DNA from: Pseudomonas sp. StFLB209
Lineage (GTDB): Bacteria; Pseudomonadota; Gammaproteobacteria; Pseudomonadales; Pseudomonadaceae
Reading direction: 5' to 3'
DNA length: 64,000 bases
Assembly (NCBI RefSeq): GCF_000829415.1
Contig: NZ_AP014637.1
Span: forward strand, 1,810,001 to 1,874,000
Part shown: piece after piece, positions 1 to 64,000 of the stretch
Numbering within the stretch: position 1 is the stretch's first letter
How the letters are laid out: each line of letters begins with the position of its first letter
Notes under the pieces: model-generated
Told to the model about the DNA's origin: nothing
Databases searched by the model: none
The model's input: the letters and a program-made list of their open reading frames with translations, nothing else
Position numbers and translations under genes: made by a program

Positions 1-133
1 TCACCTCAGTGCCTTGGGTCAGCGGCACCTCCTGATACCAGCCGTCGTCTTCGGCCACCGAACGCTGCGGCGCGAAACGGTTGTGCGGATTGCTGGCCGT
101 GCCGCGGCCACGGATTGCCGGTGTCAGAGTCAT
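1..133 (-). CDS. PA0069-type radical SAM protein, N-terminal fragment
   Basis: Only the first 44 codons are inside the window; the gene continues past base 1. The ATG reads from 133 downward. The fragment begins MTLTPAIRGRGTASNPHNRF and continues with SVAEDDGW. This resembles, from memory, the start of the Pseudomonas PA0069-family radical SAM proteins. The radical SAM cysteine motif lies outside the window, so the family call rests on the N-terminus and on context: in P. aeruginosa PA0069 sits next to yheV (PA0068) and prlC (PA0067), the same order as here. The molecular function of the family is not known to me. Confidence 0.7.
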   Translation of the reverse strand, partial: MTLTPAIRGRGTASNPHNRFAPQRSVAEDDGWYQEVPLTQGTEV

Positions 134-327
134 GCGGGCTGCCCAAATACTGTTTTTATATACAGTACAACAATATCGGCCTGCTGCCACGACCGTCGAT
201 AAGAACACCGGCTGCCAGATTCGCTGTCATTTCTGTCAGTAGACCCGGCCTGAAACGAGGGCTACCGTGCTCCGGCAGCTATTGCTCGGTTCCCGAGTCA
301 TCGCAATCCTTTATTGATGCGAGGTGG

Positions 328-591
328 ATGATGGCCAATGACTACGAAATACACCTGACTGCCTACACCGTCCGAAGGGGCAGCGCCATTGAAATTCAGA
401 TCGAGTTTTTCGAAGACGCCGAGGCAGAACCGGTCAGCGTGGCGCGTGTTTTATCGCCGGACGGCGAGGACGAATTTGAAAAGCCTGCCTGGGATGAAGA
501 CTTGAATGGCTCCCAGGATGATTACGACATGCCGCCAGACGAGGTTCTTTACGACCTGGCCAGAGCCTTTCTGAAGTGCAGGGGCTGCTGA
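328..591 (+). CDS. Small acidic hypothetical protein
   Basis: A short open frame of 87 codons. Two adjacent ATGs (328 and 331) follow a GAGGTGG ribosome-binding site; either could be used. The protein (MANDYEIHLTAYTVRRGSA...) is strongly acidic in its second half, with stretches such as DGEDEFEKPAWDEDL and SQDDYDMPPDE, and it ends in CRGC. There is no signal peptide or membrane segment. I do not recognise a family. It lies between the divergent radical SAM gene and the yheV-like gene on the other strand. A good Shine-Dalgarno sequence and coherent amino-acid composition support a real gene, but the function is unknown. Confidence 0.6.
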   Translation: MMANDYEIHLTAYTVRRGSAIEIQIEFFEDAEAEPVSVARVLSPDGEDEFEKPAWDEDLNGSQDDYDMPPDEVLYDLARAFLKCRGC

Positions 592-678
592 GGGCCGGAC
601 CCGCCCGCCGTGCTGAAGCCCCATTTTTGACAACGGTGCCGGAGCCTGCTTTGCAGACTCCGGAGCCGTTCGGCGATA

Positions 679-963
679 TCAGCCCGGATCAACCGGCTTC
701 TTGAGCTTCGGATTAGGGAAGAACTGCACGCCCTGCACCTTGGGGTTGGCCGGTTTGACTTCGACCCGGTTGACCCGGGTGCCCAGCTCTTTGGGCACCG
801 ACAGGCCCTGCTCGTTGAGGGTGTCGCTGTAGCCGCAGTTCACGCACTCACGGTGCGGAACCCCGTCTTCGCTCCACATCTTGAGCTTGTCGGGCTCGCT
901 GCACGCCGGGCACACCGCCCCGGCGATAAAGCGTTTTGGAGTGACCACGGGGCCATCGCTCAT
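679..963 (-). CDS. YheV family putative zinc-ribbon protein
   Basis: A 94-residue protein with one zinc-ribbon unit: CPAC at about residues 18-21 and CVNCG at about 40-44. The N-terminus (MSDGPVVTPKRFIAGAVCPAC) and the layout match the YheV family of small gammaproteobacterial zinc ribbons. Its ATG overlaps the TGA of prlC (ATGA, bases 960-963), so the two are translationally coupled in one operon. The yheV-prlC linkage is also seen in enterobacteria. The C-terminal tail (from about residue 60) is basic and proline-rich. No biochemical role is established. Confidence 0.85.
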   Translation of the reverse strand: MSDGPVVTPKRFIAGAVCPACSEPDKLKMWSEDGVPHRECVNCGYSDTLNEQGLSVPKELGTRVNRVEVKPANPKVQGVQFFPNPKLKKPVDPG

Positions 964-3008
964 GCCGCTTCCTCACTCAGGCCGCAATGGCGCAAGAGTG
1001 CGTCAATCGATGGCTCGCGTCCGCGGAAATCGACGAACAGCACCATCGGTGCCTGGGAGCCGCCACGGGCCAGAATCGCCTCGCGGAAAGCCCGGCCGGT
1101 CTCGGCATTGAGCACGCCGTCTTCTTCGAATTTCGAGAACGCATCGGCCGACAGCACTTCAGCCCATTTGTAGCTGTAGTAACCAGCCGCGTAGCCGCCG
1201 GCAAAGATATGCGCAAAGCCGTTGGCAAAGCGGTTGTAGGCGGGCGGACGCATCACCGAGACTTCGTCACGCACCCCTTCAATAACCTGCAGCACGCTAC
1301 GGCCGTCGCCATGGGTGGCGTGCAGCTCGAAGTCGAACAACGAGAACTCCAGCTGACGGACCATCATCAGCCCGGACTGGAAATTCTTCGCCGCGAGCAT
1401 TTTTTCCAGCAGGTCCTGCGGCAGCGGCTCGCCGGTTTCATAGTGGCCGGAGATCAGCGCCAGCCCTTCAGGCTCCCAGCACCAGTTCTCCATGAACTGG
1501 CTCGGCAGCTCCACCGCGTCCCAGGCCACACCGTTGATGCCCGACACACCGGCATGCTCGATGCGGGTCAGCAGGTGATGCAGGCCGTGACCGAACTCGT
1601 GGAACAGCGTGGTGACTTCATCGTGGGTCAGCAGCGCCGGCTTGCCGGGCGAGGCCGGGGTGAAGTTGCACACCAGGTTGGCCACCGGGCTCTGCAACTG
1701 GCCGCCAGCGGTGCGCCGACGGTCACGGGCGCCATCCATCCAGGCACCGCCGCGCTTGTTGGCACGGGCGTAGAGGTCGAAGAAGAAGCGCCCGACGTGC
1801 TGGCCGTTTTCCTTGATTTCGAACAGGCGCACATCCGGATGCCAAGTGTCGAAGCCGCTCAGCTCGTTGATTTCGATGCCGTACAAGCGCTGCACGATGC
1901 TGAACAGGCCGCCCAGCACCTTGTCGATCGGGAACCAGGCGCGCACGGTTTCCTGCGACACGCTGTAGCGCTGCTCACGGAGTTTTTCACCGTAGTAACC
2001 GGTGTCCCAGCTTTGCAGGTCCGGGCAACCCTGCTCGGCAGCGAAGGCCTTGAGCTGTTGCAGGTCCTGGGCGGCGAACGGCTTGCTGCGCACCGCCAGG
2101 TCACGCAGGAAGCTCAGCACCTGGTCGCTGGACTCGGCCATCTTGGTCGCCAGGCTCAGTTCGGCAAAGTTGGCAAAACCCAGCAGGGCGGCCAGTTCCT
2201 GGCGCAGATCGAGGATCTGCTCCATCACCGGGCCGTTGTCATTCTGCCCGGCGTTCGGGCCTTGATCCGAGGCGCGAGTGCAGTAGGCGGTGTACAGCTC
2301 CTGGCGCAGCGCACGGTCGTTGGCGTAGGTCATCACCGCGTAATAGCTAGGGAACTCCAGGGTAATCAGCCAGCCCTGCAGATCCTTGGCCTGCGCGGCG
2401 GCAGCCATCTGCTGCTTGGCCGATTCGGTCAGGCCATCGAGCGCTGCCTCGTCAGTGACCAGTTTGGTCCAGGCCTGGGTCGCGTCGAGCAACTGATTGG
2501 AGAACTGGCTGCCCAGCTCCGACAGCTTGCTCTGCACTTCGGCGTAGCGCTTCTGCTGCTCGGGCGGCAGATCGATGCCCGACAAACGGAAGTCGCGCAA
2601 CGCATGCTCAACAATGGTCTTCTGGGCAACATCGAAACCGGCCGCCGCCGGGCTGGCCGCCAGGGCCTCATAGGCCTGGAACAGCGTACGGTTCTGGCCC
2701 ATCTCGGTGGAATAGGCGCTCAGCGCGGGCAGGCACGACTCATAGGCTTCACGCAGCTCGGCGCTGTTGCACACTGCATTGAGGTGGCTGACCGGGCTCC
2801 AGGCCGCGCCCAGCCGATCATTGACTTCATCCAGCGCCAGGATCAGCCCGGCCCAGTCCGGCTGCTCGCCCTGTTGGGCAAGAATGCTCGCAATGGCCGC
2901 GCGGTTGTCGGCCAGAATCTGGTCAATGGCCGGTTTTACGTGCTCGGCACGGATCGCCGAGAAAGGAGGCAGGTCGTACGGTTGCAGAAGAGGGTTGTTC
3001 GCGCTCAC
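960..3008 (-). CDS. prlC: Oligopeptidase A, M3 family zinc metallopeptidase
   Basis: Cytosolic zinc oligopeptidase that degrades short peptides, including cleaved signal peptides. The catalytic motif HEFGH falls at about residues 470-474, where E. coli OpdA has it. I chose the GTG at 3008 (reads VSANNPLLQPYDLPPF), which gives 682 residues, the usual length. The open frame extends further upstream, but that extension would overlap the divergent carbonic anhydrase gene and does not resemble the family. The gene is the first of a two-gene unit with the yheV-like gene. It is divergent from the gamma-carbonic anhydrase gene, with 112 bp between the start codons. Confidence 0.95.
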   Translation of the reverse strand: MSANNPLLQPYDLPPFSAIRAEHVKPAIDQILADNRAAIASILAQQGEQPDWAGLILALDEVNDRLGAAWSPVSHLNAVCNSAELREAYESCLPALSAYSTEMGQNRTLFQAYEALAASPAAAGFDVAQKTIVEHALRDFRLSGIDLPPEQQKRYAEVQSKLSELGSQFSNQLLDATQAWTKLVTDEAALDGLTESAKQQMAAAAQAKDLQGWLITLEFPSYYAVMTYANDRALRQELYTAYCTRASDQGPNAGQNDNGPVMEQILDLRQELAALLGFANFAELSLATKMAESSDQVLSFLRDLAVRSKPFAAQDLQQLKAFAAEQGCPDLQSWDTGYYGEKLREQRYSVSQETVRAWFPIDKVLGGLFSIVQRLYGIEINELSGFDTWHPDVRLFEIKENGQHVGRFFFDLYARANKRGGAWMDGARDRRRTAGGQLQSPVANLVCNFTPASPGKPALLTHDEVTTLFHEFGHGLHHLLTRIEHAGVSGINGVAWDAVELPSQFMENWCWEPEGLALISGHYETGEPLPQDLLEKMLAAKNFQSGLMMVRQLEFSLFDFELHATHGDGRSVLQVIEGVRDEVSVMRPPAYNRFANGFAHIFAGGYAAGYYSYKWAEVLSADAFSKFEEDGVLNAETGRAFREAILARGGSQAPMVLFVDFRGREPSIDALLRHCGLSEEAA

Positions 3009-3120
3009 GGTTTTGCACCTTGGCTGGAAGAAACACTCGGCCATCTTAATTACAATCGACGCCATAAGCAGCCCTGAAACCTTGATTCCCGCTCTATCAC
3101 GAATAAAGAAGGAGGCTATC

Positions 3121-3666
3121 GTGGCCATTCGCAAGTTCCAGCAGCACACCCCGGCCCTCGGCGAGCGGGCCTTCGTCGACAGTTCGGCAGTGGTGATCGG
3201 CGATGTGCAGATCGGTGCCGACAGTTCGGTGTGGCCTCTGACCGTGGTGCGCGGCGACATGCACCGGATCCGTATCGGCAGCCGCACCAGCGTGCAAGAC
3301 GGCAGCGTGCTGCACATCACTCACGCCGGCCCCTTCAACCCCGACGGTTTCCCGCTGTTGATCGGTGATGAGGTCACCATCGGCCATAAATGCATGTTGC
3401 ATGGCTGCCGGATCGGTAATCGAATCCTGATCGGCATGGGCAGCACCCTCATGGATGGCGCGGTGGTCGAGGACCAAGTGATCATCGGCGCCGGCAGCCT
3501 GGTGCCGCCAGGCAAGGTGCTGGAAAGCGGTTTTCTGTATGTCGGCAGACCCGTGAAACAGGTACGCCCCTTGACCGAGAAAGAGATCGCGTTCTTTCCC
3601 TACAGCGCCAGCAATTATGTGAAGCTCAAGGACCAGCATCTGGCTGAAGGCTTCGATCAGCTTTGA
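3121..3666 (+). CDS. Gamma carbonic anhydrase family protein (YrdA-like)
   Basis: A left-handed beta-helix hexapeptide protein of 181 residues. The repeated hexapeptides are visible through the middle (for example VVIGDVQIGADS and AVVEDQVIIGAGS). Histidines in the positions of the zinc ligands appear in VLHITH and in IGHKCMLHGC. The GTG at 3121 has a strong AAGGAGG site 6-12 bases upstream and gives the family length. Members (E. coli YrdA/CaiE-like) are often catalytically untested, so carbonic anhydrase activity is inferred from the fold only. It is divergent from prlC and followed after 30 bp by the HAD phosphatase gene. Confidence 0.9.
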   Translation: MAIRKFQQHTPALGERAFVDSSAVVIGDVQIGADSSVWPLTVVRGDMHRIRIGSRTSVQDGSVLHITHAGPFNPDGFPLLIGDEVTIGHKCMLHGCRIGNRILIGMGSTLMDGAVVEDQVIIGAGSLVPPGKVLESGFLYVGRPVKQVRPLTEKEIAFFPYSASNYVKLKDQHLAEGFDQL

Positions 3667-3696
3667 ATTTCAGGCCCCATTGACCCGCGAGCATCC

Positions 3697-4353
3697 ATGT
3701 ACCAACAAAACATCCTGTTCGACCTCGACGGCACCCTGACCGACCCGCGTCTGGGCATCACCCGCTCAATCCAGTTTGCCCTGGGCAAGCTGGGCATCGA
3801 CGAACCCGACATCACCCGGCTGGAACACTTCATCGGCCCACCGCTGTTGCAGCAGTTCATGCAGTCCTATGCCATGGACGAGGCCAAGGCCTGGGAGGCG
3901 GTGAATTTCTACCGTGAGCGCTTCAAGGTCACCGGGCTGTACGAGAACCTGGTGTTCGACGGTATCCCGCAGTTGCTGGAAACCTTGAGCGGTCAGGGTC
4001 GCACCTTGTATGTCGCCACCTCCAAACCGTCGGTATTCGCCCGGGAGATCGCCCGGCATTTCGACTTTGCCCGGCACTTCAAGGTGATCTACGGCAGCGA
4101 GCTGGACGGCACCCGCACCGACAAGGTCGAGCTGATCGCCCACCTGCTGGCCGAAGAGCGACTCGACCCGGCCCAGACCCTGATGATCGGCGACCGCAAA
4201 CACGACCTGATCGGTGGACGGCGCAACGGCTTGCAGGTCGCGGCAGTGGGTTATGGGTTCGGCAGCGCCGAAGAACTGCTGGCCGAAGCGCCGGAGTATC
4301 ACTACCCGAGCGTGGCAGAACTGCATCGGGGGTTTATGGCGATCCAATCGTAG
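3697..4353 (+). CDS. HAD-superfamily phosphatase, phosphoglycolate phosphatase-like
   Basis: A 218-residue HAD hydrolase. Motif I is FDLDGT with catalytic Asp at residues 9 and 11, motif II is the ATSK segment near residue 107, and motif IV is GDRKHD near residue 167. The helical cap between motifs I and II (about residues 20-85) is of the phosphoglycolate phosphatase/GmhB-like C1 type. The substrate cannot be read from the sequence. The gene follows the gamma carbonic anhydrase gene by 30 bp and is probably co-transcribed with it. The P. aeruginosa counterpart is the PA0065-PA0066 pair. Confidence 0.9.
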   Translation: MYQQNILFDLDGTLTDPRLGITRSIQFALGKLGIDEPDITRLEHFIGPPLLQQFMQSYAMDEAKAWEAVNFYRERFKVTGLYENLVFDGIPQLLETLSGQGRTLYVATSKPSVFAREIARHFDFARHFKVIYGSELDGTRTDKVELIAHLLAEERLDPAQTLMIGDRKHDLIGGRRNGLQVAAVGYGFGSAEELLAEAPEYHYPSVAELHRGFMAIQS

Positions 4354-4413
4354 GAGCCGCCGGGCGGCGATCCGCTTTAGCCGGGAAGCCTTCGCGGCTA
4401 AAGCCGCTCCTAC
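4350..4413. repeat. REP-type palindrome pair
   Basis: Two inverted REP half-elements: one begins with GTAGGAGCC and the other ends with GCTAAAGCCGCTCCTAC. They overlap the last codons of the HAD gene on one side and supply the stop codon (TAG, 4412-4410) of the convergent peptidase gene on the other. Confidence 0.85.
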
Positions 4414-5492
4414 GGGGTAATCGGGGTTACCGGGGCGATCGGTATCAGCGCTTGCAATGCGGCCTGGCGTTCGGTCGGTGCCAGTTTGCCCAGCTGTTCG
4501 ACCCGCGCGTAAAAGGCCGGCCAGTCGCGGTTGACCTGCGCAAACAACCCGGCAAAAGCCGGCACCCATTGCTCATAAAGGCCAAAGGGCAGCAGTTTGG
4601 CGTTGTTCAGCGGCGCATTGATCCAGGCATCGAAGCGCTTGTCGCCCGGCCATTGCTGATCGCGCAGCGCGCGATATTCCTGGCGCAGCCGCTCGAACTC
4701 GGCGGCCTTGCGTTCGCGCATCAACGTCGCGGGCAATGGCTGGGTATATAAAGCGCGCAAACGCTGGCGCGTGTCGAGCACCAGGCGGGTCAAAGCCTCG
4801 CGCTGCCCGGCGCGGCGCTCACGCACAGCCGGTAACCCACGGGCGGCGCGCCACTGGCGGGTGCCTTCCTGCTCGACGAAGCTGGCATACGACTCGTTGA
4901 ATGCGGTGTCATCTTTGACATAGAAACGCTGATGGGCCAGTTCATGGAAGATCAGCGTTGCCAGACGCTCGTCACCCCAGCCCAGCATGGTGTTAAGGAT
5001 CGGATCACTGAACCAGCCCAGGGTCGAATAGGCTTCGATACCGGCCACGAACACATCCTTGCCAGCCTGCCGTTGCAGCGCCGCCTCTCCCCGCGCACCG
5101 CCCAGGCTGTAATAGCCGCGATAAGCCACACAACCGGCAATCGGGAAGCAGTGGCTCAACGGGTCCAGCGAAAATTCGTCGGTGGCAAACACATTCCAGA
5201 CCACGAACGGTCGGCCAATGTCGGCATACAGCCGATAGCTGCGGTTATCCGGCAGGTGCAGTGTTTCGCTGGCAAACCGCCGGGCCTGCTGGGCCAGGGC
5301 CAGATGCTTGCGCAATGCCGGGTCACGGCCTGGGTCGGCGATTACATCGGCCACCGGCTCGCGGGCCTGCAATAACTGCCATTGCCCGGTCGCCAACTGG
5401 CCGTAGTAGGAAAGACTGGAACAACCGCCGAGCAGCGTTGCCAACAGTATGAGCAGACCACAACGAAGACGCGAAACATCAAGTCCTGGCAT
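4410..5492 (-). CDS. Putative zinc aminopeptidase, lipoprotein (COG4324-like)
   Basis: A 360-residue protein with an N-terminal signal peptide ending in the lipobox LLGGC (about residues 20-24), so it is probably a lipoprotein. A zinc-peptidase motif HELAH is at about residues 183-187, followed by FVEQEGT further on. It matches the COG4324 predicted aminopeptidase family. I start at ATG 5492, which places the signal peptide at the N-terminus; upstream in-frame residues would be an odd extension. Its stop codon TAG lies inside a REP element, so the last few residues are encoded next to repeat DNA. Peptidase activity is inferred from the motif. Confidence 0.85.
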   Translation of the reverse strand: MPGLDVSRLRCGLLILLATLLGGCSSLSYYGQLATGQWQLLQAREPVADVIADPGRDPALRKHLALAQQARRFASETLHLPDNRSYRLYADIGRPFVVWNVFATDEFSLDPLSHCFPIAGCVAYRGYYSLGGARGEAALQRQAGKDVFVAGIEAYSTLGWFSDPILNTMLGWGDERLATLIFHELAHQRFYVKDDTAFNESYASFVEQEGTRQWRAARGLPAVRERRAGQREALTRLVLDTRQRLRALYTQPLPATLMRERKAAEFERLRQEYRALRDQQWPGDKRFDAWINAPLNNAKLLPFGLYEQWVPAFAGLFAQVNRDWPAFYARVEQLGKLAPTERQAALQALIPIAPVTPITP

Positions 5493-5581
5493 ACGACGCC
5501 CTGAAATACCAATCCTGAAGAGGGTGAGGACAGCGACAGTCGCGGCCACTATCATCGCCACTCGTCTATCTGGAGCCTGTC

Positions 5582-5998
5582 ATGCGTCGCATACTACCTG
5601 TTCTGGCCTTCGGCATCCTGAGCGGATGTGCAGGTCCCTTGCCAATCCATGATCCGGCCCTGGCCTGGGTCGATCTCAACACCATGACCGGCAGGCTGGT
5701 GATGGCTGACAAGCTCGACGGTGAGAACACCTACGACGGGCGCTATTTCCAGGTGACGCCTGGCCGCCACCAATTGGTGGTGCGCTACGACTATGAGTAT
5801 CGCTCAGGTGCGGCAATGGGCATGTTCAGTGACGACTACACCGACATCACCTGTTTTATCCATGTCGATTACGATGGTTTCAAGGCCGGGCAGCGTTATC
5901 GCCTGCAAGTACGCTCGCTCGCCAATGACATCGAAGCGCGGCTGTATGACGCGCAGCGGCAGGAGGTTGCTCGCGACTCGGACATGCATTGCATCTAA
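5582..5998 (+). CDS. Putative lipoprotein
   Basis: A 138-residue protein that begins MRRILPVLAFGILSGCAG, a signal peptide with a lipobox (LSGC). The mature part has no domain I recognise with confidence. It contains a beta-rich middle (YFQVTPGRHQLVVRYDYEY) and a cysteine in the C-terminal HCI. The central region resembles the PA0141/PA0063-type Pseudomonas lipoproteins, but this is a weak impression. It is divergent from the peptidase gene (89 bp between starts). Its stop abuts the stop of the convergent DUF1161 gene with no base between them. Confidence 0.75.
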   Translation: MRRILPVLAFGILSGCAGPLPIHDPALAWVDLNTMTGRLVMADKLDGENTYDGRYFQVTPGRHQLVVRYDYEYRSGAAMGMFSDDYTDITCFIHVDYDGFKAGQRYRLQVRSLANDIEARLYDAQRQEVARDSDMHCI

Positions 5999-6232
5999 TT
6001 AGCGGTCGTTATTCTGATAGATGATTTTATGCGTGCCATTGGCGCAACTGCCGACCACCATACTCGGGTCATGAACCTCGTCATTGCTGACGATTTCCAG
6101 AGTGTAGGAGGTGACATTATTGGCCTGAATCCGCGCTTCGATTTCATCCTTGAGCTCGTCACAGGATTTCGGCGCGGCCATGGCGCCGGTGGCCAGGAGG
6201 GTGCAGGTCAAAGCAGCGAGCAGACGTTTCAT
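5999..6232 (-). CDS. DUF1161 domain secreted protein, copy 1
   Basis: A 77-residue exported protein. The signal peptide MKRLLAALTCTLLATGAMAA is followed by the DUF1161 core KSCDELKDEIEARIQANNV, with a second cysteine in VGSCANGTHKIIY; the two cysteines could form a disulphide. The ATG at 6232 is preceded by a GGGATCGACC stretch; upstream in-frame sequence has no signal-peptide character. A paralogue with the same architecture lies at 8083-8307. Function unknown. It lies downstream of osmC on the same strand, separated by a strong stem-loop. Confidence 0.9.
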   Translation of the reverse strand: MKRLLAALTCTLLATGAMAAPKSCDELKDEIEARIQANNVTSYTLEIVSNDEVHDPSMVVGSCANGTHKIIYQNNDR

Positions 6233-6309
6233 GGTCGATCCCTTCGTACAAGGCACACACTGCTGTGCCGATACTGGTTGGACCTGACTACCGCTCATCG
6301 AGTTCGCCC

Positions 6310-6340
6310 ACGGCAGTCTGGCGTGATACCAGACTGCCGT
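6310..6340. other. Perfect 12-bp stem-loop between osmC and DUF1161 gene
   Basis: ACGGCAGTCTGG (6310-6321) pairs exactly with CCAGACTGCCGT (6329-6340) across a 7-base loop. It starts 6 bp past the osmC stop. Neither side has a uridine tract, so it may stabilise the osmC 3' end rather than act as a standard intrinsic terminator. Confidence 0.7.
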
Positions 6341-6345
6341 ATTCA

Positions 6346-6777
6346 TCAATTGACCAGGGTCGCCTGCAGAGTGATCGATGCGTTGAGCACTTTGGAAACC
6401 GGGCAACCTTCCTTGGCCTTGGTGGCCAATTCACGGAACTGATCTTCCGTGGCACCGGGGATGTTTGCCTTGAGAATCAGGTTGATTTCAGTGATCGCAA
6501 AACCACCTTCCTGCTTCTCCAGTGTCACTTCGGCCTGGGTGTCGATGCTTTTGGCCTTCAGCCCGGCGTCGCCGAGAATCATCGAAAAAGCCATAGAGAA
6601 GCAGCCGGCATGCGCAGCGCCGATCAGTTCTTCCGGGTTAGTGCCTTTGCCGCCCTCGAAACGTGCCTTGAAGCCATACGGGGCTTCACGCAACACGCCG
6701 GTTTCCGTGGAAATGTGGCCAATCCCTTCTTTCAGGTCGCCTTCCCAATGAGCAGATGCTTTCTTGACGATGGACAT
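6346..6777 (-). CDS. osmC: Organic hydroperoxide reductase / osmotically inducible protein OsmC
   Basis: OsmC-family peroxidase that reduces organic hydroperoxides with a cysteine pair. The two redox cysteines are at residues 59 ([12 protein letters not shown]) and 125 ([10 protein letters not shown]), exactly the E. coli OsmC positions, which favours OsmC over Ohr. The protein is 143 residues from ATG 6777, preceded by GGAGA. Upstream (6860-6880) is a small inverted repeat, TTCCTAC / GTAGGAA, which could be an operator. It is followed on the same strand by DUF1161 copy 1. Confidence 0.93.
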
Positions 6778-6859
6778 GGTCTCTCCTTGTGAACGGGTCA
6801 TTTTTCGTACAGCAACAAGAGTTCTGAGGCTGGGCCACAGGGGAAGTTCAAAGAGCTAA

Positions 6860-6880
6860 TTCCTACTACTAAGGTAGGAA
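6860..6880. promoter_or_regulatory. Inverted repeat upstream of osmC
   Basis: TTCCTAC (6860-6866) and GTAGGAA (6874-6880) form a perfect 7-bp inverted repeat in the osmC / LLM-oxidoreductase intergenic region, 83 bp upstream of the osmC start. Operator function is a guess. The rest of 6778-6982 shows nothing I can name. Confidence 0.3.
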
Positions 6881-6982
6881 ATTTCATCAGCTGCCATTGA
6901 AAACCCATCGCTTGGCCCTCATTGCTTGAGTTATTACGGGCCTTGAGTCCGCTCACGTCACTCAAAGGAGCATGCGCGGCTT

Positions 6983-7984
6983 ATGAAACGCCTGTCCGAT
7001 ATCAAGATTTCCACCCTCGACCTGGTGCCCGTGCGCGAAGACAAAGGCCCGGCCGATGCCTTGCACCGCTCGCTGGACCTGGCCCGACATGTCGAGAAAC
7101 TCGGTTTCAACCGCTTCTGGGTGGCCGAGCACCACAACATGGACGGCATTGCCAGCTCCGCCACCTCGGTGCTGCTCGGCTATCTGGCCGGCGGTACGTC
7201 GACGATTCGCGTGGGGGCCGGTGGGGTGATGCTGCCCAACCATGCACCGCTGGTGATCGCCGAGCAGTTCGGCACCCTGGCCAGCCTGTATCCGGGCCGC
7301 ATTGATCTGGGGCTGGGCCGGGCGCCGGGCTCGGACCAGATGACCGCGCGTGCGCTGCGTCGGGAGCGCTCGGGCAGTGCCGATGATTTTCCGGATGATG
7401 TTGCCGAACTGGTGAAGTATCTGGGGCCGCGTACGCCTGAGCAAAAAGTGATCGCAGTGCCAGGTTATGGCACCGAGGTGCCGATCTGGCTGCTCGGTTC
7501 AAGCCTGTTCAGCGCGCAACTGGCCGGAATGCGCGGCCTGCCGTATGCCTTCGCCTCACACTTCGCGCCGCGCTACATGCACGAGGCGATTCGCGTCTAT
7601 CGCAACCACTTCCAGCCTTCTGAAGTGCTCGATAAACCCTATGTGATGCTGGGTGTGCCACTGGTGGCGGCTGACAGCGATGAGCAGGCCGAGTACCTGG
7701 CGACCTCGGTGTACCGGCGCATTCTGGCACTGATGCGCGGCCATAGCCTGGTGCAACGCCCACCGGTACCGGACATGGACGGGTTGTGGCTGCCCCATGA
7801 GCGCGAAGCGGTGATGAGCTTTCTGGGCCTGGCCGTGATTGGCGGCCCGGAGAAGATCCGCGCCAAACTGGACGTGCTGCTGGAACAGACCGAGGCCGAT
7901 GAACTGATCTTCACCTGCGACCTGTTCGAGCACACCGACCGTCTGCGCTCGTTCGAGATCCTGGCGCAGGTGGCCAAGGGCTGA
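6983..7984 (+). CDS. LLM class flavin-dependent oxidoreductase (luciferase-like, YhbW type)
   Basis: A 333-residue TIM-barrel flavin oxidoreductase of the bacterial luciferase-like family, group 1. Typical signatures are [22 protein letters not shown] near residue 30-52, then [20 protein letters not shown] and [14 protein letters not shown]. These regions build the FMN pocket in the family. The substrate is not predictable; close relatives are annotated as YhbW or MsnO8-like. The start ATG 6983 has AAAGGAG rather far upstream (about 13 bases), but no nearer start fits. The gene is isolated, and a REP pair follows it. Confidence 0.9.
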
Positions 7985-7995
7985 TCTGCGGTCCC

Positions 7996-8058
7996 GTAGG
8001 AGCGGCCGGGCGGCGATCCGTTTATCCGCGAAAGCTTCGCTGCTAAAGCAGCTCCTAC
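7996..8058. repeat. REP-type palindrome pair
   Basis: Inverted REP halves (GTAGGAGCGGCC at the left and GCTAAAGCAGCTCCTAC at the right) between the LLM oxidoreductase gene and the convergent DUF1161 gene. Confidence 0.8.
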
Positions 8059-8082
8059 AAAGCCCGCCTCTGAGCCGGCACC

Positions 8083-8307
8083 TCAGCCACGCTTGTAGAC
8101 GATTTCCTTGGTGCCGCCATCGCAGCTGCCGACCACCTGCTGGTCGGTGGCGCTGCCTTTTTCAACTACTTCCAGGCTATAGGACGTAACGCCTTTGGCC
8201 TGCAGTTTGGCGTCGATTTCCGACTTCAGTTCTTCACAAGGTTTACCCGCCGCAGCGGCTGTACCTGCCAGAGTCAACAAACCTACCGCCAGCATGAGTC
8301 GCTTCAT
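8083..8307 (-). CDS. DUF1161 domain secreted protein, copy 2
   Basis: A 74-residue paralogue of the protein at 5999-6232. It has a signal peptide (MKRLMLAVGLLTLAGTAAAA) followed by KPCEELKSEIDAKLQAKGV and VGSCDGGTKEIVY, with the same two cysteines. Start ATG 8307 follows AGATGTGCTC and gives a clean signal peptide. Dodecin lies upstream on the same strand, with 123 bp between. The two copies flank the osmC/LLM region, which looks like a local duplication with divergence. Function unknown. Confidence 0.9.
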   Translation of the reverse strand: MKRLMLAVGLLTLAGTAAAAGKPCEELKSEIDAKLQAKGVTSYSLEVVEKGSATDQQVVGSCDGGTKEIVYKRG

Positions 8308-8430
8308 GAGCACATCTCCGTTTTTGACTGCAAAAAGGTGCCCGTGAACGGGCTGAGAAGGTGTCGCGCAAAATAGGGCAGTGAGCCAGTCTGAAGGTTC
8401 AGTGGCCGACTCACTCAAATGTGACGTGCT

Positions 8431-8646
8431 TCAGCTATTGGCAATCCGGAAGCCGACTTTGATGGTGACCTGGAAGTGCGCCACCTTGCCGTTCTCGATA
8501 TGACCGCGGGTTTCGGTCACTTCGAACCACTCCAGATGGGTCAGGCTTTTGCTGGCTTCGGCCAGGGCGTTGTTGATGGCGTCTTCAATCGAGGTGGTAG
8601 ACGAGCCGATCAACTCGATCTTCTTGTAGGTGCGATGGTCGCTCAT
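8431..8646 (-). CDS. Dodecin, flavin-binding storage protein
   Basis: A 71-residue protein of the dodecin family, which forms dodecameric shells that bind FMN or riboflavin and buffer free flavin. The family core is clear: [18 protein letters not shown], then [18 protein letters not shown] with the flavin-stacking Trp at residue 40, and [14 protein letters not shown] at the end. Start ATG 8646 has AAGGAGAATT just upstream. Placement near osmC and a luciferase-like flavin enzyme suggests a stress- or flavin-related neighbourhood, but co-regulation is not shown. Confidence 0.93.
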
Positions 8647-8821
8647 GGCAATTCTCCTTGATGGTCATAACGAGCGTAGCAGGCGTGCCGCTCCCTGTTT
8701 CTGTGTGCCCAAGCGCTGCAAAAGTTCAGCCGGCAAAAAGCCGGAGGATTTTCGACTGCACTTTTCAAAAGGGCCGTAGTCGGAATCAACACACGCCACT
8801 CATCACTGCAGGAGAAATACC

Positions 8822-9148
8822 ATGGCTAGTTCTTCCCTTCGCAAGGCTTCGCTGCAAAGCGTTGAAGCAGAGATCGAAAGTCTGCTCAAGTCGCTGGAAA
8901 GCCTGAAGGCCGATGCATCCGAGGAGTCGCACAAGACCCTCAAGAGCCTCAAGGCCAGTGCCGAACGCGCTCTGGGTCATTCCCGCGGGCTGCTCAGCGA
9001 TGTCTACGAAGACGTCAAGGTCAAGACCCGGGAAAACGCCATCGCCACCCGCGATTACGCTCAGGACCATCCATGGACCACCGCCGGTGTAGCGGTCGGC
9101 GCACTGGGCCTGCTGGCCGCCTACCTGCTGTGCAAACGCGGCGACTGA
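8822..9148 (+). CDS. DUF883 (ElaB/YqjD/YgaM) family membrane-anchored protein
   Basis: A 108-residue protein with a long heptad-rich helical region (residues 10-75: VEAEIESLLKSLESLKADAS...) and one C-terminal membrane segment (WTTAGVAVGALGLLAAYLLC) followed by the basic tail KRGD. This is the ElaB/YqjD architecture; E. coli YqjD is membrane-anchored and binds ribosomes in stationary phase. The ATG at 8822 follows AGGAGAAATAC. The stop abuts the stop of the convergent trpI gene (TGATCA). Ribosome binding here is an inference from the family. Confidence 0.88.
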   Translation: MASSSLRKASLQSVEAEIESLLKSLESLKADASEESHKTLKSLKASAERALGHSRGLLSDVYEDVKVKTRENAIATRDYAQDHPWTTAGVAVGALGLLAAYLLCKRGD

Positions 9149-10042
9149 TCAGCGCGCGCTGTTCAACTCCTCGCGTAGCCACTGGGCCAGTTGCCGGGCA
9201 CGCCCGTCAGCGGCCCGGCGCGGCACCCACAGCGCGAGCTGCGCCGGGGTTTCACTGAACCCCCACGGCGCTGCCAGACGCCCGGCCCGCAGGTCGTCCG
9301 CGACCAGCGGCTGTGGCGCAATGGCGACCCCCAGGCCGGCAGCCGCCGCCTCCAGCAAGTAATACAGATGCTCGAAACCTTGCCCGAACCGCAGCGCCTG
9401 CGGGTCGATGCCATTGTGTTGCGCCCAGCTTGGCCAGGCCTGTGGCCGTGACGTGGTGTGCAACAACGACTCACTCAGCAACGCCTGGGCCGGCGCCTGG
9501 CGCAGTTGCTCAAAACGGGCGAAATGCGGACTGAGTACCGGGCCGATCCGCTCGCGGGCCAGCTCCAGCACCTGCATGTCAGCCGGCCAGGGTGGCTCGG
9601 CGAACACCAGCAGGGCATCAAGCCCCGGACGCCGGGGGTCCAGATCGCCTTCACCGGCAGACAAGTGCAAGCGCAGGTCGGGCAACTCGGCATTCAAACG
9701 CCCCAGACGCGGAATGAACCAGCGCGCCAACAGGCTGCCGGAACAGCCGAGCACGAACGGTGCGTCGGCGCTGCCCTGGCTCAACTCGGCCGACACGGCA
9801 CGCAATTTATCGAACACTTCGGCGCTGACATCGCGCAGCCGGATACCGGCATCTGTGAGTTTAAGGCCACGCCCATCCTTGCGCAGCAGGCTGACCCCCC
9901 AATGCTCTTCCAGCAGCTTGAGTTGGCGACTTACCGCGCCATGGGTCACATGCAGCTGTTCAGCGGCCTGGCTGACGCTGCCCAGGCGGGCAACGGCCTC
10001 GAAGGCACGCAAGGCATTGAGCGGGGGCAAGTCACGGCTCAT
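9149..10042 (-). CDS. trpI: LysR-family activator of trpBA
   Basis: A 297-residue LysR-type regulator. The winged HTH is at residues 8-66 ([20 protein letters not shown] ... [11 protein letters not shown]), followed by the substrate-binding domain. In Pseudomonas, TrpI activates the divergent trpBA operon in response to indoleglycerol phosphate. The divergent placement 125 bp from trpB supports the same role. Start ATG 10042 is the natural N-terminus ([15 protein letters not shown]). A 6-bp inverted repeat at 10088-10104 lies in the shared control region and is a candidate site. Confidence 0.93.
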
Positions 10043-10087
10043 AACAGTTGAGTTTTCCTGACAGGTTGCGGCGATCTTATCGGTTTT

Positions 10088-10104
10088 CAGCGCGCCATGC
10101 GCTG
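10088..10104. promoter_or_regulatory. Candidate TrpI-binding inverted repeat
   Basis: CAGCGC and GCGCTG, separated by GCCAT, form a perfect inverted repeat in the trpI-trpB intergenic region, about 64 bp upstream of the trpB start. LysR regulators bind such imperfect dyads. The assignment is by position only. Confidence 0.4.
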
Positions 10105-10167
10105 GTTAAAGTGTACCCATTGCCCATACGGCTCAACTCATTTGCCCCAGTGCACCCGGAGTAGCTC

Positions 10168-11397
10168 ATGACCCAGACCACTTTGCGTAACGGCCCCGAT
10201 GCCAACGGCCTGTTCGGCTCGTTCGGCGGCCGCTACGTCGCTGAAACCCTGATGCCGCTGATTCTCGACCTGAACCGCGAGTACGAAGCCGCCAAACAGG
10301 ATCCGACCTTCGCCGAGCAACTGGCCTACTTTCAGCGCGATTACGTCGGCCGTCCCAACCCGCTGTACTACGCCGAGCGCCTGAGTGATGACTTGGGCGG
10401 CGCGAAAATTTTCTTCAAGCGTGAAGAGCTGAACCACACCGGCGCGCACAAGATCAACAACTGCATCGGCCAGGTGTTGCTGGCCAAGCGCATGGGCAAG
10501 ACCCGCCTGATCGCCGAGACCGGCGCCGGCATGCACGGCGTGGCCACCGCCACTGTTGCAGCACGCTTCGGGATCCCTTGCGTGATCTACATGGGCGCGA
10601 CCGACATCGAGCGTCAGCAGGCCAACGTGTTCCGCATGAAGCTGCTGGGCGCCGAAATCGTGCCGGTCACCTCCGGCACCGGCACCCTCAAGGATGCGAT
10701 GAACGAAGCCCTGCGCGACTGGGTGACCAACGTCGACAACACCTTCTACCTGATCGGCACCGTGGCCGGCCCACACCCGTACCCGGCGATGGTTCGTGAC
10801 TTCCAGTCGGTGATCGGCAAAGAAGCCAAAGAACAGATGCTGGAGAAGCAAGGTCGGCTGCCCGACAGCCTGGTCGCCTGCGTCGGTGGCGGCTCCAACG
10901 CCATGGGCCTGTTCCACCCGTTCCTGGATGACAGCGGGGTACAGATCATCGGCGTTGAAGCCGGTGGCCATGGCGTCGACACCGACAAGCACGCGGCCAG
11001 CCTCAATGGCGGCGTACCCGGCGTGCTGCACGGCAACCGTACCTATCTGCTGCAGAACGAAGACGGTCAGATCGACGACGCCCACTCGATTTCCGCCGGC
11101 CTGGACTATCCGGGTATCGGCCCGGAACACGCCTGGTTGCATGAGATTAAGCGCGTCGAATACGTCAGCATCACCGATAACGAAGCCCTCGACGCCTTCC
11201 ATAAGTGCTGCCGCCTGGAAGGCATCATTCCGGCGCTGGAAACGTCCCACGCCCTGGCCGAAGCCATTCGCCGGGCGCCGACGCTGCCCAAGGATCACCT
11301 GATGGTGGTGTGCTTCTCGGGCCGTGGCGACAAAGACATGCAAACCGTGATGAACCACATGGCTGCGGCCGAACAGAACCAGGAGAAGCAGGCATGA
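10168..11397 (+). CDS. trpB: Tryptophan synthase beta chain
   Basis: Pyridoxal-phosphate enzyme that condenses indole with serine to tryptophan, in an alpha2beta2 complex with TrpA. It has 409 residues. The PLP lysine is K95 in [11 protein letters not shown], and the glycine-rich phosphate loop GGGSNAMG is at about residue 240. Start ATG 10168 has GGAGTAG upstream. The TGA overlaps the ATG of trpA (ATGA at 11394-11397), which indicates translational coupling. Expression is expected to be activated by TrpI from the divergent promoter region. Confidence 0.98.
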
Positions 11398-12203
11398 GCC
11401 GTCTCGAACACCGTTTTGCCCAGCTCAAGGCCGAAGGCCGCTCCGCCCTGGTGACCTTTATCACCGCAGGCGATCCTGGCTACGACACCTCGCTGAAAAT
11501 CCTCAAGGGCCTGCCGGCCGCAGGCGCCGACGTGATCGAACTGGGCATGCCGTTCACCGACCCGATGGCCGATGGCGTGGCGATTCAGTTGGCGACCCTG
11601 CGCGCTCTGGATGCCGGCCAGACCCTGGCGAAAACCCTGCAGATGGTCCGCGAGTTCCGTGCCGACGACAACAGCACGCCAATCGTACTGATGGGTTACT
11701 ACAACCCGATCCACCGCTTTGGCGTCGAAGCCTTCGTGGCCCAGGCCAAACAAGCCGGGGTCGACGGCCTGATTATCGTTGACCTGCCGCCAGAGCACGA
11801 CGCCGAGCTGGCGACCCCGGCCCAGGCGTCGGGCATCGACTTCATCCGCCTGACCACTCCGACCACCGACGACGCCCGCCTGCCCAAAGTGCTGGAGCGC
11901 AGCTCCGGCTTCGTCTACTACGTATCGGTAGCCGGCGTGACCGGCGCCGGTTCTGCGACCACCGACCAGGTGACTGAAGCCATCGAACGTCTGCGCCGCC
12001 ATACCACGCTGCCCATCAGTGTCGGCTTCGGCATCCGCACCCCGGAACAGGCAGCGGCCATCGCCAGGCTGGCGGACGGAGTGGTGGTCGGTTCGGCACT
12101 GGTCGACCAGATCGCCAAGGCTCAATCGCCAGACAAAGCGATCGATGGCGTGTTGAGTCTGTGCGCCGCGCTGGCCGAAGGTGTGCGAAGCGCTCGGACC
12201 TAG
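11394..12203 (+). CDS. trpA: Tryptophan synthase alpha chain
   Basis: TIM-barrel subunit that cleaves indoleglycerol phosphate to indole and glyceraldehyde 3-phosphate. It has 269 residues. The catalytic acids fall at E49 ([12 protein letters not shown]) and D60, as in the enterobacterial enzyme. The start is fixed by the 4-bp overlap with trpB and by AGGAG just upstream; the open frame runs further 5' only inside trpB. A REP pair and then a strong intrinsic terminator (12359-12391) follow. Confidence 0.98.
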
Positions 12204-12211
12204 GTCGAATT

Positions 12212-12270
12212 CTTCGCGGCTGAAGCCGCTCCTACGTATACGGTCCGTAGGAGCGGCTTTAGCCGCGAAG
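12212..12270. repeat. REP-type palindrome pair
   Basis: Two inverted copies face each other: CTTCGCGGCTGAAGCCGCTC (from 12212) and GTAGGAGCGGCTTTAGCCGC (from about 12247). They lie directly downstream of trpA. Confidence 0.85.
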
Positions 12271-12358
12271 GACGTGGTAACGGCTTTGTAAGCCTGGGTA
12301 AAGATCCTGATACAGAGGAATTGCGGGGCTTTGCGCCGCTCTAAATGGCAAGACTTGA

Positions 12359-12391
12359 GGGGTTCACGACTCGTGTCGTGAACCCCTTTTT
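12359..12391 (+). terminator. Intrinsic terminator downstream of trpBA
   Basis: A perfect 12-bp stem (GGGGTTCACGAC / GTCGTGAACCCC) with a TCGT loop is followed by TTTTT. It is a strong candidate for the trpBA operon end, although 155 bp past the trpA stop. Confidence 0.88.
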
Positions 12392-12417
12392 CATTGCCGC
12401 ATGCAGGAGCGCCACCC

Positions 12418-12858
12418 ATGAAATTGCCAAACCGCATTGTTGCCGGCCTCGGTATCCTGATGATCAGCGCCAGCACCTTGTTGCAGGCCGCGCCGCCGGA
12501 TGATCGTGGCCATGGTCGCGACGAGCGCGGCGGTCATCAGCAAGGACCGGCAGACAAACCCGGACGCGGCCATGACAACCATGGCGGTAAAGGCCCACCG
12601 CAAGACTTCGGCCCGGTGCGCCAGCAGTTCCAGCAGCACCGCGAGTTAATTGGTCGTGGTCAGCCGTTGCCGCCCCATGTGCACATCGTCAAGGGCAAGC
12701 CGCTGCCGCCCGGCTATGGCAAGCGCCTGGATGCCAGGGCGCTGCGCGAACTGCCGCATTATCAGGGCTATGAATGGCGCCGTACCGGCACGGATATCGT
12801 ATTGATCGCGGTCGGCACCGGGATTGTCTATGCGATTCTCGATGGTGTGCTGAATTGA
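12418..12858 (+). CDS. CigR/RcnB-like exported protein
   Basis: A 146-residue protein with an N-terminal signal peptide (to about residue 24), a low-complexity Gly/His/Asp-rich linker (DDRGHGRDERGGHQQG and HDNHGGKGPP, residues 27-60), and a C-terminal hydrophobic segment (DIVLIAVGTGIVYAILDGVL). The central GKPLPPGYGKRLD ... LPHYQGYEWRRTG region matches the RcnB/CigR-type family annotated in Pseudomonas as anti-virulence regulator CigR-like. The histidine-rich linker could bind metal. Start ATG 12418 has CAGGAGC upstream. A role in virulence or metal handling is inference only. Confidence 0.75.
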   Translation: MKLPNRIVAGLGILMISASTLLQAAPPDDRGHGRDERGGHQQGPADKPGRGHDNHGGKGPPQDFGPVRQQFQQHRELIGRGQPLPPHVHIVKGKPLPPGYGKRLDARALRELPHYQGYEWRRTGTDIVLIAVGTGIVYAILDGVLN

Positions 12859-13005
12859 GGTAATGCCCTTTGGCAGCGCTATGCGCTGCTTTCGCCGGCA
12901 GAGCCGCCTCCCACCGGGTTTGCGTCGGATTTATTACTTGAGCAAGACGCAGATCCCGGCGGGGAATCGCCCGGCACAGCTTTATCGCGCAGCTTTAGCG
13001 GCGCA

Positions 13006-13033
13006 GGGCTTCGCGGCTAAAGCCGCTCCTACA
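13006..13033. repeat. Single REP element
   Basis: One REP half ending in GGCTAAAGCCGCTCCTAC lies just downstream of the DOPA-dioxygenase-like gene. The rest of 12859-13043 shows no gene. Confidence 0.75.
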
Positions 13034-13043
13034 GCAAAGCTGT

Positions 13044-13376
13044 TCAGCGTTCGAACACGTCCAGATTCAGCGGACGTACCGCGCCCATCCAGATCGCATG
13101 CGCCGTATGATCGGCCAGTTCGTCGCCGGTCAACGGATGCAGGAACACCACCAGTTGCTTACGATTCAGCGCCAACCACAGCACGATGTCGGCAAAGTCC
13201 TTGTGGGCGAATGCCAGCTGGCAGCTCCAGTCCGGATGTGGCCCGACCAATTGCTGATGCACCCGGCCCATCTGGATTTCAAATTTCGCCGTGGCAGCCT
13301 CGCACAAGGCGCGGGCCTGGTCGATGGTCTGTGCATCGAAATACACGTGGGCGTGATAGCCGTGGATTTGCGGCAT
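13044..13376 (-). CDS. DOPA 4,5-dioxygenase family protein
   Basis: A 110-residue protein with the family signature GYHAHVYFD (residues 6-14), a second histidine region (VGPHPDWSCQLAF) and VVFLHPLTGDELADHTAHAIWMG. The histidines are candidate iron ligands, as in the fungal and plant extradiol DOPA dioxygenases that named the family. Bacterial members are common, and their true substrate is unknown. Start ATG 13376 follows GGAGCACGGTA. It lies downstream of betR on the same strand, with 54 bp between. Confidence 0.88.
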   Translation of the reverse strand: MPQIHGYHAHVYFDAQTIDQARALCEAATAKFEIQMGRVHQQLVGPHPDWSCQLAFAHKDFADIVLWLALNRKQLVVFLHPLTGDELADHTAHAIWMGAVRPLNLDVFER

Positions 13377-13430
13377 TACCGTGCTCCTTCACATTCAATC
13401 AAAGATGCCTCGTTATCCCACGCCAGACGC

Positions 13431-14378
13431 TCAGACTGCAATCGGCGGCAGTGGCTGACCGGCCAATGACGCCTGGCTATCCGACTGCTCGCTGATCAAC
13501 CAGTCAACGAATTGCTGGATCAGTGGCAGGCGGCGTTTGCGTTGCGGTAGCACCAGGTAATAACCCGACGCGGACATGACGCTGGCACTGATCGGCCGGC
13601 ACAGCAGCCCTTGCTCAATCAGGTTATCGACCAGATGCCGCCAGCCCAATGCAACGCCTTGCCCGCCAATGGCAGCCTGGATCAACAGGGTGTAATTGTC
13701 GAAGCGCAACTGGCCGGGAGTCGGTGCCTGTTCGATGCCGAGGGCACGAAACACGCCCGCCCAATCGAACCACAGGCTGCCTTGGTTGCGCAGGTGCAGC
13801 AACGGCAACTCGCGCAAAACTTCCAGCGCCAGAGGCGGCGGGCAACCACCCAGCAAGCGCGGGCTGCATACCGGAAACACTTCTTCGCTGAACAACCAGT
13901 GGCTCTGCCCCTGCTGAAAACGCCCATCGCCGAACAGCACCGCCACATCGATATCGGCGCGCAACATGCCGTGGCTGCGCTCACTGGTGACCAGGCTGAC
14001 ATCCACGTCCGGGTTGAGCTGGTGAAAGCGATGCAGGCGCGGCATCAGCCAGTAGGCGGCAAAGGCAAAATCTGTGGCGACCTGCAGCACTTCATGCTGA
14101 TGCCGCCGGGTAATGGCGGTCAGGCCAGAATCGATGGACTGCAGACCGGCCTGCACGTGGCTGAACAGTTCTTCTCCGGCCTCGGTCAGGGCGATGCCGC
14201 GATACACCCGGTCGAACAGCCGGGTCGCCAGCTGTTCTTCCAGGCGCTTGATCTGCTGGCTGATCGCCGGCTGGGTGGTGCCCAGCTCGCTGGCCGCCGC
14301 GGTAAAGCTGCGCGAGCGGGCTGCGGCCTCGAATACCCGCAGCAGGTCCAGTGACTGTCCGCCAAGGCTCTCAAACAT
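13431..14378 (-). CDS. betR: LysR-family regulator of choline-sulfate use (BetR-like)
   Basis: A 315-residue LysR regulator. The HTH is at residues 10-70 (DLLRVFEAAARSRSFTAAA, TTQPAISQQIKRLE), with a GcvA-like effector domain after it. It is divergent from betC, the position of the choline-sulfatase regulator (ChoR/BetR) in other proteobacteria. I start at ATG 14378; a GTG three codons upstream is also possible, but AGGA lies too close to it. The regulatory role and effector (choline-O-sulfate) are inferred from gene order. The 111-bp gap to betC should hold the operator. Confidence 0.85.
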   Translation of the reverse strand: MFESLGGQSLDLLRVFEAAARSRSFTAAASELGTTQPAISQQIKRLEEQLATRLFDRVYRGIALTEAGEELFSHVQAGLQSIDSGLTAITRRHQHEVLQVATDFAFAAYWLMPRLHRFHQLNPDVDVSLVTSERSHGMLRADIDVAVLFGDGRFQQGQSHWLFSEEVFPVCSPRLLGGCPPPLALEVLRELPLLHLRNQGSLWFDWAGVFRALGIEQAPTPGQLRFDNYTLLIQAAIGGQGVALGWRHLVDNLIEQGLLCRPISASVMSASGYYLVLPQRKRRLPLIQQFVDWLISEQSDSQASLAGQPLPPIAV

Positions 14379-14489
14379 AAGCTGCACTTATCCTAGTCAT
14401 TGCGATGCATGGGCTTTACCGGAAAAACCGCCAGCTCCATGCTGGACTACACCACTTTCGCATAAACCCTCGCAATGGGATGCCGCGCA

Positions 14490-15995
14490 ATGAAACGCAA
14501 CAACATTCTTTTCATCATGGCCGATCAGATGGCCGCGCCCATTCTGCCGATCTATGCGCCTTCGCCAATCAAGTTGCCCAACCTGAGCCGCCTGGCCCGC
14601 GAAGCGGTGGTGTTCGAGGCGGCCTACTGCAACAGCCCGCTGTGCGCGCCATCGCGTTTCACGCTGGTCAGCGGCCAGTTGCCGAGCAAGATCGGCGCCT
14701 ACGACAACGCAGCGGACTTTCCTGCCGACATTCCGACCTACGCGCACTACCTGCGCAGCCTCGGCTACCGCACCGCGCTGTCGGGCAAGATGCACTTCTG
14801 CGGCCCGGACCAGTTGCACGGCTATGAAGAACGGCTGACCAGCGACATCTACCCGGCCGACTACGGCTGGGCGGTGAACTGGGACGAGCCCGATGTGCGC
14901 CCAAGCTGGTATCACAATATGTCGTCGGTGTTGCAGGCCGGTCCCTGTGTGCGCACCAACCAGCTGGATTTCGACGAAGAGGTGGTGTTCAAGGCCCAGC
15001 AGTATCTATTCGACCATGTGCGCCAGGACGGCGATGCGCCGTTTTGCCTGACCGTGTCGATGACTCACCCGCATGACCCGTACACCATTCCCAAGGCGTT
15101 CTGGGACCTGTACAGCGACGACGAAATTCCGATGCCGGTGGCCCACGCCGATCAGAATGCGCTGGACCCACACTCGCAACGGCTGCTCAAGGTCTACGAT
15201 CTATGGGACAAACCGCTGCCCGAACACAAAATCCGTGACGCCCGGCGTGCCTACTTCGGCGCTTGCAGCTACATCGACCACAACATTGGCAAGCTCTTGC
15301 AGACCCTGGAAGACACCGGCCTGGCCGAGGACACCATCATCGTGTTCTCCGGTGACCACGGCGACATGCTCGGCGAGCGCGGCCTCTGGTACAAAATGCA
15401 CTGGTTCGAAATGGCCGCCCGGGTGCCGCTGCTGATTCATGCACCGGGGCAGTTCGCGGCGCGGCGGGTCAGTGCGGCGGTGTCTACCGCCGACCTGCTG
15501 CCGACCCTGGTCGAGCTGGCCGCAGGGCGAGTGGATGACAACCTGCCGCTCGATGGCCGCTCGCTGTTGCCACACCTGCAAGGCAGCGACGGGCATGACG
15601 AGGTCTTTGGCGAATACATGGCCGAAGGCACCACCAGCCCACTGATGATGATCCGCCGCGGCACCTGGAAGTTCATCTACTCGGAACAGGACCCGTGCCT
15701 GTTGTTCGATGTGCACAACGATCCGCAGGAACAACAAGACCTCAGCCAGTCAGCGGCCCACCGTGCGCTGTTCGAGGCATTTTTGGCCGAGGCACGTGAA
15801 CGCTGGGACATCCCGGCGATCCACCAACAGGTACTCGCCAGCCAGCGCCGCCGCCGCTTTGTGGCCAAGGCGCTGGCCAGCGGCAAACTCAAGAGCTGGG
15901 ACCACCAGCCACTGGTCGATGCCAGCCAGCAGTACATGCGCAACCACATCGACCTGGACGACCTGGAGCGCCGCGCACGCTTCCCCACCCCCTGA
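14490..15995 (+). CDS. betC: Choline-sulfatase
   Basis: Type I sulfatase that hydrolyses choline-O-sulfate to choline and sulfate. It has 501 residues. The formylglycine motif CAPSR is at residues 52-56 (C52 is the residue oxidised to formylglycine), preceded by metal-binding D12-Q13 in IMADQM. The second metal site FSGDHGDMLGERG is near residue 290. The C-terminal RWDIPAIH and RRRFVAKAL region is typical of BetC. Start ATG 14490 is the annotated-type N-terminus MKRNNILFIMADQ. It is followed after 50 bp by choX in the same direction, so the two are probably one operon. Confidence 0.95.
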   Translation: MKRNNILFIMADQMAAPILPIYAPSPIKLPNLSRLAREAVVFEAAYCNSPLCAPSRFTLVSGQLPSKIGAYDNAADFPADIPTYAHYLRSLGYRTALSGKMHFCGPDQLHGYEERLTSDIYPADYGWAVNWDEPDVRPSWYHNMSSVLQAGPCVRTNQLDFDEEVVFKAQQYLFDHVRQDGDAPFCLTVSMTHPHDPYTIPKAFWDLYSDDEIPMPVAHADQNALDPHSQRLLKVYDLWDKPLPEHKIRDARRAYFGACSYIDHNIGKLLQTLEDTGLAEDTIIVFSGDHGDMLGERGLWYKMHWFEMAARVPLLIHAPGQFAARRVSAAVSTADLLPTLVELAAGRVDDNLPLDGRSLLPHLQGSDGHDEVFGEYMAEGTTSPLMMIRRGTWKFIYSEQDPCLLFDVHNDPQEQQDLSQSAAHRALFEAFLAEARERWDIPAIHQQVLASQRRRRFVAKALASGKLKSWDHQPLVDASQQYMRNHIDLDDLERRARFPTP

Positions 15996-16045
15996 CGCGT
16001 TTGATCCGACTTCTGCCAAGACCAATAACTTCAAAGGGCATCTGC

Positions 16046-16972
16046 ATGAAGACGTTATCCGTAGCACTGATGGCAAGCATCCTGACCCTGGGCAGCGCAG
16101 CGGCCCAGGCTGACCCGCAAAGCTGCAAGACCGTGAAGATGGCCGATCCGGGCTGGAGCGATATCGCCGCCACCAACGCGGTCGCAGGTCTGTTGCTCGA
16201 TGGCCTCGGCTACAGCGCCAAGGTCGATACCCTGGCCGTACCGATTGCCTATGGCGGCCTCAAGGACGGCCAGCTGGATGTATTTCTCGGTAACTGGATG
16301 CCGGCCCAACAGGGCTTTCATGACAAGTTCATTGCCAGCGGCGAGGTCACGCAACTGAGCAAAAACCTTGAAGGCACCGAATTCACCCTGGCCGTACCGG
16401 ACTATGTGTGGGAGGCCGGGGTCCATGATTTTGCCGACCTGGAGAAATTCGCCGACAAATTCGGCAAGAAGATCTACGGCATCGGCGCCGGTGCGCCGGC
16501 CAACCTGTCGTTGCAGGAAATCATCAAGAACAACGAGTTCAGCCTGGGTAACTGGAAGCTGGTGGAATCGAGCGAGCAAGCGATGCTCGCGGAAGTGAAC
16601 CGCAATGTGAAGCGCAAGGCGTTCGTGGTGTTCCTCGGCTGGACCCCACACCCAATGAACGTGCAGATCAAAGGCATGCATTACCTCAAGGGCGGCGAGA
16701 AATACTTCGGCGCAACCGGCTCGGTCTATACCGTGACCCGCAAGGGCTATGCCCAGGCCTGCCCGAACGCTGCACAGTTGTTCAGCAACCTGAGCTTCAC
16801 TCTGGACATGGAAAACACCATCATGTCTGAGGTGGTGAGCAACAAAGTCAGCAATCATGACGCCGCCAAAGCCTGGATCAAGGCCAACCCGGCGGTGCTG
16901 GAGCAGTGGCTCAAAGGGGTGAAAACCCTGGATGGCCAGGATGGATTGGCGGCGGTAAAGTCCGGACTTTGA
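16046..16972 (+). CDS. choX: Choline ABC transporter substrate-binding protein
   Basis: Periplasmic binding protein of 308 residues with a signal peptide (MKTLSVALMASILTLGSAAAQA). The OpuAC-type binding domain follows (KMADPGWSDIAATNAV ... LGNWMPAQQGF). Several aromatic residues of the choline cage of ChoX-type proteins have counterparts here (for example W and Y in DPGWSD, LGNWMP and PDYVWEA). It follows betC, which fits uptake of choline or its sulfate ester. No permease (choW) or ATPase (choV) gene is next to it, so it must share a transporter encoded elsewhere. Confidence 0.93.
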   Translation: MKTLSVALMASILTLGSAAAQADPQSCKTVKMADPGWSDIAATNAVAGLLLDGLGYSAKVDTLAVPIAYGGLKDGQLDVFLGNWMPAQQGFHDKFIASGEVTQLSKNLEGTEFTLAVPDYVWEAGVHDFADLEKFADKFGKKIYGIGAGAPANLSLQEIIKNNEFSLGNWKLVESSEQAMLAEVNRNVKRKAFVVFLGWTPHPMNVQIKGMHYLKGGEKYFGATGSVYTVTRKGYAQACPNAAQLFSNLSFTLDMENTIMSEVVSNKVSNHDAAKAWIKANPAVLEQWLKGVKTLDGQDGLAAVKSGL

Positions 16973-16989
16973 TCAAGCTGGCACCAGCA

Positions 16990-17131
16990 ACCGGGCGGCG
17001 ATCCGCTTCAGCCGCGAAGACCGCGCCGCTGCAGCGATCCTCATCAAAAAACTGCAAACCATTGAGTTTTAATGGTTATCCCGTAGGAGCGGCTTTAGCC
17101 GCGAAGTTTTCCCGGCTGAAGCCGGTCCTAC
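16990..17131. repeat. REP cluster
   Basis: A degenerate REP fragment (GGGCGGCGATCCGCTTCAGC, near 16995) is followed by a full inverted pair at 17081-17131 (GTAGGAGCGGCTTTAGCCGC and its partner ending GGTCCTAC). It fills the choX to SulP gap. Confidence 0.75.
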
Positions 17132-17183
17132 GGCGCGGCGCCGGGGCGGCAGGTGATCTACAGCCATTCACAATGAGGAACCC

Positions 17184-18758
17184 ATGGGTCGGCTCAAGCG
17201 CCACAAGTACCTGCCTTTTCTTGCCTGGCTGCCACAGCAGACCCGCCAGAGTGTCAGCCGTGATGCGTTGGTGGGCCTGAGCGGGGCGATCCTCGCCCTG
17301 CCACAATCGATCGCCTATGCGCTGATCGCCGGGCTACCCCCGGAGTACGGACTGTACGCGGCCATTGTGCCGGTGCTGATCGCCTGCTTGTGGGGTTCGT
17401 CGTGGCACCTGATCTGCGGCCCGACAGCGGCGATTTCCGTGGTGCTGTACGCCAGTGTCAGCCCGCTGGCGGTGCCGGCCAGCCAGGATTACATCGCCCT
17501 GATTCTGCTGCTGACCTTCATCGCCGGGGCGTTCCAGATGCTGCTGGGGCTGATGCGGTTCGGCGCGCTGGTCAACTTCGTCTCGCACTCGGTGGTGGTC
17601 GGTTTCACCCTCGGCGCGGCAATCGTCATCGCCCTTGGCCAACTGCCCAACCTGATGGGCCTGAGCCTGCCCAGCCAGAGCACCGCACTGAACAGCTTCA
17701 TGGCGCTGATGACGCATGCCGGTGAACTGGACCCGGTATCACTGGCGCTGGGCGTACTGACTCTGGCGCTGGGCATGCTGCTCAAAACTCTGGTGCCGCG
17801 CTGGCCCACCTTGCTGATTGCCCTGGTTGCCAGCAGCCTGCTGGTCTGGCTGTGGCCGTCGCTGTTCGGTCACGTGCCGCTGGTCAAGGCATTCGTCGGC
17901 CACCTGCCGCCGTTCAGCCCGCTCACTGTGGATCTGGAACTGATTATTCGCCTGCTGCCGACTGCCGTCGCCGTGGGCATGCTCGGGCTGGTCAACAGCC
18001 TGTCGATTGCCCGCTCGCTGTCGGCGCGCTCGCAGCAGATGATCAACGCCAACCAGGAAGTCCGTGGACAGGGCCTGTCAAACATGGTCGGTGCGCTGTT
18101 TTCCGGCTACCTGTCGGCCGGCTCGTTCACCCGCGCCGCGCTCAGTTATGAGGCCGGCGCACACTCGCAACTGGCCGGGGTGTTCTCGGCGCTGTGGGTG
18201 GCGCTGTTCGCGGTGGCAGGCGCCGGGCTGATCGCGCACATTCCGGTTCCGGCCATGGCCGCCTCAATCCTGTTGATCTGCTGGGGGCTGGTGGATCGCA
18301 AGAGCATCGCCGCGCTGTTGCGGGTCAACCGTTCAGAGTTCTTCGTCATGCTCCTGACCTGCGTGGCGACACTGCTGATGGAGCTGCAAACCGCAATTTA
18401 CGCCGGGGTACTGGCTTCGCTGTTCTTCTACCTCAAGCGCACCTCACAGCCGCAAGTTCAGCAATGGCGCGACGGTGACCAGGAAATCCTGCGCTTTGGC
18501 GGCTCGATCTTCTTCGGCGTCAACCACTACCTGCAAAGCCGCCTGCAGCGCACCGAAGGTCAGCATGTGGTGATCGAGGCCCAGCACATCAACTTCATCG
18601 ACTACTCCGGGGTCGAAATGCTGCACCAGGAAGCCCGGCGGCTGGGCAAACAGAACCGCAGCCTGACCCTGCGCAACGCCCGGCCCCATGTGGTTGAAGA
18701 GTTGCAGAAGCTGGAGGGCGTCGAGCAGTGCCCGGTCAGGTTCGAGGCTTCGCGCTGA
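17184..18758 (+). CDS. SulP family inorganic anion transporter with STAS domain
   Basis: A 524-residue inner-membrane protein of the SLC26/SulP family. Residues 25-420 hold the many hydrophobic segments, beginning DALVGLSGAILALPQSIAYA, with GLPPEYGLYAAIVPVLI typical of the first repeat. A STAS domain follows at about 430-524 (FFGVNHYLQSRL ... IDYSGVEMLHQEARRLG). Candidate substrates are sulfate or bicarbonate. Its place just downstream of a choline sulfatase makes sulfate attractive, but the REP cluster between suggests a separate transcript. Start ATG 17184 has AATGAGGAACCC upstream. Confidence 0.92.
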   Translation: MGRLKRHKYLPFLAWLPQQTRQSVSRDALVGLSGAILALPQSIAYALIAGLPPEYGLYAAIVPVLIACLWGSSWHLICGPTAAISVVLYASVSPLAVPASQDYIALILLLTFIAGAFQMLLGLMRFGALVNFVSHSVVVGFTLGAAIVIALGQLPNLMGLSLPSQSTALNSFMALMTHAGELDPVSLALGVLTLALGMLLKTLVPRWPTLLIALVASSLLVWLWPSLFGHVPLVKAFVGHLPPFSPLTVDLELIIRLLPTAVAVGMLGLVNSLSIARSLSARSQQMINANQEVRGQGLSNMVGALFSGYLSAGSFTRAALSYEAGAHSQLAGVFSALWVALFAVAGAGLIAHIPVPAMAASILLICWGLVDRKSIAALLRVNRSEFFVMLLTCVATLLMELQTAIYAGVLASLFFYLKRTSQPQVQQWRDGDQEILRFGGSIFFGVNHYLQSRLQRTEGQHVVIEAQHINFIDYSGVEMLHQEARRLGKQNRSLTLRNARPHVVEELQKLEGVEQCPVRFEASR

Positions 18759-18766
18759 GCAGCGGA

Positions 18767-19591
18767 TCAGCCCTGGGCCAGTAGCCGGCGCATTTCAGCC
18801 AGCACCGGTGCCGAGTCAGGGCGAACCCCGCGCCACAACACAAATGCTTCAGCGGCCTGTTCGACCAGCATGCCCAGGCCGTCCACCACGCGCACGGCGC
18901 CGTGTTCGCTGGCCCAGCGGCAGAAGGCGGTCGGCTCTTTGCCGTACATCATGTCGTAGCAGAAGGTCACGCCCGGCTCGATCAGGCTTGGCGCAATCGG
19001 CGGCAGCTCGCCGGACAGGCTGGCCGAAGTGGCATTGATGATCACGTCCACCGGCTCTTCAAGCCAGTCAAAGCCGCTGGCCGACAGCGGCCCCAGATCA
19101 GCAAATTCGCGGGCCAGTTGCTCGGCCTTTTCCACGGTACGGTTGGCAATCACCAGGACCTCGGGTTGCTCGGCCAGCAGCGGCTCCAGCACGCCGCGCA
19201 CGGCACCACCGGCCCCCAGCAGCAGGATGCGTTTGCCGCGCAGCGCCAGGCCGCAGTTGACGGTCAGGTCACGCACCAGCCCGGCACCGTCAGTGTTGTC
19301 ACCCAGCAAGGTGCCGTCGGCCTGCCTGGCCAGGGTGTTCACCGCACCGGCGCGGCGGGCGCGCTCGGTCAACTGGTCGGCGAGGGCGAAGGCTTGCTCT
19401 TTGAACGGCACAGTGACGTTACCGCCCCGGCCAGTCGCAAAGAAGTCCCGGGCATAGTCGGCAAAACCGTCCAGCGGTGCCAGTGCGGTGTTGTAGTCCA
19501 GTTGCTGGCCGGTCTGCTCGGCAAACAGGCGGTGAATCAGCGGCGATTTGCTGTGGCCGATGGGGTTACCGAAGACGACGTAGTGGTCCAT
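18767..19591 (-). CDS. aroE: Shikimate dehydrogenase
   Basis: NADP-dependent reduction of 3-dehydroshikimate to shikimate in aromatic amino acid synthesis. It has 274 residues. The shikimate-binding region NPIGHSKSP is at residues 8-16, the catalytic Lys lies in [10 protein letters not shown] near residue 65, and the NADP loop [12 protein letters not shown] starts near 125. The gene lies 15 bp downstream of hemF on the same strand; the pair hemF-aroE is conserved in Pseudomonas and probably co-transcribed. It is convergent with the SulP gene, 8 bp away. Confidence 0.97.
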
Positions 19592-19606
19592 TGGGCTTCC
19601 TGTTGA

Positions 19607-20569
<963 letters not shown>

Positions 20570-20694
20570 CTACAAGGGCTCCAGGCAAAGTGGCGGGTAG
20601 CATAACATCGCCTGCAATGGCTTCGCAGTTGACGTGCGTCACATGAAAGGGTCCGATAGGGAAGACAGTGGATCCAACATCATGGAGAGAGCAC

Positions 20695-21669
20695 ATGGCA
20701 AAGCGTATCCAGTTCAGCAAGACGGGTGGCCCTGAAGTCCTTGAGTACGTCGACTTCGAACCCGCCGAGCCAGGCCCACAGGAGGTGCGAGTACGCAACC
20801 GGGCCATCGGCCTGAACTTCATCGATACCTATTACCGCAGCGGGCTGTACCCGGCACAACTGCCCAGCGGTCTGGGCAATGAAGGCGCAGGTGTCGTCGA
20901 GGCGGTGGGCAGTGAAGTAAGCCGTTTCAGTGTCGGTGACCGGGTGGCCTATGGCACCGGCCCGCTGGGCGGCTACAGCGAATTTCATGTCTTGCCAGAA
21001 GCCAACCTGATCAAGCTGCCCGATGCGATCAGCTTCGAGCAGGCCGCCGCCGTGCTGCTCAAGGGTCTGACCACCCAGTACCTGCTGCGCCAGACCTACC
21101 AGATCAAACCCGGTGAAACCTTCCTGTTCCATGCCGCTGCCGGCGGCGTCGGTTCGCTGGCCTGCCAGTGGGCCAAAGCGCTGGGCGCCAACCTGATCGG
21201 TACGGTCAGCAGTGCGGAAAAAGCCGCTCACGCCAAGGCCCTGGGCGCCTGGGAGACCATCGACTACAGCCATGAAGACGTGGCCAAGCGGGTGCTGGAA
21301 TTGACTGACGGCAAGAAGTGCCCGGTGGTCTATGACAGCGTGGGCAAGGACACCTGGCTGACCTCACTCGATTGCGTGGCGCCGCGTGGCCTGCTGGTCA
21401 GCTTCGGCAATGCCTCGGGCGCGGTGACCGGCGTCCACTTGGGGCTGCTGGCCCAGAAAGGTTCGCTGTACGTCACCCGACCAACCCTGGGCAGTTACGC
21501 CAACACCCCGCAAAGCCTGCAGAGCATGGCCGATGAGCTGTTCGACATGCTGGCCTGCGGCAAGATCAAGGTCAACGACATCCAGCAGTACGCCCTGCAG
21601 GATGCAGCCCAGGCACAGACCGAACTGGCGGCGCGCCGCACCACCGGTTCGACCATCCTGATTCCTTGA
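20695..21669 (+). CDS. qor: NADPH:quinone reductase, zeta-crystallin type
   Basis: A medium-chain dehydrogenase/reductase without catalytic zinc, 324 residues. The NADPH-binding loop AAAGGVGSLACQWAKALGA begins near residue 145, and the N-terminal part (RAIGLNFIDTYYRSGLYP) is the usual quinone-oxidoreductase sequence. It reduces quinones by one or two electrons in the family. I start at ATG 20695 after GGAGAGAGCAC; the nine residues upstream in frame lack family similarity. It is divergent from hemF. A repeat-rich gap follows. Confidence 0.95.
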   Translation: MAKRIQFSKTGGPEVLEYVDFEPAEPGPQEVRVRNRAIGLNFIDTYYRSGLYPAQLPSGLGNEGAGVVEAVGSEVSRFSVGDRVAYGTGPLGGYSEFHVLPEANLIKLPDAISFEQAAAVLLKGLTTQYLLRQTYQIKPGETFLFHAAAGGVGSLACQWAKALGANLIGTVSSAEKAAHAKALGAWETIDYSHEDVAKRVLELTDGKKCPVVYDSVGKDTWLTSLDCVAPRGLLVSFGNASGAVTGVHLGLLAQKGSLYVTRPTLGSYANTPQSLQSMADELFDMLACGKIKVNDIQQYALQDAAQAQTELAARRTTGSTILIP

Positions 21670-21677
21670 TCGGCCTG

Positions 21678-21895
21678 GTGGGAGACTCTATGGCTCTGTG
21701 CAAGTCTTTCGGTTTGTCTGTGGACATGCCATAGCATTCGTGGGCTGAGCCGACTCCCACCGGGTTTGTGCCTGGCCCAAGTGCTCGGCACAACGCCGAC
21801 CCAGTGGGAGCTAGCCTGCTAGCGAAGACGGCGGTGCATTCGCCACAAATACTGTGATTTTACTGGTCTCGTCGCGAGCAGAGCTCGCTCCCACA
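21678..21895. repeat. REP elements of a second family
   Basis: The 21670-21929 gap holds elements unlike the GCTCCTAC type. GTGGGAGCTAGCCTGCTAGC is at about 21804-21823, and GCGAGCAGAGCTCGCTCCCA is at about 21874-21893. GTGGGAG (about 21679) and CTCCCACC (about 21754) form a further inverted pair. These are REP palindromes of the P. fluorescens GTGGGAGC type. No gene is visible. Confidence 0.65.
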
Positions 21896-21929
21896 AAGAT
21901 TTGTGGTGCTTAATCGAGCAGTATTGACT

Positions 21930-22487
21930 CTAGCCGGGACGAACCACCTGCCCGGTCGCCAGATCACGGATCACGCTTGGATTACGGCGCCCGCCCAGGC
22001 TGCCGCCGAGCACGTGGTCGATCTGGCCGCGGAAGTATTGCTCGACCCGCAACCGTGAACGCGCGGCAGGGCGGCCCGCCGGGTTGGCGGAGGTGGAAAT
22101 CAGCGGCCCGACCAGTGCGCACAGCTCGCGCACCTGCGGGTGGCTGGTGACCCGCAGGGCTACGGTGTCGTGTTGGCCGGTGACCCATTCGGGCAGCAGG
22201 TTCTGGTGTGGCACCAGCCAGGTATTCGGGCCGGGCCAGGTACTGGCCATGCGATCAATCCAAAGCTCGGGGAAGTCCTCGAACAAAAAGTCGAACTGGC
22301 GAATATTGTCCGCGACCAGAATCAGGCCCTTATCCACCGGCCGTGATTTGATTGCCAGCAGCCGCCAGACCGCCTCTTCATCCCAAGGATCACAGCCCAA
22401 CCCCCAAACCGCTTCGGTTGGATAGGCAATCACCGCCCCGGCTCTGACTTCACGAGCGGCTTGTTGCACACGCCAACTGTTGACCAT
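21930..22487 (-). CDS. tsaC: Threonylcarbamoyl-AMP synthase
   Basis: Makes threonylcarbamoyl-adenylate from threonine, bicarbonate and ATP for the t6A37 modification of ANN-decoding tRNAs. It has 185 residues. The YrdC-fold signatures are [14 protein letters not shown] (residues 20-33), [15 protein letters not shown], and [11 protein letters not shown] near residue 140. The length matches the short TsaC (not the longer Sua5) type. It lies downstream of dprA on the same strand, with 36 bp between, an arrangement conserved in gammaproteobacteria. Confidence 0.96.
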
Positions 22488-22523
22488 TGCTGTCTCTCCA
22501 ATAGATTGGGCGGCAGTGTACCC

Positions 22524-23633
22524 TTAGTCACCGGCAGCGAACCATCGCCCGCCCTCACAACTGACCCGGCCTTCAAGCTCCAGCTCAGTCAGCGCGGCCA
22601 GCACTCTGGATAATGCCCAGCCACTGCTGAGCATCAGACCCTCGCTGGTCTGCGGCGCGGCATGCAACAGGGCCAGCAGCGGATGGGCGGCTGGTGCCGG
22701 AAGTGCAGGCTCGACCACCGTGCTTGCCACCTGCCAGTGACGCAGACCTTCAAGGATGTGTTCGACGCTTTCCACCAATGTTGCGCCATCGCGAATCAAT
22801 TGGTGACAACCCCGTGCACCGGGATGATGAATCGACCCCGGTATCGCATACACCTCACGGCCTTGCTCGGCGGCCATCCGGGCGGTGATCAGCGAGCCGC
22901 TGCGCACGCTGGCCTCAACCACCAGCACCCCCAACGACAGACCGCTGATGATCCGGTTGCGGCGCGGAAAGTTGGCTGCTTGCGGACCTGCATCAAGGGG
23001 AAACTCGGAAATGACTGCACCACGCTGCTCGATCATGCGTCTGGCCAGGGCGTGATTGCGCTGTGGATAAAAATTTTCCAGCCCCGTGCCCAACACCCCG
23101 ATGGTAGAGCCACCCACGTCCAGCGCAGCCTGATGCACAGCCCCATCCACCCCCAGCGCCAGACCGCTGGTGATCACCAATCCGCCAGCCGCCAGACTGC
23201 GGGCAAAGGCACTGGCGGTGTCCAGCCCCGGCTTTGAGGCACGGCGGCTGCCGACCATTGCCAGTTGCGGGCGCTCGAGCAAAGCAGGGTCGCCCGCGAT
23301 GAACAACAGCGGTGGCGGGTCGGCGATTTCAGCCAGCAGGGCAGGGTAGGCAGGGTCGTCCCACATCAGTAAATACTGGCCCGCACGCTCGATCCAGGCC
23401 AGCGCAGCGCTGGCCCCATCGCGCACCAAAGGGGCACGCCGGGCTTCGCTGCTGGCCTGGGGCAGACGCAAGGAACGCCAGGCACTGGCCGGTGCCGCCA
23501 GCGCCGCACTGGCACTGCCGAAGGCTTCGATGAGTCGGGTAAAGCGAGCCGGGCCGATATCAGGTAACCGGTGCAAGCGCAGCCGGGCTTCAAGTTCAGC
23601 CGGTGAAACTGAGTGATTTTCAAACAATGGCAT
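22524..23633 (-). CDS. dprA: DNA-processing protein DprA/Smf
   Basis: Protects incoming single-stranded DNA and loads RecA during natural transformation. It has 369 residues. The Rossmann-type core is clear: MVGSRRASKPGLDTASAF, GLVITSGLALGVDGAVH, GVLGTGLENFYPQRN and AIPGSIHHPGARGCHQLIRDGA. A C-terminal winged-helix region (GLMLSSGWALSRVLAALTEL) follows. I start at ATG 23633 (MPLFENHSVSP). The gene contains an exact DnaA box (TGTGGATAA, 23062-23070), and another lies just upstream (23678-23686). Confidence 0.95.
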   Translation of the reverse strand: MPLFENHSVSPAELEARLRLHRLPDIGPARFTRLIEAFGSASAALAAPASAWRSLRLPQASSEARRAPLVRDGASAALAWIERAGQYLLMWDDPAYPALLAEIADPPPLLFIAGDPALLERPQLAMVGSRRASKPGLDTASAFARSLAAGGLVITSGLALGVDGAVHQAALDVGGSTIGVLGTGLENFYPQRNHALARRMIEQRGAVISEFPLDAGPQAANFPRRNRIISGLSLGVLVVEASVRSGSLITARMAAEQGREVYAIPGSIHHPGARGCHQLIRDGATLVESVEHILEGLRHWQVASTVVEPALPAPAAHPLLALLHAAPQTSEGLMLSSGWALSRVLAALTELELEGRVSCEGGRWFAAGD

Positions 23634-23746
23634 ACGATCATCCCTGATCCGCAGCGCACCGATACACGTGCGCAACCTGTGGATAACTCTGTGAACAACG
23701 CTGTAAAAGTGAACGCTCCCTGTTCACCCATACAGGCTGTGCAGAA

Positions 23747-24772
23747 TCAGGGATTACGTACCTTGTCCATGATGCTCAACGACCGGTTGGCGTGCAGGAC
23801 CAAGGCGTAACTGAGCTTGTCATAGGTGCGGAACACCATCAGCAACCCGGACCGCTCGTCCGGAATTTTCACCTGCCCGCCGGTGATCCGGTCGCGCACG
23901 TGTTCGCCGGTTTTGTAGATCGCCAGCACATTGCCTTCTGCCAGGCCATCCAGACGGCCCTTGTCGAGGGTCACCACGTCGTTGACGCCGATCTGCGTCA
24001 CGCCGCGAGGCACATCGATGATCAGCCCGTCGATGGTCGAGGCGGGCGCAGTGGGCATGAAGGTCGAGTTGATCGGCCGCTCTTCGCTGGCGAACAGCCG
24101 GTCACCAAGGCGCACTTCCTGGGTCGAGCGCTGCATGACCAGGGTTGAGATGTCGCCTTCGCTGGCGACCACTTCGCCACTGCCGATATCGTCGGCATTG
24201 ATGCCGAGAATTTCCTTGGTCTCAGGGTCGGTGTAGACCTTGCCCTGGCGAAAGATGCCGTAGATGGTGTGGGTATTGTCCAGCTCGCCACGGGCGTAGA
24301 TCCGGTCGCCCTGACCACTGAGCACCCGCTCGGCATTACCGGCGACGATGTACGGCGCCTGGCGGAACTGATCAGCGCTGTTGACGATCCGGTTGCTGAG
24401 CAGAAAAGCGTTGATCGCACCCAACGGGATGCTGGGGATGGCCTCGACAGTCGGTGAGCTGCGCACCCGTGGCGAAAGCTTGACCGTGCCACGCGATTCG
24501 CCGCGCCCCAGCACCACCTGCGGCTTGCCGTCGACATAAGTAAGGCTCAGGGTGTCGCCGGGGTAGATCAGGTCAGGATCCTGAATACCGGGGTTGGCGC
24601 GCCAGATCTCTTTCCAGCGCCATGGCTCACGCAGAAATTTACCGGAAATGTCCCACAGCGTGTCACCGGCTGTAACGGTGTAACTCTGTGGATGGCCATC
24701 CCTGAGTTGCACTTGCGCCTGCACCAGACCAGTGGCTGTCAACAGCAGCAGGGCGAGTAGTGTTTTCCTCAT
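23747..24772 (-). CDS. LysM domain exported protein
   Basis: A 341-residue exported protein. The signal peptide (MRKTLLALLLLTATGLVQAQ) is followed directly by one LysM domain (YTVTAGDTLWDISGKFL ... NPGIQDPDLIYPGDTLSL, residues 32-80). The remaining 260 residues are beta-rich and conserved in Pseudomonas (PA0020 type). LysM indicates peptidoglycan binding in the periplasm. Start ATG 24772 is chosen because it begins the signal peptide. It is divergent from def, and the order LysM-dprA-tsaC is conserved. No enzymatic motif is visible. Confidence 0.92.
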   Translation of the reverse strand: MRKTLLALLLLTATGLVQAQVQLRDGHPQSYTVTAGDTLWDISGKFLREPWRWKEIWRANPGIQDPDLIYPGDTLSLTYVDGKPQVVLGRGESRGTVKLSPRVRSSPTVEAIPSIPLGAINAFLLSNRIVNSADQFRQAPYIVAGNAERVLSGQGDRIYARGELDNTHTIYGIFRQGKVYTDPETKEILGINADDIGSGEVVASEGDISTLVMQRSTQEVRLGDRLFASEERPINSTFMPTAPASTIDGLIIDVPRGVTQIGVNDVVTLDKGRLDGLAEGNVLAIYKTGEHVRDRITGGQVKIPDERSGLLMVFRTYDKLSYALVLHANRSLSIMDKVRNP

Positions 24773-24943
24773 GCGGTGAATCCCTTTATCATGTGGCATC
24801 GCTTGACTGGAAGACGACCTGAACCCGCCTCCTGGCGCACGCCCACAGCCGTGTTCTGATTCGTGTCAGGCGCAGTGGAGAAAAGGCGTTCCGCGCCTGG
24901 CAGCCAGTCCTGACTTTACCCTATCAGTGCAGCACTTACGTAT

Positions 24944-25450
24944 ATGGCCATCCTAAACATTCTCGAATTCCCCGATGCGCGCCTGCGCACCATCGCCAAG
25001 CCGGTGACGGTCGTGGACGACGCCATCCGCCAGTTGATCGACGACATGTTTGAAACCATGTACGAAGCACCTGGCATCGGTCTGGCAGCCACCCAGATCA
25101 ACGTCCACAAGCGCATAGTGGTCATGGACCTGAGCGAAGACCGCAGCGAGCCGCAGGTCTTCATCAACCCGGAGCTTGAAACCCTCAGCGAAGACATGGG
25201 CCAGTATCAGGAAGGCTGCCTGTCGGTGCCCGGCTTCTACGAAAACGTCGACCGCCCGCTGCGGGTCCGGGTCAAGGCCCTTGACCGTGACGGCCAGCCT
25301 TACGAGTTGATCGCCGAAGGCCTGCTGGCGGTGTGCATCCAGCACGAGTGCGACCACCTCAACGGCAAGCTGTTCGTGGACTACCTGTCGACCCTCAAGC
25401 GTGACCGGATCAAGAAGAAGCTGGAAAAACAGCACAAACAGAAAGCCTGA
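24944..25450 (+). CDS. def: Peptide deformylase
   Basis: Removes the formyl group from the N-terminal methionine of nascent proteins with a bound metal. It has 168 residues. All three motifs are intact: GIGLAATQ at 44-51, EGCLS at 90-94 (metal ligand C92), and HECDH at 134-138 (H134 and H138 ligands, E135 catalytic). It is followed by fmt after 64 bp with a terminator-like hairpin between. The start ATG 24944 is the usual N-terminus ([11 protein letters not shown]). Confidence 0.98.
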
Positions 25451-25466
25451 TCCGTTGTCACTCACC

Positions 25467-25498
25467 AAAAGGCCTGTCACGGGCCTTTTGCTTTTTTT
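25467..25498 (+). terminator. Terminator-like hairpin between def and fmt
   Basis: AAAAGGCC (25467-25474) and GGCCTTTT (25482-25489) pair across a 7-base loop and are followed by TTTTTTT. It probably attenuates rather than fully ends transcription, since fmt begins 17 bp later. Confidence 0.75.
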
Positions 25499-25514
25499 AT
25501 GGAACGAGAAGCCC

Positions 25515-26459
25515 ATGACTGAGCCACTGCGCATCGTCTTCGCCGGCACCCCGGAATTTGCCGCCGAACACCTCAAGGCCCTGCTCGACAGCCCTTATCA
25601 GATCGTGGCGGTCTATACCCAGCCCGACCGCCCGGCCGGCCGTGGGCAAAAGCTCATGCCCAGCCCGGTCAAGCAGTTGGCCCAGCAGCACAACGTGCCC
25701 GTGCTGCAGCCACCGACGCTGCGTGATGCCCAGGCCCAGGCCGAACTGGCCGCGCTGCAGCCCGACCTGATGGTGGTGGTCGCCTATGGCCTGATCCTGC
25801 CGCAAGTGGTGCTGGATATCCCGCGTCTGGGCTGCATCAACAGCCACGCCTCACTGCTGCCGCGTTGGCGCGGTGCGGCGCCGATCCAGCGCGCCGTGCA
25901 GGCCGGTGACGCCGAAAGCGGGGTCACGGTGATGCGCATGGAGGCAGGCCTTGATACCGGTCCCATGCTGCTCAAGAGCGTCACCCCGATCAGCGCCGAC
26001 GACACCGGCGGCAGCCTGCATGACCGTCTGGCCGAACTCGGCCCACCTGCCGTGCTGCAAGCGATTGCCGGCCTGGCAGACGGCTCGCTGACCGGCGAAG
26101 TCCAGGACGACAGCCTGGCCACCTATGCCCACAAACTGAACAAGGATGAAGCACGCCTGGACTGGAGCCGCCCGGCCATTGAGCTGGAGCGTCTGATCCG
26201 TGCGTTCAATCCCTGGCCGATCTGCCACAGCACCCTAGCTGGCGAAGCCCTCAAGGTGCTGGCTGCCAGCCTGGCCGATGGCAGCGGCGTGCCGGGCACC
26301 ATCCTCGACGCCAGCAAGGACGGCCTGTTGGTTGCCTGTGGTGAGCAGGCGCTGCGCCTGACCCGCCTGCAACTGCCGGGCGGCAAAGCGCTGAACTTCG
26401 CTGACCTGTTCAACAGCCGCCGCGAGAAATTCGCCACCGGTACGGTACTGGGCCAATGA
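25515..26459 (+). CDS. fmt: Methionyl-tRNA formyltransferase
   Basis: Formylates Met-tRNAfMet with 10-formyltetrahydrofolate before initiation. It has 314 residues. The catalytic segment [18 protein letters not shown] holds the conserved Asn and His, with the Asp in GLDTGPML; the N-terminal [12 protein letters not shown] and [12 protein letters not shown] are also typical. I start at ATG 25515, because upstream residues in frame belong to the def coding end. Its TGA overlaps the rsmB ATG (26456-26459), so the two are coupled. The order def-fmt-rsmB-trkA is the standard one. Confidence 0.98.
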
Positions 26460-27793
26460 ACCCGCGTCTGGCTGCCGCCAAAGCCCTTGCCGCCGTGATC
26501 AGTGGCAAGGCATCGCTGAACAGTTCGCTGCCCGCGCAATTGGACAAGGTCGAGCCGCGTGACCGTGGCCTGACCCAGGACCTGGCCTTCGGCACCGCCC
26601 GCTGGCAACCGCGCCTGTCGGCACTGGCCGCCAAATTGCTGCAAAAGCCCTTCAAGGCCGCCGATGCCGATGTCGAGGCATTGCTGCTGATCGGTCTGTA
26701 CCAGCTGTTCTACAGCCGGATCCCGGCACATGCCGCCATCGGTGAGACCGTGGGCTGCGCCGACAAGCTGAAAAAATCCTGGGCCAAGGGCCTGATCAAC
26801 GCGGTACTGCGCCGTGCCCAGCGCGAAGGTCAGGCGCTGCTGGCTGAACTGGAACACGACCCGGTGGTGCGTACCGCCCACCCGCGCTGGCTGCAAAAAG
26901 CCCTGAAAGCCGCCTGGCCAGAACAATGGGAAGCCATCAGCGCGGCGAACAATGCCCACCCGCCGATGATCCTGCGGGTCAACCGCCGCCATCACGACCG
27001 GGCCGGGTATCTGGAGCTGCTCAAGGCCGCCGCGATCGAGGCGCAGCCCTGCCAGTTCAGCCAGGACGGTATCGTGCTTGCCGAGGCCACCGACGTGCGC
27101 AATCTGCCGGGCTTTGCCGAGGGCTGGATCAGCGTGCAGGATGAAGCCGCCCAATTGGCCGCCGACCTGCTGCAACTGGCGCCGGGGCAACGGGTACTGG
27201 ACGCCTGCTGCGCACCGGGCGGCAAGACCTGCCACCTGCTGGAAGTCCAGGCAGATCTGGCTGGTGTGGTCGCCGTCGATCTGGAAGCCAAGCGGCTGGT
27301 ACGGGTGCGCGAGAACCTTGACCGCCTGGGCCTCGATGCCGAGCTGATCGCCGCCGACGGCCGCGACACTGCGCAATGGTGGGACGGCAAACCGTTCCAG
27401 CGCATCCTGCTCGACGCCCCGTGCTCGGCCACCGGCGTGATCCGCCGTCACCCGGACATCAAACTGACCCGCCAGGCCGACGATATCCCGGCCCTGGCTA
27501 CGCTGCAGGGCGAACTGCTCGATGCGCTGTGGCCGACCCTGGAAGTGGGCGGCATCCTGCTGTACGCGACCTGTTCGACCCTGCCGACCGAAAACACCGA
27601 CGTCATCGGCGCGTTTCTGGCCCGCACAGCGGGTGCCCGCGAACTGGACATCGCCGGCCAGCAAGGCCAGCCAGCGGCAGGCATCAAGCAACCGCATGGT
27701 CGCCAGTTGCTGGCTCAAGAGGGTGGGCATGATGGTTTCTATTACGCAAAACTGATCAAGATCGCAGCTGAACGGACGACACCTCATATATAG
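26456..27793 (+). CDS. rsmB: 16S rRNA m5C967 methyltransferase
   Basis: Methylates cytosine 967 of 16S rRNA. It has 445 residues. An N-terminal NusB-like RNA-binding domain (residues 5-135) is followed by the SAM-dependent methyltransferase: the SAM loop [20 protein letters not shown] begins near residue 246, and the two catalytic cysteines are in DAPCSATG and YATCST. The start is fixed by the overlap with fmt. A REP-derived fragment lies between its stop and trkA. Confidence 0.97.
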
Positions 27794-27827
27794 GAGTGGC
27801 GCCTTCGCATCTGAAGCCGCTCCTACA
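27793..27827. repeat. Degenerate REP element
   Basis: A single decayed REP half ending CTGAAGCCGCTCCTAC lies in the 61-bp gap between rsmB and trkA. Confidence 0.55.
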
Positions 27828-27854
27828 CAGATCCAGACTCTCAGGAGTTAAAGG

Positions 27855-29228
27855 TTGAAAATCATCATCCTCGGTGCAGGGCAGGTTGGCGGCACGCTGG
27901 CCGAACACCTGGCCAGCGAAGCCAACGACATCACCGTGGTCGACACCGACGGCGACCGCCTGCGCAATCTGGGCGACCGCCTGGATATCCGCACCGTGCA
28001 GGGTAAGGGCTCGTTTCCGACCGTGCTGCGCCAGGCCGGCGCCGACGATGCCGACATGCTGGTGGCGGTCACCAACAGCGATGAGTGCAACATGGTTGCC
28101 TGCCAGGTGGCCTACACCCTGTTTCATACCCCGACCAAGATTGCCCGGGTCCGCGAGTCAGCCTACCTGACCCGCGGCGAGCTGTTCGACAACGACGCCA
28201 TTCCGGTGGACGTGCTGATCAGCCCCGAGCAGGTGGTGACTCATTACATCAAGCGTCTGATCGAACAGCCCGGCGCCTTGCAGGTGATCGACTTCGGTGA
28301 AGGCAAGGCGCAACTGGTAGCGACCAAGGCCTACTACGGCGGGCCGCTGGTCGGCCAGCAACTGCGTCAGCTCAAGGCGCACATGCCCAACGTCGAAACC
28401 CGCGTGGCAGCGATCTTCCGCCGTGACCGGCCGATCCTGCCCAAGGGCGACACGGTGATCGAAGCCGACGATGAGGTGTTTTTCATCGCCGCCAAGGCCG
28501 ACATTCGCGCGGTGATGGGCGAGATGCGCCGGCTCGACGAGAACTACAAACGCATCGTCATCGCCGGCGGCGGCAACATCGGCGAACGCCTGGCCGAAGC
28601 CATTGAAAGCCGCTATCAGGTCAAGATCATCGAGATGAGCGCGGCGCGCTGCCGCTACCTTTCGGAAAATCTCAACAGCACCGTGGTGTTGCAAGGCAGC
28701 TCGTCAGACCGCGACCTGTTGATGGAAGAGAACATCGGCGACACCGACCTGTTCCTGGCCCTGACCAACGATGACGAAGCCAACATCATGTCGTCGCTGC
28801 TGGCCAAACGCATGGGCGCGCGCACCGTCATCACCCTGATCAACAACCCGGCCTATGTCGACCTGGTGCAGGGCGGCGAAATCGACATCGCGGTCAGCCC
28901 GCAGCTCGCCACCATCGGCACCCTGCTGGCCCACGTGCGCCGTGGCGATATCGTCAGCGTGCATTCATTGCGCCGCGGCGCAGCAGAAGCCATTGAACTG
29001 GTGGCCCACGGTGATGCCAAGTCGAGCAAGGTGATTGGCCGCGCCATCAAGGACATCAACCTGCCCAACGGCACCACCATCGGCGCGATCATTCGCGACG
29101 AAGAAGTACTCATCGCCCACGACAGCACCGTGATCGAATCGGGCGACCACGTGATCATGTTCCTGGTGGACAAGAAATACATCCGCGATGCCGAGCGGCT
29201 GTTTCAGGTGGGATTGAGTTTTTTCTGA
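27855..29228 (+). CDS. trkA: Trk potassium uptake NAD-binding regulator
   Basis: Cytosolic regulatory subunit of the TrkH/TrkG potassium channel. It has 457 residues. It has two RCK units: the first Rossmann NAD loop [16 protein letters not shown] starts at residue 4, and the second [17 protein letters not shown] near 236, each followed by a TrkA_C domain. The start is a TTG at 27855 with AGGAGTTAAAGG upstream; no ATG is available near it. The membrane partner gene is not in the window. Confidence 0.97.
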
Positions 29229-29553
29229 TAGCCAGGAAATTTCATACGCAAGAACCAGAGACGTCCTGTAGATGCAATTTGGTAGGGTACACGCCAATTC
29301 CCTTACCTTTTCAAGGCCGGTACTGCCACGAGATCAAGTTTCAAAACCGTGCGTCTGGTTCTCTCTCTGGAGCATTGTTGGGCGTAGCGGCAGCCAATGC
29401 TTTTCTGGGCGTCGATCTTTCCGGGGAGATCGTCGCTGGTGTTGTCGGGACAGGGGGTGCGTTGGCCTTTTTGAGAACCGTAGGAGCGGCTTCAGCCGCG
29501 AAGCCCTCTCGCTGCTAAAGCAGCTCCTACGGGGCAAATCTGTCACTGGTTCA
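29229..29553. other. Gap between trkA and acyltransferase gene: glycine-zipper open frame plus REP
   Basis: An open frame on the plus strand ends at 29518. It encodes a hydrophobic, glycine-rich stretch (SGSLSGALLGVAAANAFLGV ... EIVAGVVGTGGALAFL) that reads straight into a REP pair at 29480-29530, which supplies its last residues and stop. It lacks a convincing start or ribosome-binding site. It may be a remnant or a small membrane peptide; I would not call it a gene. Confidence 0.4.
29480..29530. repeat. REP-type palindrome pair
   Basis: GTAGGAGCGGCTTCAGCCGC and its partner ending CTAAAGCAGCTCCTAC lie just downstream of the acyltransferase gene (convergent side). Confidence 0.85.
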
Positions 29554-30441
29554 TCAATACCAGCGTGCCTCGCCAGGCGGGCGTTTCTTGAAGCGTTTCA
29601 TGCTCCACATGTACTGGCTCGGGTAGGCGCGTACGTACTTTTCCACCACCTGGCTCATCGCCGCCGCAGCGGTTTCGGTGTCGGTGCTGTACATCGCCTC
29701 AGGGGCGGCTTCGAGCACCACCTTGTAGCCTGAGCCATCCGGCAGGCGCATGGCGTGCAGGAATACGCCGACCGCTTTACCGCCGGCGAGCATGTTGGGC
29801 ACGAACTTGCTGGTCAGGGCTACAGTGCCGCAAAACGGCACGAAGATACCCGCCGATTCAGCCGGCTCCGGGTCGGCGGGAATGCCCACCTGGCCGCCCT
29901 TGCGCACTTCCTTGATGACGCTGAGGATGCCTTCCTTGGTCGACGGCGCAACCCGGTTGCCCAGCTGTACACGTTGCTTGCGCAGTAGTTCATCCACCGC
30001 CTTGAGCTTGGGCGGCCGGTAGAAAATGATCGGTTTGCACTGGCTGCAATAGAAGTGATTGAGCACTTCCCAGTTGCCCAGATGGCTGGTGATACCCACA
30101 ACGCCCTTGCCTGAAGCCAAGGCATCCTTGAGGACATCCAGACCTTCGACCTCGCGCACCAGGTCAATGGATTTTTGCGCCGGCCAGATCCACGCACAGG
30201 CGCTTTCGGTCAGGGTCTTGCCGATGTCCATCAGGCTGCGACCGACCAGCTGCTCGCGCTCGACGTCGTTCAGCTCTGGGAAACACTTGGTCAGGTTGAT
30301 GCGCACCACGTCACGCGAGCGGTTGGGCAGCTTCCACATCAGCCAGCCAATCGTCGAGCCTACCGCTTGTACGGCACGCCAGGGCAGCAGGGCAAACAGG
30401 CGCAACGCCCCGACCATCAGGGCGCCTTTGAATTTTTCCAC
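29554..30441 (-). CDS. Lipid A biosynthesis lauroyl/secondary acyltransferase (HtrB/LpxL family)
   Basis: A 295-residue membrane-associated acyltransferase of lipid A late acylation. The catalytic HX4E is in SHLGNWEVLNHF (H120, E125), preceded by an N-terminal hydrophobic segment (residues 8-38) and followed by the family blocks PIIFYRPPKLKAVD and GGQVGIPADPEP. It is the PA0011 (HtrB2) position in Pseudomonas. The start GTG 30441 has AGGAGAGTGACTC upstream. It lies 17 bp past tag on the same strand. Which acyl chain it transfers cannot be read from the sequence. Confidence 0.9.
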   Translation of the reverse strand: MEKFKGALMVGALRLFALLPWRAVQAVGSTIGWLMWKLPNRSRDVVRINLTKCFPELNDVEREQLVGRSLMDIGKTLTESACAWIWPAQKSIDLVREVEGLDVLKDALASGKGVVGITSHLGNWEVLNHFYCSQCKPIIFYRPPKLKAVDELLRKQRVQLGNRVAPSTKEGILSVIKEVRKGGQVGIPADPEPAESAGIFVPFCGTVALTSKFVPNMLAGGKAVGVFLHAMRLPDGSGYKVVLEAAPEAMYSTDTETAAAAMSQVVEKYVRAYPSQYMWSMKRFKKRPPGEARWY

Positions 30442-30458
30442 GAGTCACTCTCCTGATT

Positions 30459-31022
30459 TCAGCCGGCCATTGTACCCGTCAGCGCCCGATAGCGATCACA
30501 ATCGGTCGTATGATCCATGACCATGCCGCTGGCCTGCATGTAGGCGTAGCAGATGGTCGGGCCGACAAAGGTGAAGCCGGCTTTCTTCAGCGCCTTGCTC
30601 ATCGCTTCGGCCTCGGCGGTAATCGCCGGCACCTCGCTGCGATCCTTGAAGTGATTGACCTTGGGCACGCCACCGACGAATGACCAGAGCAAGGCGACCG
30701 GATCGTCCAGTTGCAACCAGGCGCGGGCGTTGCGCCGGGCGGCGTTGAGCTTGAGGCGGTTGCGAATGATGCCCGGCTCCTGCATCAACTGCTCGATGTA
30801 CTCATCGCTCATGTCGGCCAGTTGCTGCACATCGAAACCGAACATCACCTCGCGGTAACGGGCGCGTTTTTTCAGGACCGTGATCCATGACAATCCGGCC
30901 TGGAACCCTTCGAGCAACAGCAGTTCGAACAACTTCTGCGCATCGCGCAGTGGCACGCCCCATTCGTGATCGTGATAAGCGATATACAGCGGGTCTTCAT
31001 TGCACCAAAAGCAGCGTGTCAT
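30459..31022 (-). CDS. tag: DNA-3-methyladenine glycosylase I
   Basis: Excises 3-methyladenine from alkylated DNA. It has 187 residues. The zinc ligands of the Tag family are all present: C4 (MTRCFWC), H17 (AYHDHEWG), and near the end H171 and C175 (DHTTDC). I start at ATG 31022, because this places C4 correctly. It is divergent from glyQ, with 80 bp between the two starts. It is upstream of the acyltransferase gene on the same strand. Confidence 0.97.
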   Translation of the reverse strand: MTRCFWCNEDPLYIAYHDHEWGVPLRDAQKLFELLLLEGFQAGLSWITVLKKRARYREVMFGFDVQQLADMSDEYIEQLMQEPGIIRNRLKLNAARRNARAWLQLDDPVALLWSFVGGVPKVNHFKDRSEVPAITAEAEAMSKALKKAGFTFVGPTICYAYMQASGMVMDHTTDCDRYRALTGTMAG

Positions 31023-31102
31023 AAACCTCCCACAGGCCGATCCACGAACGAATCGGGTATACTCCCGCCCTTTCGAATCGCAGCCCAGCACAGGTGAATT
31101 TT

Positions 31103-32050
31103 GTGAGCCAGCCTACGCCAGCCGTGCGTACCTTCCAAGACTTGATCCTCGCCCTCCAGCAATACTGGGCCGATCAAGGTTGTGTGGTGCTTCAGCCCTA
31201 CGATATGGAAGTGGGCGCCGGTACTTTCCACACCGCCACGTTTCTGCGCGCCGTAGGCCCGGAGACCTGGAACGCCGCCTACGTTCAGCCGAGCCGCCGC
31301 CCTACCGACGGCCGTTATGGTGAAAACCCCAACCGCCTGCAGCACTACTACCAGTTCCAGGTGGTGCTCAAGCCCAACCCCGACAACTTCCAGGAGCTGT
31401 ACCTGGGCTCGCTCAAGCACATCGGCCTCGATCCGCTGGTGCATGACGTACGGTTCGTCGAGGACAACTGGGAGTCGCCGACGCTGGGCGCCTGGGGGCT
31501 GGGCTGGGAAATCTGGCTCAACGGCATGGAAGTTTCGCAATTCACCTACTTCCAGCAGGTCGGCGGTATCGAGTGCTACCCGGTAACCGGCGAGATCACC
31601 TACGGTCTGGAGCGTCTGGCCATGTACCAGCAGGGCGTGGACTCGGTCTACGATCTGGTCTGGGCCGACGGTCCGTTCGGCAAGGTCACCTATGGCGATG
31701 TGTTCCACCAGAACGAAGTGGAGCAATCGACCTACAACTTCGAACACGCCAGCGTCGACAAGCTGTTCGAGCTGTTCGATTTCTATGAAGGTGAAGCCCA
31801 GCGCCTGATCGGTCTGGAGCTGCCGCTGCCGAGCTATGAAATGGTGCTCAAGGCGTCGCACACCTTCAACCTGCTCGACGCCCGCCGGGCAATCTCGGTG
31901 ACGGCACGTCAGCAGTACATTCTGCGCGTGCGTACCCTGGCCCGCGCCGTGGCCCAGGCTTACCTGCAATCGCGGGCCAAGCTGGGCTTCCCGATGGCGG
32001 CACCTGATCTGCGCGACGAAGTATTGGCCAAGCTGGAGGCTGCACAATGA
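31103..32050 (+). CDS. glyQ: Glycyl-tRNA synthetase alpha subunit
   Basis: Catalytic subunit of the alpha2beta2 glycyl-tRNA synthetase. It has 315 residues and opens with [20 protein letters not shown]. The family blocks [19 protein letters not shown] and [20 protein letters not shown] are intact. I choose GTG 31103 (reads [10 protein letters not shown] after the start), since AGGTGA lies 6 bases upstream and the length equals the P. aeruginosa protein; a GTG at 31094 would add three residues. It overlaps glyS by 4 bp (ATGA). Confidence 0.97.
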
Positions 32051-34101
32051 GTGCTCAAGATTTTCTGGTTGAACTGGGCACCGAAGAACTGCCACCCAAG
32101 ACTCTGGGCAGCCTGGCCGATGCATTTCTGGCCGGCATCGAAAAGGGCCTGCAGGCCGCTGGCCTGACCTACAGTGCCAGCCAGGTCTACGCCGCACCAC
32201 GCCGCCTGGCGGTACTGGTCACAGGTCTTGCCAGCCAGCAACCGGACCGCAGCGTGAATCTGGACGGCCCGCCGCGCCAGGCTGCGTTCGACGCCGAAGG
32301 TAACCCGACCCAGGCCGCACTTGGCTTTGCCAAGAAGTGCGGGGTGGATCTGGCCGAGATCGACCAGAGCGGCGCCAAGCTGCGCTTTGTGCAGAACATC
32401 GCGGGCAAGCCGACCACTTCGCTGCTGCCAACCATCGTCGAAGATTCGCTCAACGACCTGCCGATCGCCAAGCGCATGCGCTGGGCCGCGCGCAAGGAAG
32501 AGTTCGTGCGTCCGACCCAGTGGCTGGTGATGCTGTTTGGTGACCAGGTCGTCGATTGCACGATTCTGGCCCAGACCGCTGGCCGTCTGTCCCGTGGCCA
32601 CCGCTTCCATCACCCGGAAGATGTGCGTATCAGCTCGCCGGCCGGCTACCTGACCGACCTGCGTGCCGCATACGTACTGGCTGACGCCAACGAGCGTCGG
32701 CAGATCATCAGCAAGCGTGTTGAAGAACTGGCTGCCCAGCAGCAAGGCACCGCCATCGTGCCGCCAGCCCTGCTCGACGAAGTGACCGGCCTGGTCGAAT
32801 GGCCGGTGCCGCTGGTCTGCTCCTTCGAAGAGCGCTTCCTGGAAGTGCCTCAGGAAGCGCTGATCACCACCATGCAGGACAACCAGAAGTACTTCTGCCT
32901 GCTGGACGCCGAAGGCAAGCTGCTGCCGCGCTTCATCACCGTGGCCAACATCGAAAGCAAAGACCCGTCGCAAATCGTCCACGGTAACGAGAAGGTCGTG
33001 CGTCCACGCCTGACCGACGCCGAGTTCTTCTTCAAGCAGGACAAGAAGCAGAAGCTCGAAAGCTTCAACGAGCGTCTGAAAAACGTGGTGTTCCAGGCCC
33101 AACTGGGCAGCGTCTACGACAAGGCCGAGCGGGTTTCGAAACTGGCTGCCTACATCGCCCCGCGCATCGGCGGCGATGCTCAGCGTGCGGCACGTGCCGG
33201 TATCCTGTCCAAGTGCGACCTGTCCACCGAGATGGTCGGCGAGTTCCCGGAAATGCAGGGCATTGCCGGTTACTACTACGCCAAACACGACGGTGAGCCG
33301 CACGATGTGGCCCTGGCGCTGAACGAGCAGTACATGCCACGTGGCGCCGGCGCTGAACTGCCGTCGACCCTGACCGGCGCGGCAGTGGCCATCGCCGACA
33401 AGCTCGACACCCTGGTCGGCATCTTCGGTATCGGCATGCTGCCGACCGGCAGCAAAGACCCTTACGCGCTGCGTCGTGCGGCCTTGGGCATCCTGCGCAT
33501 CCTGATCGAGAAACAACTCGACCTGGACCTGATCGACACCGTGAAATACGCCGTCGGCCAGTTCGGCGCCAAGGTCAAGGCCGCAGGCCTCGCCGATCAG
33601 GTTCTGGAGTTCATCTTCGACCGGCTGCGTGCGCGTTATGAAGACGAAGGCATCGAAGTGGCGGTGTACCTCTCGGTACGTGCCCTGCAACCGGGTTCGG
33701 CACTCGACTTCGACCAGCGTGTACAAGCCGTTCAGGCGTTCCGCAAACTGCCGCAGGCTGCCGCGCTGGCAGCGGTGAACAAGCGGGTATCGAACCTGCT
33801 GAGCAAGGCCGAGGGCAAGGTTGCCTCGACCATCGAGCCGAAGTACTTCGACAACGCCAACGAGTTCTCCCTGTACTCGGCCATTCAACAAGCCGATCAC
33901 GCCGTGCAGCCAATGGCCGCCGAGCGTAAGTACAACGAAGCGCTGACCCGTCTGGCCAACCTGCGCGAGCCGGTCGATGCGTTCTTCGAAGCGGTGATGG
34001 TCAATGCCGAAGACGCCAACGTGCGGGCCAACCGCTACGCGCTGCTGGCGCGTCTGCGCGGCCTGTTCCTGGGCGTGGCTGATATCTCGCTGCTGGGCTG
34101 A
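32047..34101 (+). CDS. glyS: Glycyl-tRNA synthetase beta subunit
   Basis: Beta subunit (684 residues) needed for tRNA binding and holoenzyme assembly. It begins [20 protein letters not shown], with the conserved TEELPPK. A middle HD-like region ([20 protein letters not shown] near 385) and a C-terminal anticodon-binding-like helical domain follow. It is coupled to glyQ by overlap and followed by gmhB after 10 bp. Confidence 0.98.
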
Positions 34102-34111
34102 GGAGTAAACA

Positions 34112-34654
34112 GTGAAACTGCTGATTCTCGATCGTGACGGGGTGATCAATCAGGACTCCGACGCCTACATCAAGTCGGTGCAGGAGTGGATCCCCATTCC
34201 CGGCTCGATCGAGGCCATCGCAGAACTGAGCAAGGCCGGCTGGACGGTGGCGGTTGCCACCAACCAGTCCGGTATTGCCCGAGGTTATTACGACCTGGCC
34301 ACCCTGGACGCCATGCACGCGCAATTGCGCAAGCGGGTGGCCGAGCAGGGCGGCGAGGTTGGCTTGATCGTCTATTGTCCACATGGCCCGGATGCCGGTT
34401 GCGATTGTCGCAAGCCACTGCCGGGCATGCTGCACACCATTTCCCGGCACTATGGCGCAGACCTCAAAGGCCTGTGGTTCGTGGGCGACAGCAAGGGTGA
34501 CCTGCAGGCGGCGCTGGCCGTCGAAGCTCAACCGGTGCTGGTATTGACCGGCAAGGGGCAAAGAACGATAGACGGCCAGCTCCCGGCCGGCACGCTGGTT
34601 TTCGATGACCTGGCGGCGGTTGCCAGGCAACTTATCCACACCCGTGCTGGCTGA
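34112..34654 (+). CDS. gmhB: D-glycero-beta-D-manno-heptose-1,7-bisphosphate 7-phosphatase
   Basis: HAD phosphatase of the ADP-heptose pathway for LPS core. It has 180 residues. Motif I is LDRDGVIN with nucleophile D7 and acid D9. The zinc-binding loop CPHGPDAGCDCRKP is near residue 90 and is characteristic of GmhB. Motif IV is VGDSKGDLQAA. The start is GTG 34112 with GGAGTAAACA upstream. It lies 10 bp after glyS. An exact DnaA box lies in its 3' end (34632-34640). Confidence 0.95.
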   Translation: MKLLILDRDGVINQDSDAYIKSVQEWIPIPGSIEAIAELSKAGWTVAVATNQSGIARGYYDLATLDAMHAQLRKRVAEQGGEVGLIVYCPHGPDAGCDCRKPLPGMLHTISRHYGADLKGLWFVGDSKGDLQAALAVEAQPVLVLTGKGQRTIDGQLPAGTLVFDDLAAVARQLIHTRAG

Positions 34655-34722
34655 GACCTGCCTCCGGCATTCTTCATCACACGCGCAATGAACGGGCCGC
34701 TGCCCGCTAGGTAAACGTCAGC

Positions 34723-35493
34723 ATGTCGATCATTCAGACCATCAGGATCTTTATCTTTTACCTGTGCCTCGGCGGCAGTGCCTTGCTGTGGTGTTCGCTG
34801 AGCTTTTTCGTTGCGCCGTTCCTGCCGTTCAAACAGCGCTACCGCTTCATCAACGTGTATTGGTGCCGCTTCGCCCTGCTGCTGGTGCGCAGCATCCTGG
34901 GCATCAAGGTCAAGGTCTCCGGCCAGGAGCATGTGCCTGAAACGCCCTGCGTGATCATCTCCAACCACCAGAGCACCTGGGAAACCTTTTTCCTGTCGGC
35001 GTACTTCTCGCCACTGAGCCAGGTACTCAAGCGCGAACTGCTGTACGTGCCGTTCTTCGGCTGGGCGATGGCCATGCTGCGCCCGATCGCCATTGACCGC
35101 GACAACCCCAAGGCGGCGCTCAAGCACATCGCCAAGAAGGGTGACGAACTGCTCAAGGACAAGGTCTGGGTACTGATCTTCCCGGAAGGCACTCGCGTGC
35201 CCTACGGCAAGGTTGGCAAGTTCACTCGTGGCGGAGCCTCGCTGGCAGTCAATGCCGGCCTGCCGGTCCTGCCGATTGCCCACAACGCCGGCAAGTTCTG
35301 GCCTCGTGATGGCTGGGGCAAAACGCCGGGCACCATCGAGCTGGTGATCGGTGCCCCGATGCAGGCTGAAGGTACGGGCCCACGCGCCATTGCCGAGCTC
35401 AATGAGCGGGTTCAGGCCTGGAACGAGGCCACCCAGCGTGCTCTGGGCTCCCCCGCCACACCGCTGACAGGCGAAGAAAAAGTGCCTGCCTGA
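34723..35493 (+). CDS. plsC: 1-acyl-sn-glycerol-3-phosphate acyltransferase (lysophospholipid acyltransferase family)
   Basis: Transfers the second acyl chain onto lysophosphatidic acid in the inner membrane. It has 256 residues. Two hydrophobic segments at the N-terminus (residues 8-35 and 48-62) are followed by the catalytic NHQSTWE (H82, E87 in the HX4D/E motif) and the substrate motif FPEGTR near 154. It corresponds to the PA0005 position next to gmhB. A DnaA box lies at 35497-35505, and a strong terminator at 35621-35650 follows. Confidence 0.92.
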   Translation: MSIIQTIRIFIFYLCLGGSALLWCSLSFFVAPFLPFKQRYRFINVYWCRFALLLVRSILGIKVKVSGQEHVPETPCVIISNHQSTWETFFLSAYFSPLSQVLKRELLYVPFFGWAMAMLRPIAIDRDNPKAALKHIAKKGDELLKDKVWVLIFPEGTRVPYGKVGKFTRGGASLAVNAGLPVLPIAHNAGKFWPRDGWGKTPGTIELVIGAPMQAEGTGPRAIAELNERVQAWNEATQRALGSPATPLTGEEKVPA

Positions 35494-35547
35494 AATTGTG
35501 GATAACCTGTGTGCGAATTTTCTGAAACTCGCGAATATTTTCAATAA

Positions 35548-35588
35548 CTCACTGATTTACATGCTTATTTCTATAAGTCATCAGTGAG
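35548..35588. other. Two-level stem-loop downstream of plsC
   Basis: CTCACTGAT (35548-35556) pairs perfectly with ATCAGTGAG (35580-35588). Inside it CTTAT (35564-35568) pairs with ATAAG (35573-35577) around a TTCT loop. It lies 32 bp before an intrinsic terminator in AT-rich DNA, so it could belong to a 3' UTR or a small RNA. Confidence 0.5.
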
Positions 35589-35620
35589 CTGAAAACGTGC
35601 ATAAGTTTTTTCCTGATTGA

Positions 35621-35650
35621 ACCGGCGCCTCTCAAGGCGCCGGTTTTTTT
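35621..35650 (+). terminator. Intrinsic terminator downstream of plsC
   Basis: ACCGGCGCC and GGCGCCGGT form a 9-bp GC-rich stem with a 6-base loop, followed by seven Ts. It ends the glyQ-glyS-gmhB-plsC direction before the accessory block. Confidence 0.9.
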
Positions 35651-35756
35651 ATGCGTCTCATCCGGGTCATTTCCATCACGATTGATCTATTCAGCATCAG
35701 CGCAATTGAATTGCGATCAATTCTTAAATGCATCCAGAATGGACAGGCCGGTGCGT

Positions 35757-36252
35757 ATGGAAACCTCGCCACTCGACACCCTATATCGCGATCATCATGG
35801 CTCGCTGCAAAGCTGGCTGCGTCAGCGCCTGGGTGACCGTGAACAGGCGGCCGATATCGCTCAGGATACGTTCCTGCGCCTGCTGGTCACCCGGCGGATG
35901 CCCGGAATGGGGGGAGGGGCGCATGTATCTGGCGCAGATCGCCCGCAATCTGGTGATCGACCAGTGGCGCCGCCAACGTATCGAGCAGGCCTACCTGCAA
36001 AGCATCGCCGGGCTGGCGGAACCGGAGTCGCCGAGCCTGGAAACCCGGGCCATGATCATCGAAACCCTGATACAGATCGACCAGATGCTCGACAGCATGC
36101 TAGGCAAGGTTCGCGAGGCATTTGTGCTGTCGCGCTTCGAGGGGCTGGATTATGCGCAGATTGCCGAACGCCTGCAGGTCAGCGTCAGCTCCGTACAGAA
36201 GTACATGCTGCGCGCCATCAATGCCTGTTATCAGGTGCTGTACGCCGAATGA
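35757..36252 (+). pseudogene. FecI-like ECF sigma factor, frameshifted
   Basis: The N-terminal half reads from ATG 35757 in one frame (METSPLDTLYRDHHGSLQSW ... AADIAQDTFLRLLVTRRMP, sigma region 2). The rest reads in another frame (MYLAQIARNLVIDQWRRQ ... YAQIAERLQVSVSSVQKYML, end of region 2 and region 4) and stops at 36252. The break lies at about 35905-35925, next to a TGGGGGGAGGGG run, so a one-base slip or a sequencing error is possible. The two genes that follow are also broken, which supports true decay. An intact homologue is at 59590-60096. Confidence 0.88.
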
Positions 36253-36897
36253 GCCACGGCCAGGAAGCGCCGATTGCCCCGGCCATCGTCGAGCAGGCCA
36301 GCCACTGGTTGATGCTGCACTGGAATGGCGAACTCGATGCAGAGCAGCACCAGCGCTTCATCGAATGGCAGGCCGCCGACGCCGAACACCGCCGCGCCTG
36401 GCAACGGTTTGAACGCTTGCAAGGCACCTTGGCTGGAGTACCGGCCATTGATAGTGGAAACCGTCGTCGGCGAGATCCAGGCGCTGGGCACGCGCTTCTC
36501 TGTGTATGAAGTGGCTGGCGGCAGCCGTGTCGAACTGTTCGAAGGCGAACTGGAGCTGCGTCCCCGACACGCCCCGGCCGCTCGTCTACAGGCAGGACAA
36601 CAGCGCTGGTTCAACGCCGAACAAATGGGGCCGCTCGATCGCGCGGATCCCAATGCCATTGCCTGGACTCAGGGCCGCCTTGTTGCCGAGCGTGTGCCCC
36701 TCGGCCAGTTTCTTCACGAGCTGTCGCGCCACCGTCCCGGCGTGCTGCGTTGCGACCCGGCGGTCGCTGCACTGCCACTGACCGGCGTGTTCCCCTTGGA
36801 CGATACCGACCGGGTGCTGCTGGCGCTGCAGCAATCGCTGCCGGTCAAGGTCCAGCGCCTGAGAGCCTATTGGGTAACCGTAGGACCGCGATACTGA
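36249..36897 (+). pseudogene. FecR-like anti-sigma regulator, internally deleted
   Basis: ATG 36249 overlaps the FecI stop. The N-terminal DUF4880-type part (IVEQASHWLMLHWNGELD ... RRAWQRFERLQGTLAGVP, 67 codons) is in one frame. The C-terminal FecR part (VVGEIQALGTRFSVYEVAGG ... LPVKVQRLRAYWVTVG) is in another frame from about 36450 to the stop at 36897. Together they cover about 215 codons against about 315 in an intact FecR. The missing portion includes the transmembrane segment and the start of the periplasmic domain, so the protein could not signal. Confidence 0.88.
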
Positions 36898-37020
36898 CCG
36901 AACACCCCGTGCGCTGCGCAGCTTATAAAATTATCGATCCCGGCTTGTCGGTTTTCCCGCCTCGCTCGGGATACCTCTTGAAATCAATAACCAAGCATTC
37001 TCAAGGGGGAAATAATCAGA

Positions 37021-38471
37021 ATGCTGTACTTGCCCGCCACACCGCGCTCCAGACTCAGCCTTTCGATCCGTCACGCCCTGGTTGCCAGCCTGTTGGCCGG
37101 TGTACCGGCGCTACCTGCGTGGGCCGCCAGCACAGCGCCGGCGCAACAGCAGCAGAGCCGTACCTATGCTATGCAATTGCGGCCGGCAGCCTGGATCAGG
37201 TGCTTAATCGCTTTGCCAGCGAGTCGGGGATATTGCTTTCCGTTGACGGGACGTTAACGGCAGGCAAGCGCAGTCCGGGGCTTAATGGCAGCTATGGGGT
37301 AAGGGAAGGGCTGGCAAAGCTGTTGGCAGATACCGGATTGCAAGCGATCAATAGCGGCGGCAATTACACGCTGCAAAAGGTGATAGAGGCGGGCGATGCG
37401 GTTGTCTTGGGCGCGACCGATATCAACGCTCGAGGGCTGGGGGCGACCACCGAGAACACGGGGTCCTACACCACCGGCTCAATGCAAACCGCTACGAAAC
37501 TGGCGTTAACAATGCGTGAGACACCTCAATCGGTGAGTGTCGTGACACGCCAGCAGATGGATGACGCCAGCCTGACCACTGTGCAGGAGGCTATCAGCAA
37601 GACTCCAGGGCTGACGATGCAGAAGATCGGCCCGGAGCGCTACACCTTTTACGCGCGTGGCTTTCAGATCAACAGCCTATTGTATGACGGACTGCCGACC
37701 TTACTGGGGACTGCGGCAGACGCTATCACACCTGCCAACCTGGCGATGTACGACCGGGTGGAAGTTACCAGGGGAGCCACGGGACTGGTGCAGGGTTCGG
37801 CCCCGTTGGTGTACTTGTGAATGTCGAACGCCGACAGAAAACGACCGTGCTCACGAATCGAGCGACAGCTCAACTCGTTTACGTAGTTCCACACAAAATT
37901 CACAGCACGAGAAGCTTCACTCAGCTGCGCTGCGTGCTTGTCTCGCACTCGAATCTTGAGGGTTTTGGTCGCTTTCATTTCAGTAATGAAATACAGAATA
38001 GGGGCGGTTTTGTGGATTTTAATCCCTATGACCGCTTCGCGGTGGCGCTTTCATCCCCCACCTGAAGGAAGGGGCTTTTCGCGCCAGCTCGGTAAAGATT
38101 CGGGAGTGTTCGAGCGAGGTGATCTATTCGACACCGACGTGCCACGCCACCAGTTCAAGCTCAGCACCATGTATAAGCTCCCCAATCAGTGGGAACGCTG
38201 GCGCGTAGACGGCAGCCTGTATGCTCAAAGCTCGATTTTTAACAAAGGCACTACGGCAGGGGTGGGCTATGAAATCGAGCAGGCTGCCTACTACATTGTC
38301 GATCTCAATGCCGGCTACAAAGCTTCCGAGCACCTGGATCTGCGTTTTGGTTTGAACAATGTCTTCTACAAGAAGTACTACCAGACGATCTCCCAGAACA
38401 CCTCCAGCTGGCCAACTGCATTCTACGGCGACCCGCGCAATATCCAGGTGACCGCCAGTTACAGATTCTAA
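37021..38471 (+). pseudogene. TonB-dependent siderophore receptor, frameshifted and interrupted
   Basis: A signal peptide (MLYLPATPRSRLSLSIRHAL...) starts at 37021. After a frame change near 37160, the STN signalling domain (AIAAGSLDQVLNRFASESGI) and the TonB plug (TMRETPQSVSVVTRQQMDD ... YDRVEVTRGATGLVQG) follow to about 37804. There the receptor stops and a TnpB remnant takes over. The last 127 residues of the barrel resume at about 38090 (HQFKLSTMYKL ... GLNNVFYKKYY) and end with the terminal aromatic ASYRF at 38471. About 400 barrel residues are missing. The STN domain shows it was a transducer receptor for the FecI/FecR pair upstream. Confidence 0.9.
37805..37978 (-). mobile_element. IS200/IS605-type TnpB remnant
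   Basis: On the minus strand from ATG 37978, 57 codons read MKATKTLKIRVRDKHAAQLS ... VNFVWNYVNELSCRSIRE and LSAFDIHKYTNG. This is the N-terminus of the TnpB (OrfB) family of RNA-guided nucleases from IS200/IS605 elements. It ends abruptly at the receptor junction, so RuvC catalytic residues are absent and it is inactive. Upstream of it (about 38025-38085) are small hairpins such as CCGCTTCGCGG and a GC-rich end that may be the element's terminal palindrome. Confidence 0.82.
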
Positions 38472-38556
38472 ACCGGTTTCAGCCTCCACCCTGTTCAGAT
38501 ATAGGACCCTGACAGCCGCCTGCTGCCGGGGTTCTTCGTCTGCCTGCTGCACCCAG

Positions 38557-38572
38557 TGTTTCACGTGGAACA
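38557..38572. promoter_or_regulatory. parS-like site 1
   Basis: TGTTTCACGTGGAACA differs from a perfect TGTTCCACGTGGAACA palindrome by one base. It lies between the receptor remnant and the ethylene-receptor-like kinase gene, about 10.5 kb left of oriC. ParB would load here. Confidence 0.8.
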
Positions 38573-38685
38573 TTCCGTGCTCTGGACAGAGCAGGACAAC
38601 ATCTCGGGCTTTGCTAGGCTAGACTCCCGCCATCATCCTGCCCACCACCTGGCCGTCCCCCTTGGTCCAGTGAGGAAGTCGCACC

Positions 38686-39930
38686 ATGAATGATCTCTTC
38701 AACATGCTGACCGATGACCGGTTCATGCCCCACGGTCACTGCTATTTCTGGCGGCCCGACTTGCTGTGGGCCAACGTGTTGTCCGACAGCCTGATCACCC
38801 TGAGTTACATCAGTATTCCGTTTGCCTTGCTGTACTTCATCCGTAAGCGCAAGGACATTCCCTTCGACTGGATATTCGTCTGTTTCGGTGTGTTCATCCT
38901 GGCCTGCGGCGCGACCCATGTGATGGAGATCATCACCATCTGGTATCCGTATTACTGGATCTCCGCTTTCATCAAGGTCATCACTGCGACGGCATCGCTG
39001 CTTACGGCCATTATGCTGATCAAGCTGATACCGCTGGCGTTGAAGATTCCCAGCCCGTCACAACTGGCCAAGGTCAATGAAGAGCTGCGCGCAACCCAGG
39101 CCGAACTGATCGCCACTGCACGCCAGGCGGGCATGGCGGAGATCGCCACCAACGTCCTGCACAACGTCGGCAATGTGCTTAACAGCGTGAATGTCTCGGC
39201 GCAGGTGCTGCGGGAAAAGATTCGTGGCTCGAAAGGCCAGGGCGTCTCGAAGGTGGTGCAACTGCTCAATGAGCATACTCATGACCTGGGCGATTTCATG
39301 AGCCACGACCCGAAAGGGCAGATGCTGCCGGGCTATCTGAACAAGCTGGCCGAAGCCATGGAAGCCGAACAACAGAGCCTGCTCGATGAACTTGCGCTGC
39401 TGACCAAAAGCATCGACCACATCAAGGATATCGTCGCCACCCAGCAGTCTTACGCAGGCAGTTCCAGCTTCATGGAACCGGTGCAGTTGCGCGACCTGAT
39501 CGAGGACGTGGTGCGCATCTGTGATGTGTCACTGGCCCGCCACACCATCACCTTGGTCAAGGACTTCCGCGACGTTCCAGAGATCAATCTCGACAAGCAC
39601 AAGGTCCTGCAGATTCTCGTCAACCTCATCAATAATGCCAAGCAAGCCCTCGAACCGGTCAAGGATCACCCCAGCCAAATCGTATTGCGGATGGAGGCCG
39701 ATGAGGCCGAGATCAAGATCGAGGTAGCAGATAACGGTGAAGGCATTCGCGAGGAGAACCTTGCCCGAGTCTTCGAACATGGCTTCACCACTCGAGCGTC
39801 GGGCCACGGGTTTGGCCTGCACAGTTGCGTCCTCGCCGCCAGGGACATGGGCGGCAGCCTGACCGCTCGCAGCGAGGGGCAGGGCAAAGGGGCATCCTTC
39901 ACCTTGGCACTGCCCATCACTCAAGGTTGA
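38686..39930 (+). CDS. Histidine kinase with ethylene-receptor-like copper-binding membrane domain
   Basis: A 414-residue sensor kinase. Residues 25-115 are a three-helix membrane domain that aligns with the plant ETR1 ethylene-binding domain: [20 protein letters not shown] and [12 protein letters not shown] carry the counterparts of ETR1 D25, Y32, I35, P36, C65 and H69. D34, C74 and H78 keep the ETR1 spacings of 40 and 4 residues. C and H bind Cu(I) in ETR1. A coiled linker leads to the phospho-acceptor region ([14 protein letters not shown]159) and an HATPase domain with [16 protein letters not shown] and HGFGLHSC. No receiver is attached. It overlaps the convergent c-di-GMP gene by 14 bp at the 3' ends. 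Ethylene sensing is inference; kinase function is highly likely. Confidence 0.9.
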
Positions 39931-42160
39931 TATGGCCCTCGGCTAATAGCTCACCGGCATGCTCGCTGTTCACGGCCTCACTGAAGTAATAGCCGTGAGC
40001 GGCGACGGTCGAGCCGGTGGAGATCAACGCGTTTCTCTGTTCCAGCGTCTCCACGCCTTCAGCGATCACTCCGATGCCGACTTCGTTGGCAAAGTTGATG
40101 ATGGTCCGCAGAGTGATCGCGCTGTGAAAATCATCCCGTGCATGGGTCACAAAGATCGGTGCAAGTTTGAGCCGGTTGACCCGGAAGGTCTTCAGATAAT
40201 CGAAAGACGAGTAATCAGTACCAAAGTCATCAATAGCGATCTTGATACCCAACTCGCGCAGTTTCGGGAGCACGTCGTTATGGGTCCACTTGGTGTGCGC
40301 CAGAGTGGCCTCGGTGACATCCAGCTCAAGATCCGATGGCTGTAGCTGCCAACAATTGATGGTCTGGATCACTTCACTGACGAACTCGCTACCACGCTTG
40401 AGCTGGGTCAGCGACAGGTTGATGGATATTACCGGTGGCGCGATCTGCCGCTGCTGCCATTCGCGCATCTGCTTGCAGGCCTGGTTAAGTACCCATTGCC
40501 CGACCGCCACGATGGTGCCGGCCTTTTCCGCTGCCGATACAAACTCGCCGGCATCGAGTAAACCGCGAACCGGGTGGTGCCAGCGCAGCAAGGCTTCCAT
40601 CCCCAGAATGGCGCCGGTCTGCAGGTCGATCTCCGGCAAGTAGTACAGCTCAAGTTCTTCGCGGATCAGCGCCTGCTTGAGCTCGGCAATCAAGGTAATC
40701 CGGCTGCTGAGCTCCTCATTGATGTCTTCCGAGTGGAAGTGATACCGATTACGGCCGGTTTCCTTGGAGCGGTACAACGCCATATCAGCCTGGCTCAGCA
40801 AGCTCTCGGCGCTGGCACAGCCTGGCGCATAGGTACTGATGCCGATGCTGGACGACACATACAGGTCATGGCCATCCAGATGATAAGGCTGCATCAGGCG
40901 ACTGTTGAGCTTCATGGCCAACGCAGCCGCATTGGCTGGATCGCCCATCTCCAGTTGCAGGATGGCAAACTCATCGCCGCCCAGACGCGCCACCAGATCG
41001 CTCTCCCGGGTGCATTCGCTCAGACGTCGAGCCGTTTCCCGTAACAGCAAATCACCCACCACGTGTCCGAGGGTGTCGTTGATGCGTTTGAAGTGATCGA
41101 GATCCAGATAGAACACCGCGAACGACATCGCACCGCGCTCAGCAGCCGCAAACGCATAGCGCAGACGCTCCATCAGAGTCGCCCGGTTGGCGATGCCGGT
41201 CAGGCCATCGATACGCGCCAGCTGCGAGATCTTTTCTTCGGCCTGCTTGCGCTCGGTGATATCAATAATGATGCCTTCGATCTCCAGCAGCCTGCCGCTG
41301 TTGTCACGCACCGGCACATAGCGATTCTCGACCCAGCGATAGTCATCGGAGCCGGTCCGCAGCCGGAACTCAATGGAAGCCCCTTGGGCGCCTTTATCAA
41401 GAACCCAGCCCATGGCCTCATTGACCTTGTCCTGGTCCTCGGGATGTATCAGCGTCTGTGTCCAGTCGGCTGAGGCCAGCAATGCAGCGCGCTGGTGACC
41501 GAACTTGGTGATGTTGTGCGAGATGTACATCAGCGGAAATGACGGCTGGCCACGTAGCCGGTAGAGGATGGTCGGGCTGTTCTGCACGATGATATTGGCA
41601 TCGGACAAGTCCCGCGTTCGCTCCTGCACCGCTTGCTCCAGCAGGTTCATCTTGCGCTGCGCCTCTTCGGTCATCTGCCACTTGACCGTCATGGCCCTGG
41701 CCATCTGCACGATTTCGATAGGATCGAAAGGCTTCTTGAGGATCAGCAGCCGGTCGCCCATGTCGACCCGACCAGTCATCTCTTCCAGAGAGTAGTCCGA
41801 GTAGGCTGTGCACAGCACCACCTGTAAACGTGAGTCGACCTGCCATAGATGCTCAAGGGTCTGCAGACCATCCCAACCGGGCGGCATGCGCATATCGATG
41901 AAGGCCAGGGCATAAGGACGCCCGGCAGCCAGCGCCTGCTCCACCAGAGCGAGGGCCTCCTGGCCCTGATAAGCGCTGTCGAGTTCAAACTCCGATGCAC
42001 GCTCGGAAGTATTGGGGCTGCCAAACAGAAGCGCTTCGGCTTGGGCCAGATCATCTGCGGCCTCGTTGCGAGGGCAGAGGATCTTGCGAAAATCACCGTG
42101 AATCGAGGGTGTATCGTCGATGATCAGGATACGCCGGTTAAGACTGGAAGCCGGGGTCAT
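39917..42160 (-). CDS. Response regulator with PAS, GGDEF and EAL domains
   Basis: A 747-residue c-di-GMP signalling protein with no membrane segment. The receiver is at residues 10-155 (LIIDDTPS, phospho-acceptor D89 in FIDMRMPPG, K142-K143 in LKKPFD), PAS/PAC at about 185-305, GGDEF at 315-475 (active-site GGDEF at 394-398, I-site RESD at 385-388), and EAL at 490-745. In the EAL domain N581, E617, D644-D645 and E700 appear to be kept (EALLRW, NLSLTQL, DVTEATL, IDDFGTDYSS, IAEGVET), but K665 sits in LKLAPIFV, where the norm is a KID-type motif, and loop 6 is divergent. It could synthesise and/or degrade c-di-GMP. The convergent ethylene-receptor-like kinase lacks a receiver and may be its partner. 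Confidence 0.93.
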   Translation of the reverse strand: MTPASSLNRRILIIDDTPSIHGDFRKILCPRNEAADDLAQAEALLFGSPNTSERASEFELDSAYQGQEALALVEQALAAGRPYALAFIDMRMPPGWDGLQTLEHLWQVDSRLQVVLCTAYSDYSLEEMTGRVDMGDRLLILKKPFDPIEIVQMARAMTVKWQMTEEAQRKMNLLEQAVQERTRDLSDANIIVQNSPTILYRLRGQPSFPLMYISHNITKFGHQRAALLASADWTQTLIHPEDQDKVNEAMGWVLDKGAQGASIEFRLRTGSDDYRWVENRYVPVRDNSGRLLEIEGIIIDITERKQAEEKISQLARIDGLTGIANRATLMERLRYAFAAAERGAMSFAVFYLDLDHFKRINDTLGHVVGDLLLRETARRLSECTRESDLVARLGGDEFAILQLEMGDPANAAALAMKLNSRLMQPYHLDGHDLYVSSSIGISTYAPGCASAESLLSQADMALYRSKETGRNRYHFHSEDINEELSSRITLIAELKQALIREELELYYLPEIDLQTGAILGMEALLRWHHPVRGLLDAGEFVSAAEKAGTIVAVGQWVLNQACKQMREWQQRQIAPPVISINLSLTQLKRGSEFVSEVIQTINCWQLQPSDLELDVTEATLAHTKWTHNDVLPKLRELGIKIAIDDFGTDYSSFDYLKTFRVNRLKLAPIFVTHARDDFHSAITLRTIINFANEVGIGVIAEGVETLEQRNALISTGSTVAAHGYYFSEAVNSEHAGELLAEGHINLE

Positions 42161-42448
42161 CGCACACGCTCCAACATCCGAATAGCAGAGGAACAGTCAG
42201 TCATGCATCTTTCATCCTTGAACCCATGCGGCGCCGGGCAAGCCGGGGAGGCGTGGTGCATGACCTGCCGAGCTGACACAAGACCAGCTAAAGACAGAGG
42301 GTAGCACGGCCTAGCCTGTGTGCCCGTCGGTGTCCCGAGAGGCGCGAGAGCATGATGCCTGCGCTCCAGCAGCAAAAAGCCCCCGACAGCGTTGCTGTCG
42401 GGGGCTTTTCAAGTGCCCATCACAAGCATGGGCCAACAGCGCCAAGCC
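42161..42448. other. Gap between GGDEF-EAL gene and gyrB
   Basis: This 288-bp stretch holds the gyrB terminator (42375-42409) and the upstream region of the GGDEF-EAL gene. I see no gene or strong promoter motif in it. Confidence 0.6.
42375..42409 (-). terminator. Intrinsic terminator downstream of gyrB
   Basis: AAAAGCCCCCGACAGC pairs perfectly over 16 bases with GCTGTCGGGGGCTTTT around a GTT loop. Read on the minus strand it ends in TTTT after a GC-rich stem, 39 bp past the gyrB stop. Confidence 0.9.
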
Positions 42449-45974
<3,526 letters not shown>

Positions 45975-45993
45975 CGACTGAGTCTGGGGTCAG

Positions 45994-47097
45994 TTACAGA
46001 CGCATCGGCATGACGACATAGGCAGAGTCATCGTTATCCGATTCCTGCACCAGCGCGCTGCTGTTGGAGTCGGAAAGGATCAGACGAACCTGTTCAGTGG
46101 TCATGACACCCAGCACATCGAGCAGGTAGCTGACGTTGAAGCCAATCTCCAGCGCACTGCCGTTGTACTCCACGCTGATCTCTTCTTCGGCTTCTTCCTG
46201 CTCAGGGTTGTTGGCCTGAATCTTCAACTGACCGGCTGCCAGCTGCAGGCGGATGCCACGATACTTCTCGTTGGAAAGAATCGCCGTACGGCTGAACGCT
46301 TCGCGCAATGCCTGACGGTCACCCAGTACCAGCTTGTCACCACCCTTGGGCAGCACGCGCTCGTAATCCGGGAACTTGCCATCGACCAGTTTGGACGTGA
46401 AGGTGAACTCGCCGGTGGTCGCACGGATGTGGTGCTGGCCAAGAACGATGCTGACCAGACCATCCTGCTCGGTGAGCAGGCGCGCCATCTCCAGAATGCC
46501 TTTGCGTGGCACGATGACCTGGTGACGCTCGGTCTCACCGATCTCTGCTGCCATCGAGCACATGGCCAGGCGGTGACCGTCGGTGGCCACGGCACGCAGG
46601 ATGCCGGTGCTGACTTCCAGCAACATGCCATTGAGGTAGTAACGAACATCCTGCTGAGCCATGGCAAAGCTGGTGCGTTCGATCAAACGGCGTACCTTGC
46701 TCTGCACCAACTGGAAAGTCAGCGAGCCAGGGCCTTCTTCCACCGCCGGGAAATCATTGGCTGGCAGCGTAGAAAGCGTAAAACGGCTACGGCCAGCCTT
46801 GACCAGCAGTTTGGCGTCATCAAGCTTGATATCGATGAGCGCGTCGTTAGGCAGACTCTTGCAGATATCCATCAGCTTGCGCGCCGGTACGGTGATCTCA
46901 CCCGGCTCGGCAGGCTCTTCCAGCTGGACGCGGCCAACCAGCTCTACTTCCAGGTCAGTACCGGTCAGCGACAGTTGCTGGCCTTCGACGACCAGAAGCA
47001 CGTTGGAAAGCACCGGCAAGGTCTGACGGCGTTCGACTACGCCGGCGACCAATTGCAGAGGTTTCAACAAGGCTTCGCGTTGAATGGTGAAATGCAT
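45994..47097 (-). CDS. dnaN: DNA polymerase III beta sliding clamp
   Basis: Ring-shaped processivity clamp of the replicase. It has 367 residues in three clamp domains. The sequence MHFTIQREALLKPLQLVAGV, RHQVIVPRKGILEMARLL and the C-terminal AYVVMPMRL are standard; the end carries the conserved hydrophobic-cleft residues. It starts 38 bp after dnaA and is 19 bp before recF, in the origin operon transcribed away from oriC. Confidence 0.98.
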   Translation of the reverse strand: MHFTIQREALLKPLQLVAGVVERRQTLPVLSNVLLVVEGQQLSLTGTDLEVELVGRVQLEEPAEPGEITVPARKLMDICKSLPNDALIDIKLDDAKLLVKAGRSRFTLSTLPANDFPAVEEGPGSLTFQLVQSKVRRLIERTSFAMAQQDVRYYLNGMLLEVSTGILRAVATDGHRLAMCSMAAEIGETERHQVIVPRKGILEMARLLTEQDGLVSIVLGQHHIRATTGEFTFTSKLVDGKFPDYERVLPKGGDKLVLGDRQALREAFSRTAILSNEKYRGIRLQLAAGQLKIQANNPEQEEAEEEISVEYNGSALEIGFNVSYLLDVLGVMTTEQVRLILSDSNSSALVQESDNDDSAYVVMPMRL

Positions 47098-47135
47098 GGT
47101 CTAGTCCCTTGCCTCGATAAACAGCACTGGCGTCA

Positions 47136-48686
47136 TCATGTGGTCAATGTACGCAGCAGGTTCTTGTAGTCCTCGCGGATATCCGCGTCGGATTCCTTGA
47201 GTTCGTTGATCTTGCGGCAGGCGTGCAACACCGTGGTGTGGTCACGTCCGCCAAATACGTCGCCAATCTCGGGCAGGCTGTGGTTGGTCAGCTCTTTGGA
47301 AAGCGCCATGGCCACCTGCCGTGGTCGGGCCACCGAGCGCGAACGACGCTTGGACAACAGATCAGAGATCTTGATCTTGTAGTACTCGGCGACAGTGCGC
47401 TGGATGTTATCCACACTGACCAGTTTGTCTTGCAGCGCCAGCAGGTCCTTCAGCGACTCGCGGATCAGCTCGATGGTGATGTCGCGGCCCATGAAGTGCG
47501 AGTGCGCAATAACGCGCTTGAGCGCGCCTTCGAGTTCCCGAACGTTGGAACGAATGCGCTGGGCAATGAAGAACGCAGCATCATGCGGCAGGTCGACCTT
47601 GGCCTGATCGGCCTTCTTCATCAGGATCGCCACCCGGGTTTCCAGTTCCGGCGGCTCGACCGCGACGGTCAGACCCCAGCCGAAACGGGACTTGAGCCGC
47701 TCTTCCAGCCCTTCAATTTCCTTGGGGTAACGGTCGCTGGTGAGAATCACCTGCTGCCCACCCTCAAGCAATGCGTTGAAGGTGTGGAAAAACTCTTCCT
47801 GGGAACGCTCCTTGCGGGCGAAGAACTGAATATCGTCGATCAGCAATGCGTCGACCGAGCGATAGAAACGCTTGAACTCGTTGATTGCATTGAGCTGCAG
47901 CGCCTTGACCATGTCGGCCACGAAACGCTCCGAATGCAGGTACACAACCTTGGCATTGGGATTCTTTTTCAGCAGGTGGTTGCCCACCGCATGCATCAAG
48001 TGAGTCTTACCCAGGCCGACCCCACCATAAAGGAACAGCGGGTTATAGCCGTGCTTGGGATTATCGGCGACTTGCCAGGCAGCAGCGCGCGCCAGCTGGT
48101 TCGACTTGCCTTCAACGAAGTTCTCGAAGGTGAAGGTGCGGTTCAGGTAGCTGGTGTGCTTGAGCGCGCCTTCGACCTGCACGGTGCGCTGTTCAGTGCG
48201 TACCGGAGCCTGTGGCGGGTTGGCGCCGGCCAGCGGATCGAAACTGTCACGCGACGGTTCATCAAGACCATCGAGTGGCGGGGCCTGCACAGGTGCGGGC
48301 GCTGCCACAGGTGCCGGGGCTTGTACCGACGCAGATCCTGAATGGCCCGCCGTGTCGACGCTCGCCTGGGCGTTGTGCGAAGCAGCGGCAGCAGCAGCCG
48401 CTGCCAAAGGCGCGTTGGGTGCCGCACGGGGCGCCGAACTGCGCTTGCTGCCTATTAATAAGGAAAGCGCAGGCGCCATGCCTTGACCACGCTCGCCGAG
48501 AAGCTCGAGCAGACGCCCCAGGTACTTTTCGTTGACCCAGTCAAGTACGAAGCGATTTGGTGCATAGACACGCAGCTCGTCGCCTTCGGCTTCGACCTGT
48601 AGTGGACGGATCCAGGTATTGAATTGCTGGGCAGGCAGCTCATCGCGCAAAAGCTCCACGCACTGCTGCCAAAGTTCCACTGACAC
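47136..48686 (-). CDS. dnaA: Chromosomal replication initiator protein DnaA
   Basis: Binds DnaA boxes and opens oriC. It has 516 residues. Domain I ([18 protein letters not shown]) is followed by a long Ala/Pro-rich domain II linker (residues 85-175, with an eight-Ala run). The AAA+ domain has Walker [11 protein letters not shown] and Walker [10 protein letters not shown], and domain IV carries the DNA-binding signature [16 protein letters not shown] start at GTG 48686, the usual Pseudomonas start, after AGGGGATATCC. It contains an exact DnaA box (47407-47415). The boxes upstream in oriC allow autoregulation. Confidence 0.98.
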
Positions 48687-49269
48687 GGATATCCCCTGAG
48701 TTGAAAGCCGCTGAGGCAAAAACAGCCGCCATTGTAACGATCAGCCGCTGACTTATCCACATGTAGGTGGCTGCCGCTTCGTAAGAAATGATCATCGGAG
48801 CCATACATCAGCCGACGACCGGTGCCGGCTAAGCTCTGTGGATAACTGCCATTCAGCTCTTTGCATAACTCAGGGTCGAGCCCTGTGTATAACCTGGCTG
48901 TGCATAAAAAGCGCTTTCACACACAGCTTATGCGCACTCGCAGCACAGTCACAGCACCGTTTCTCGACAGACTTATGAATCGCTGTACATCATGACTTAC
49001 GTGGCCTGTAATGAGTTATCCACAAACAAGGCGTTGACTAAGCTTAACAAGCTTTGCAAAAAAGCTTTATATAGGTCCTCTTTTATTTCTATAGCTGAGT
49101 GGTTCACCAAAGCGATCAGAATGATCCTGGTCATGGCTAATAAAGGAAAATGACCAGATAGAAGGAAAAGCTGGTTGGAAATTGACCTGCACGCCGGCTT
49201 TCACTAGAATCGCCGGTCTCTAAAAACGGGGCCATTCCGGCCTTCAGTGCACAAACCAGGTAACACGCC
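48687..49269. other. oriC: Chromosomal replication origin oriC (dnaA-rpmH intergenic region)
   Basis: A 583-bp region with exact DnaA boxes at 48753-48761 (TTATCCACA), 48837-48845 (TGTGGATAA) and 49017-49025 (TTATCCACA). Variants lie at 48884-48892 (TGTGTATAA) and 48899-48907 (TGTGCATAA), and possibly 48862-48868. An AT-rich stretch (49040-49130, with TTTATATAGG and TTTTATTTCTATAG) is a candidate unwinding element. The place between divergent dnaA and rpmH matches the known Pseudomonas origin. Confidence 0.93.
49182..49210 (+). promoter_or_regulatory. Sigma-70-type promoter of rpmH
   Basis: TTGACC (49182-49187) and TAGAAT (49205-49210) are separated by exactly 17 bp, 60 bp before the rpmH start. 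This is a close match to the -35/-10 consensus. Confidence 0.8.
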
Positions 49270-49404
49270 ATGAAACGTACTTTCCAACCCAGCACTATCA
49301 AGCGCGCCCGCACCCACGGTTTCCGCGCCCGTATGGCCACCAAGAACGGCCGTGCAGTCCTGTCGCGTCGTCGCGCCAAAGGCCGTAAGCGTCTGGCTAT
49401 CTGA
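49270..49404 (+). CDS. rpmH: 50S ribosomal protein L34
   Basis: A 44-residue, very basic ribosomal protein. It reads [20 protein letters not shown] and ends [12 protein letters not shown], the canonical L34 sequence. It begins the rpmH-rnpA-yidD-yidC-mnmE direction away from oriC and is preceded by a good promoter (49182-49210). rnpA follows after 14 bp. Confidence 0.98.
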
Positions 49405-49418
49405 TTTCCGCGGCACAG

Positions 49419-49823
49419 GTGGTGAGTCAGGACTTCAGTCGGGAAAAGCGTCTGCTTACACCCCGGCATTTCAAGGCAGTCTTTGACTCCCCAACCGCCA
49501 AGGTTCCGGGGAAAAATCTCCTGATCCTTGCACGCGACAACGATCTGGATCATCCCCGTCTAGGGCTTGTGATCGGAAAGAAGAGCGTCAAGCTCTCAGT
49601 ACAGCGCAACCGTTTGAAGCGCCTGATTCGCGACTCATTTCGCCTGCACCAACACAATCTGGTGGGTTGGGATATCGTGATCGTCGCGCGTAAAGGCATG
49701 GGTGACCTGGATAACCCTGAATTGATCCAGCATTTCGGCAAACTCTGGAAACGTCTGGCCCGTAGCCGGCCTGTTGCACCAGTCCAAACCGAACCTGCAA
49801 GGGTAGACAGTCCAGATGCGTAA
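49419..49823 (+). CDS. rnpA: Ribonuclease P protein component
   Basis: Protein subunit of RNase P, which matures tRNA 5' ends with the catalytic RNA. It has 134 residues. The RNA-binding signature [13 protein letters not shown] is near residue 66. Two consecutive GTGs (49419, 49422) are possible starts; I keep the first. It overlaps yidD by 8 bp. The arrangement with rpmH is conserved. Confidence 0.95.
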
Positions 49824-50061
49824 GCTGGCACTCGTACCGATCCAGTTTTACCGCTATGCCATCAGTCCTTTGATGGCCAGTCACTGTCGTTTCTTCCCCA
49901 GTTGCTCCTGCTACGCCTACGAAGCCATTGATAATCATGGTCTTGTGCGCGGTGGATGGCTGACCCTGAAACGTCTTGGTCGCTGTCATCCGTGGAACCC
50001 CGGTGGTTATGACCCGGTTCCACCAGTTTCCAACCCCCGTTCTTCTTCGATGGCCGAGTAA
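49816..50061 (+). CDS. yidD: Membrane protein insertion efficiency factor YidD
   Basis: An 81-residue protein thought to help YidC insert membrane proteins. The family core [20 protein letters not shown] and [20 protein letters not shown] is intact, including the conserved cysteines. It is located between rnpA (8-bp overlap) and yidC (2 bp apart), the normal operon place. Confidence 0.96.
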
Positions 50062-50063
50062 TC

Positions 50064-51740
50064 ATGGATATTAAACGCACGATCCTGATCGGCGCCCTGG
50101 CAATCGTGACCTACGTCGGCGTTCTGAAATGGAACGAAGACTACGGCCAGGCTGCCCTGCCGAACCAGACTGTTGCTGCCAGCACCAATAGTGCAGCCGA
50201 TGTACCTGCGGCCAGCAATGCGCCCGCGAACACCGACGTTCCTACCGCTCCAGGCAGTGCTCCGGCACCTGTCGAAACACCGGCGGTGGTCAGCAAGGAT
50301 CTGATTCAGATCAAGACCGATGTGCTCGAAGTGGCCATCGACCCGGTCGGGGGTGATGTCGTCCAGTTGCGGCTGCCGCTGTACCCACGCCGTCAGGACC
50401 GCCCGGATGTTCCTTTCCAGCTGTTCGACAATGGCAATGAGCGGGTTTTCCTCGCGCAAAGCGGTCTGACCGGCACCAATGGTCCGGATGCACGCTCCAT
50501 TGGTCGTCCTGTTTACACTTCGACACAGAAAAGTTATCAACTGGCTGATGGCCAGAAAGAACTGGTCGTCGAGCTGAAGTTCTCCGACAACGGCGTCAAC
50601 TACACCAAGCGCTTCACCTTCGAGCGCGGCATGTACGACCTCAACGTCAACTACGTTGTGGATAACCAGAGCGCCCAGGCGTGGACCGGTAACCTCTACG
50701 GCCAGCTCAAGCGTGACGCCAGCTCCGATCCATCGTCGACCACTGCCACCGGCACTGCCACTTATCTGGGGGCGGCCCTGTGGACCCCATCGGAACCTTA
50801 CAAAAAGGTCTCGATGAAGGACATCGACAAAGGCCAGGTGCGTGAAAACGTACAGGGCGGCTGGGTTGCCTGGCTGCAGCATTACTTCGTGACGGCCTGG
50901 ATTCCAGACCATAACGCCAACAATGCCATGCAGACCCGCAAGGACAGCCAGGGTAACTACATCATTGGTTTCACCAGCCCGGCGCTCAACGTAGCACCTG
51001 GCACCCAGGGTGAAACCGGCGCGACGCTGTATGCCGGTCCGAAAAGCCAGGCGGTGCTCAAAGAGTTGTCCCCAGGCCTGGAGTTGACTGTCGACTACGG
51101 CTTCCTGTGGTTCATTGCCCAGCCGATCTTCTGGTTGCTGCAACATATCCACAGCCTGCTGGGTAACTGGGGCTGGTCGATCATCGTCCTGACCATGATC
51201 ATCAAGGGCTTCTTCTTCCCGCTGTCGGCCGCCAGCTACAAATCCATGGCCCGCATGCGCGCCGTGGCACCGAAGCTGACCGCGCTGAAAGAGCAATACG
51301 GTGACGATCGCCAGAAGATGTCCCAGGCGATGATGGAGCTGTACAAGAAAGAGAAGATCAACCCGCTGGGTGGATGCTTGCCGATTCTTGTCCAGATGCC
51401 GGTATTCCTGGCCCTGTACTGGGTTCTGCTGGAAAGCGTCGAGATGCGCCAGGCGCCATGGATCCTCTGGATCACTGACCTGTCGATCAAAGACCCGTTC
51501 TTCATCCTGCCGATCATCATGGGCGCGACCATGTTTATCCAGCAGCGTCTGAACCCGACGCCTCCGGATCCGATGCAGGCCAAGGTGATGAAAATGATGC
51601 CAATCATCTTCACCTTCTTCTTCCTGTGGTTCCCGGCTGGTCTGGTTCTGTACTGGGTTGTGAACAACACCCTGTCGATCATGCAGCAGGCTTACATCAC
51701 GCGTAAGATCGAGGCCGCTACCAAGAAGGCCGCCGCTTGA
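50064..51740 (+). CDS. yidC: Membrane protein insertase YidC
   Basis: Inner-membrane insertase that works alone or with Sec. It has 558 residues. An N-terminal membrane anchor (ILIGALAIVTYVGVL) precedes a large periplasmic domain (about residues 30-350) and five further conserved hydrophobic segments, including WGWSIIVLTMIIKGFFFPLS. The linker after residue 25 is Ala/Pro/Thr-rich. A terminator at 51767-51788 follows. A DnaA box (50657-50665) lies in the coding sequence. Confidence 0.98.
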   Translation: MDIKRTILIGALAIVTYVGVLKWNEDYGQAALPNQTVAASTNSAADVPAASNAPANTDVPTAPGSAPAPVETPAVVSKDLIQIKTDVLEVAIDPVGGDVVQLRLPLYPRRQDRPDVPFQLFDNGNERVFLAQSGLTGTNGPDARSIGRPVYTSTQKSYQLADGQKELVVELKFSDNGVNYTKRFTFERGMYDLNVNYVVDNQSAQAWTGNLYGQLKRDASSDPSSTTATGTATYLGAALWTPSEPYKKVSMKDIDKGQVRENVQGGWVAWLQHYFVTAWIPDHNANNAMQTRKDSQGNYIIGFTSPALNVAPGTQGETGATLYAGPKSQAVLKELSPGLELTVDYGFLWFIAQPIFWLLQHIHSLLGNWGWSIIVLTMIIKGFFFPLSAASYKSMARMRAVAPKLTALKEQYGDDRQKMSQAMMELYKKEKINPLGGCLPILVQMPVFLALYWVLLESVEMRQAPWILWITDLSIKDPFFILPIIMGATMFIQQRLNPTPPDPMQAKVMKMMPIIFTFFFLWFPAGLVLYWVVNNTLSIMQQAYITRKIEAATKKAAA

Positions 51741-51766
51741 TCTAACCTGTGATCGTGTTTGACAAG

Positions 51767-51788
51767 ACGCCCCCTCGTGGGGCGTTTT
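51767..51788 (+). terminator. Intrinsic terminator downstream of yidC
   Basis: ACGCCCC and GGGGCGT form a 7-bp stem with a CTCGT loop followed by TTTT, 26 bp past the yidC stop and before mnmE. Confidence 0.82.
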
Positions 51789-51816
51789 GCTATCTGTCAG
51801 TTTTTCAGGAGTCCGC

Positions 51817-53187
51817 ATGAACGCCCCCCGTGAAACCATCGCTGCTATCGCCACCGCGCAAGGACGGGGAGGCGTCGGCATTGTGCGGATTTCCGGCCCG
51901 TTGGCGGCCAAGGCCGCGCAAGCCATCACCGGCCGCGAACTCAAACCGCGCTACGCCCACTACGGGCCTTTTGCCGATGAACAAGGCCAGGTGCTCGACG
52001 AGGGCATCGCCCTGTACTTCCCGGGGCCCAACTCGTTCACCGGCGAAGATGTTCTGGAACTTCAAGGGCATGGCGGCCCGGTGGTGCTGGATATGCTGCT
52101 GCAACGCTGCGTGCAACTGGGCTGCCGTCTGGCCCGCCCCGGTGAATTCAGCGAGCGGGCTTTTCTCAATGACAAACTCGACCTGGCCCAGGCCGAGGCG
52201 ATCGCTGACCTGATCGAAGCCAGCTCGACCCAGGCGGCACGCAACGCATTGCGCTCACTGCAAGGCGCCTTTTCCCAACGTGTGGATAACCTGACTGAGT
52301 TGCTGATTGGCCTGCGTATGTACGTCGAGGCCGCGATCGACTTCCCGGAAGAGGAAATCGACTTCTTGGCTGACGGCGTGGTGCTGGGCAAGCTTGATGC
52401 AGTACTTGCGATGTTATCCACAGTCCTGCATGAGGCCGGGCAGGGCGCCTTGCTGCGTGACGGCATGACCGTGGTCATCGCCGGTCGCCCCAACGCCGGC
52501 AAGTCCAGCCTGCTCAACGCATTGGCCGGTCGAGAAGCGGCCATCGTCACCGACATCGCCGGCACCACCCGCGATGTGCTGCGTGAACATATCCACATCG
52601 ACGGCATGCCGCTGCACGTGGTCGACACCGCCGGGTTGCGCGATACCGAGGATCAGGTCGAACTGATTGGCGTCCAGCGCGCCCTCAAGGCCATTGGTGA
52701 AGCGGATCGCATCCTGCTGGTCGTCGATGCCACGGCGCCGGAAGCCACCGATCCGTTTTCTCTGTGGCCGGAGTTTCTAGAACAGCGCCCAGATCCGGCC
52801 AAGGTCACCCTGATTCGCAACAAGGCCGATCTCAGTGGCGACCTGATCGGCCTGCAAACCAGTGACGACGGGCATGTCACTATCAGCCTGAGCGCCAAAT
52901 CGGCCGGCGAAGGCCTGGATCTGCTGCGCGAACACCTCAAGGCCTGCATGGGTTATCAACAGACCTCAGAAAGCAGCTTCAGCGCCCGCCGCCGCCACAT
53001 TGATGCATTGAATCGCGCCAGTCGCCTGCTCGAACACGGCCACGCACAGCTGACCCTGGCCGGTGCCGGCGAACTGCTCGCAGAGGACCTGCGCCAGGCT
53101 CAGCAGGCACTCGGCGAGATCACCGGCGCGTTCAGTCCGGATGAATTGCTGGGCAGGATCTTTTCCAGTTTCTGTATTGGTAAGTGA
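51817..53187 (+). CDS. mnmE: tRNA modification GTPase MnmE
   Basis: With MnmG it forms the 5-carboxymethylaminomethyl group on uridine 34 of certain tRNAs. It has 456 residues. The N-terminal folate-binding domain begins [20 protein letters not shown]. The GTPase G1 is [14 protein letters not shown] near residue 224, and the C-terminus is CIGK, with the essential cysteine. I start at ATG 51817 after CAGGAGTCCGC. Its partner mnmG is 7.5 kb away, separated by an accessory block. Two exact DnaA boxes lie inside (52281-52289, 52414-52422). Confidence 0.98.
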
Positions 53188-53202
53188 GTAGAGAGCCGGC
53201 CA

Positions 53203-54639
53203 ATGAACGAAGCCCAATTACTGTCACGACTGGCCTGTGGTGAAGACAGCCGCCATCAGTTCAAGCGCGACGCGAGCAACGTAGACAGTATGGCCGCTGA
53301 GCTGGCAGCGTTCGCCAACAGTGGCGGTGGCACGTTGTTCATGGGCGTCAATGATGATGGCTCACTGGCCGGCCTGGATGGTTCAGCGGTGCGCCGCTTG
53401 AATCAGTTGCTGGGCAACGCCGCTTCTCAGCACGTGCGCCCACCGATCCATCCTTTGACCGAGAACGTTCTGACGGCCCAGGGCTTGGTAATTGTGGTGA
53501 CGGTGCCCGATGGCCTTGCCAAACCTTATGTGGATAACCAGGGGCGCATCTGGGTCAAGCAGGGTTCGGACAAACGCCATGTAACGGCACGAGAAGAAAT
53601 GCAGCGCATGTTCCAGCGCGCCGGGTTGGTGTATGCCGATGTAGTGCCTGTAACGAACACATCCGCTGTAGATATTGATGAAAAGGCCTTTCAGGCCTAT
53701 TTCAATCGGCGTTATGGCCAGCAACAAGAGTGGATTGGCCTGCCGCTGGAGCAGTTGCTGCAGAATATCGGGCTCGGCGATGGCCAAGAGTTGAATCTCG
53801 CCGGGCTGATGCTGTTCGGGCGTTATCCACAACGTTGGCGCCCTGCGTTCGGCATCAAGGCCGTAGCCTTTCCAGGCACCCAACTGGCCGACACACGGTA
53901 TCTGGACAGCGAAGATATTGGCGGCACGCTCGCCGAACAGTTCCGGGACTGCTTTGCATTCATCCGCCGCAACCTGCACCACGTACAACGCGGCCGTGGC
54001 TTCAATACCCTAGGTGAACTGGAGATTCCTGAAGCTGCTCTGGAAGAACTGTTGGTCAACGCCTTGATCCATCGTGATTACTTCACCAGTGCCTCGATCC
54101 GGCTGATGATCTTCACTGATCGCATCGAGATCGCCAGCCCTGGGCATTTACCCGACAGCCTCGACGTCACAGCCATCCTTCAGGGGCGGACCAATCGTCG
54201 TAATCCAACCCTGACAGAACATGCAGCGCATCTGCTGCCTTATCGCGGCATGGGCAGCGGCATTGCACGAGCACTGCAACAATGGCCGCGCATCGACTTG
54301 CTCGACGACCCGCGCGGCAATCAGTTCAGTGCCGTTATCTGGCGTCCTGAAGCCGAGTGGCAAGGGGCTACCCCCCAAGTCACCCCCCAAGTCACCCCCC
54401 AAGTCACCCCCCAAGTCACGGACGAAGTTCAACGTCTGCTCGGTGTGCTTCAAGGTGAACTGACCCGCGCTGAAATTCAGACAGCTCTGGGCCTGAAAGA
54501 CAGAAAGCATGTGCACAACGCCTATCTGCGTCCGGCACTGGAGGCGGGTCTGGTGGCCATGACCTTACCAAACAAGCCGCTCAGCAGACTGCAACGCTAC
54601 TACCTGACCGAGTTGGGCAAGAGCGCGCTACAGCGTTAA
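53203..54639 (+). CDS. AlbA_2 / HATPase_c_4 predicted regulator (COG2865-like)
   Basis: A 478-residue protein with three parts: an N-terminal AlbA_2 (Schlafen-like) domain (EDSRHQFKRDASNVDSMAAE, ANSGGGTLFMGVNDDG; residues 10-125), a HATPase_c_4 region (EELLVNALIHRDYFTSASI, YRGMGSGIARAL; about 270-370), and a C-terminal winged helix (about 405-478). Between the last two is a fourfold TPQV repeat. It begins 15 bp after mnmE, so it may be read through from the mnmE transcript. Such proteins are poorly characterised; DNA or RNA binding and regulation are proposed for the family. Two exact DnaA boxes lie inside. Confidence 0.85.
   Translation: MNEAQLLSRLACGEDSRHQFKRDASNVDSMAAELAAFANSGGGTLFMGVNDDGSLAGLDGSAVRRLNQLLGNAASQHVRPPIHPLTENVLTAQGLVIVVTVPDGLAKPYVDNQGRIWVKQGSDKRHVTAREEMQRMFQRAGLVYADVVPVTNTSAVDIDEKAFQAYFNRRYGQQQEWIGLPLEQLLQNIGLGDGQELNLAGLMLFGRYPQRWRPAFGIKAVAFPGTQLADTRYLDSEDIGGTLAEQFRDCFAFIRRNLHHVQRGRGFNTLGELEIPEAALEELLVNALIHRDYFTSASIRLMIFTDRIEIASPGHLPDSLDVTAILQGRTNRRNPTLTEHAAHLLPYRGMGSGIARALQQWPRIDLLDDPRGNQFSAVIWRPEAEWQGATPQVTPQVTPQVTPQVTDEVQRLLGVLQGELTRAEIQTALGLKDRKHVHNAYLRPALEAGLVAMTLPNKPLSRLQRYYLTELGKSALQR
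54370..54417 (+). repeat. Four perfect 12-bp tandem repeats inside the AlbA_2 gene
   Basis: The unit ACCCCCCAAGTC occurs four times without a mismatch and encodes TPQV each time. Each unit holds a six-C run, so slippage could change unit number in frame or shift the frame. Confidence 0.95.
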
Positions 54640-54702
54640 GAAGTTATCCACAAGTCATGTCAAACACCGGCTTATGGGAATGGATTTTATCCTCGCTGTG
54701 GC

Positions 54703-54750
54703 TATTCGCGGCTGAAGCCGCTCCTACGGTGGGGGCTGCAGCCGCGAGCT
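54703..54750. repeat. REP-type palindrome pair
   Basis: GCTATTCGCGGCTGAAGCCG / CTCCTAC followed by GGGGGCTGCAGCCGCGAGC lies between the AlbA_2 gene and the convergent hydrolase gene. Confidence 0.7.
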
Positions 54751-54774
54751 TTCTCGTACCCTACAAACACCCGC

Positions 54775-55407
54775 TCATTGCTGACGCATCAGCCGCTCAA
54801 GCTCATTGAGCAATGCCGGAAACTCACTGTAGCCATCGTCCTTGAGAAAATGCCCACCTTCCGGCAGAAGAACAAACTGCGCGTCAAGCTGCCGGGCCAG
54901 TCGCTGGCTGAAGGGCGCGGGCACCACGACATCGTTCGCGGCTGCGATCACCATCCGCGTGTGGGTAACTCTGATGATCTTCGCGTAGTCCAGATCTGGA
55001 CGCAGGAACGGGTCCAGTTCGGGGATATTCGACAAATGTTCATTGAAGCCAGAGACCAGCACGATGCCGCCAATTGTGGATAAGTCCTGGCGGTCAGCCA
55101 GATAGCGCAGCACCGCGATACTTCCCAGGCTATGGGTCACGAACCAGGTATTGCGGTCGGCGTGGATAACTTGCTGTTGCAGGGTCTGCTGCCATTGGTC
55201 GGGCCGGGGAGCAGCGGAGTTCGGCATATCGAGCACCGACACCTTCACGCCCTGACTTTGCAAACGCTGCTTGAGCCAGGCAAACCAATGGCTGTCAGGC
55301 GATGCGCCATAGCCGTGGACGATGTAGACCTGCTTGTCTTGCGTCGGGGTCTCGGCAAAAACCGGCATGGCCAGCAACAAAGCCAACAAGGCAGTAATGA
55401 TCCGCAT
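54775..55407 (-). CDS. Exported RBBP9/YdeN-like alpha/beta hydrolase
   Basis: A 210-residue alpha/beta hydrolase with a signal peptide (MRIITALLALLLAMPVFA). The family start YIVHGYGASPDSHWFAWLK is followed by the nucleophile elbow THSLGS and, at the end, ANDVVVP and EGGHFLKDDG with the Asp and His of the triad. The substrate is unknown. I choose ATG 55407, with GAGGT eight bases upstream; a GTG three codons earlier is possible. DnaA boxes lie inside (55075-55083) and just upstream (55421-55429). Confidence 0.85.
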   Translation of the reverse strand: MRIITALLALLLAMPVFAETPTQDKQVYIVHGYGASPDSHWFAWLKQRLQSQGVKVSVLDMPNSAAPRPDQWQQTLQQQVIHADRNTWFVTHSLGSIAVLRYLADRQDLSTIGGIVLVSGFNEHLSNIPELDPFLRPDLDYAKIIRVTHTRMVIAAANDVVVPAPFSQRLARQLDAQFVLLPEGGHFLKDDGYSEFPALLNELERLMRQQ

Positions 55408-55533
55408 GATTGGCACCTCGTGTGGATAACTTGAATGCTATTGACCACCGAGATTGAAAAATCGCCAATTGCAGAAAAATATCGCTACATTCCTGATCTT
55501 TAAGGACCATAGATCCTGAATCGAGGATGCTGA

Positions 55534-56094
55534 ATGAACAGCCTGAACGGCTTTGGCGTGTTTGTGCAGGTGGCCGAAACCCGCAGTTTCGTCGCTGCGG
55601 GCCGTGTGCTGGGTTTTCCGCTTCTGCGGTGGGCAAGAGTGTGGCCCGGCTTGTGGAAAAACTCGGCGTACGGCTGTTTCATCGCAGTACCCGCGGTATT
55701 GCCCTGAACGCAGAAGGGGCGATGCTGCTGGAGCTAAGCCAGACGACTGCATAGCCTCAAGGCCGCCTGCGAATCAGCCTGCCGATGCTGGGAACGAGGT
55801 TCTTATCCACATTGAGCGATTTCGTGGCCTGTTATCCACAGATCGAACTGGATCTGGATTTCAGCGACCGGATCGTCGATGTCATTGAAGAAGGCTGTGA
55901 TGCGGTGATCCGTACCGGTACGCCTGCAGGATTTTGCCGTGCAACAACCATTGGCCGACGGTCGGCTGTGCAGGGTGCCGCCCGATTACCTGCAGCAGAC
56001 CCGCACCTTTCATATCCTGTGGCCGGCCAGCCGGCATTTGTCCCCTAAGGTGGGTGCCCTGGTGGACTTTCTTTGCGCCCGGCTGGCGGCCTGA
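55534..56094 (+). pseudogene. LysR-family regulator, decayed
   Basis: The HTH starts at ATG 55534 (MNSLNGFGVFVQVAETRSFV), shifts frame near 55620 (SASAVGKSVARLVEKLGVRL, then STRGIALNAEG), and continues after a stop region as effector-domain pieces in other frames (GRLRISLPMLGTRFLSTLSDF, DGRLCRVPPDYLQQ, and the final VGALVDFLCARLAA ending at 56094). At about 187 codons against about 300 for a LysR protein, it also has an internal deletion. It no longer encodes a regulator. It may once have controlled the divergent hydrolase gene. Confidence 0.85.
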
Positions 56095-56107
56095 CAGTTA
56101 TCCACAG

Positions 56108-58555
56108 TTACCAGTTATAAGACACCGTACCGAGCAATGTGCGGCTGTCGCCCCAGTAGCAACGACCCGCATCGTTACAGCCCGAGACGTACTCTTTGTC
56201 GAACAGGTTGCGGGCATTCAGATCCAGCGACCAATGGCGGTCGATCTGGTAGCCGATGGCGGCATCGACCAGGGTGACTTCACCGGCGTTCAGGCGGCCA
56301 TACAGTGCGGGCTGGGTATAAGCGAAGGTGCTGTCAAAGTAGCGCACGCCACCACCCACCGACACACCGCGCAATGAGCCTTCGAGAAAGCGGTATTTGG
56401 CCCACGCCGAGGCCTGGTTACGAGGTACACCGGTCATCTGATGGCCTTCGATCAACGAACCTGGCGCGTCTTTGGTGACGCGCGCATCGGTGTAGGTGTA
56501 CGAGGCGGTGAGATTCAGGTTGCGGCTGATATCACTGTTGATTTCCAGCTCCACGCCTTTGGAGCGGCTTTCGCCCACCTGCCGGTAAGTCGAGGTGCTT
56601 GCATCCAGGCAAGTATCGTCTTCTTTGCGCAGGTCGAACACCGATGCGGTCATGGCCGTGTTCCAGCCAACCGGCTCGTACTTTATCCCCAGCTCGACTT
56701 GGGAACTGGTGATCGGGTCCAGCGGTGCACCGCCATTGGAGATTTGCTGAACCGGCACGAACGCTGTGGAATAACTCGCATAAGGGGTCAGACCGTTGTC
56801 GAAACGGTACATCAGCCCGCCCTGCCAGGTGAACTTGCGGTCATCGCCGTTGACCCCGCCAGCCGGAGCCAGTTTGTTGCGAAAGTCGCTTTCAACCCAG
56901 TCCTGACGGCCGCCCAGCAGAAAGATCCAGTTGTCCCAGGTACTCTGCAGCTGGGTGTAAACGCCCTGCATCTGCTGGGTGAGCAGGGTGTTCTGCACGG
57001 CTATGGAGGTTACCGGGTCACGGGCGTAGACCGGGTTGAAGATATTGATCTGCCCGGCGGCACCGGCATTCCAGTCCTGATTGAACGAGGTCCGATCGTA
57101 GCTGGCGCCGACCAGCAGCGTATGGTCCACGGGACCGGTGCTGAATTTGCCCTCAAGCTGGTTATCCAGCGAGTAGACCATGGACTTGTTGAAGCGCTCG
57201 TAGGCGGTAACGTTGAGCTGGGTGCCGTAGCCGCCGTTGTTCAGGCTGCCTGGCCAGGTTTCATGACGCGTGATGCGCGACTGCAGGTAGCGTGAATTCT
57301 GGCGGAACTGCCAGTCATCGTTGAAGCTGTGGATAAATTCGTAACCCAGACTCCAGGTTTCCCGCTCGAAGGTGTTCCAGCCTGGTACGCCCAGCATGGT
57401 GTCCTTGTCGAGCTTGCCGTTGGGGTTGCGCAGCAGGGTGCCAGCCGCCGGCAGCCCCAACTCCATGTTGGTATGGTCCTTCTGATAGTGGCTGAGCAGC
57501 GTCAGATGCGTCGCGTCGTCAATATTCAGGGTCAGGGAGGGGGCGATGTAGATACGATCATCCGGCACATGGTCGGTCTGGGTATCAGCCTTGCGCCCCA
57601 GCATCACCACGCGGCCCTGCACATTGCCGGCCTCGTTCAACGGCCCGGAGATATCCACAGCCAACTGGCGGCGGTTGTTGGAGCCGTAGCTGAGCTGTAC
57701 TTCACCCTGTGGGGTGGCGGTCGGGCGTTTGCTGACCAGGTTGACCAGCCCGCCGGGGGCGTTTTCGCCATACAGGATCGAGGATGGCCCGCGGAAGATT
57801 TCCACACGCTCCAGCCCATAGGTATCGGTGGTGGTGTCATAACGATTGCCCTGCACCCGCAAGCCATCGCGTAACAGCCCATAGCCGTAGTCGGTGGCAT
57901 TGAAGCCACGAATGAAGAACAGATCACCGGCCAGGCTGTCGCCGGCGGCGAAGGGCGGGGCGAAAATGCCTGGCACATAGCCCAGTACTTCCGTGAGGGT
58001 CTGGGCTTTCTGGTCTTTGATGCGTTGCTGGGTGACCACCGACACCGAGCGCGGCGTTTCGCTCAACGGCGTACTGGTCTTGGTCCCGGCGCGACTGTTC
58101 TGTGCCTTGTAGCCGGTATCGCTGGCGCTGTCCTGTGCATAACTGCTCAGCCCGGTGCCATGCACGTCAGTGTCGGCCAACACCACAGAGCCACCGGTCG
58201 GGATGGCTTGCAGCACATAGCTGCCCGGCGCCTGAGCAACGGCCTGCAAGCCGGTACCTTGCAGCAACAGGGCAAACCCTTGCTCGATCGAATACTGACC
58301 TTGCAGTCCCTGGGTACGGCGGTTACCGGTTTGTGTCGGCGAGAACGACAGAATCACATTGGCCTGGGAGGCAAACTGGCTCAGCGCGTTATCCACAGGC
58401 CCGGCGGCCACTGCAAAGCGTTGTACGGTGCTTTCGGCCATGGCCTGACTGGCGAGCAGTGGATAAACAAACGTACCGCCCAGCAGCAGGCTGTAGGTGA
58501 AGCAGTGGCGACCCAAGTACTGACGACCATAAAACGGTATCGAAGCGAAGCGCAT
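56108..58555 (-). CDS. TonB-dependent siderophore receptor with STN transducer domain
   Basis: An 815-residue outer-membrane receptor. A long signal peptide (to about residue 40) is followed by the STN signalling domain (VDNALSQFASQANVIL ... LLLQGTGLQAV, residues 52-115), the plug (LSETPRSVSVVTQQRIKDQ ... GLERVEIFRGPSSILYGENA), and the beta-barrel ending in the aromatic GTVSYNW. It belongs to the FecA/FpvA transducer type, which signals to FecR. The ferric ligand is not predictable. It lies 96 bp after fecR on the same strand. It starts with ATG 58555. Confidence 0.95.
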   Translation of the reverse strand: MRFASIPFYGRQYLGRHCFTYSLLLGGTFVYPLLASQAMAESTVQRFAVAAGPVDNALSQFASQANVILSFSPTQTGNRRTQGLQGQYSIEQGFALLLQGTGLQAVAQAPGSYVLQAIPTGGSVVLADTDVHGTGLSSYAQDSASDTGYKAQNSRAGTKTSTPLSETPRSVSVVTQQRIKDQKAQTLTEVLGYVPGIFAPPFAAGDSLAGDLFFIRGFNATDYGYGLLRDGLRVQGNRYDTTTDTYGLERVEIFRGPSSILYGENAPGGLVNLVSKRPTATPQGEVQLSYGSNNRRQLAVDISGPLNEAGNVQGRVVMLGRKADTQTDHVPDDRIYIAPSLTLNIDDATHLTLLSHYQKDHTNMELGLPAAGTLLRNPNGKLDKDTMLGVPGWNTFERETWSLGYEFIHSFNDDWQFRQNSRYLQSRITRHETWPGSLNNGGYGTQLNVTAYERFNKSMVYSLDNQLEGKFSTGPVDHTLLVGASYDRTSFNQDWNAGAAGQINIFNPVYARDPVTSIAVQNTLLTQQMQGVYTQLQSTWDNWIFLLGGRQDWVESDFRNKLAPAGGVNGDDRKFTWQGGLMYRFDNGLTPYASYSTAFVPVQQISNGGAPLDPITSSQVELGIKYEPVGWNTAMTASVFDLRKEDDTCLDASTSTYRQVGESRSKGVELEINSDISRNLNLTASYTYTDARVTKDAPGSLIEGHQMTGVPRNQASAWAKYRFLEGSLRGVSVGGGVRYFDSTFAYTQPALYGRLNAGEVTLVDAAIGYQIDRHWSLDLNARNLFDKEYVSGCNDAGRCYWGDSRTLLGTVSYNW

Positions 58556-58651
58556 GCGTATGACCCTGAGAGTGACGATAGTCCGCGGTGACCGCGATTA
58601 ATGGAAGGGCCGGGCCAGAATCGAAAAAGATCACCTGCTGCAGAAATTTTT

Positions 58652-59590
58652 TCAGGTGGTGTGGCGCACCGTGATCAAGTAGCGGGTGAAGTAGCGCACT
58701 TCTATAGGCAAAGTCGCTTGCAGATTGGCCAGCACGGCATCAATGGCATCCAGACGCAGGGTGCCGGAAACCCTCAGCAGCGCCGCACGCTCGTCGCAGC
58801 GCAGCAGGCCTTGGCGATAACGTCCAAGCTCGGCCAGCACATCGCCCAAGCGGGCGTTGAGCACCACCAGTTGTTTATCGACCCAGGCCACATCCGAGGC
58901 GCGGTAGATATCCACAGCACGGCAGGCATGGCGGTCAAAGTCAGTGCTTTCACCAGCCTTGAGCATCAGCGGTTTATCCACAGTGGCATCAGGATGAATG
59001 CTGACCTGATCCTGCAGAACACCAACATGGGTCAACCCTGACAGCTGACGTACGGTAAACCGGGTCCCCAAGGCCTGCACATGGCCCTGGGCAGTGCGTA
59101 CCCGCAGCGGTCGCGGATCGCCACGTTTGCTGGTCTGCAGCAGAATTTCGCCGCTGCGCAGATGAATCAAACGTTGCTGTTGATCGAAATACACGTCGAT
59201 GGCGGTATCGGTATTGAGATAGATCTGACTGCCATCGGCCAGTTCGATACGTCGCTGCTCACCCGTTGCAGTACGGTAATCGGCCCAATAGTCCAGATGC
59301 TGACGGGTATTCCAGCCCAGATAACCGGTGGCCGAGGCCAGCAGTACCAGCTTCAACACCTGACGGCGCTGACGGGTTGTGGATAACGCCCGACGGGTCA
59401 TGTCACCGGGGATAACCCCCAGGCTGTGCTGCAATTGTTCGATCTGATTCCAGGCCATCCGATGGGCAGGATCACTGGCCAGCCAGCACTGCCAGGCCAG
59501 GGTCTGCTCTGCCGTGGCCGGTTGCGACTGGAACTGCACATACCAGGTCGCCGCTGCTTCCAGAGTCTTGCGATCCATGCCCTTGGCCAT
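58652..59590 (-). CDS. FecR-like anti-sigma / sigma regulator
   Basis: A 312-residue inner-membrane regulator that transmits the receptor signal to the FecI sigma factor. The N-terminal cytosolic DUF4880 part (AAATWYVQFQSQPATAEQTL, AWNQIEQLQ) precedes one membrane segment (LKLVLLASATGYLGW, about residues 79-93). The periplasmic FecR domain (LADGSQIYLNTDTAIDVYF ... VQALGTRFTVRQLSG) follows, ending in an STN-binding-like tail. The ATG at 59590 overlaps the FecI stop (TGATG). Here the full domain set is present, unlike the copy at 36249. Confidence 0.93.
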   Translation of the reverse strand: MAKGMDRKTLEAAATWYVQFQSQPATAEQTLAWQCWLASDPAHRMAWNQIEQLQHSLGVIPGDMTRRALSTTRQRRQVLKLVLLASATGYLGWNTRQHLDYWADYRTATGEQRRIELADGSQIYLNTDTAIDVYFDQQQRLIHLRSGEILLQTSKRGDPRPLRVRTAQGHVQALGTRFTVRQLSGLTHVGVLQDQVSIHPDATVDKPLMLKAGESTDFDRHACRAVDIYRASDVAWVDKQLVVLNARLGDVLAELGRYRQGLLRCDERAALLRVSGTLRLDAIDAVLANLQATLPIEVRYFTRYLITVRHTT

Positions 59591-60096
59591 CACAGCTCAG
59601 CCATGACCAGCGAACACTCGGTAAGCGCCCGGACCATGTGTTTCTTGATCGAGGTCAGCGACAATCCCAACTGATCGGCGGCTTGTTGATAAGTCAGCCC
59701 GTCGACCTGGGTCAGCATGAAAATCTTCTGGGTCCGAGCGCCCAGGCTGGCCAGCGCCTTATCCACTGCCATCAGTGTTTCGATAATCAACGCTTTCTCT
59801 TCTTCGCTGACCACCAGCACCTCAGGCATTGCCGCCATGCTGTCCAGCCACGCCTGTTCAATGGCCCGACGCCGGTAGCGGTCGATCACCAGGCCTCTGG
59901 CAATCGTCGCCAGATAGTCACGAGACTCACGAATCTGCCCCGCATTGCGTGCAGCCAAGACCCGCACAAAAGTGTCATGGGCCAGGTCGGCGGCATCGCT
60001 GGTGCTGGAAAGCCTGCCTTTGAGCCAGCCATACAGCCACGAGTGATGCTGTTCGTAGATCAATCGGACGGCAGCCATGTGGATGGAAGAGGACAT
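59590..60096 (-). CDS. FecI-like ECF sigma factor
   Basis: A 168-residue ECF sigma factor of the iron-starvation group. Region 2 (YEQHHSWLYGWLKGRLSSTS, DAADLAHDTFVRVLAARN, YLATIARGLVIDRYRRR) and region 4 (LTYQQAADQLGLSLTSIKKH) are intact. It would direct RNA polymerase to the receptor promoter when FecR signals. A Fur-box-like site (60117-60135) lies about 20 bp upstream, so iron repression is likely. The fecI-fecR-receptor order matches the classical module. Confidence 0.95.
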   Translation of the reverse strand: MSSSIHMAAVRLIYEQHHSWLYGWLKGRLSSTSDAADLAHDTFVRVLAARNAGQIRESRDYLATIARGLVIDRYRRRAIEQAWLDSMAAMPEVLVVSEEEKALIIETLMAVDKALASLGARTQKIFMLTQVDGLTYQQAADQLGLSLTSIKKHMVRALTECSLVMAEL

Positions 60097-60116
60097 AAGC
60101 GGGCATCAGCAAGAGG

Positions 60117-60135
60117 GTTAATGATAATGGCTATT
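60117..60135. promoter_or_regulatory. Fur-box-like site upstream of fecI
   Basis: GTTAATGATAATGGCTATT plus flanking bases matches the 19-bp Fur consensus GATAATGATAATCATTATC at 14 positions by eye. It lies about 20 bp upstream of the fecI-like start. Confidence 0.7.
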
Positions 60136-60650
60136 ATTAGCCTCTGAAGGGCAGTGGAACAATAGCCGATAATGCAGGTTTATCCCCAATGCGCTTATGC
60201 ACAGCCACCCAATGGCCCACTCCGTCCTGCCCGTGAGAAAAACTCAATCTGTTATCCAGAGGCCAAAATAAGCCCTGTGAATAAGTCGGCCTTAGCCCGG
60301 TTGATAAGCCTGCTCGAAACCTGAAGAAAACTGCCCCTGTGGAAAAGAAGCACTTTAATCCACAGGATCAAACAGGTTATCCAAGCCCCTCAAGGCCACA
60401 TGGTCACAGACTTCAAAACCTCTGTACAGTACGGATTACAATGCCTACAGAGCTTTATCCACAGAAATGGCGGTGCATAACATAAGCATTAAAAACAAGG
60501 TTTTATAAACTTTCTTTCTTTTTATTTTTTTAATCTCATGTCTCGTCAGCACAGCTGGTCATTTTTTGGTCACCGGGTTTCATAGAAGGGCGGGAAGTCT
60601 CTATACTTGTCAGTTCCCTATTTCTCATCACAACAGGCACGAGGTGCGTG
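60136..60650. other. AT-rich, DnaA-box-containing region upstream of mnmG (possible second origin-like element)
   Basis: No gene is visible. An exact DnaA box is at 60455-60463. Near-matches include TTATCCCCA (about 60181), TTATGCACA (about 60196), TTATCCAGA (about 60252) and TTATCCAAG (about 60377). An A/T-rich tract (about 60490-60540, with TTTCTTTCTTTTTATTTTTT) follows. This resembles the gidA/mnmG-side origin-like sequence described for Pseudomonas. A possible -10 element TATACT (60602-60607) precedes mnmG. Confidence 0.65.
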
Positions 60651-62543
60651 GTGGATTTCCCTTCCCGTTTTGAAGTGATCGTCATCGGTGGCGGTCATGC
60701 CGGTACCGAAGCGGCACTGGCTGCGGCACGCATGGGCGTCAAGACCCTCCTGTTGACGCACAACGTCGACACCCTTGGTCATATGAGCTGTAACCCCGCC
60801 ATTGGCGGTATAGGTAAAAGCCATCTGGTTAAGGAAATCGATGCACTCGGCGGTGCGATGGCAACGGCCACCGACCTGGCCGGTATTCAGTTTCGTGTGC
60901 TTAACAGCCGCAAAGGCCCGGCCGTACGTGCCACAAGGGCTCAGGCTGACCGCGCCTTGTACAAGGCAGTGATCCGCGAAACCCTCGAAAATCAGCCCAA
61001 TCTGTGGGTATTCCAGCAATCGGCGGATGACCTGATTGTTGAACAGGATCAGGTGCGCGGCGTTGTCACTCAGATGGGGCTGCGGTTCATGGCCGACTCT
61101 GTCGTGTTGACCACCGGGACCTTCCTGAGCGGCCTGATCCACATTGGCATGCAGAATTATTCCGGCGGCCGGGCAGGTGATCCGCCGTCGATTGCCCTGG
61201 CTCACCGCCTGCGTGAATTGCCGTTGCGCGTTGGTCGCCTGAAAACCGGTACGCCGCCACGAATCGATGGCCGTTCGGTCGATTTCTCGGTAATGAGCGA
61301 GCAACCGGGCGATACGCCGATCCCGGTGATGTCGTTTCTTGGCAACAAGGAGCAGCATCCACGTCAGGTCAGTTGCTGGATTACCCACACCAACGCCCGG
61401 ACCCACGAGATCATTGCCGCCAACCTGGATCGCTCGCCGATGTATTCGGGCATGATCGAAGGGATCGGTCCGCGCTACTGCCCATCGATCGAAGACAAGA
61501 TTCACCGGTTCGCCGACAAGGACAGCCATCAGGTGTTCATCGAGCCCGAAGGACTGACCACCCATGAGCTGTATCCGAACGGTATTTCCACTTCGCTGCC
61601 GTTCGATGTGCAGTTGCAGGTGGTGCGCTCGATTCGTGGCATGGAAAACGCACACATCGTGCGTCCTGGCTATGCCATCGAATACGACTACTTCGATCCG
61701 CGCGACCTGAAATACAGCCTGGAAACCAAAGTCATCGGCGGGTTGTTCTTCGCCGGGCAGATCAACGGCACCACCGGTTACGAAGAGGCCGGTGCGCAAG
61801 GGCTGCTTGCCGGAACCAACGCCGCATTGCGCGCCCAGGGCAAACCAAGCTGGTGCCCGCGCCGCGATGAAGCGTACATCGGTGTACTGGTCGATGACCT
61901 GATTACCCTAGGAACCCAGGAACCGTACCGGATGTTCACCTCCCGGGCCGAGTACCGCCTGATTCTGCGCGAAGACAACGCCGATCTGCGCCTGACCGAA
62001 AAAGGCCGTGAACTGGGCCTGATCGACGACAGCCGCTGGGCCGCCTTCTGCGCCAAGCGCGAAAGCATCGAACGCGAAGAGCAACGGCTGAAAACCACCT
62101 GGGTTCGTCCGGGCACCGAGCAAGGGGATGCCATTGCTGAACGATTCGGCACACCGTTGTCTCACGAATACAATCTGCTCAGCCTGCTGACCCGTCCGGA
62201 AATCGACTACGCCAGCCTGGTAGAACTGACCGGCGCCGGTTGTAACGATCCACAGGCTGCCGAACAGGTCGAGATCCAGACCAAGTACGCCGGTTATATC
62301 GAGCGTCAGCAGGAAGAAATCGCTCGTCTGCGGGCCAGCGAAGATACCCGTCTGCCGCACGACATTGACTATTCGAACATTTCCGGGCTGTCCAAAGAGA
62401 TTCAATCCAAGCTGGGGATAACTCGTCCCGAGACGCTTGGGCAGGCATCGCGTATTCCCGGCGTCACACCGGCGGCGATTTCGCTGTTGATGATTCACCT
62501 GAAAAAACGCGGTGCAGGCCGCGAGTTGGAGCAAAGCGCTTGA
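60651..62543 (+). CDS. mnmG: tRNA uridine-5-carboxymethylaminomethyl modification FAD enzyme MnmG
   Basis: FAD-dependent partner of MnmE in wobble uridine modification. It has 630 residues. The FAD loop [17 protein letters not shown] begins near residue 13, the family block [20 protein letters not shown] follows at about 45, and the signatures [17 protein letters not shown] and [13 protein letters not shown] [17 protein letters not shown] are intact. I choose GTG 60651 (reads [10 protein letters not shown] after the start), the usual length; a GTG at 60648 adds one residue. It overlaps rsmG by 4 bp (TTGA at 62540-62543). Confidence 0.97.
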
Positions 62544-63199
62544 GTGCCATGGTGACACCGCAACATGCCGAGGAATTATCCACAGGCGCCCGGCAATTGG
62601 GCATTGAGCTCAGTGAAACCCAGCACAGCCAGCTGCTGGCGTACCTGGCCCTGTTGATCAAATGGAACAAGGCCTACAATCTCACCGCGGTGCGCAACCC
62701 GGACGAGATGGTTTCCCGGCATCTACTCGACAGCCTCAGCGTACTGCCCTTTGTTGACTCAACGTCGATCAACGCCGAACGCTGGCTGGATGTGGGCAGC
62801 GGTGGTGGCATGCCCGGCATCCCGCTGGCGATCATGTTTCCCGATACCCGCGTTGCGCTGCTGGACAGCAATGGCAAGAAAAGCCGCTTCCAGACCCAGG
62901 TAAAACTTGAATTGAAACTGGATAACCTTGAGGTTATCCACAGCCGTGCCGAAAGCTATCAGCCTGCCGAGCCGTTCACCGGTATCATTTCCCGGGCGTT
63001 CAGCAGTCTTGAAGATTTCACCGGCTGGACCCGTCACATGGGTGACACGGATACACGCTGGCTGGCAATGAAAGGGCTGCATCCGACCGATGAGCTGGTA
63101 GCATTGCCAGCAGATTTTCGCCTCGATAGCGCACAGGCCCTGGCCGTTCCAGGTTGCCAAGGCCAACGCCATCTGCTGATACTGCGCCGCACGGCATGA
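62540..63199 (+). CDS. rsmG: 16S rRNA m7G527 methyltransferase
   Basis: Methylates G527 of 16S rRNA. It has 219 residues. The SAM-binding motif [15 protein letters not shown] begins near residue 85, preceded by [11 protein letters not shown]. The likely start is TTG 62540 ([14 protein letters not shown]), which overlaps the mnmG stop; an ATG at 62549 is an alternative. Two exact DnaA boxes lie inside (62576-62584, 62934-62942). parA follows after 18 bp. Confidence 0.96.
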
Positions 63200-63217
63200 T
63201 TGGGAACACAAGCAAGA

Positions 63218-64000
63218 ATGGCTAAGGTATTCGCGATTGCGAACCAGAAAGGTGGTGTGGGTAAAACCACCACCTGCATCAACCTCGCAGCGTCGCTGGT
63301 CGCCACCAAGCGTCGGGTGCTGTTGATCGACCTCGATCCACAGGGCAACGCCACCATGGGTAGCGGTGTGGATAAACACAACCTGGAAAACTCGGTGTAC
63401 GACCTGCTGATCGGTGAATGCGATCTGTCGGCGGCCATGCAGTTCTCCGAACACGGTGGTTATCAACTGCTGCCGGCCAACCGTGACCTGACGGCGGCCG
63501 AAGTGGTACTGCTGGAAATGCAGATGAAGGAGAGCCGTCTGCGCAATGCGCTGGCGCCGATCCGTGAAAGCTACGATTACATTCTCATCGACTGCCCGCC
63601 GTCGCTGTCGATGCTGACCCTCAATGCCCTGGTTGCAGCCGACGGGGTAATTATCCCCATGCAGTGCGAATACTTCGCGCTCGAAGGGTTGAGTGACCTT
63701 GTGGATAACATCAAGCGTATTGGTGAGCTGCTCAATCCGCAGCTGAAGATCGAGGGGTTGTTGCGCACCATGTATGACCCGCGCCTGAGCCTGAGCAACG
63801 ATGTTTCCGCACAGCTCAAGGAACACTTTGGCGATCAGCTCTACGACACGGTGATTCCACGCAACATCCGCCTGGCCGAGGCACCGAGTTTCGGCATGCC
63901 GGTGCTCACCTACGACAAGTCATCGCGTGGTGCCCTGGCTTACCTGGCCCTGGCCGGTGAACTGGTCCGTCGTCAACGTCGCAGTGCAAAAGCTGCCAAA
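63218..64000 (+). CDS. parA: Chromosome partitioning ATPase ParA (Soj), 3' end outside window
   Basis: Deviant-Walker ATPase that with ParB moves oriC-proximal parS regions. The window holds 261 codons. It begins MAKVFAIANQKGGVGKTTTC, with the Walker A of the ParA type (KGGVGKTT), then LLIDLDPQGNATMGSG and DYILIDCPPSLSML. The stop lies beyond 64000. It is in the mnmG-rsmG-parA direction, and parB should follow. Exact DnaA boxes lie at 63367-63375 and 63700-63708. Three parS-like sites at 38557, 44908 and 45538 are its presumed targets. Confidence 0.97.
   Translation, partial: MAKVFAIANQKGGVGKTTTCINLAASLVATKRRVLLIDLDPQGNATMGSGVDKHNLENSVYDLLIGECDLSAAMQFSEHGGYQLLPANRDLTAAEVVLLEMQMKESRLRNALAPIRESYDYILIDCPPSLSMLTLNALVAADGVIIPMQCEYFALEGLSDLVDNIKRIGELLNPQLKIEGLLRTMYDPRLSLSNDVSAQLKEHFGDQLYDTVIPRNIRLAEAPSFGMPVLTYDKSSRGALAYLALAGELVRRQRRSAKAAK

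Follow-up and report, generated by a model that had tools for sequence, protein, structure and literature searches.

Introduction

The initiator titration idea is decades old, and it has been hard to test because the DnaA boxes of Escherichia coli are sparse and scattered. Yee and Smith reportedly described TTATCCACA in 1990 as a high-affinity box in Pseudomonas putida, where the origin is said to adjoin dnaA. For E. coli and Salmonella, Olivi et al. (2025, PMC12371093) describe boxes that become denser toward oriC than permuted motifs do, and their main text reads this as favouring titration; the words 'Pseudomonas' and 'asymmetr' do not occur in that text. According to a review (PMC5295017) citing Okumura et al. 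2012, Bacillus subtilis carries DnaA-box clusters outside oriC, and removal of six leads to early initiation. The datA locus of E. coli is described there as 1 kb long, with five boxes, and IHF-dependent (PMC5295017). Five boxes are given for the P. aeruginosa origin, and the passages on it mention no array beyond the origin (PMC4285127). Among open-licence papers, no account was found of an array such as the following for Pseudomonas.

Box Inventory of the Origin Region

The genome of Pseudomonas sp. StFLB209 is a single contig of 6,332,373 bases, from which one stretch of 64 kb, the window, was analysed. Judged by MnmE, its closest named relatives belong to Pseudomonas, at no more than 90% identity. 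A box is defined as an exact TTATCCACA or TGTGGATAA on either strand. By exact word count, the window contains 28 boxes: 23 at 48753-63708 and five to the left. All 23 boxes reported in an earlier note are present, one of them at 49016 instead of 49017, and its five left boxes were recovered by the recount (23062, 23678, 34632, 35497 and 47407). The gene order is gyrB-recF-dnaN-dnaA (minus strand), the dnaA-rpmH gap, rnpA, yidC, mnmE, accessory genes, mnmG, rsmG, parA, parB and the atp genes. Of these, ParB, two of the ATP synthase subunits and the accessory genes have Pfam support; the remaining core genes are presumably those named here, as judged from sequence and gene order.

In the list below, boxes were located by word count, and fractions give their occurrence in 56 sequences (StFLB209 itself and 55 relatives), which are counts of sequences and not of independent events.

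47407..47415, plus strand, exact box inside dnaA, the sole box from the dnaA start to the far end of gyrB; in 43/56 sequences
48654..49269, dnaA-rpmH intergenic region, presumed oriC from sequence and gene order; three exact boxes and several near-boxes
48753..48761, plus strand, exact box, oriC
48837..48845, minus strand, exact box, oriC
49016..49024, plus strand, exact box, oriC
50657..50665, minus strand, exact box in yidC (GTG GAT AAC); in 7/56 sequences
52281..52289, minus strand, exact box in mnmE; in 9/56 sequences
52414..52422, plus strand, exact box in mnmE (TTA TCC ACA); in 37/56 sequences
53529..53537, minus strand, exact box in accessory AlbA_2 gene
53823..53831, plus strand, exact box in accessory AlbA_2 gene
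54644..54652, plus strand, exact box, intergenic
55075..55083, minus strand, exact box in serine-hydrolase gene (LST)
55421..55429, minus strand, exact box, intergenic
55803..55811, plus strand, exact box, intergenic
55832..55840, plus strand, exact box, intergenic
56098..56106, plus strand, exact box, intergenic
57328..57336, minus strand, exact box in TonB-dependent receptor gene
58389..58397, plus strand, exact box in TonB-dependent receptor gene
58974..58982, plus strand, exact box in fecR-like gene
59378..59386, minus strand, exact box in fecR-like gene (LST)
60455..60463, plus strand, exact box, intergenic, upstream of mnmG
62576..62584, plus strand, exact box in rsmG (LST); in 27/56 sequences
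62934..62942, plus strand, exact box in rsmG; in 47/56 sequences
63367..63375, minus strand, exact box in parA; in 42/56 sequences
63700..63708, minus strand, exact box in parA; in 41/56 sequences

The boxes had been described as lying mostly inside genes. With 14 of the 23 in coding DNA (12 from yidC to rsmG and two in parA) and nine in non-coding DNA, including the three in the dnaA-rpmH gap, this holds as a modest majority only. Read in frame, the coding boxes give VDN five times, LST four times, VDK and IHS twice each and YPQ once. Only the three boxes at 48753-49024 form an intergenic cluster beside dnaA, as is expected of oriC. The GC-skew minimum of the window is found at 54862; the signal is very shallow, so that oriC is not sharply placed by it. 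Over the 15 kb of the array, the mean spacing of the boxes is 679 bp with a coefficient of variation of 0.83, which rules out a regular arrangement. One-mismatch boxes are likewise concentrated on the array side, with 26 in 15.1 kb versus three in the 42.4 kb to the left.

Excess over the Genome and over Control Words

The whole genome (6.33 Mb) contains 109 exact boxes, compared to 19 copies of the reversed word. From the rate in the rest of the genome, 0.20 boxes would be predicted per 15 kb, and 23 were found; the Poisson probability of about 4e-39 is a yardstick only, as the boxes are not independent. Among the 100 listed places of the 109, the next densest 15 kb contains six boxes. The density claimed in the earlier note is therefore peculiar to this region at the level of those places. 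The left 48.7 kb, with five boxes, one of them within dnaA, also exceeds the genome mean, far less than the right side does. TTATCCACA tops the 9-mer count in the part of the window right of oriC, and it does so in 27 pooled loci as well. For every 2-kb bin between 0 and 12 kb on the right, the count over 23 genomes is above that of all 300 permuted words; this does not hold for the 14-16 kb bin, with four boxes against a permuted-word maximum of eight. Thus, consensus boxes are in excess near oriC over both the genome and the permuted-word controls, as would be expected of a titration region. Synonymous shuffling of eleven genes, dnaA included, predicts 0.59 boxes where 13 are observed. The strand bias is weak (120 boxes on the plus and 89 on the minus strand on the right side, 40 and 56 on the left).

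One-Sidedness of the Array and Position of parS

Not counting the oriC gap, the first 10 kb on either side of the dnaA start have more boxes on the right than on the left in 23/23 genomes (151 vs. 35 boxes). Within 20 kb, this is the case for 20 of the 23 genomes, with two left-rich and one tie (209 vs. 96). None of the 23 genomes has an exact box between -6 and -2 kb; farther left than -6 kb, the same set shows 0.17-0.39 boxes per kb. These left boxes make the asymmetry graded, not absolute. The one-sidedness put forward earlier is thus a real excess on the right and not an exclusive one, as dnaA itself is boxed in 43/56 sequences and two of the 23 genomes are left-rich at 20 kb. Active depletion of boxes near parS is unsupported, since the zone is at background (one box seen, 1.5 expected).

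Up to 20 kb from the dnaA start, the 23 genomes have 50 parS-like sites (at most two mismatches), all of them on the left and none on the right. Farther than 20 kb to the right, two parS-like sites with two mismatches were identified, in G017 and G012. In P. aeruginosa, as far as described in PMC3909081, the closest parS lies in recF, and parAB is across oriC from it. The parS scan of the window gave three sites, all on the side opposite the array:

38557..38572, no strand assigned, parS-like site, one mismatch
44908..44923, no strand assigned, parS consensus match in recF
45538..45553, no strand assigned, parS-like site in recF, one mismatch

After the array, 8.7 kb are devoid of exact boxes (window 63709-64000 and L081 1-8371, with parB and the atp genes), and boxes resume at glmU/glmS-like genes. 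Highly expressed genes may exclude boxes.

Conservation in Relatives

Of the 55 relatives, 33 were taken from 80 named loci for their likeness to Pseudomonas (L001-L033); the other 22 come from 58 genus genomes and were selected to have usable contigs and to cover both high and low box totals. L024 is titled Paucimonas, and the later loci among L001-L033 are more distant; L013 and G044 are identical, leaving 54 distinct relatives. In L034-L080, boxes were counted, and the codon tests were confined to the other sequences.

An exact box is present in 36 of the 55 relatives at mnmE codon 199, in 46 at rsmG codon 127, in 26 at rsmG codon 8, in 41 at parA codon 56, in 40 at parA codon 167 and in 42 at dnaA codon 413. 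Those of yidC 198 (six relatives) and mnmE 154 (eight) are rarer. Of 1384 same-residue cells at boxes, 1125 have the identical codon; 782 would be predicted from how that codon is kept at other places in nine genes. AGC is the single codon kept less at boxes than elsewhere. The box positions are thus conserved in relatives, in favour of the earlier note. By synonymous shuffling of the 56 sequences, yidC, mnmE, mnmG, rsmG and parA together carry 292 boxes versus 10.1 expected (sequences at 14 distinct sites, not events), and gyrB, recF and dnaN carry one versus 1.5 expected. Same-frame 9-mer windows of similar residue conservation match or beat the box in 7/97, 13/166, 3/52 and 6/246 cases for the first four of eight boxes, and in 3/9, 1/24, 14/136 and 0/37 for the other four, so that support at single sites varies from clear to weak. 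Taken together, these comparisons of sequences indicate that the array boxes are kept by selection on the DNA, beyond codon choice and protein constraint. Such selection beyond coding constraint is a trait of a titration region, and it was found here for the boxes jointly, single sites again ranging from clear to weak.

At its box, mnmG reads CTT-ATC-CAC in 54/55 relatives, with CTC in the remaining one. StFLB209 has CTG at this position, one synonymous base short of a box; hence, this strain has most likely lost its mnmG box.

Accessory Genes between mnmE and mnmG

The mnmE-mnmG interval ranges from 0.39 to 8.9 kb in the 56 sequences (55 distinct). All 16 intervals longer than 2 kb contain at least two boxes, and several short ones are without any. 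In StFLB209, 13 boxes are present in 7.5 kb. A homologue of the AlbA_2 gene was detected in 10 of 297 other genus genomes, three on the mnmE contig at a large distance and seven on another contig; these ten loci away from mnmE are all free of boxes (0 in 41 kb). The AlbA_2/Fic-like C gene of the window (53203-54639) encodes short TPQV protein repeats ahead of its C-terminal domain.

For the TonB-receptor gene at the origin, nine boxes were counted in six of 30 copies, drawn from 40 with at least 75% identity, and five of the nine are in StFLB209 and its nearest match, G180. Of 19 homologues that do not adjoin mnmE, none has a box; five share the mnmE contig, at distances of 67 kb to 3.35 Mb, and 14 are on a different one. 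The two sets are different subfamilies (76-100% vs. 63-69% identity), which makes this a modest comparison. Chromosome position appears to act on arriving genes: accessory genes are boxed here, and the homologues examined elsewhere are unboxed.

Boxes along the Chromosome and in Other Genomes

In the full lists, the ori half and the ter half contain 72 and 12 boxes in G020 (84 boxes) and 73 and seven in G003 (80 boxes). For StFLB209, 99 of 100 listed places, out of 109 in total, are in the ori half. The nine unlisted boxes are two at 2671871 and 2699143, a pair at 3.76 Mb and five others; the last 3.35 Mb has at most seven boxes, which is about background. Exact boxes occur in 59/59 genomes of the genus, with 80-165 boxes in 49 of them. 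The low totals of the g1 genomes G028 and G054 (16 boxes each, vs. seven and nine for the reversed word) are near background, and yet five boxes are found in the first 20 kb on the right-hand side of the dnaA start. In the family, totals are high in g1, in g9 (64-122) and in g12 (97-172), and low in g10 (27-36), whose control is lower still; most other genera are closer to the control.

Several further box arrangements were observed. At a site remote from oriC, two exact boxes in inverted orientation, separated by 5 bases, occur in 3/3 genomes examined (L203 1501, corresponding to G000:C1:3760946-3760968; L204 3661; L205 3359), with a DUF1232 gene downstream by Pfam in L203 and L205; the pair is possibly a DnaA-controlled promoter. 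Secondary compact clusters of five, five and four boxes (L082 6537-9180; L083 7057-9344; L084 5443-7180) lie roughly -667, +498 and +812 kb away from oriC; they overlap or adjoin a Na/Ca exchanger gene, ETF genes and the gene of an epimerase, respectively. They are candidate datA or DARS equivalents. In G167 (L206 3182-12010, on G167:C1), a giant gene encoding LapA-type adhesin repeats carries fifteen exact boxes at a constant spacing of 630 bases, which inflates the total of this genome; the same spacing is seen among the listed places of G187. A box near the mnmE 3' end (about 11027-11095) recurs in L050, L054-L058, L064, L068, L072 and L080, ten more distant loci, mostly Halomonas relatives, with otherwise few boxes.

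Discussion

The array is probably a reservoir of consensus DnaA sites next to the origin, kept up by selection from oriC to parA, that titrates DnaA against re-initiation. What is observed is the excess of boxes, their place, their conservation beyond codon choice, the boxes in accessory genes and the gradient, together with a search for SeqA that gave no match. From this, we infer that the array would bind and titrate DnaA and affect timing. The 15-kb reservoir would sit on top of the wider ori-to-ter gradient. Sites flanking oriC would be copied very soon after initiation, and the number of sites per origin would therefore double at once; the doubled sites would bind DnaA, cut free DnaA and block re-initiation, until newly made DnaA refills them and sets the next initiation. 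Such titration would matter more where SeqA sequestration is missing. No match to SeqA was found in the StFLB209 genome, with the E. coli positive control detected. Hda is present, so that RIDA may suffice, which counts against a need for titration.

The titration or extended-origin-domain role suggested in the earlier note fits the comparative evidence, and its likening to datA is the weaker part, given mostly single boxes over 15 kb as opposed to five in 1 kb. In the E. coli data of PMC11317965, just 13 of 32 exact single boxes are seen bound, and DnaA favours paired boxes 2-3 bp apart. A partner box matching at least six of nine positions accompanies 8 of 209 array boxes (3.8%), compared to 3.4% of 9200 random points; at five of nine, the values are 21% and 13%. 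Double boxes of the E. coli type (partner 2-3 bp off) are thus not present beyond chance at six of nine, and the array boxes are mostly single. A weak sink made of many single sites could still titrate DnaA.

Titration alone makes no prediction of one-sidedness. An alternative is an organising or segregating role for the array, with a DnaA-coated arm on one side of oriC and a ParB-coated arm on the other, which would give sister origins their orientation or link initiation with ParA. The left-only position of the 50 parS-like sites, the stop of the array inside parA with the next box 8.7 kb on and the presence of parS at about -3.1 and -3.7 kb in the box-free zone from -6 to -2 kb all suit such a role. 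Nevertheless, we find it unlikely: the left zone is at background and not under it (one seen, 1.5 expected), the wide ori-ter gradient on both arms is left unexplained, and parS position and gene order may be merely ancestral. A little less probable still is a switch element in which the sites, beyond holding DnaA, alter its nucleotide state in the manner of datA or DARS. The boxes are consensus ones, two of them (55803 and 55832) are 29 bp apart and compact clusters exist elsewhere in the genome; however, the array boxes are dispersed (mean 679 bp, CV 0.83), in both orientations and mostly single.

Local control of the box-holding genes by DnaA, a known transcription factor, would agree with the 9/23 boxes that are non-coding. 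Such control is very improbable with fourteen boxes intragenic and in both orientations, and with the tested accessory genes boxed at the origin and unboxed elsewhere. There is next to no likelihood that chance, base composition or codon bias produced the array. GTG of the VDN-type boxes is a common Val codon, but four boxes read TTA-TCC-ACA, built on codons that are rare in 14 genes (TTA makes up 2.4% of the codons for Leu, and ACA 7.2% of those for Thr), and the reversed word, the synonymous shuffles and the 300 permuted words are all far lower in 0-12 kb. Taking the region together, these controls reject chance and codon bias; an individual site could be due to chance. Going beyond the titrating reservoir, a two-armed Pseudomonas origin is conceivable, if rather doubtful. 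A ParB centromere would face a selected DnaA-binding arm written into synonymous sites of core genes, genes that settle there would be re-coded with boxes, and the arm would take over from SeqA-type sequestration the main task of preventing re-initiation.

Some 20 consensus sites lie in one block outside oriC, and the genic ones are removable synonymously, with the proteins untouched. A single recoded strain of a laboratory Pseudomonas could test the titration model. It would also show that the place of a gene on the chromosome exerts selection on its codons, even in genes that arrived recently.

Comparison with Known Systems

With the oriC of Pseudomonas, the locus shares the word TTATCCACA and the origin beside dnaA. 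Like E. coli and Salmonella, it shows origin-proximal enrichment of boxes; there, as presented in the main text of PMC12371093, the enrichment spans several centisomes and concerns a loose motif set. Within 25 kb of oriC, E. coli K-12 has two exact boxes, both in or within a few bases of oriC, and 10 matches to the looser TTWTNCACA, compared to the 23 exact boxes in 15 kb of StFLB209. The likeness to datA is weak. In both cases, DnaA sites are outside the origin, lowering DnaA activity in E. coli and putatively here, but datA has about five boxes in about 1 kb; in StFLB209, leaving oriC aside, 20 boxes are scattered over 13 kb (679 bp apart on average in the 15 kb of the array). B. subtilis has six clusters, as the review describes them (PMC5295017), and Pseudomonas has one continuous gene-embedded array. 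Origin-proximal enrichment in E. coli and Salmonella and box clusters in B. subtilis are thus already known; the dense, gene-embedded form in Pseudomonas appears to be new.
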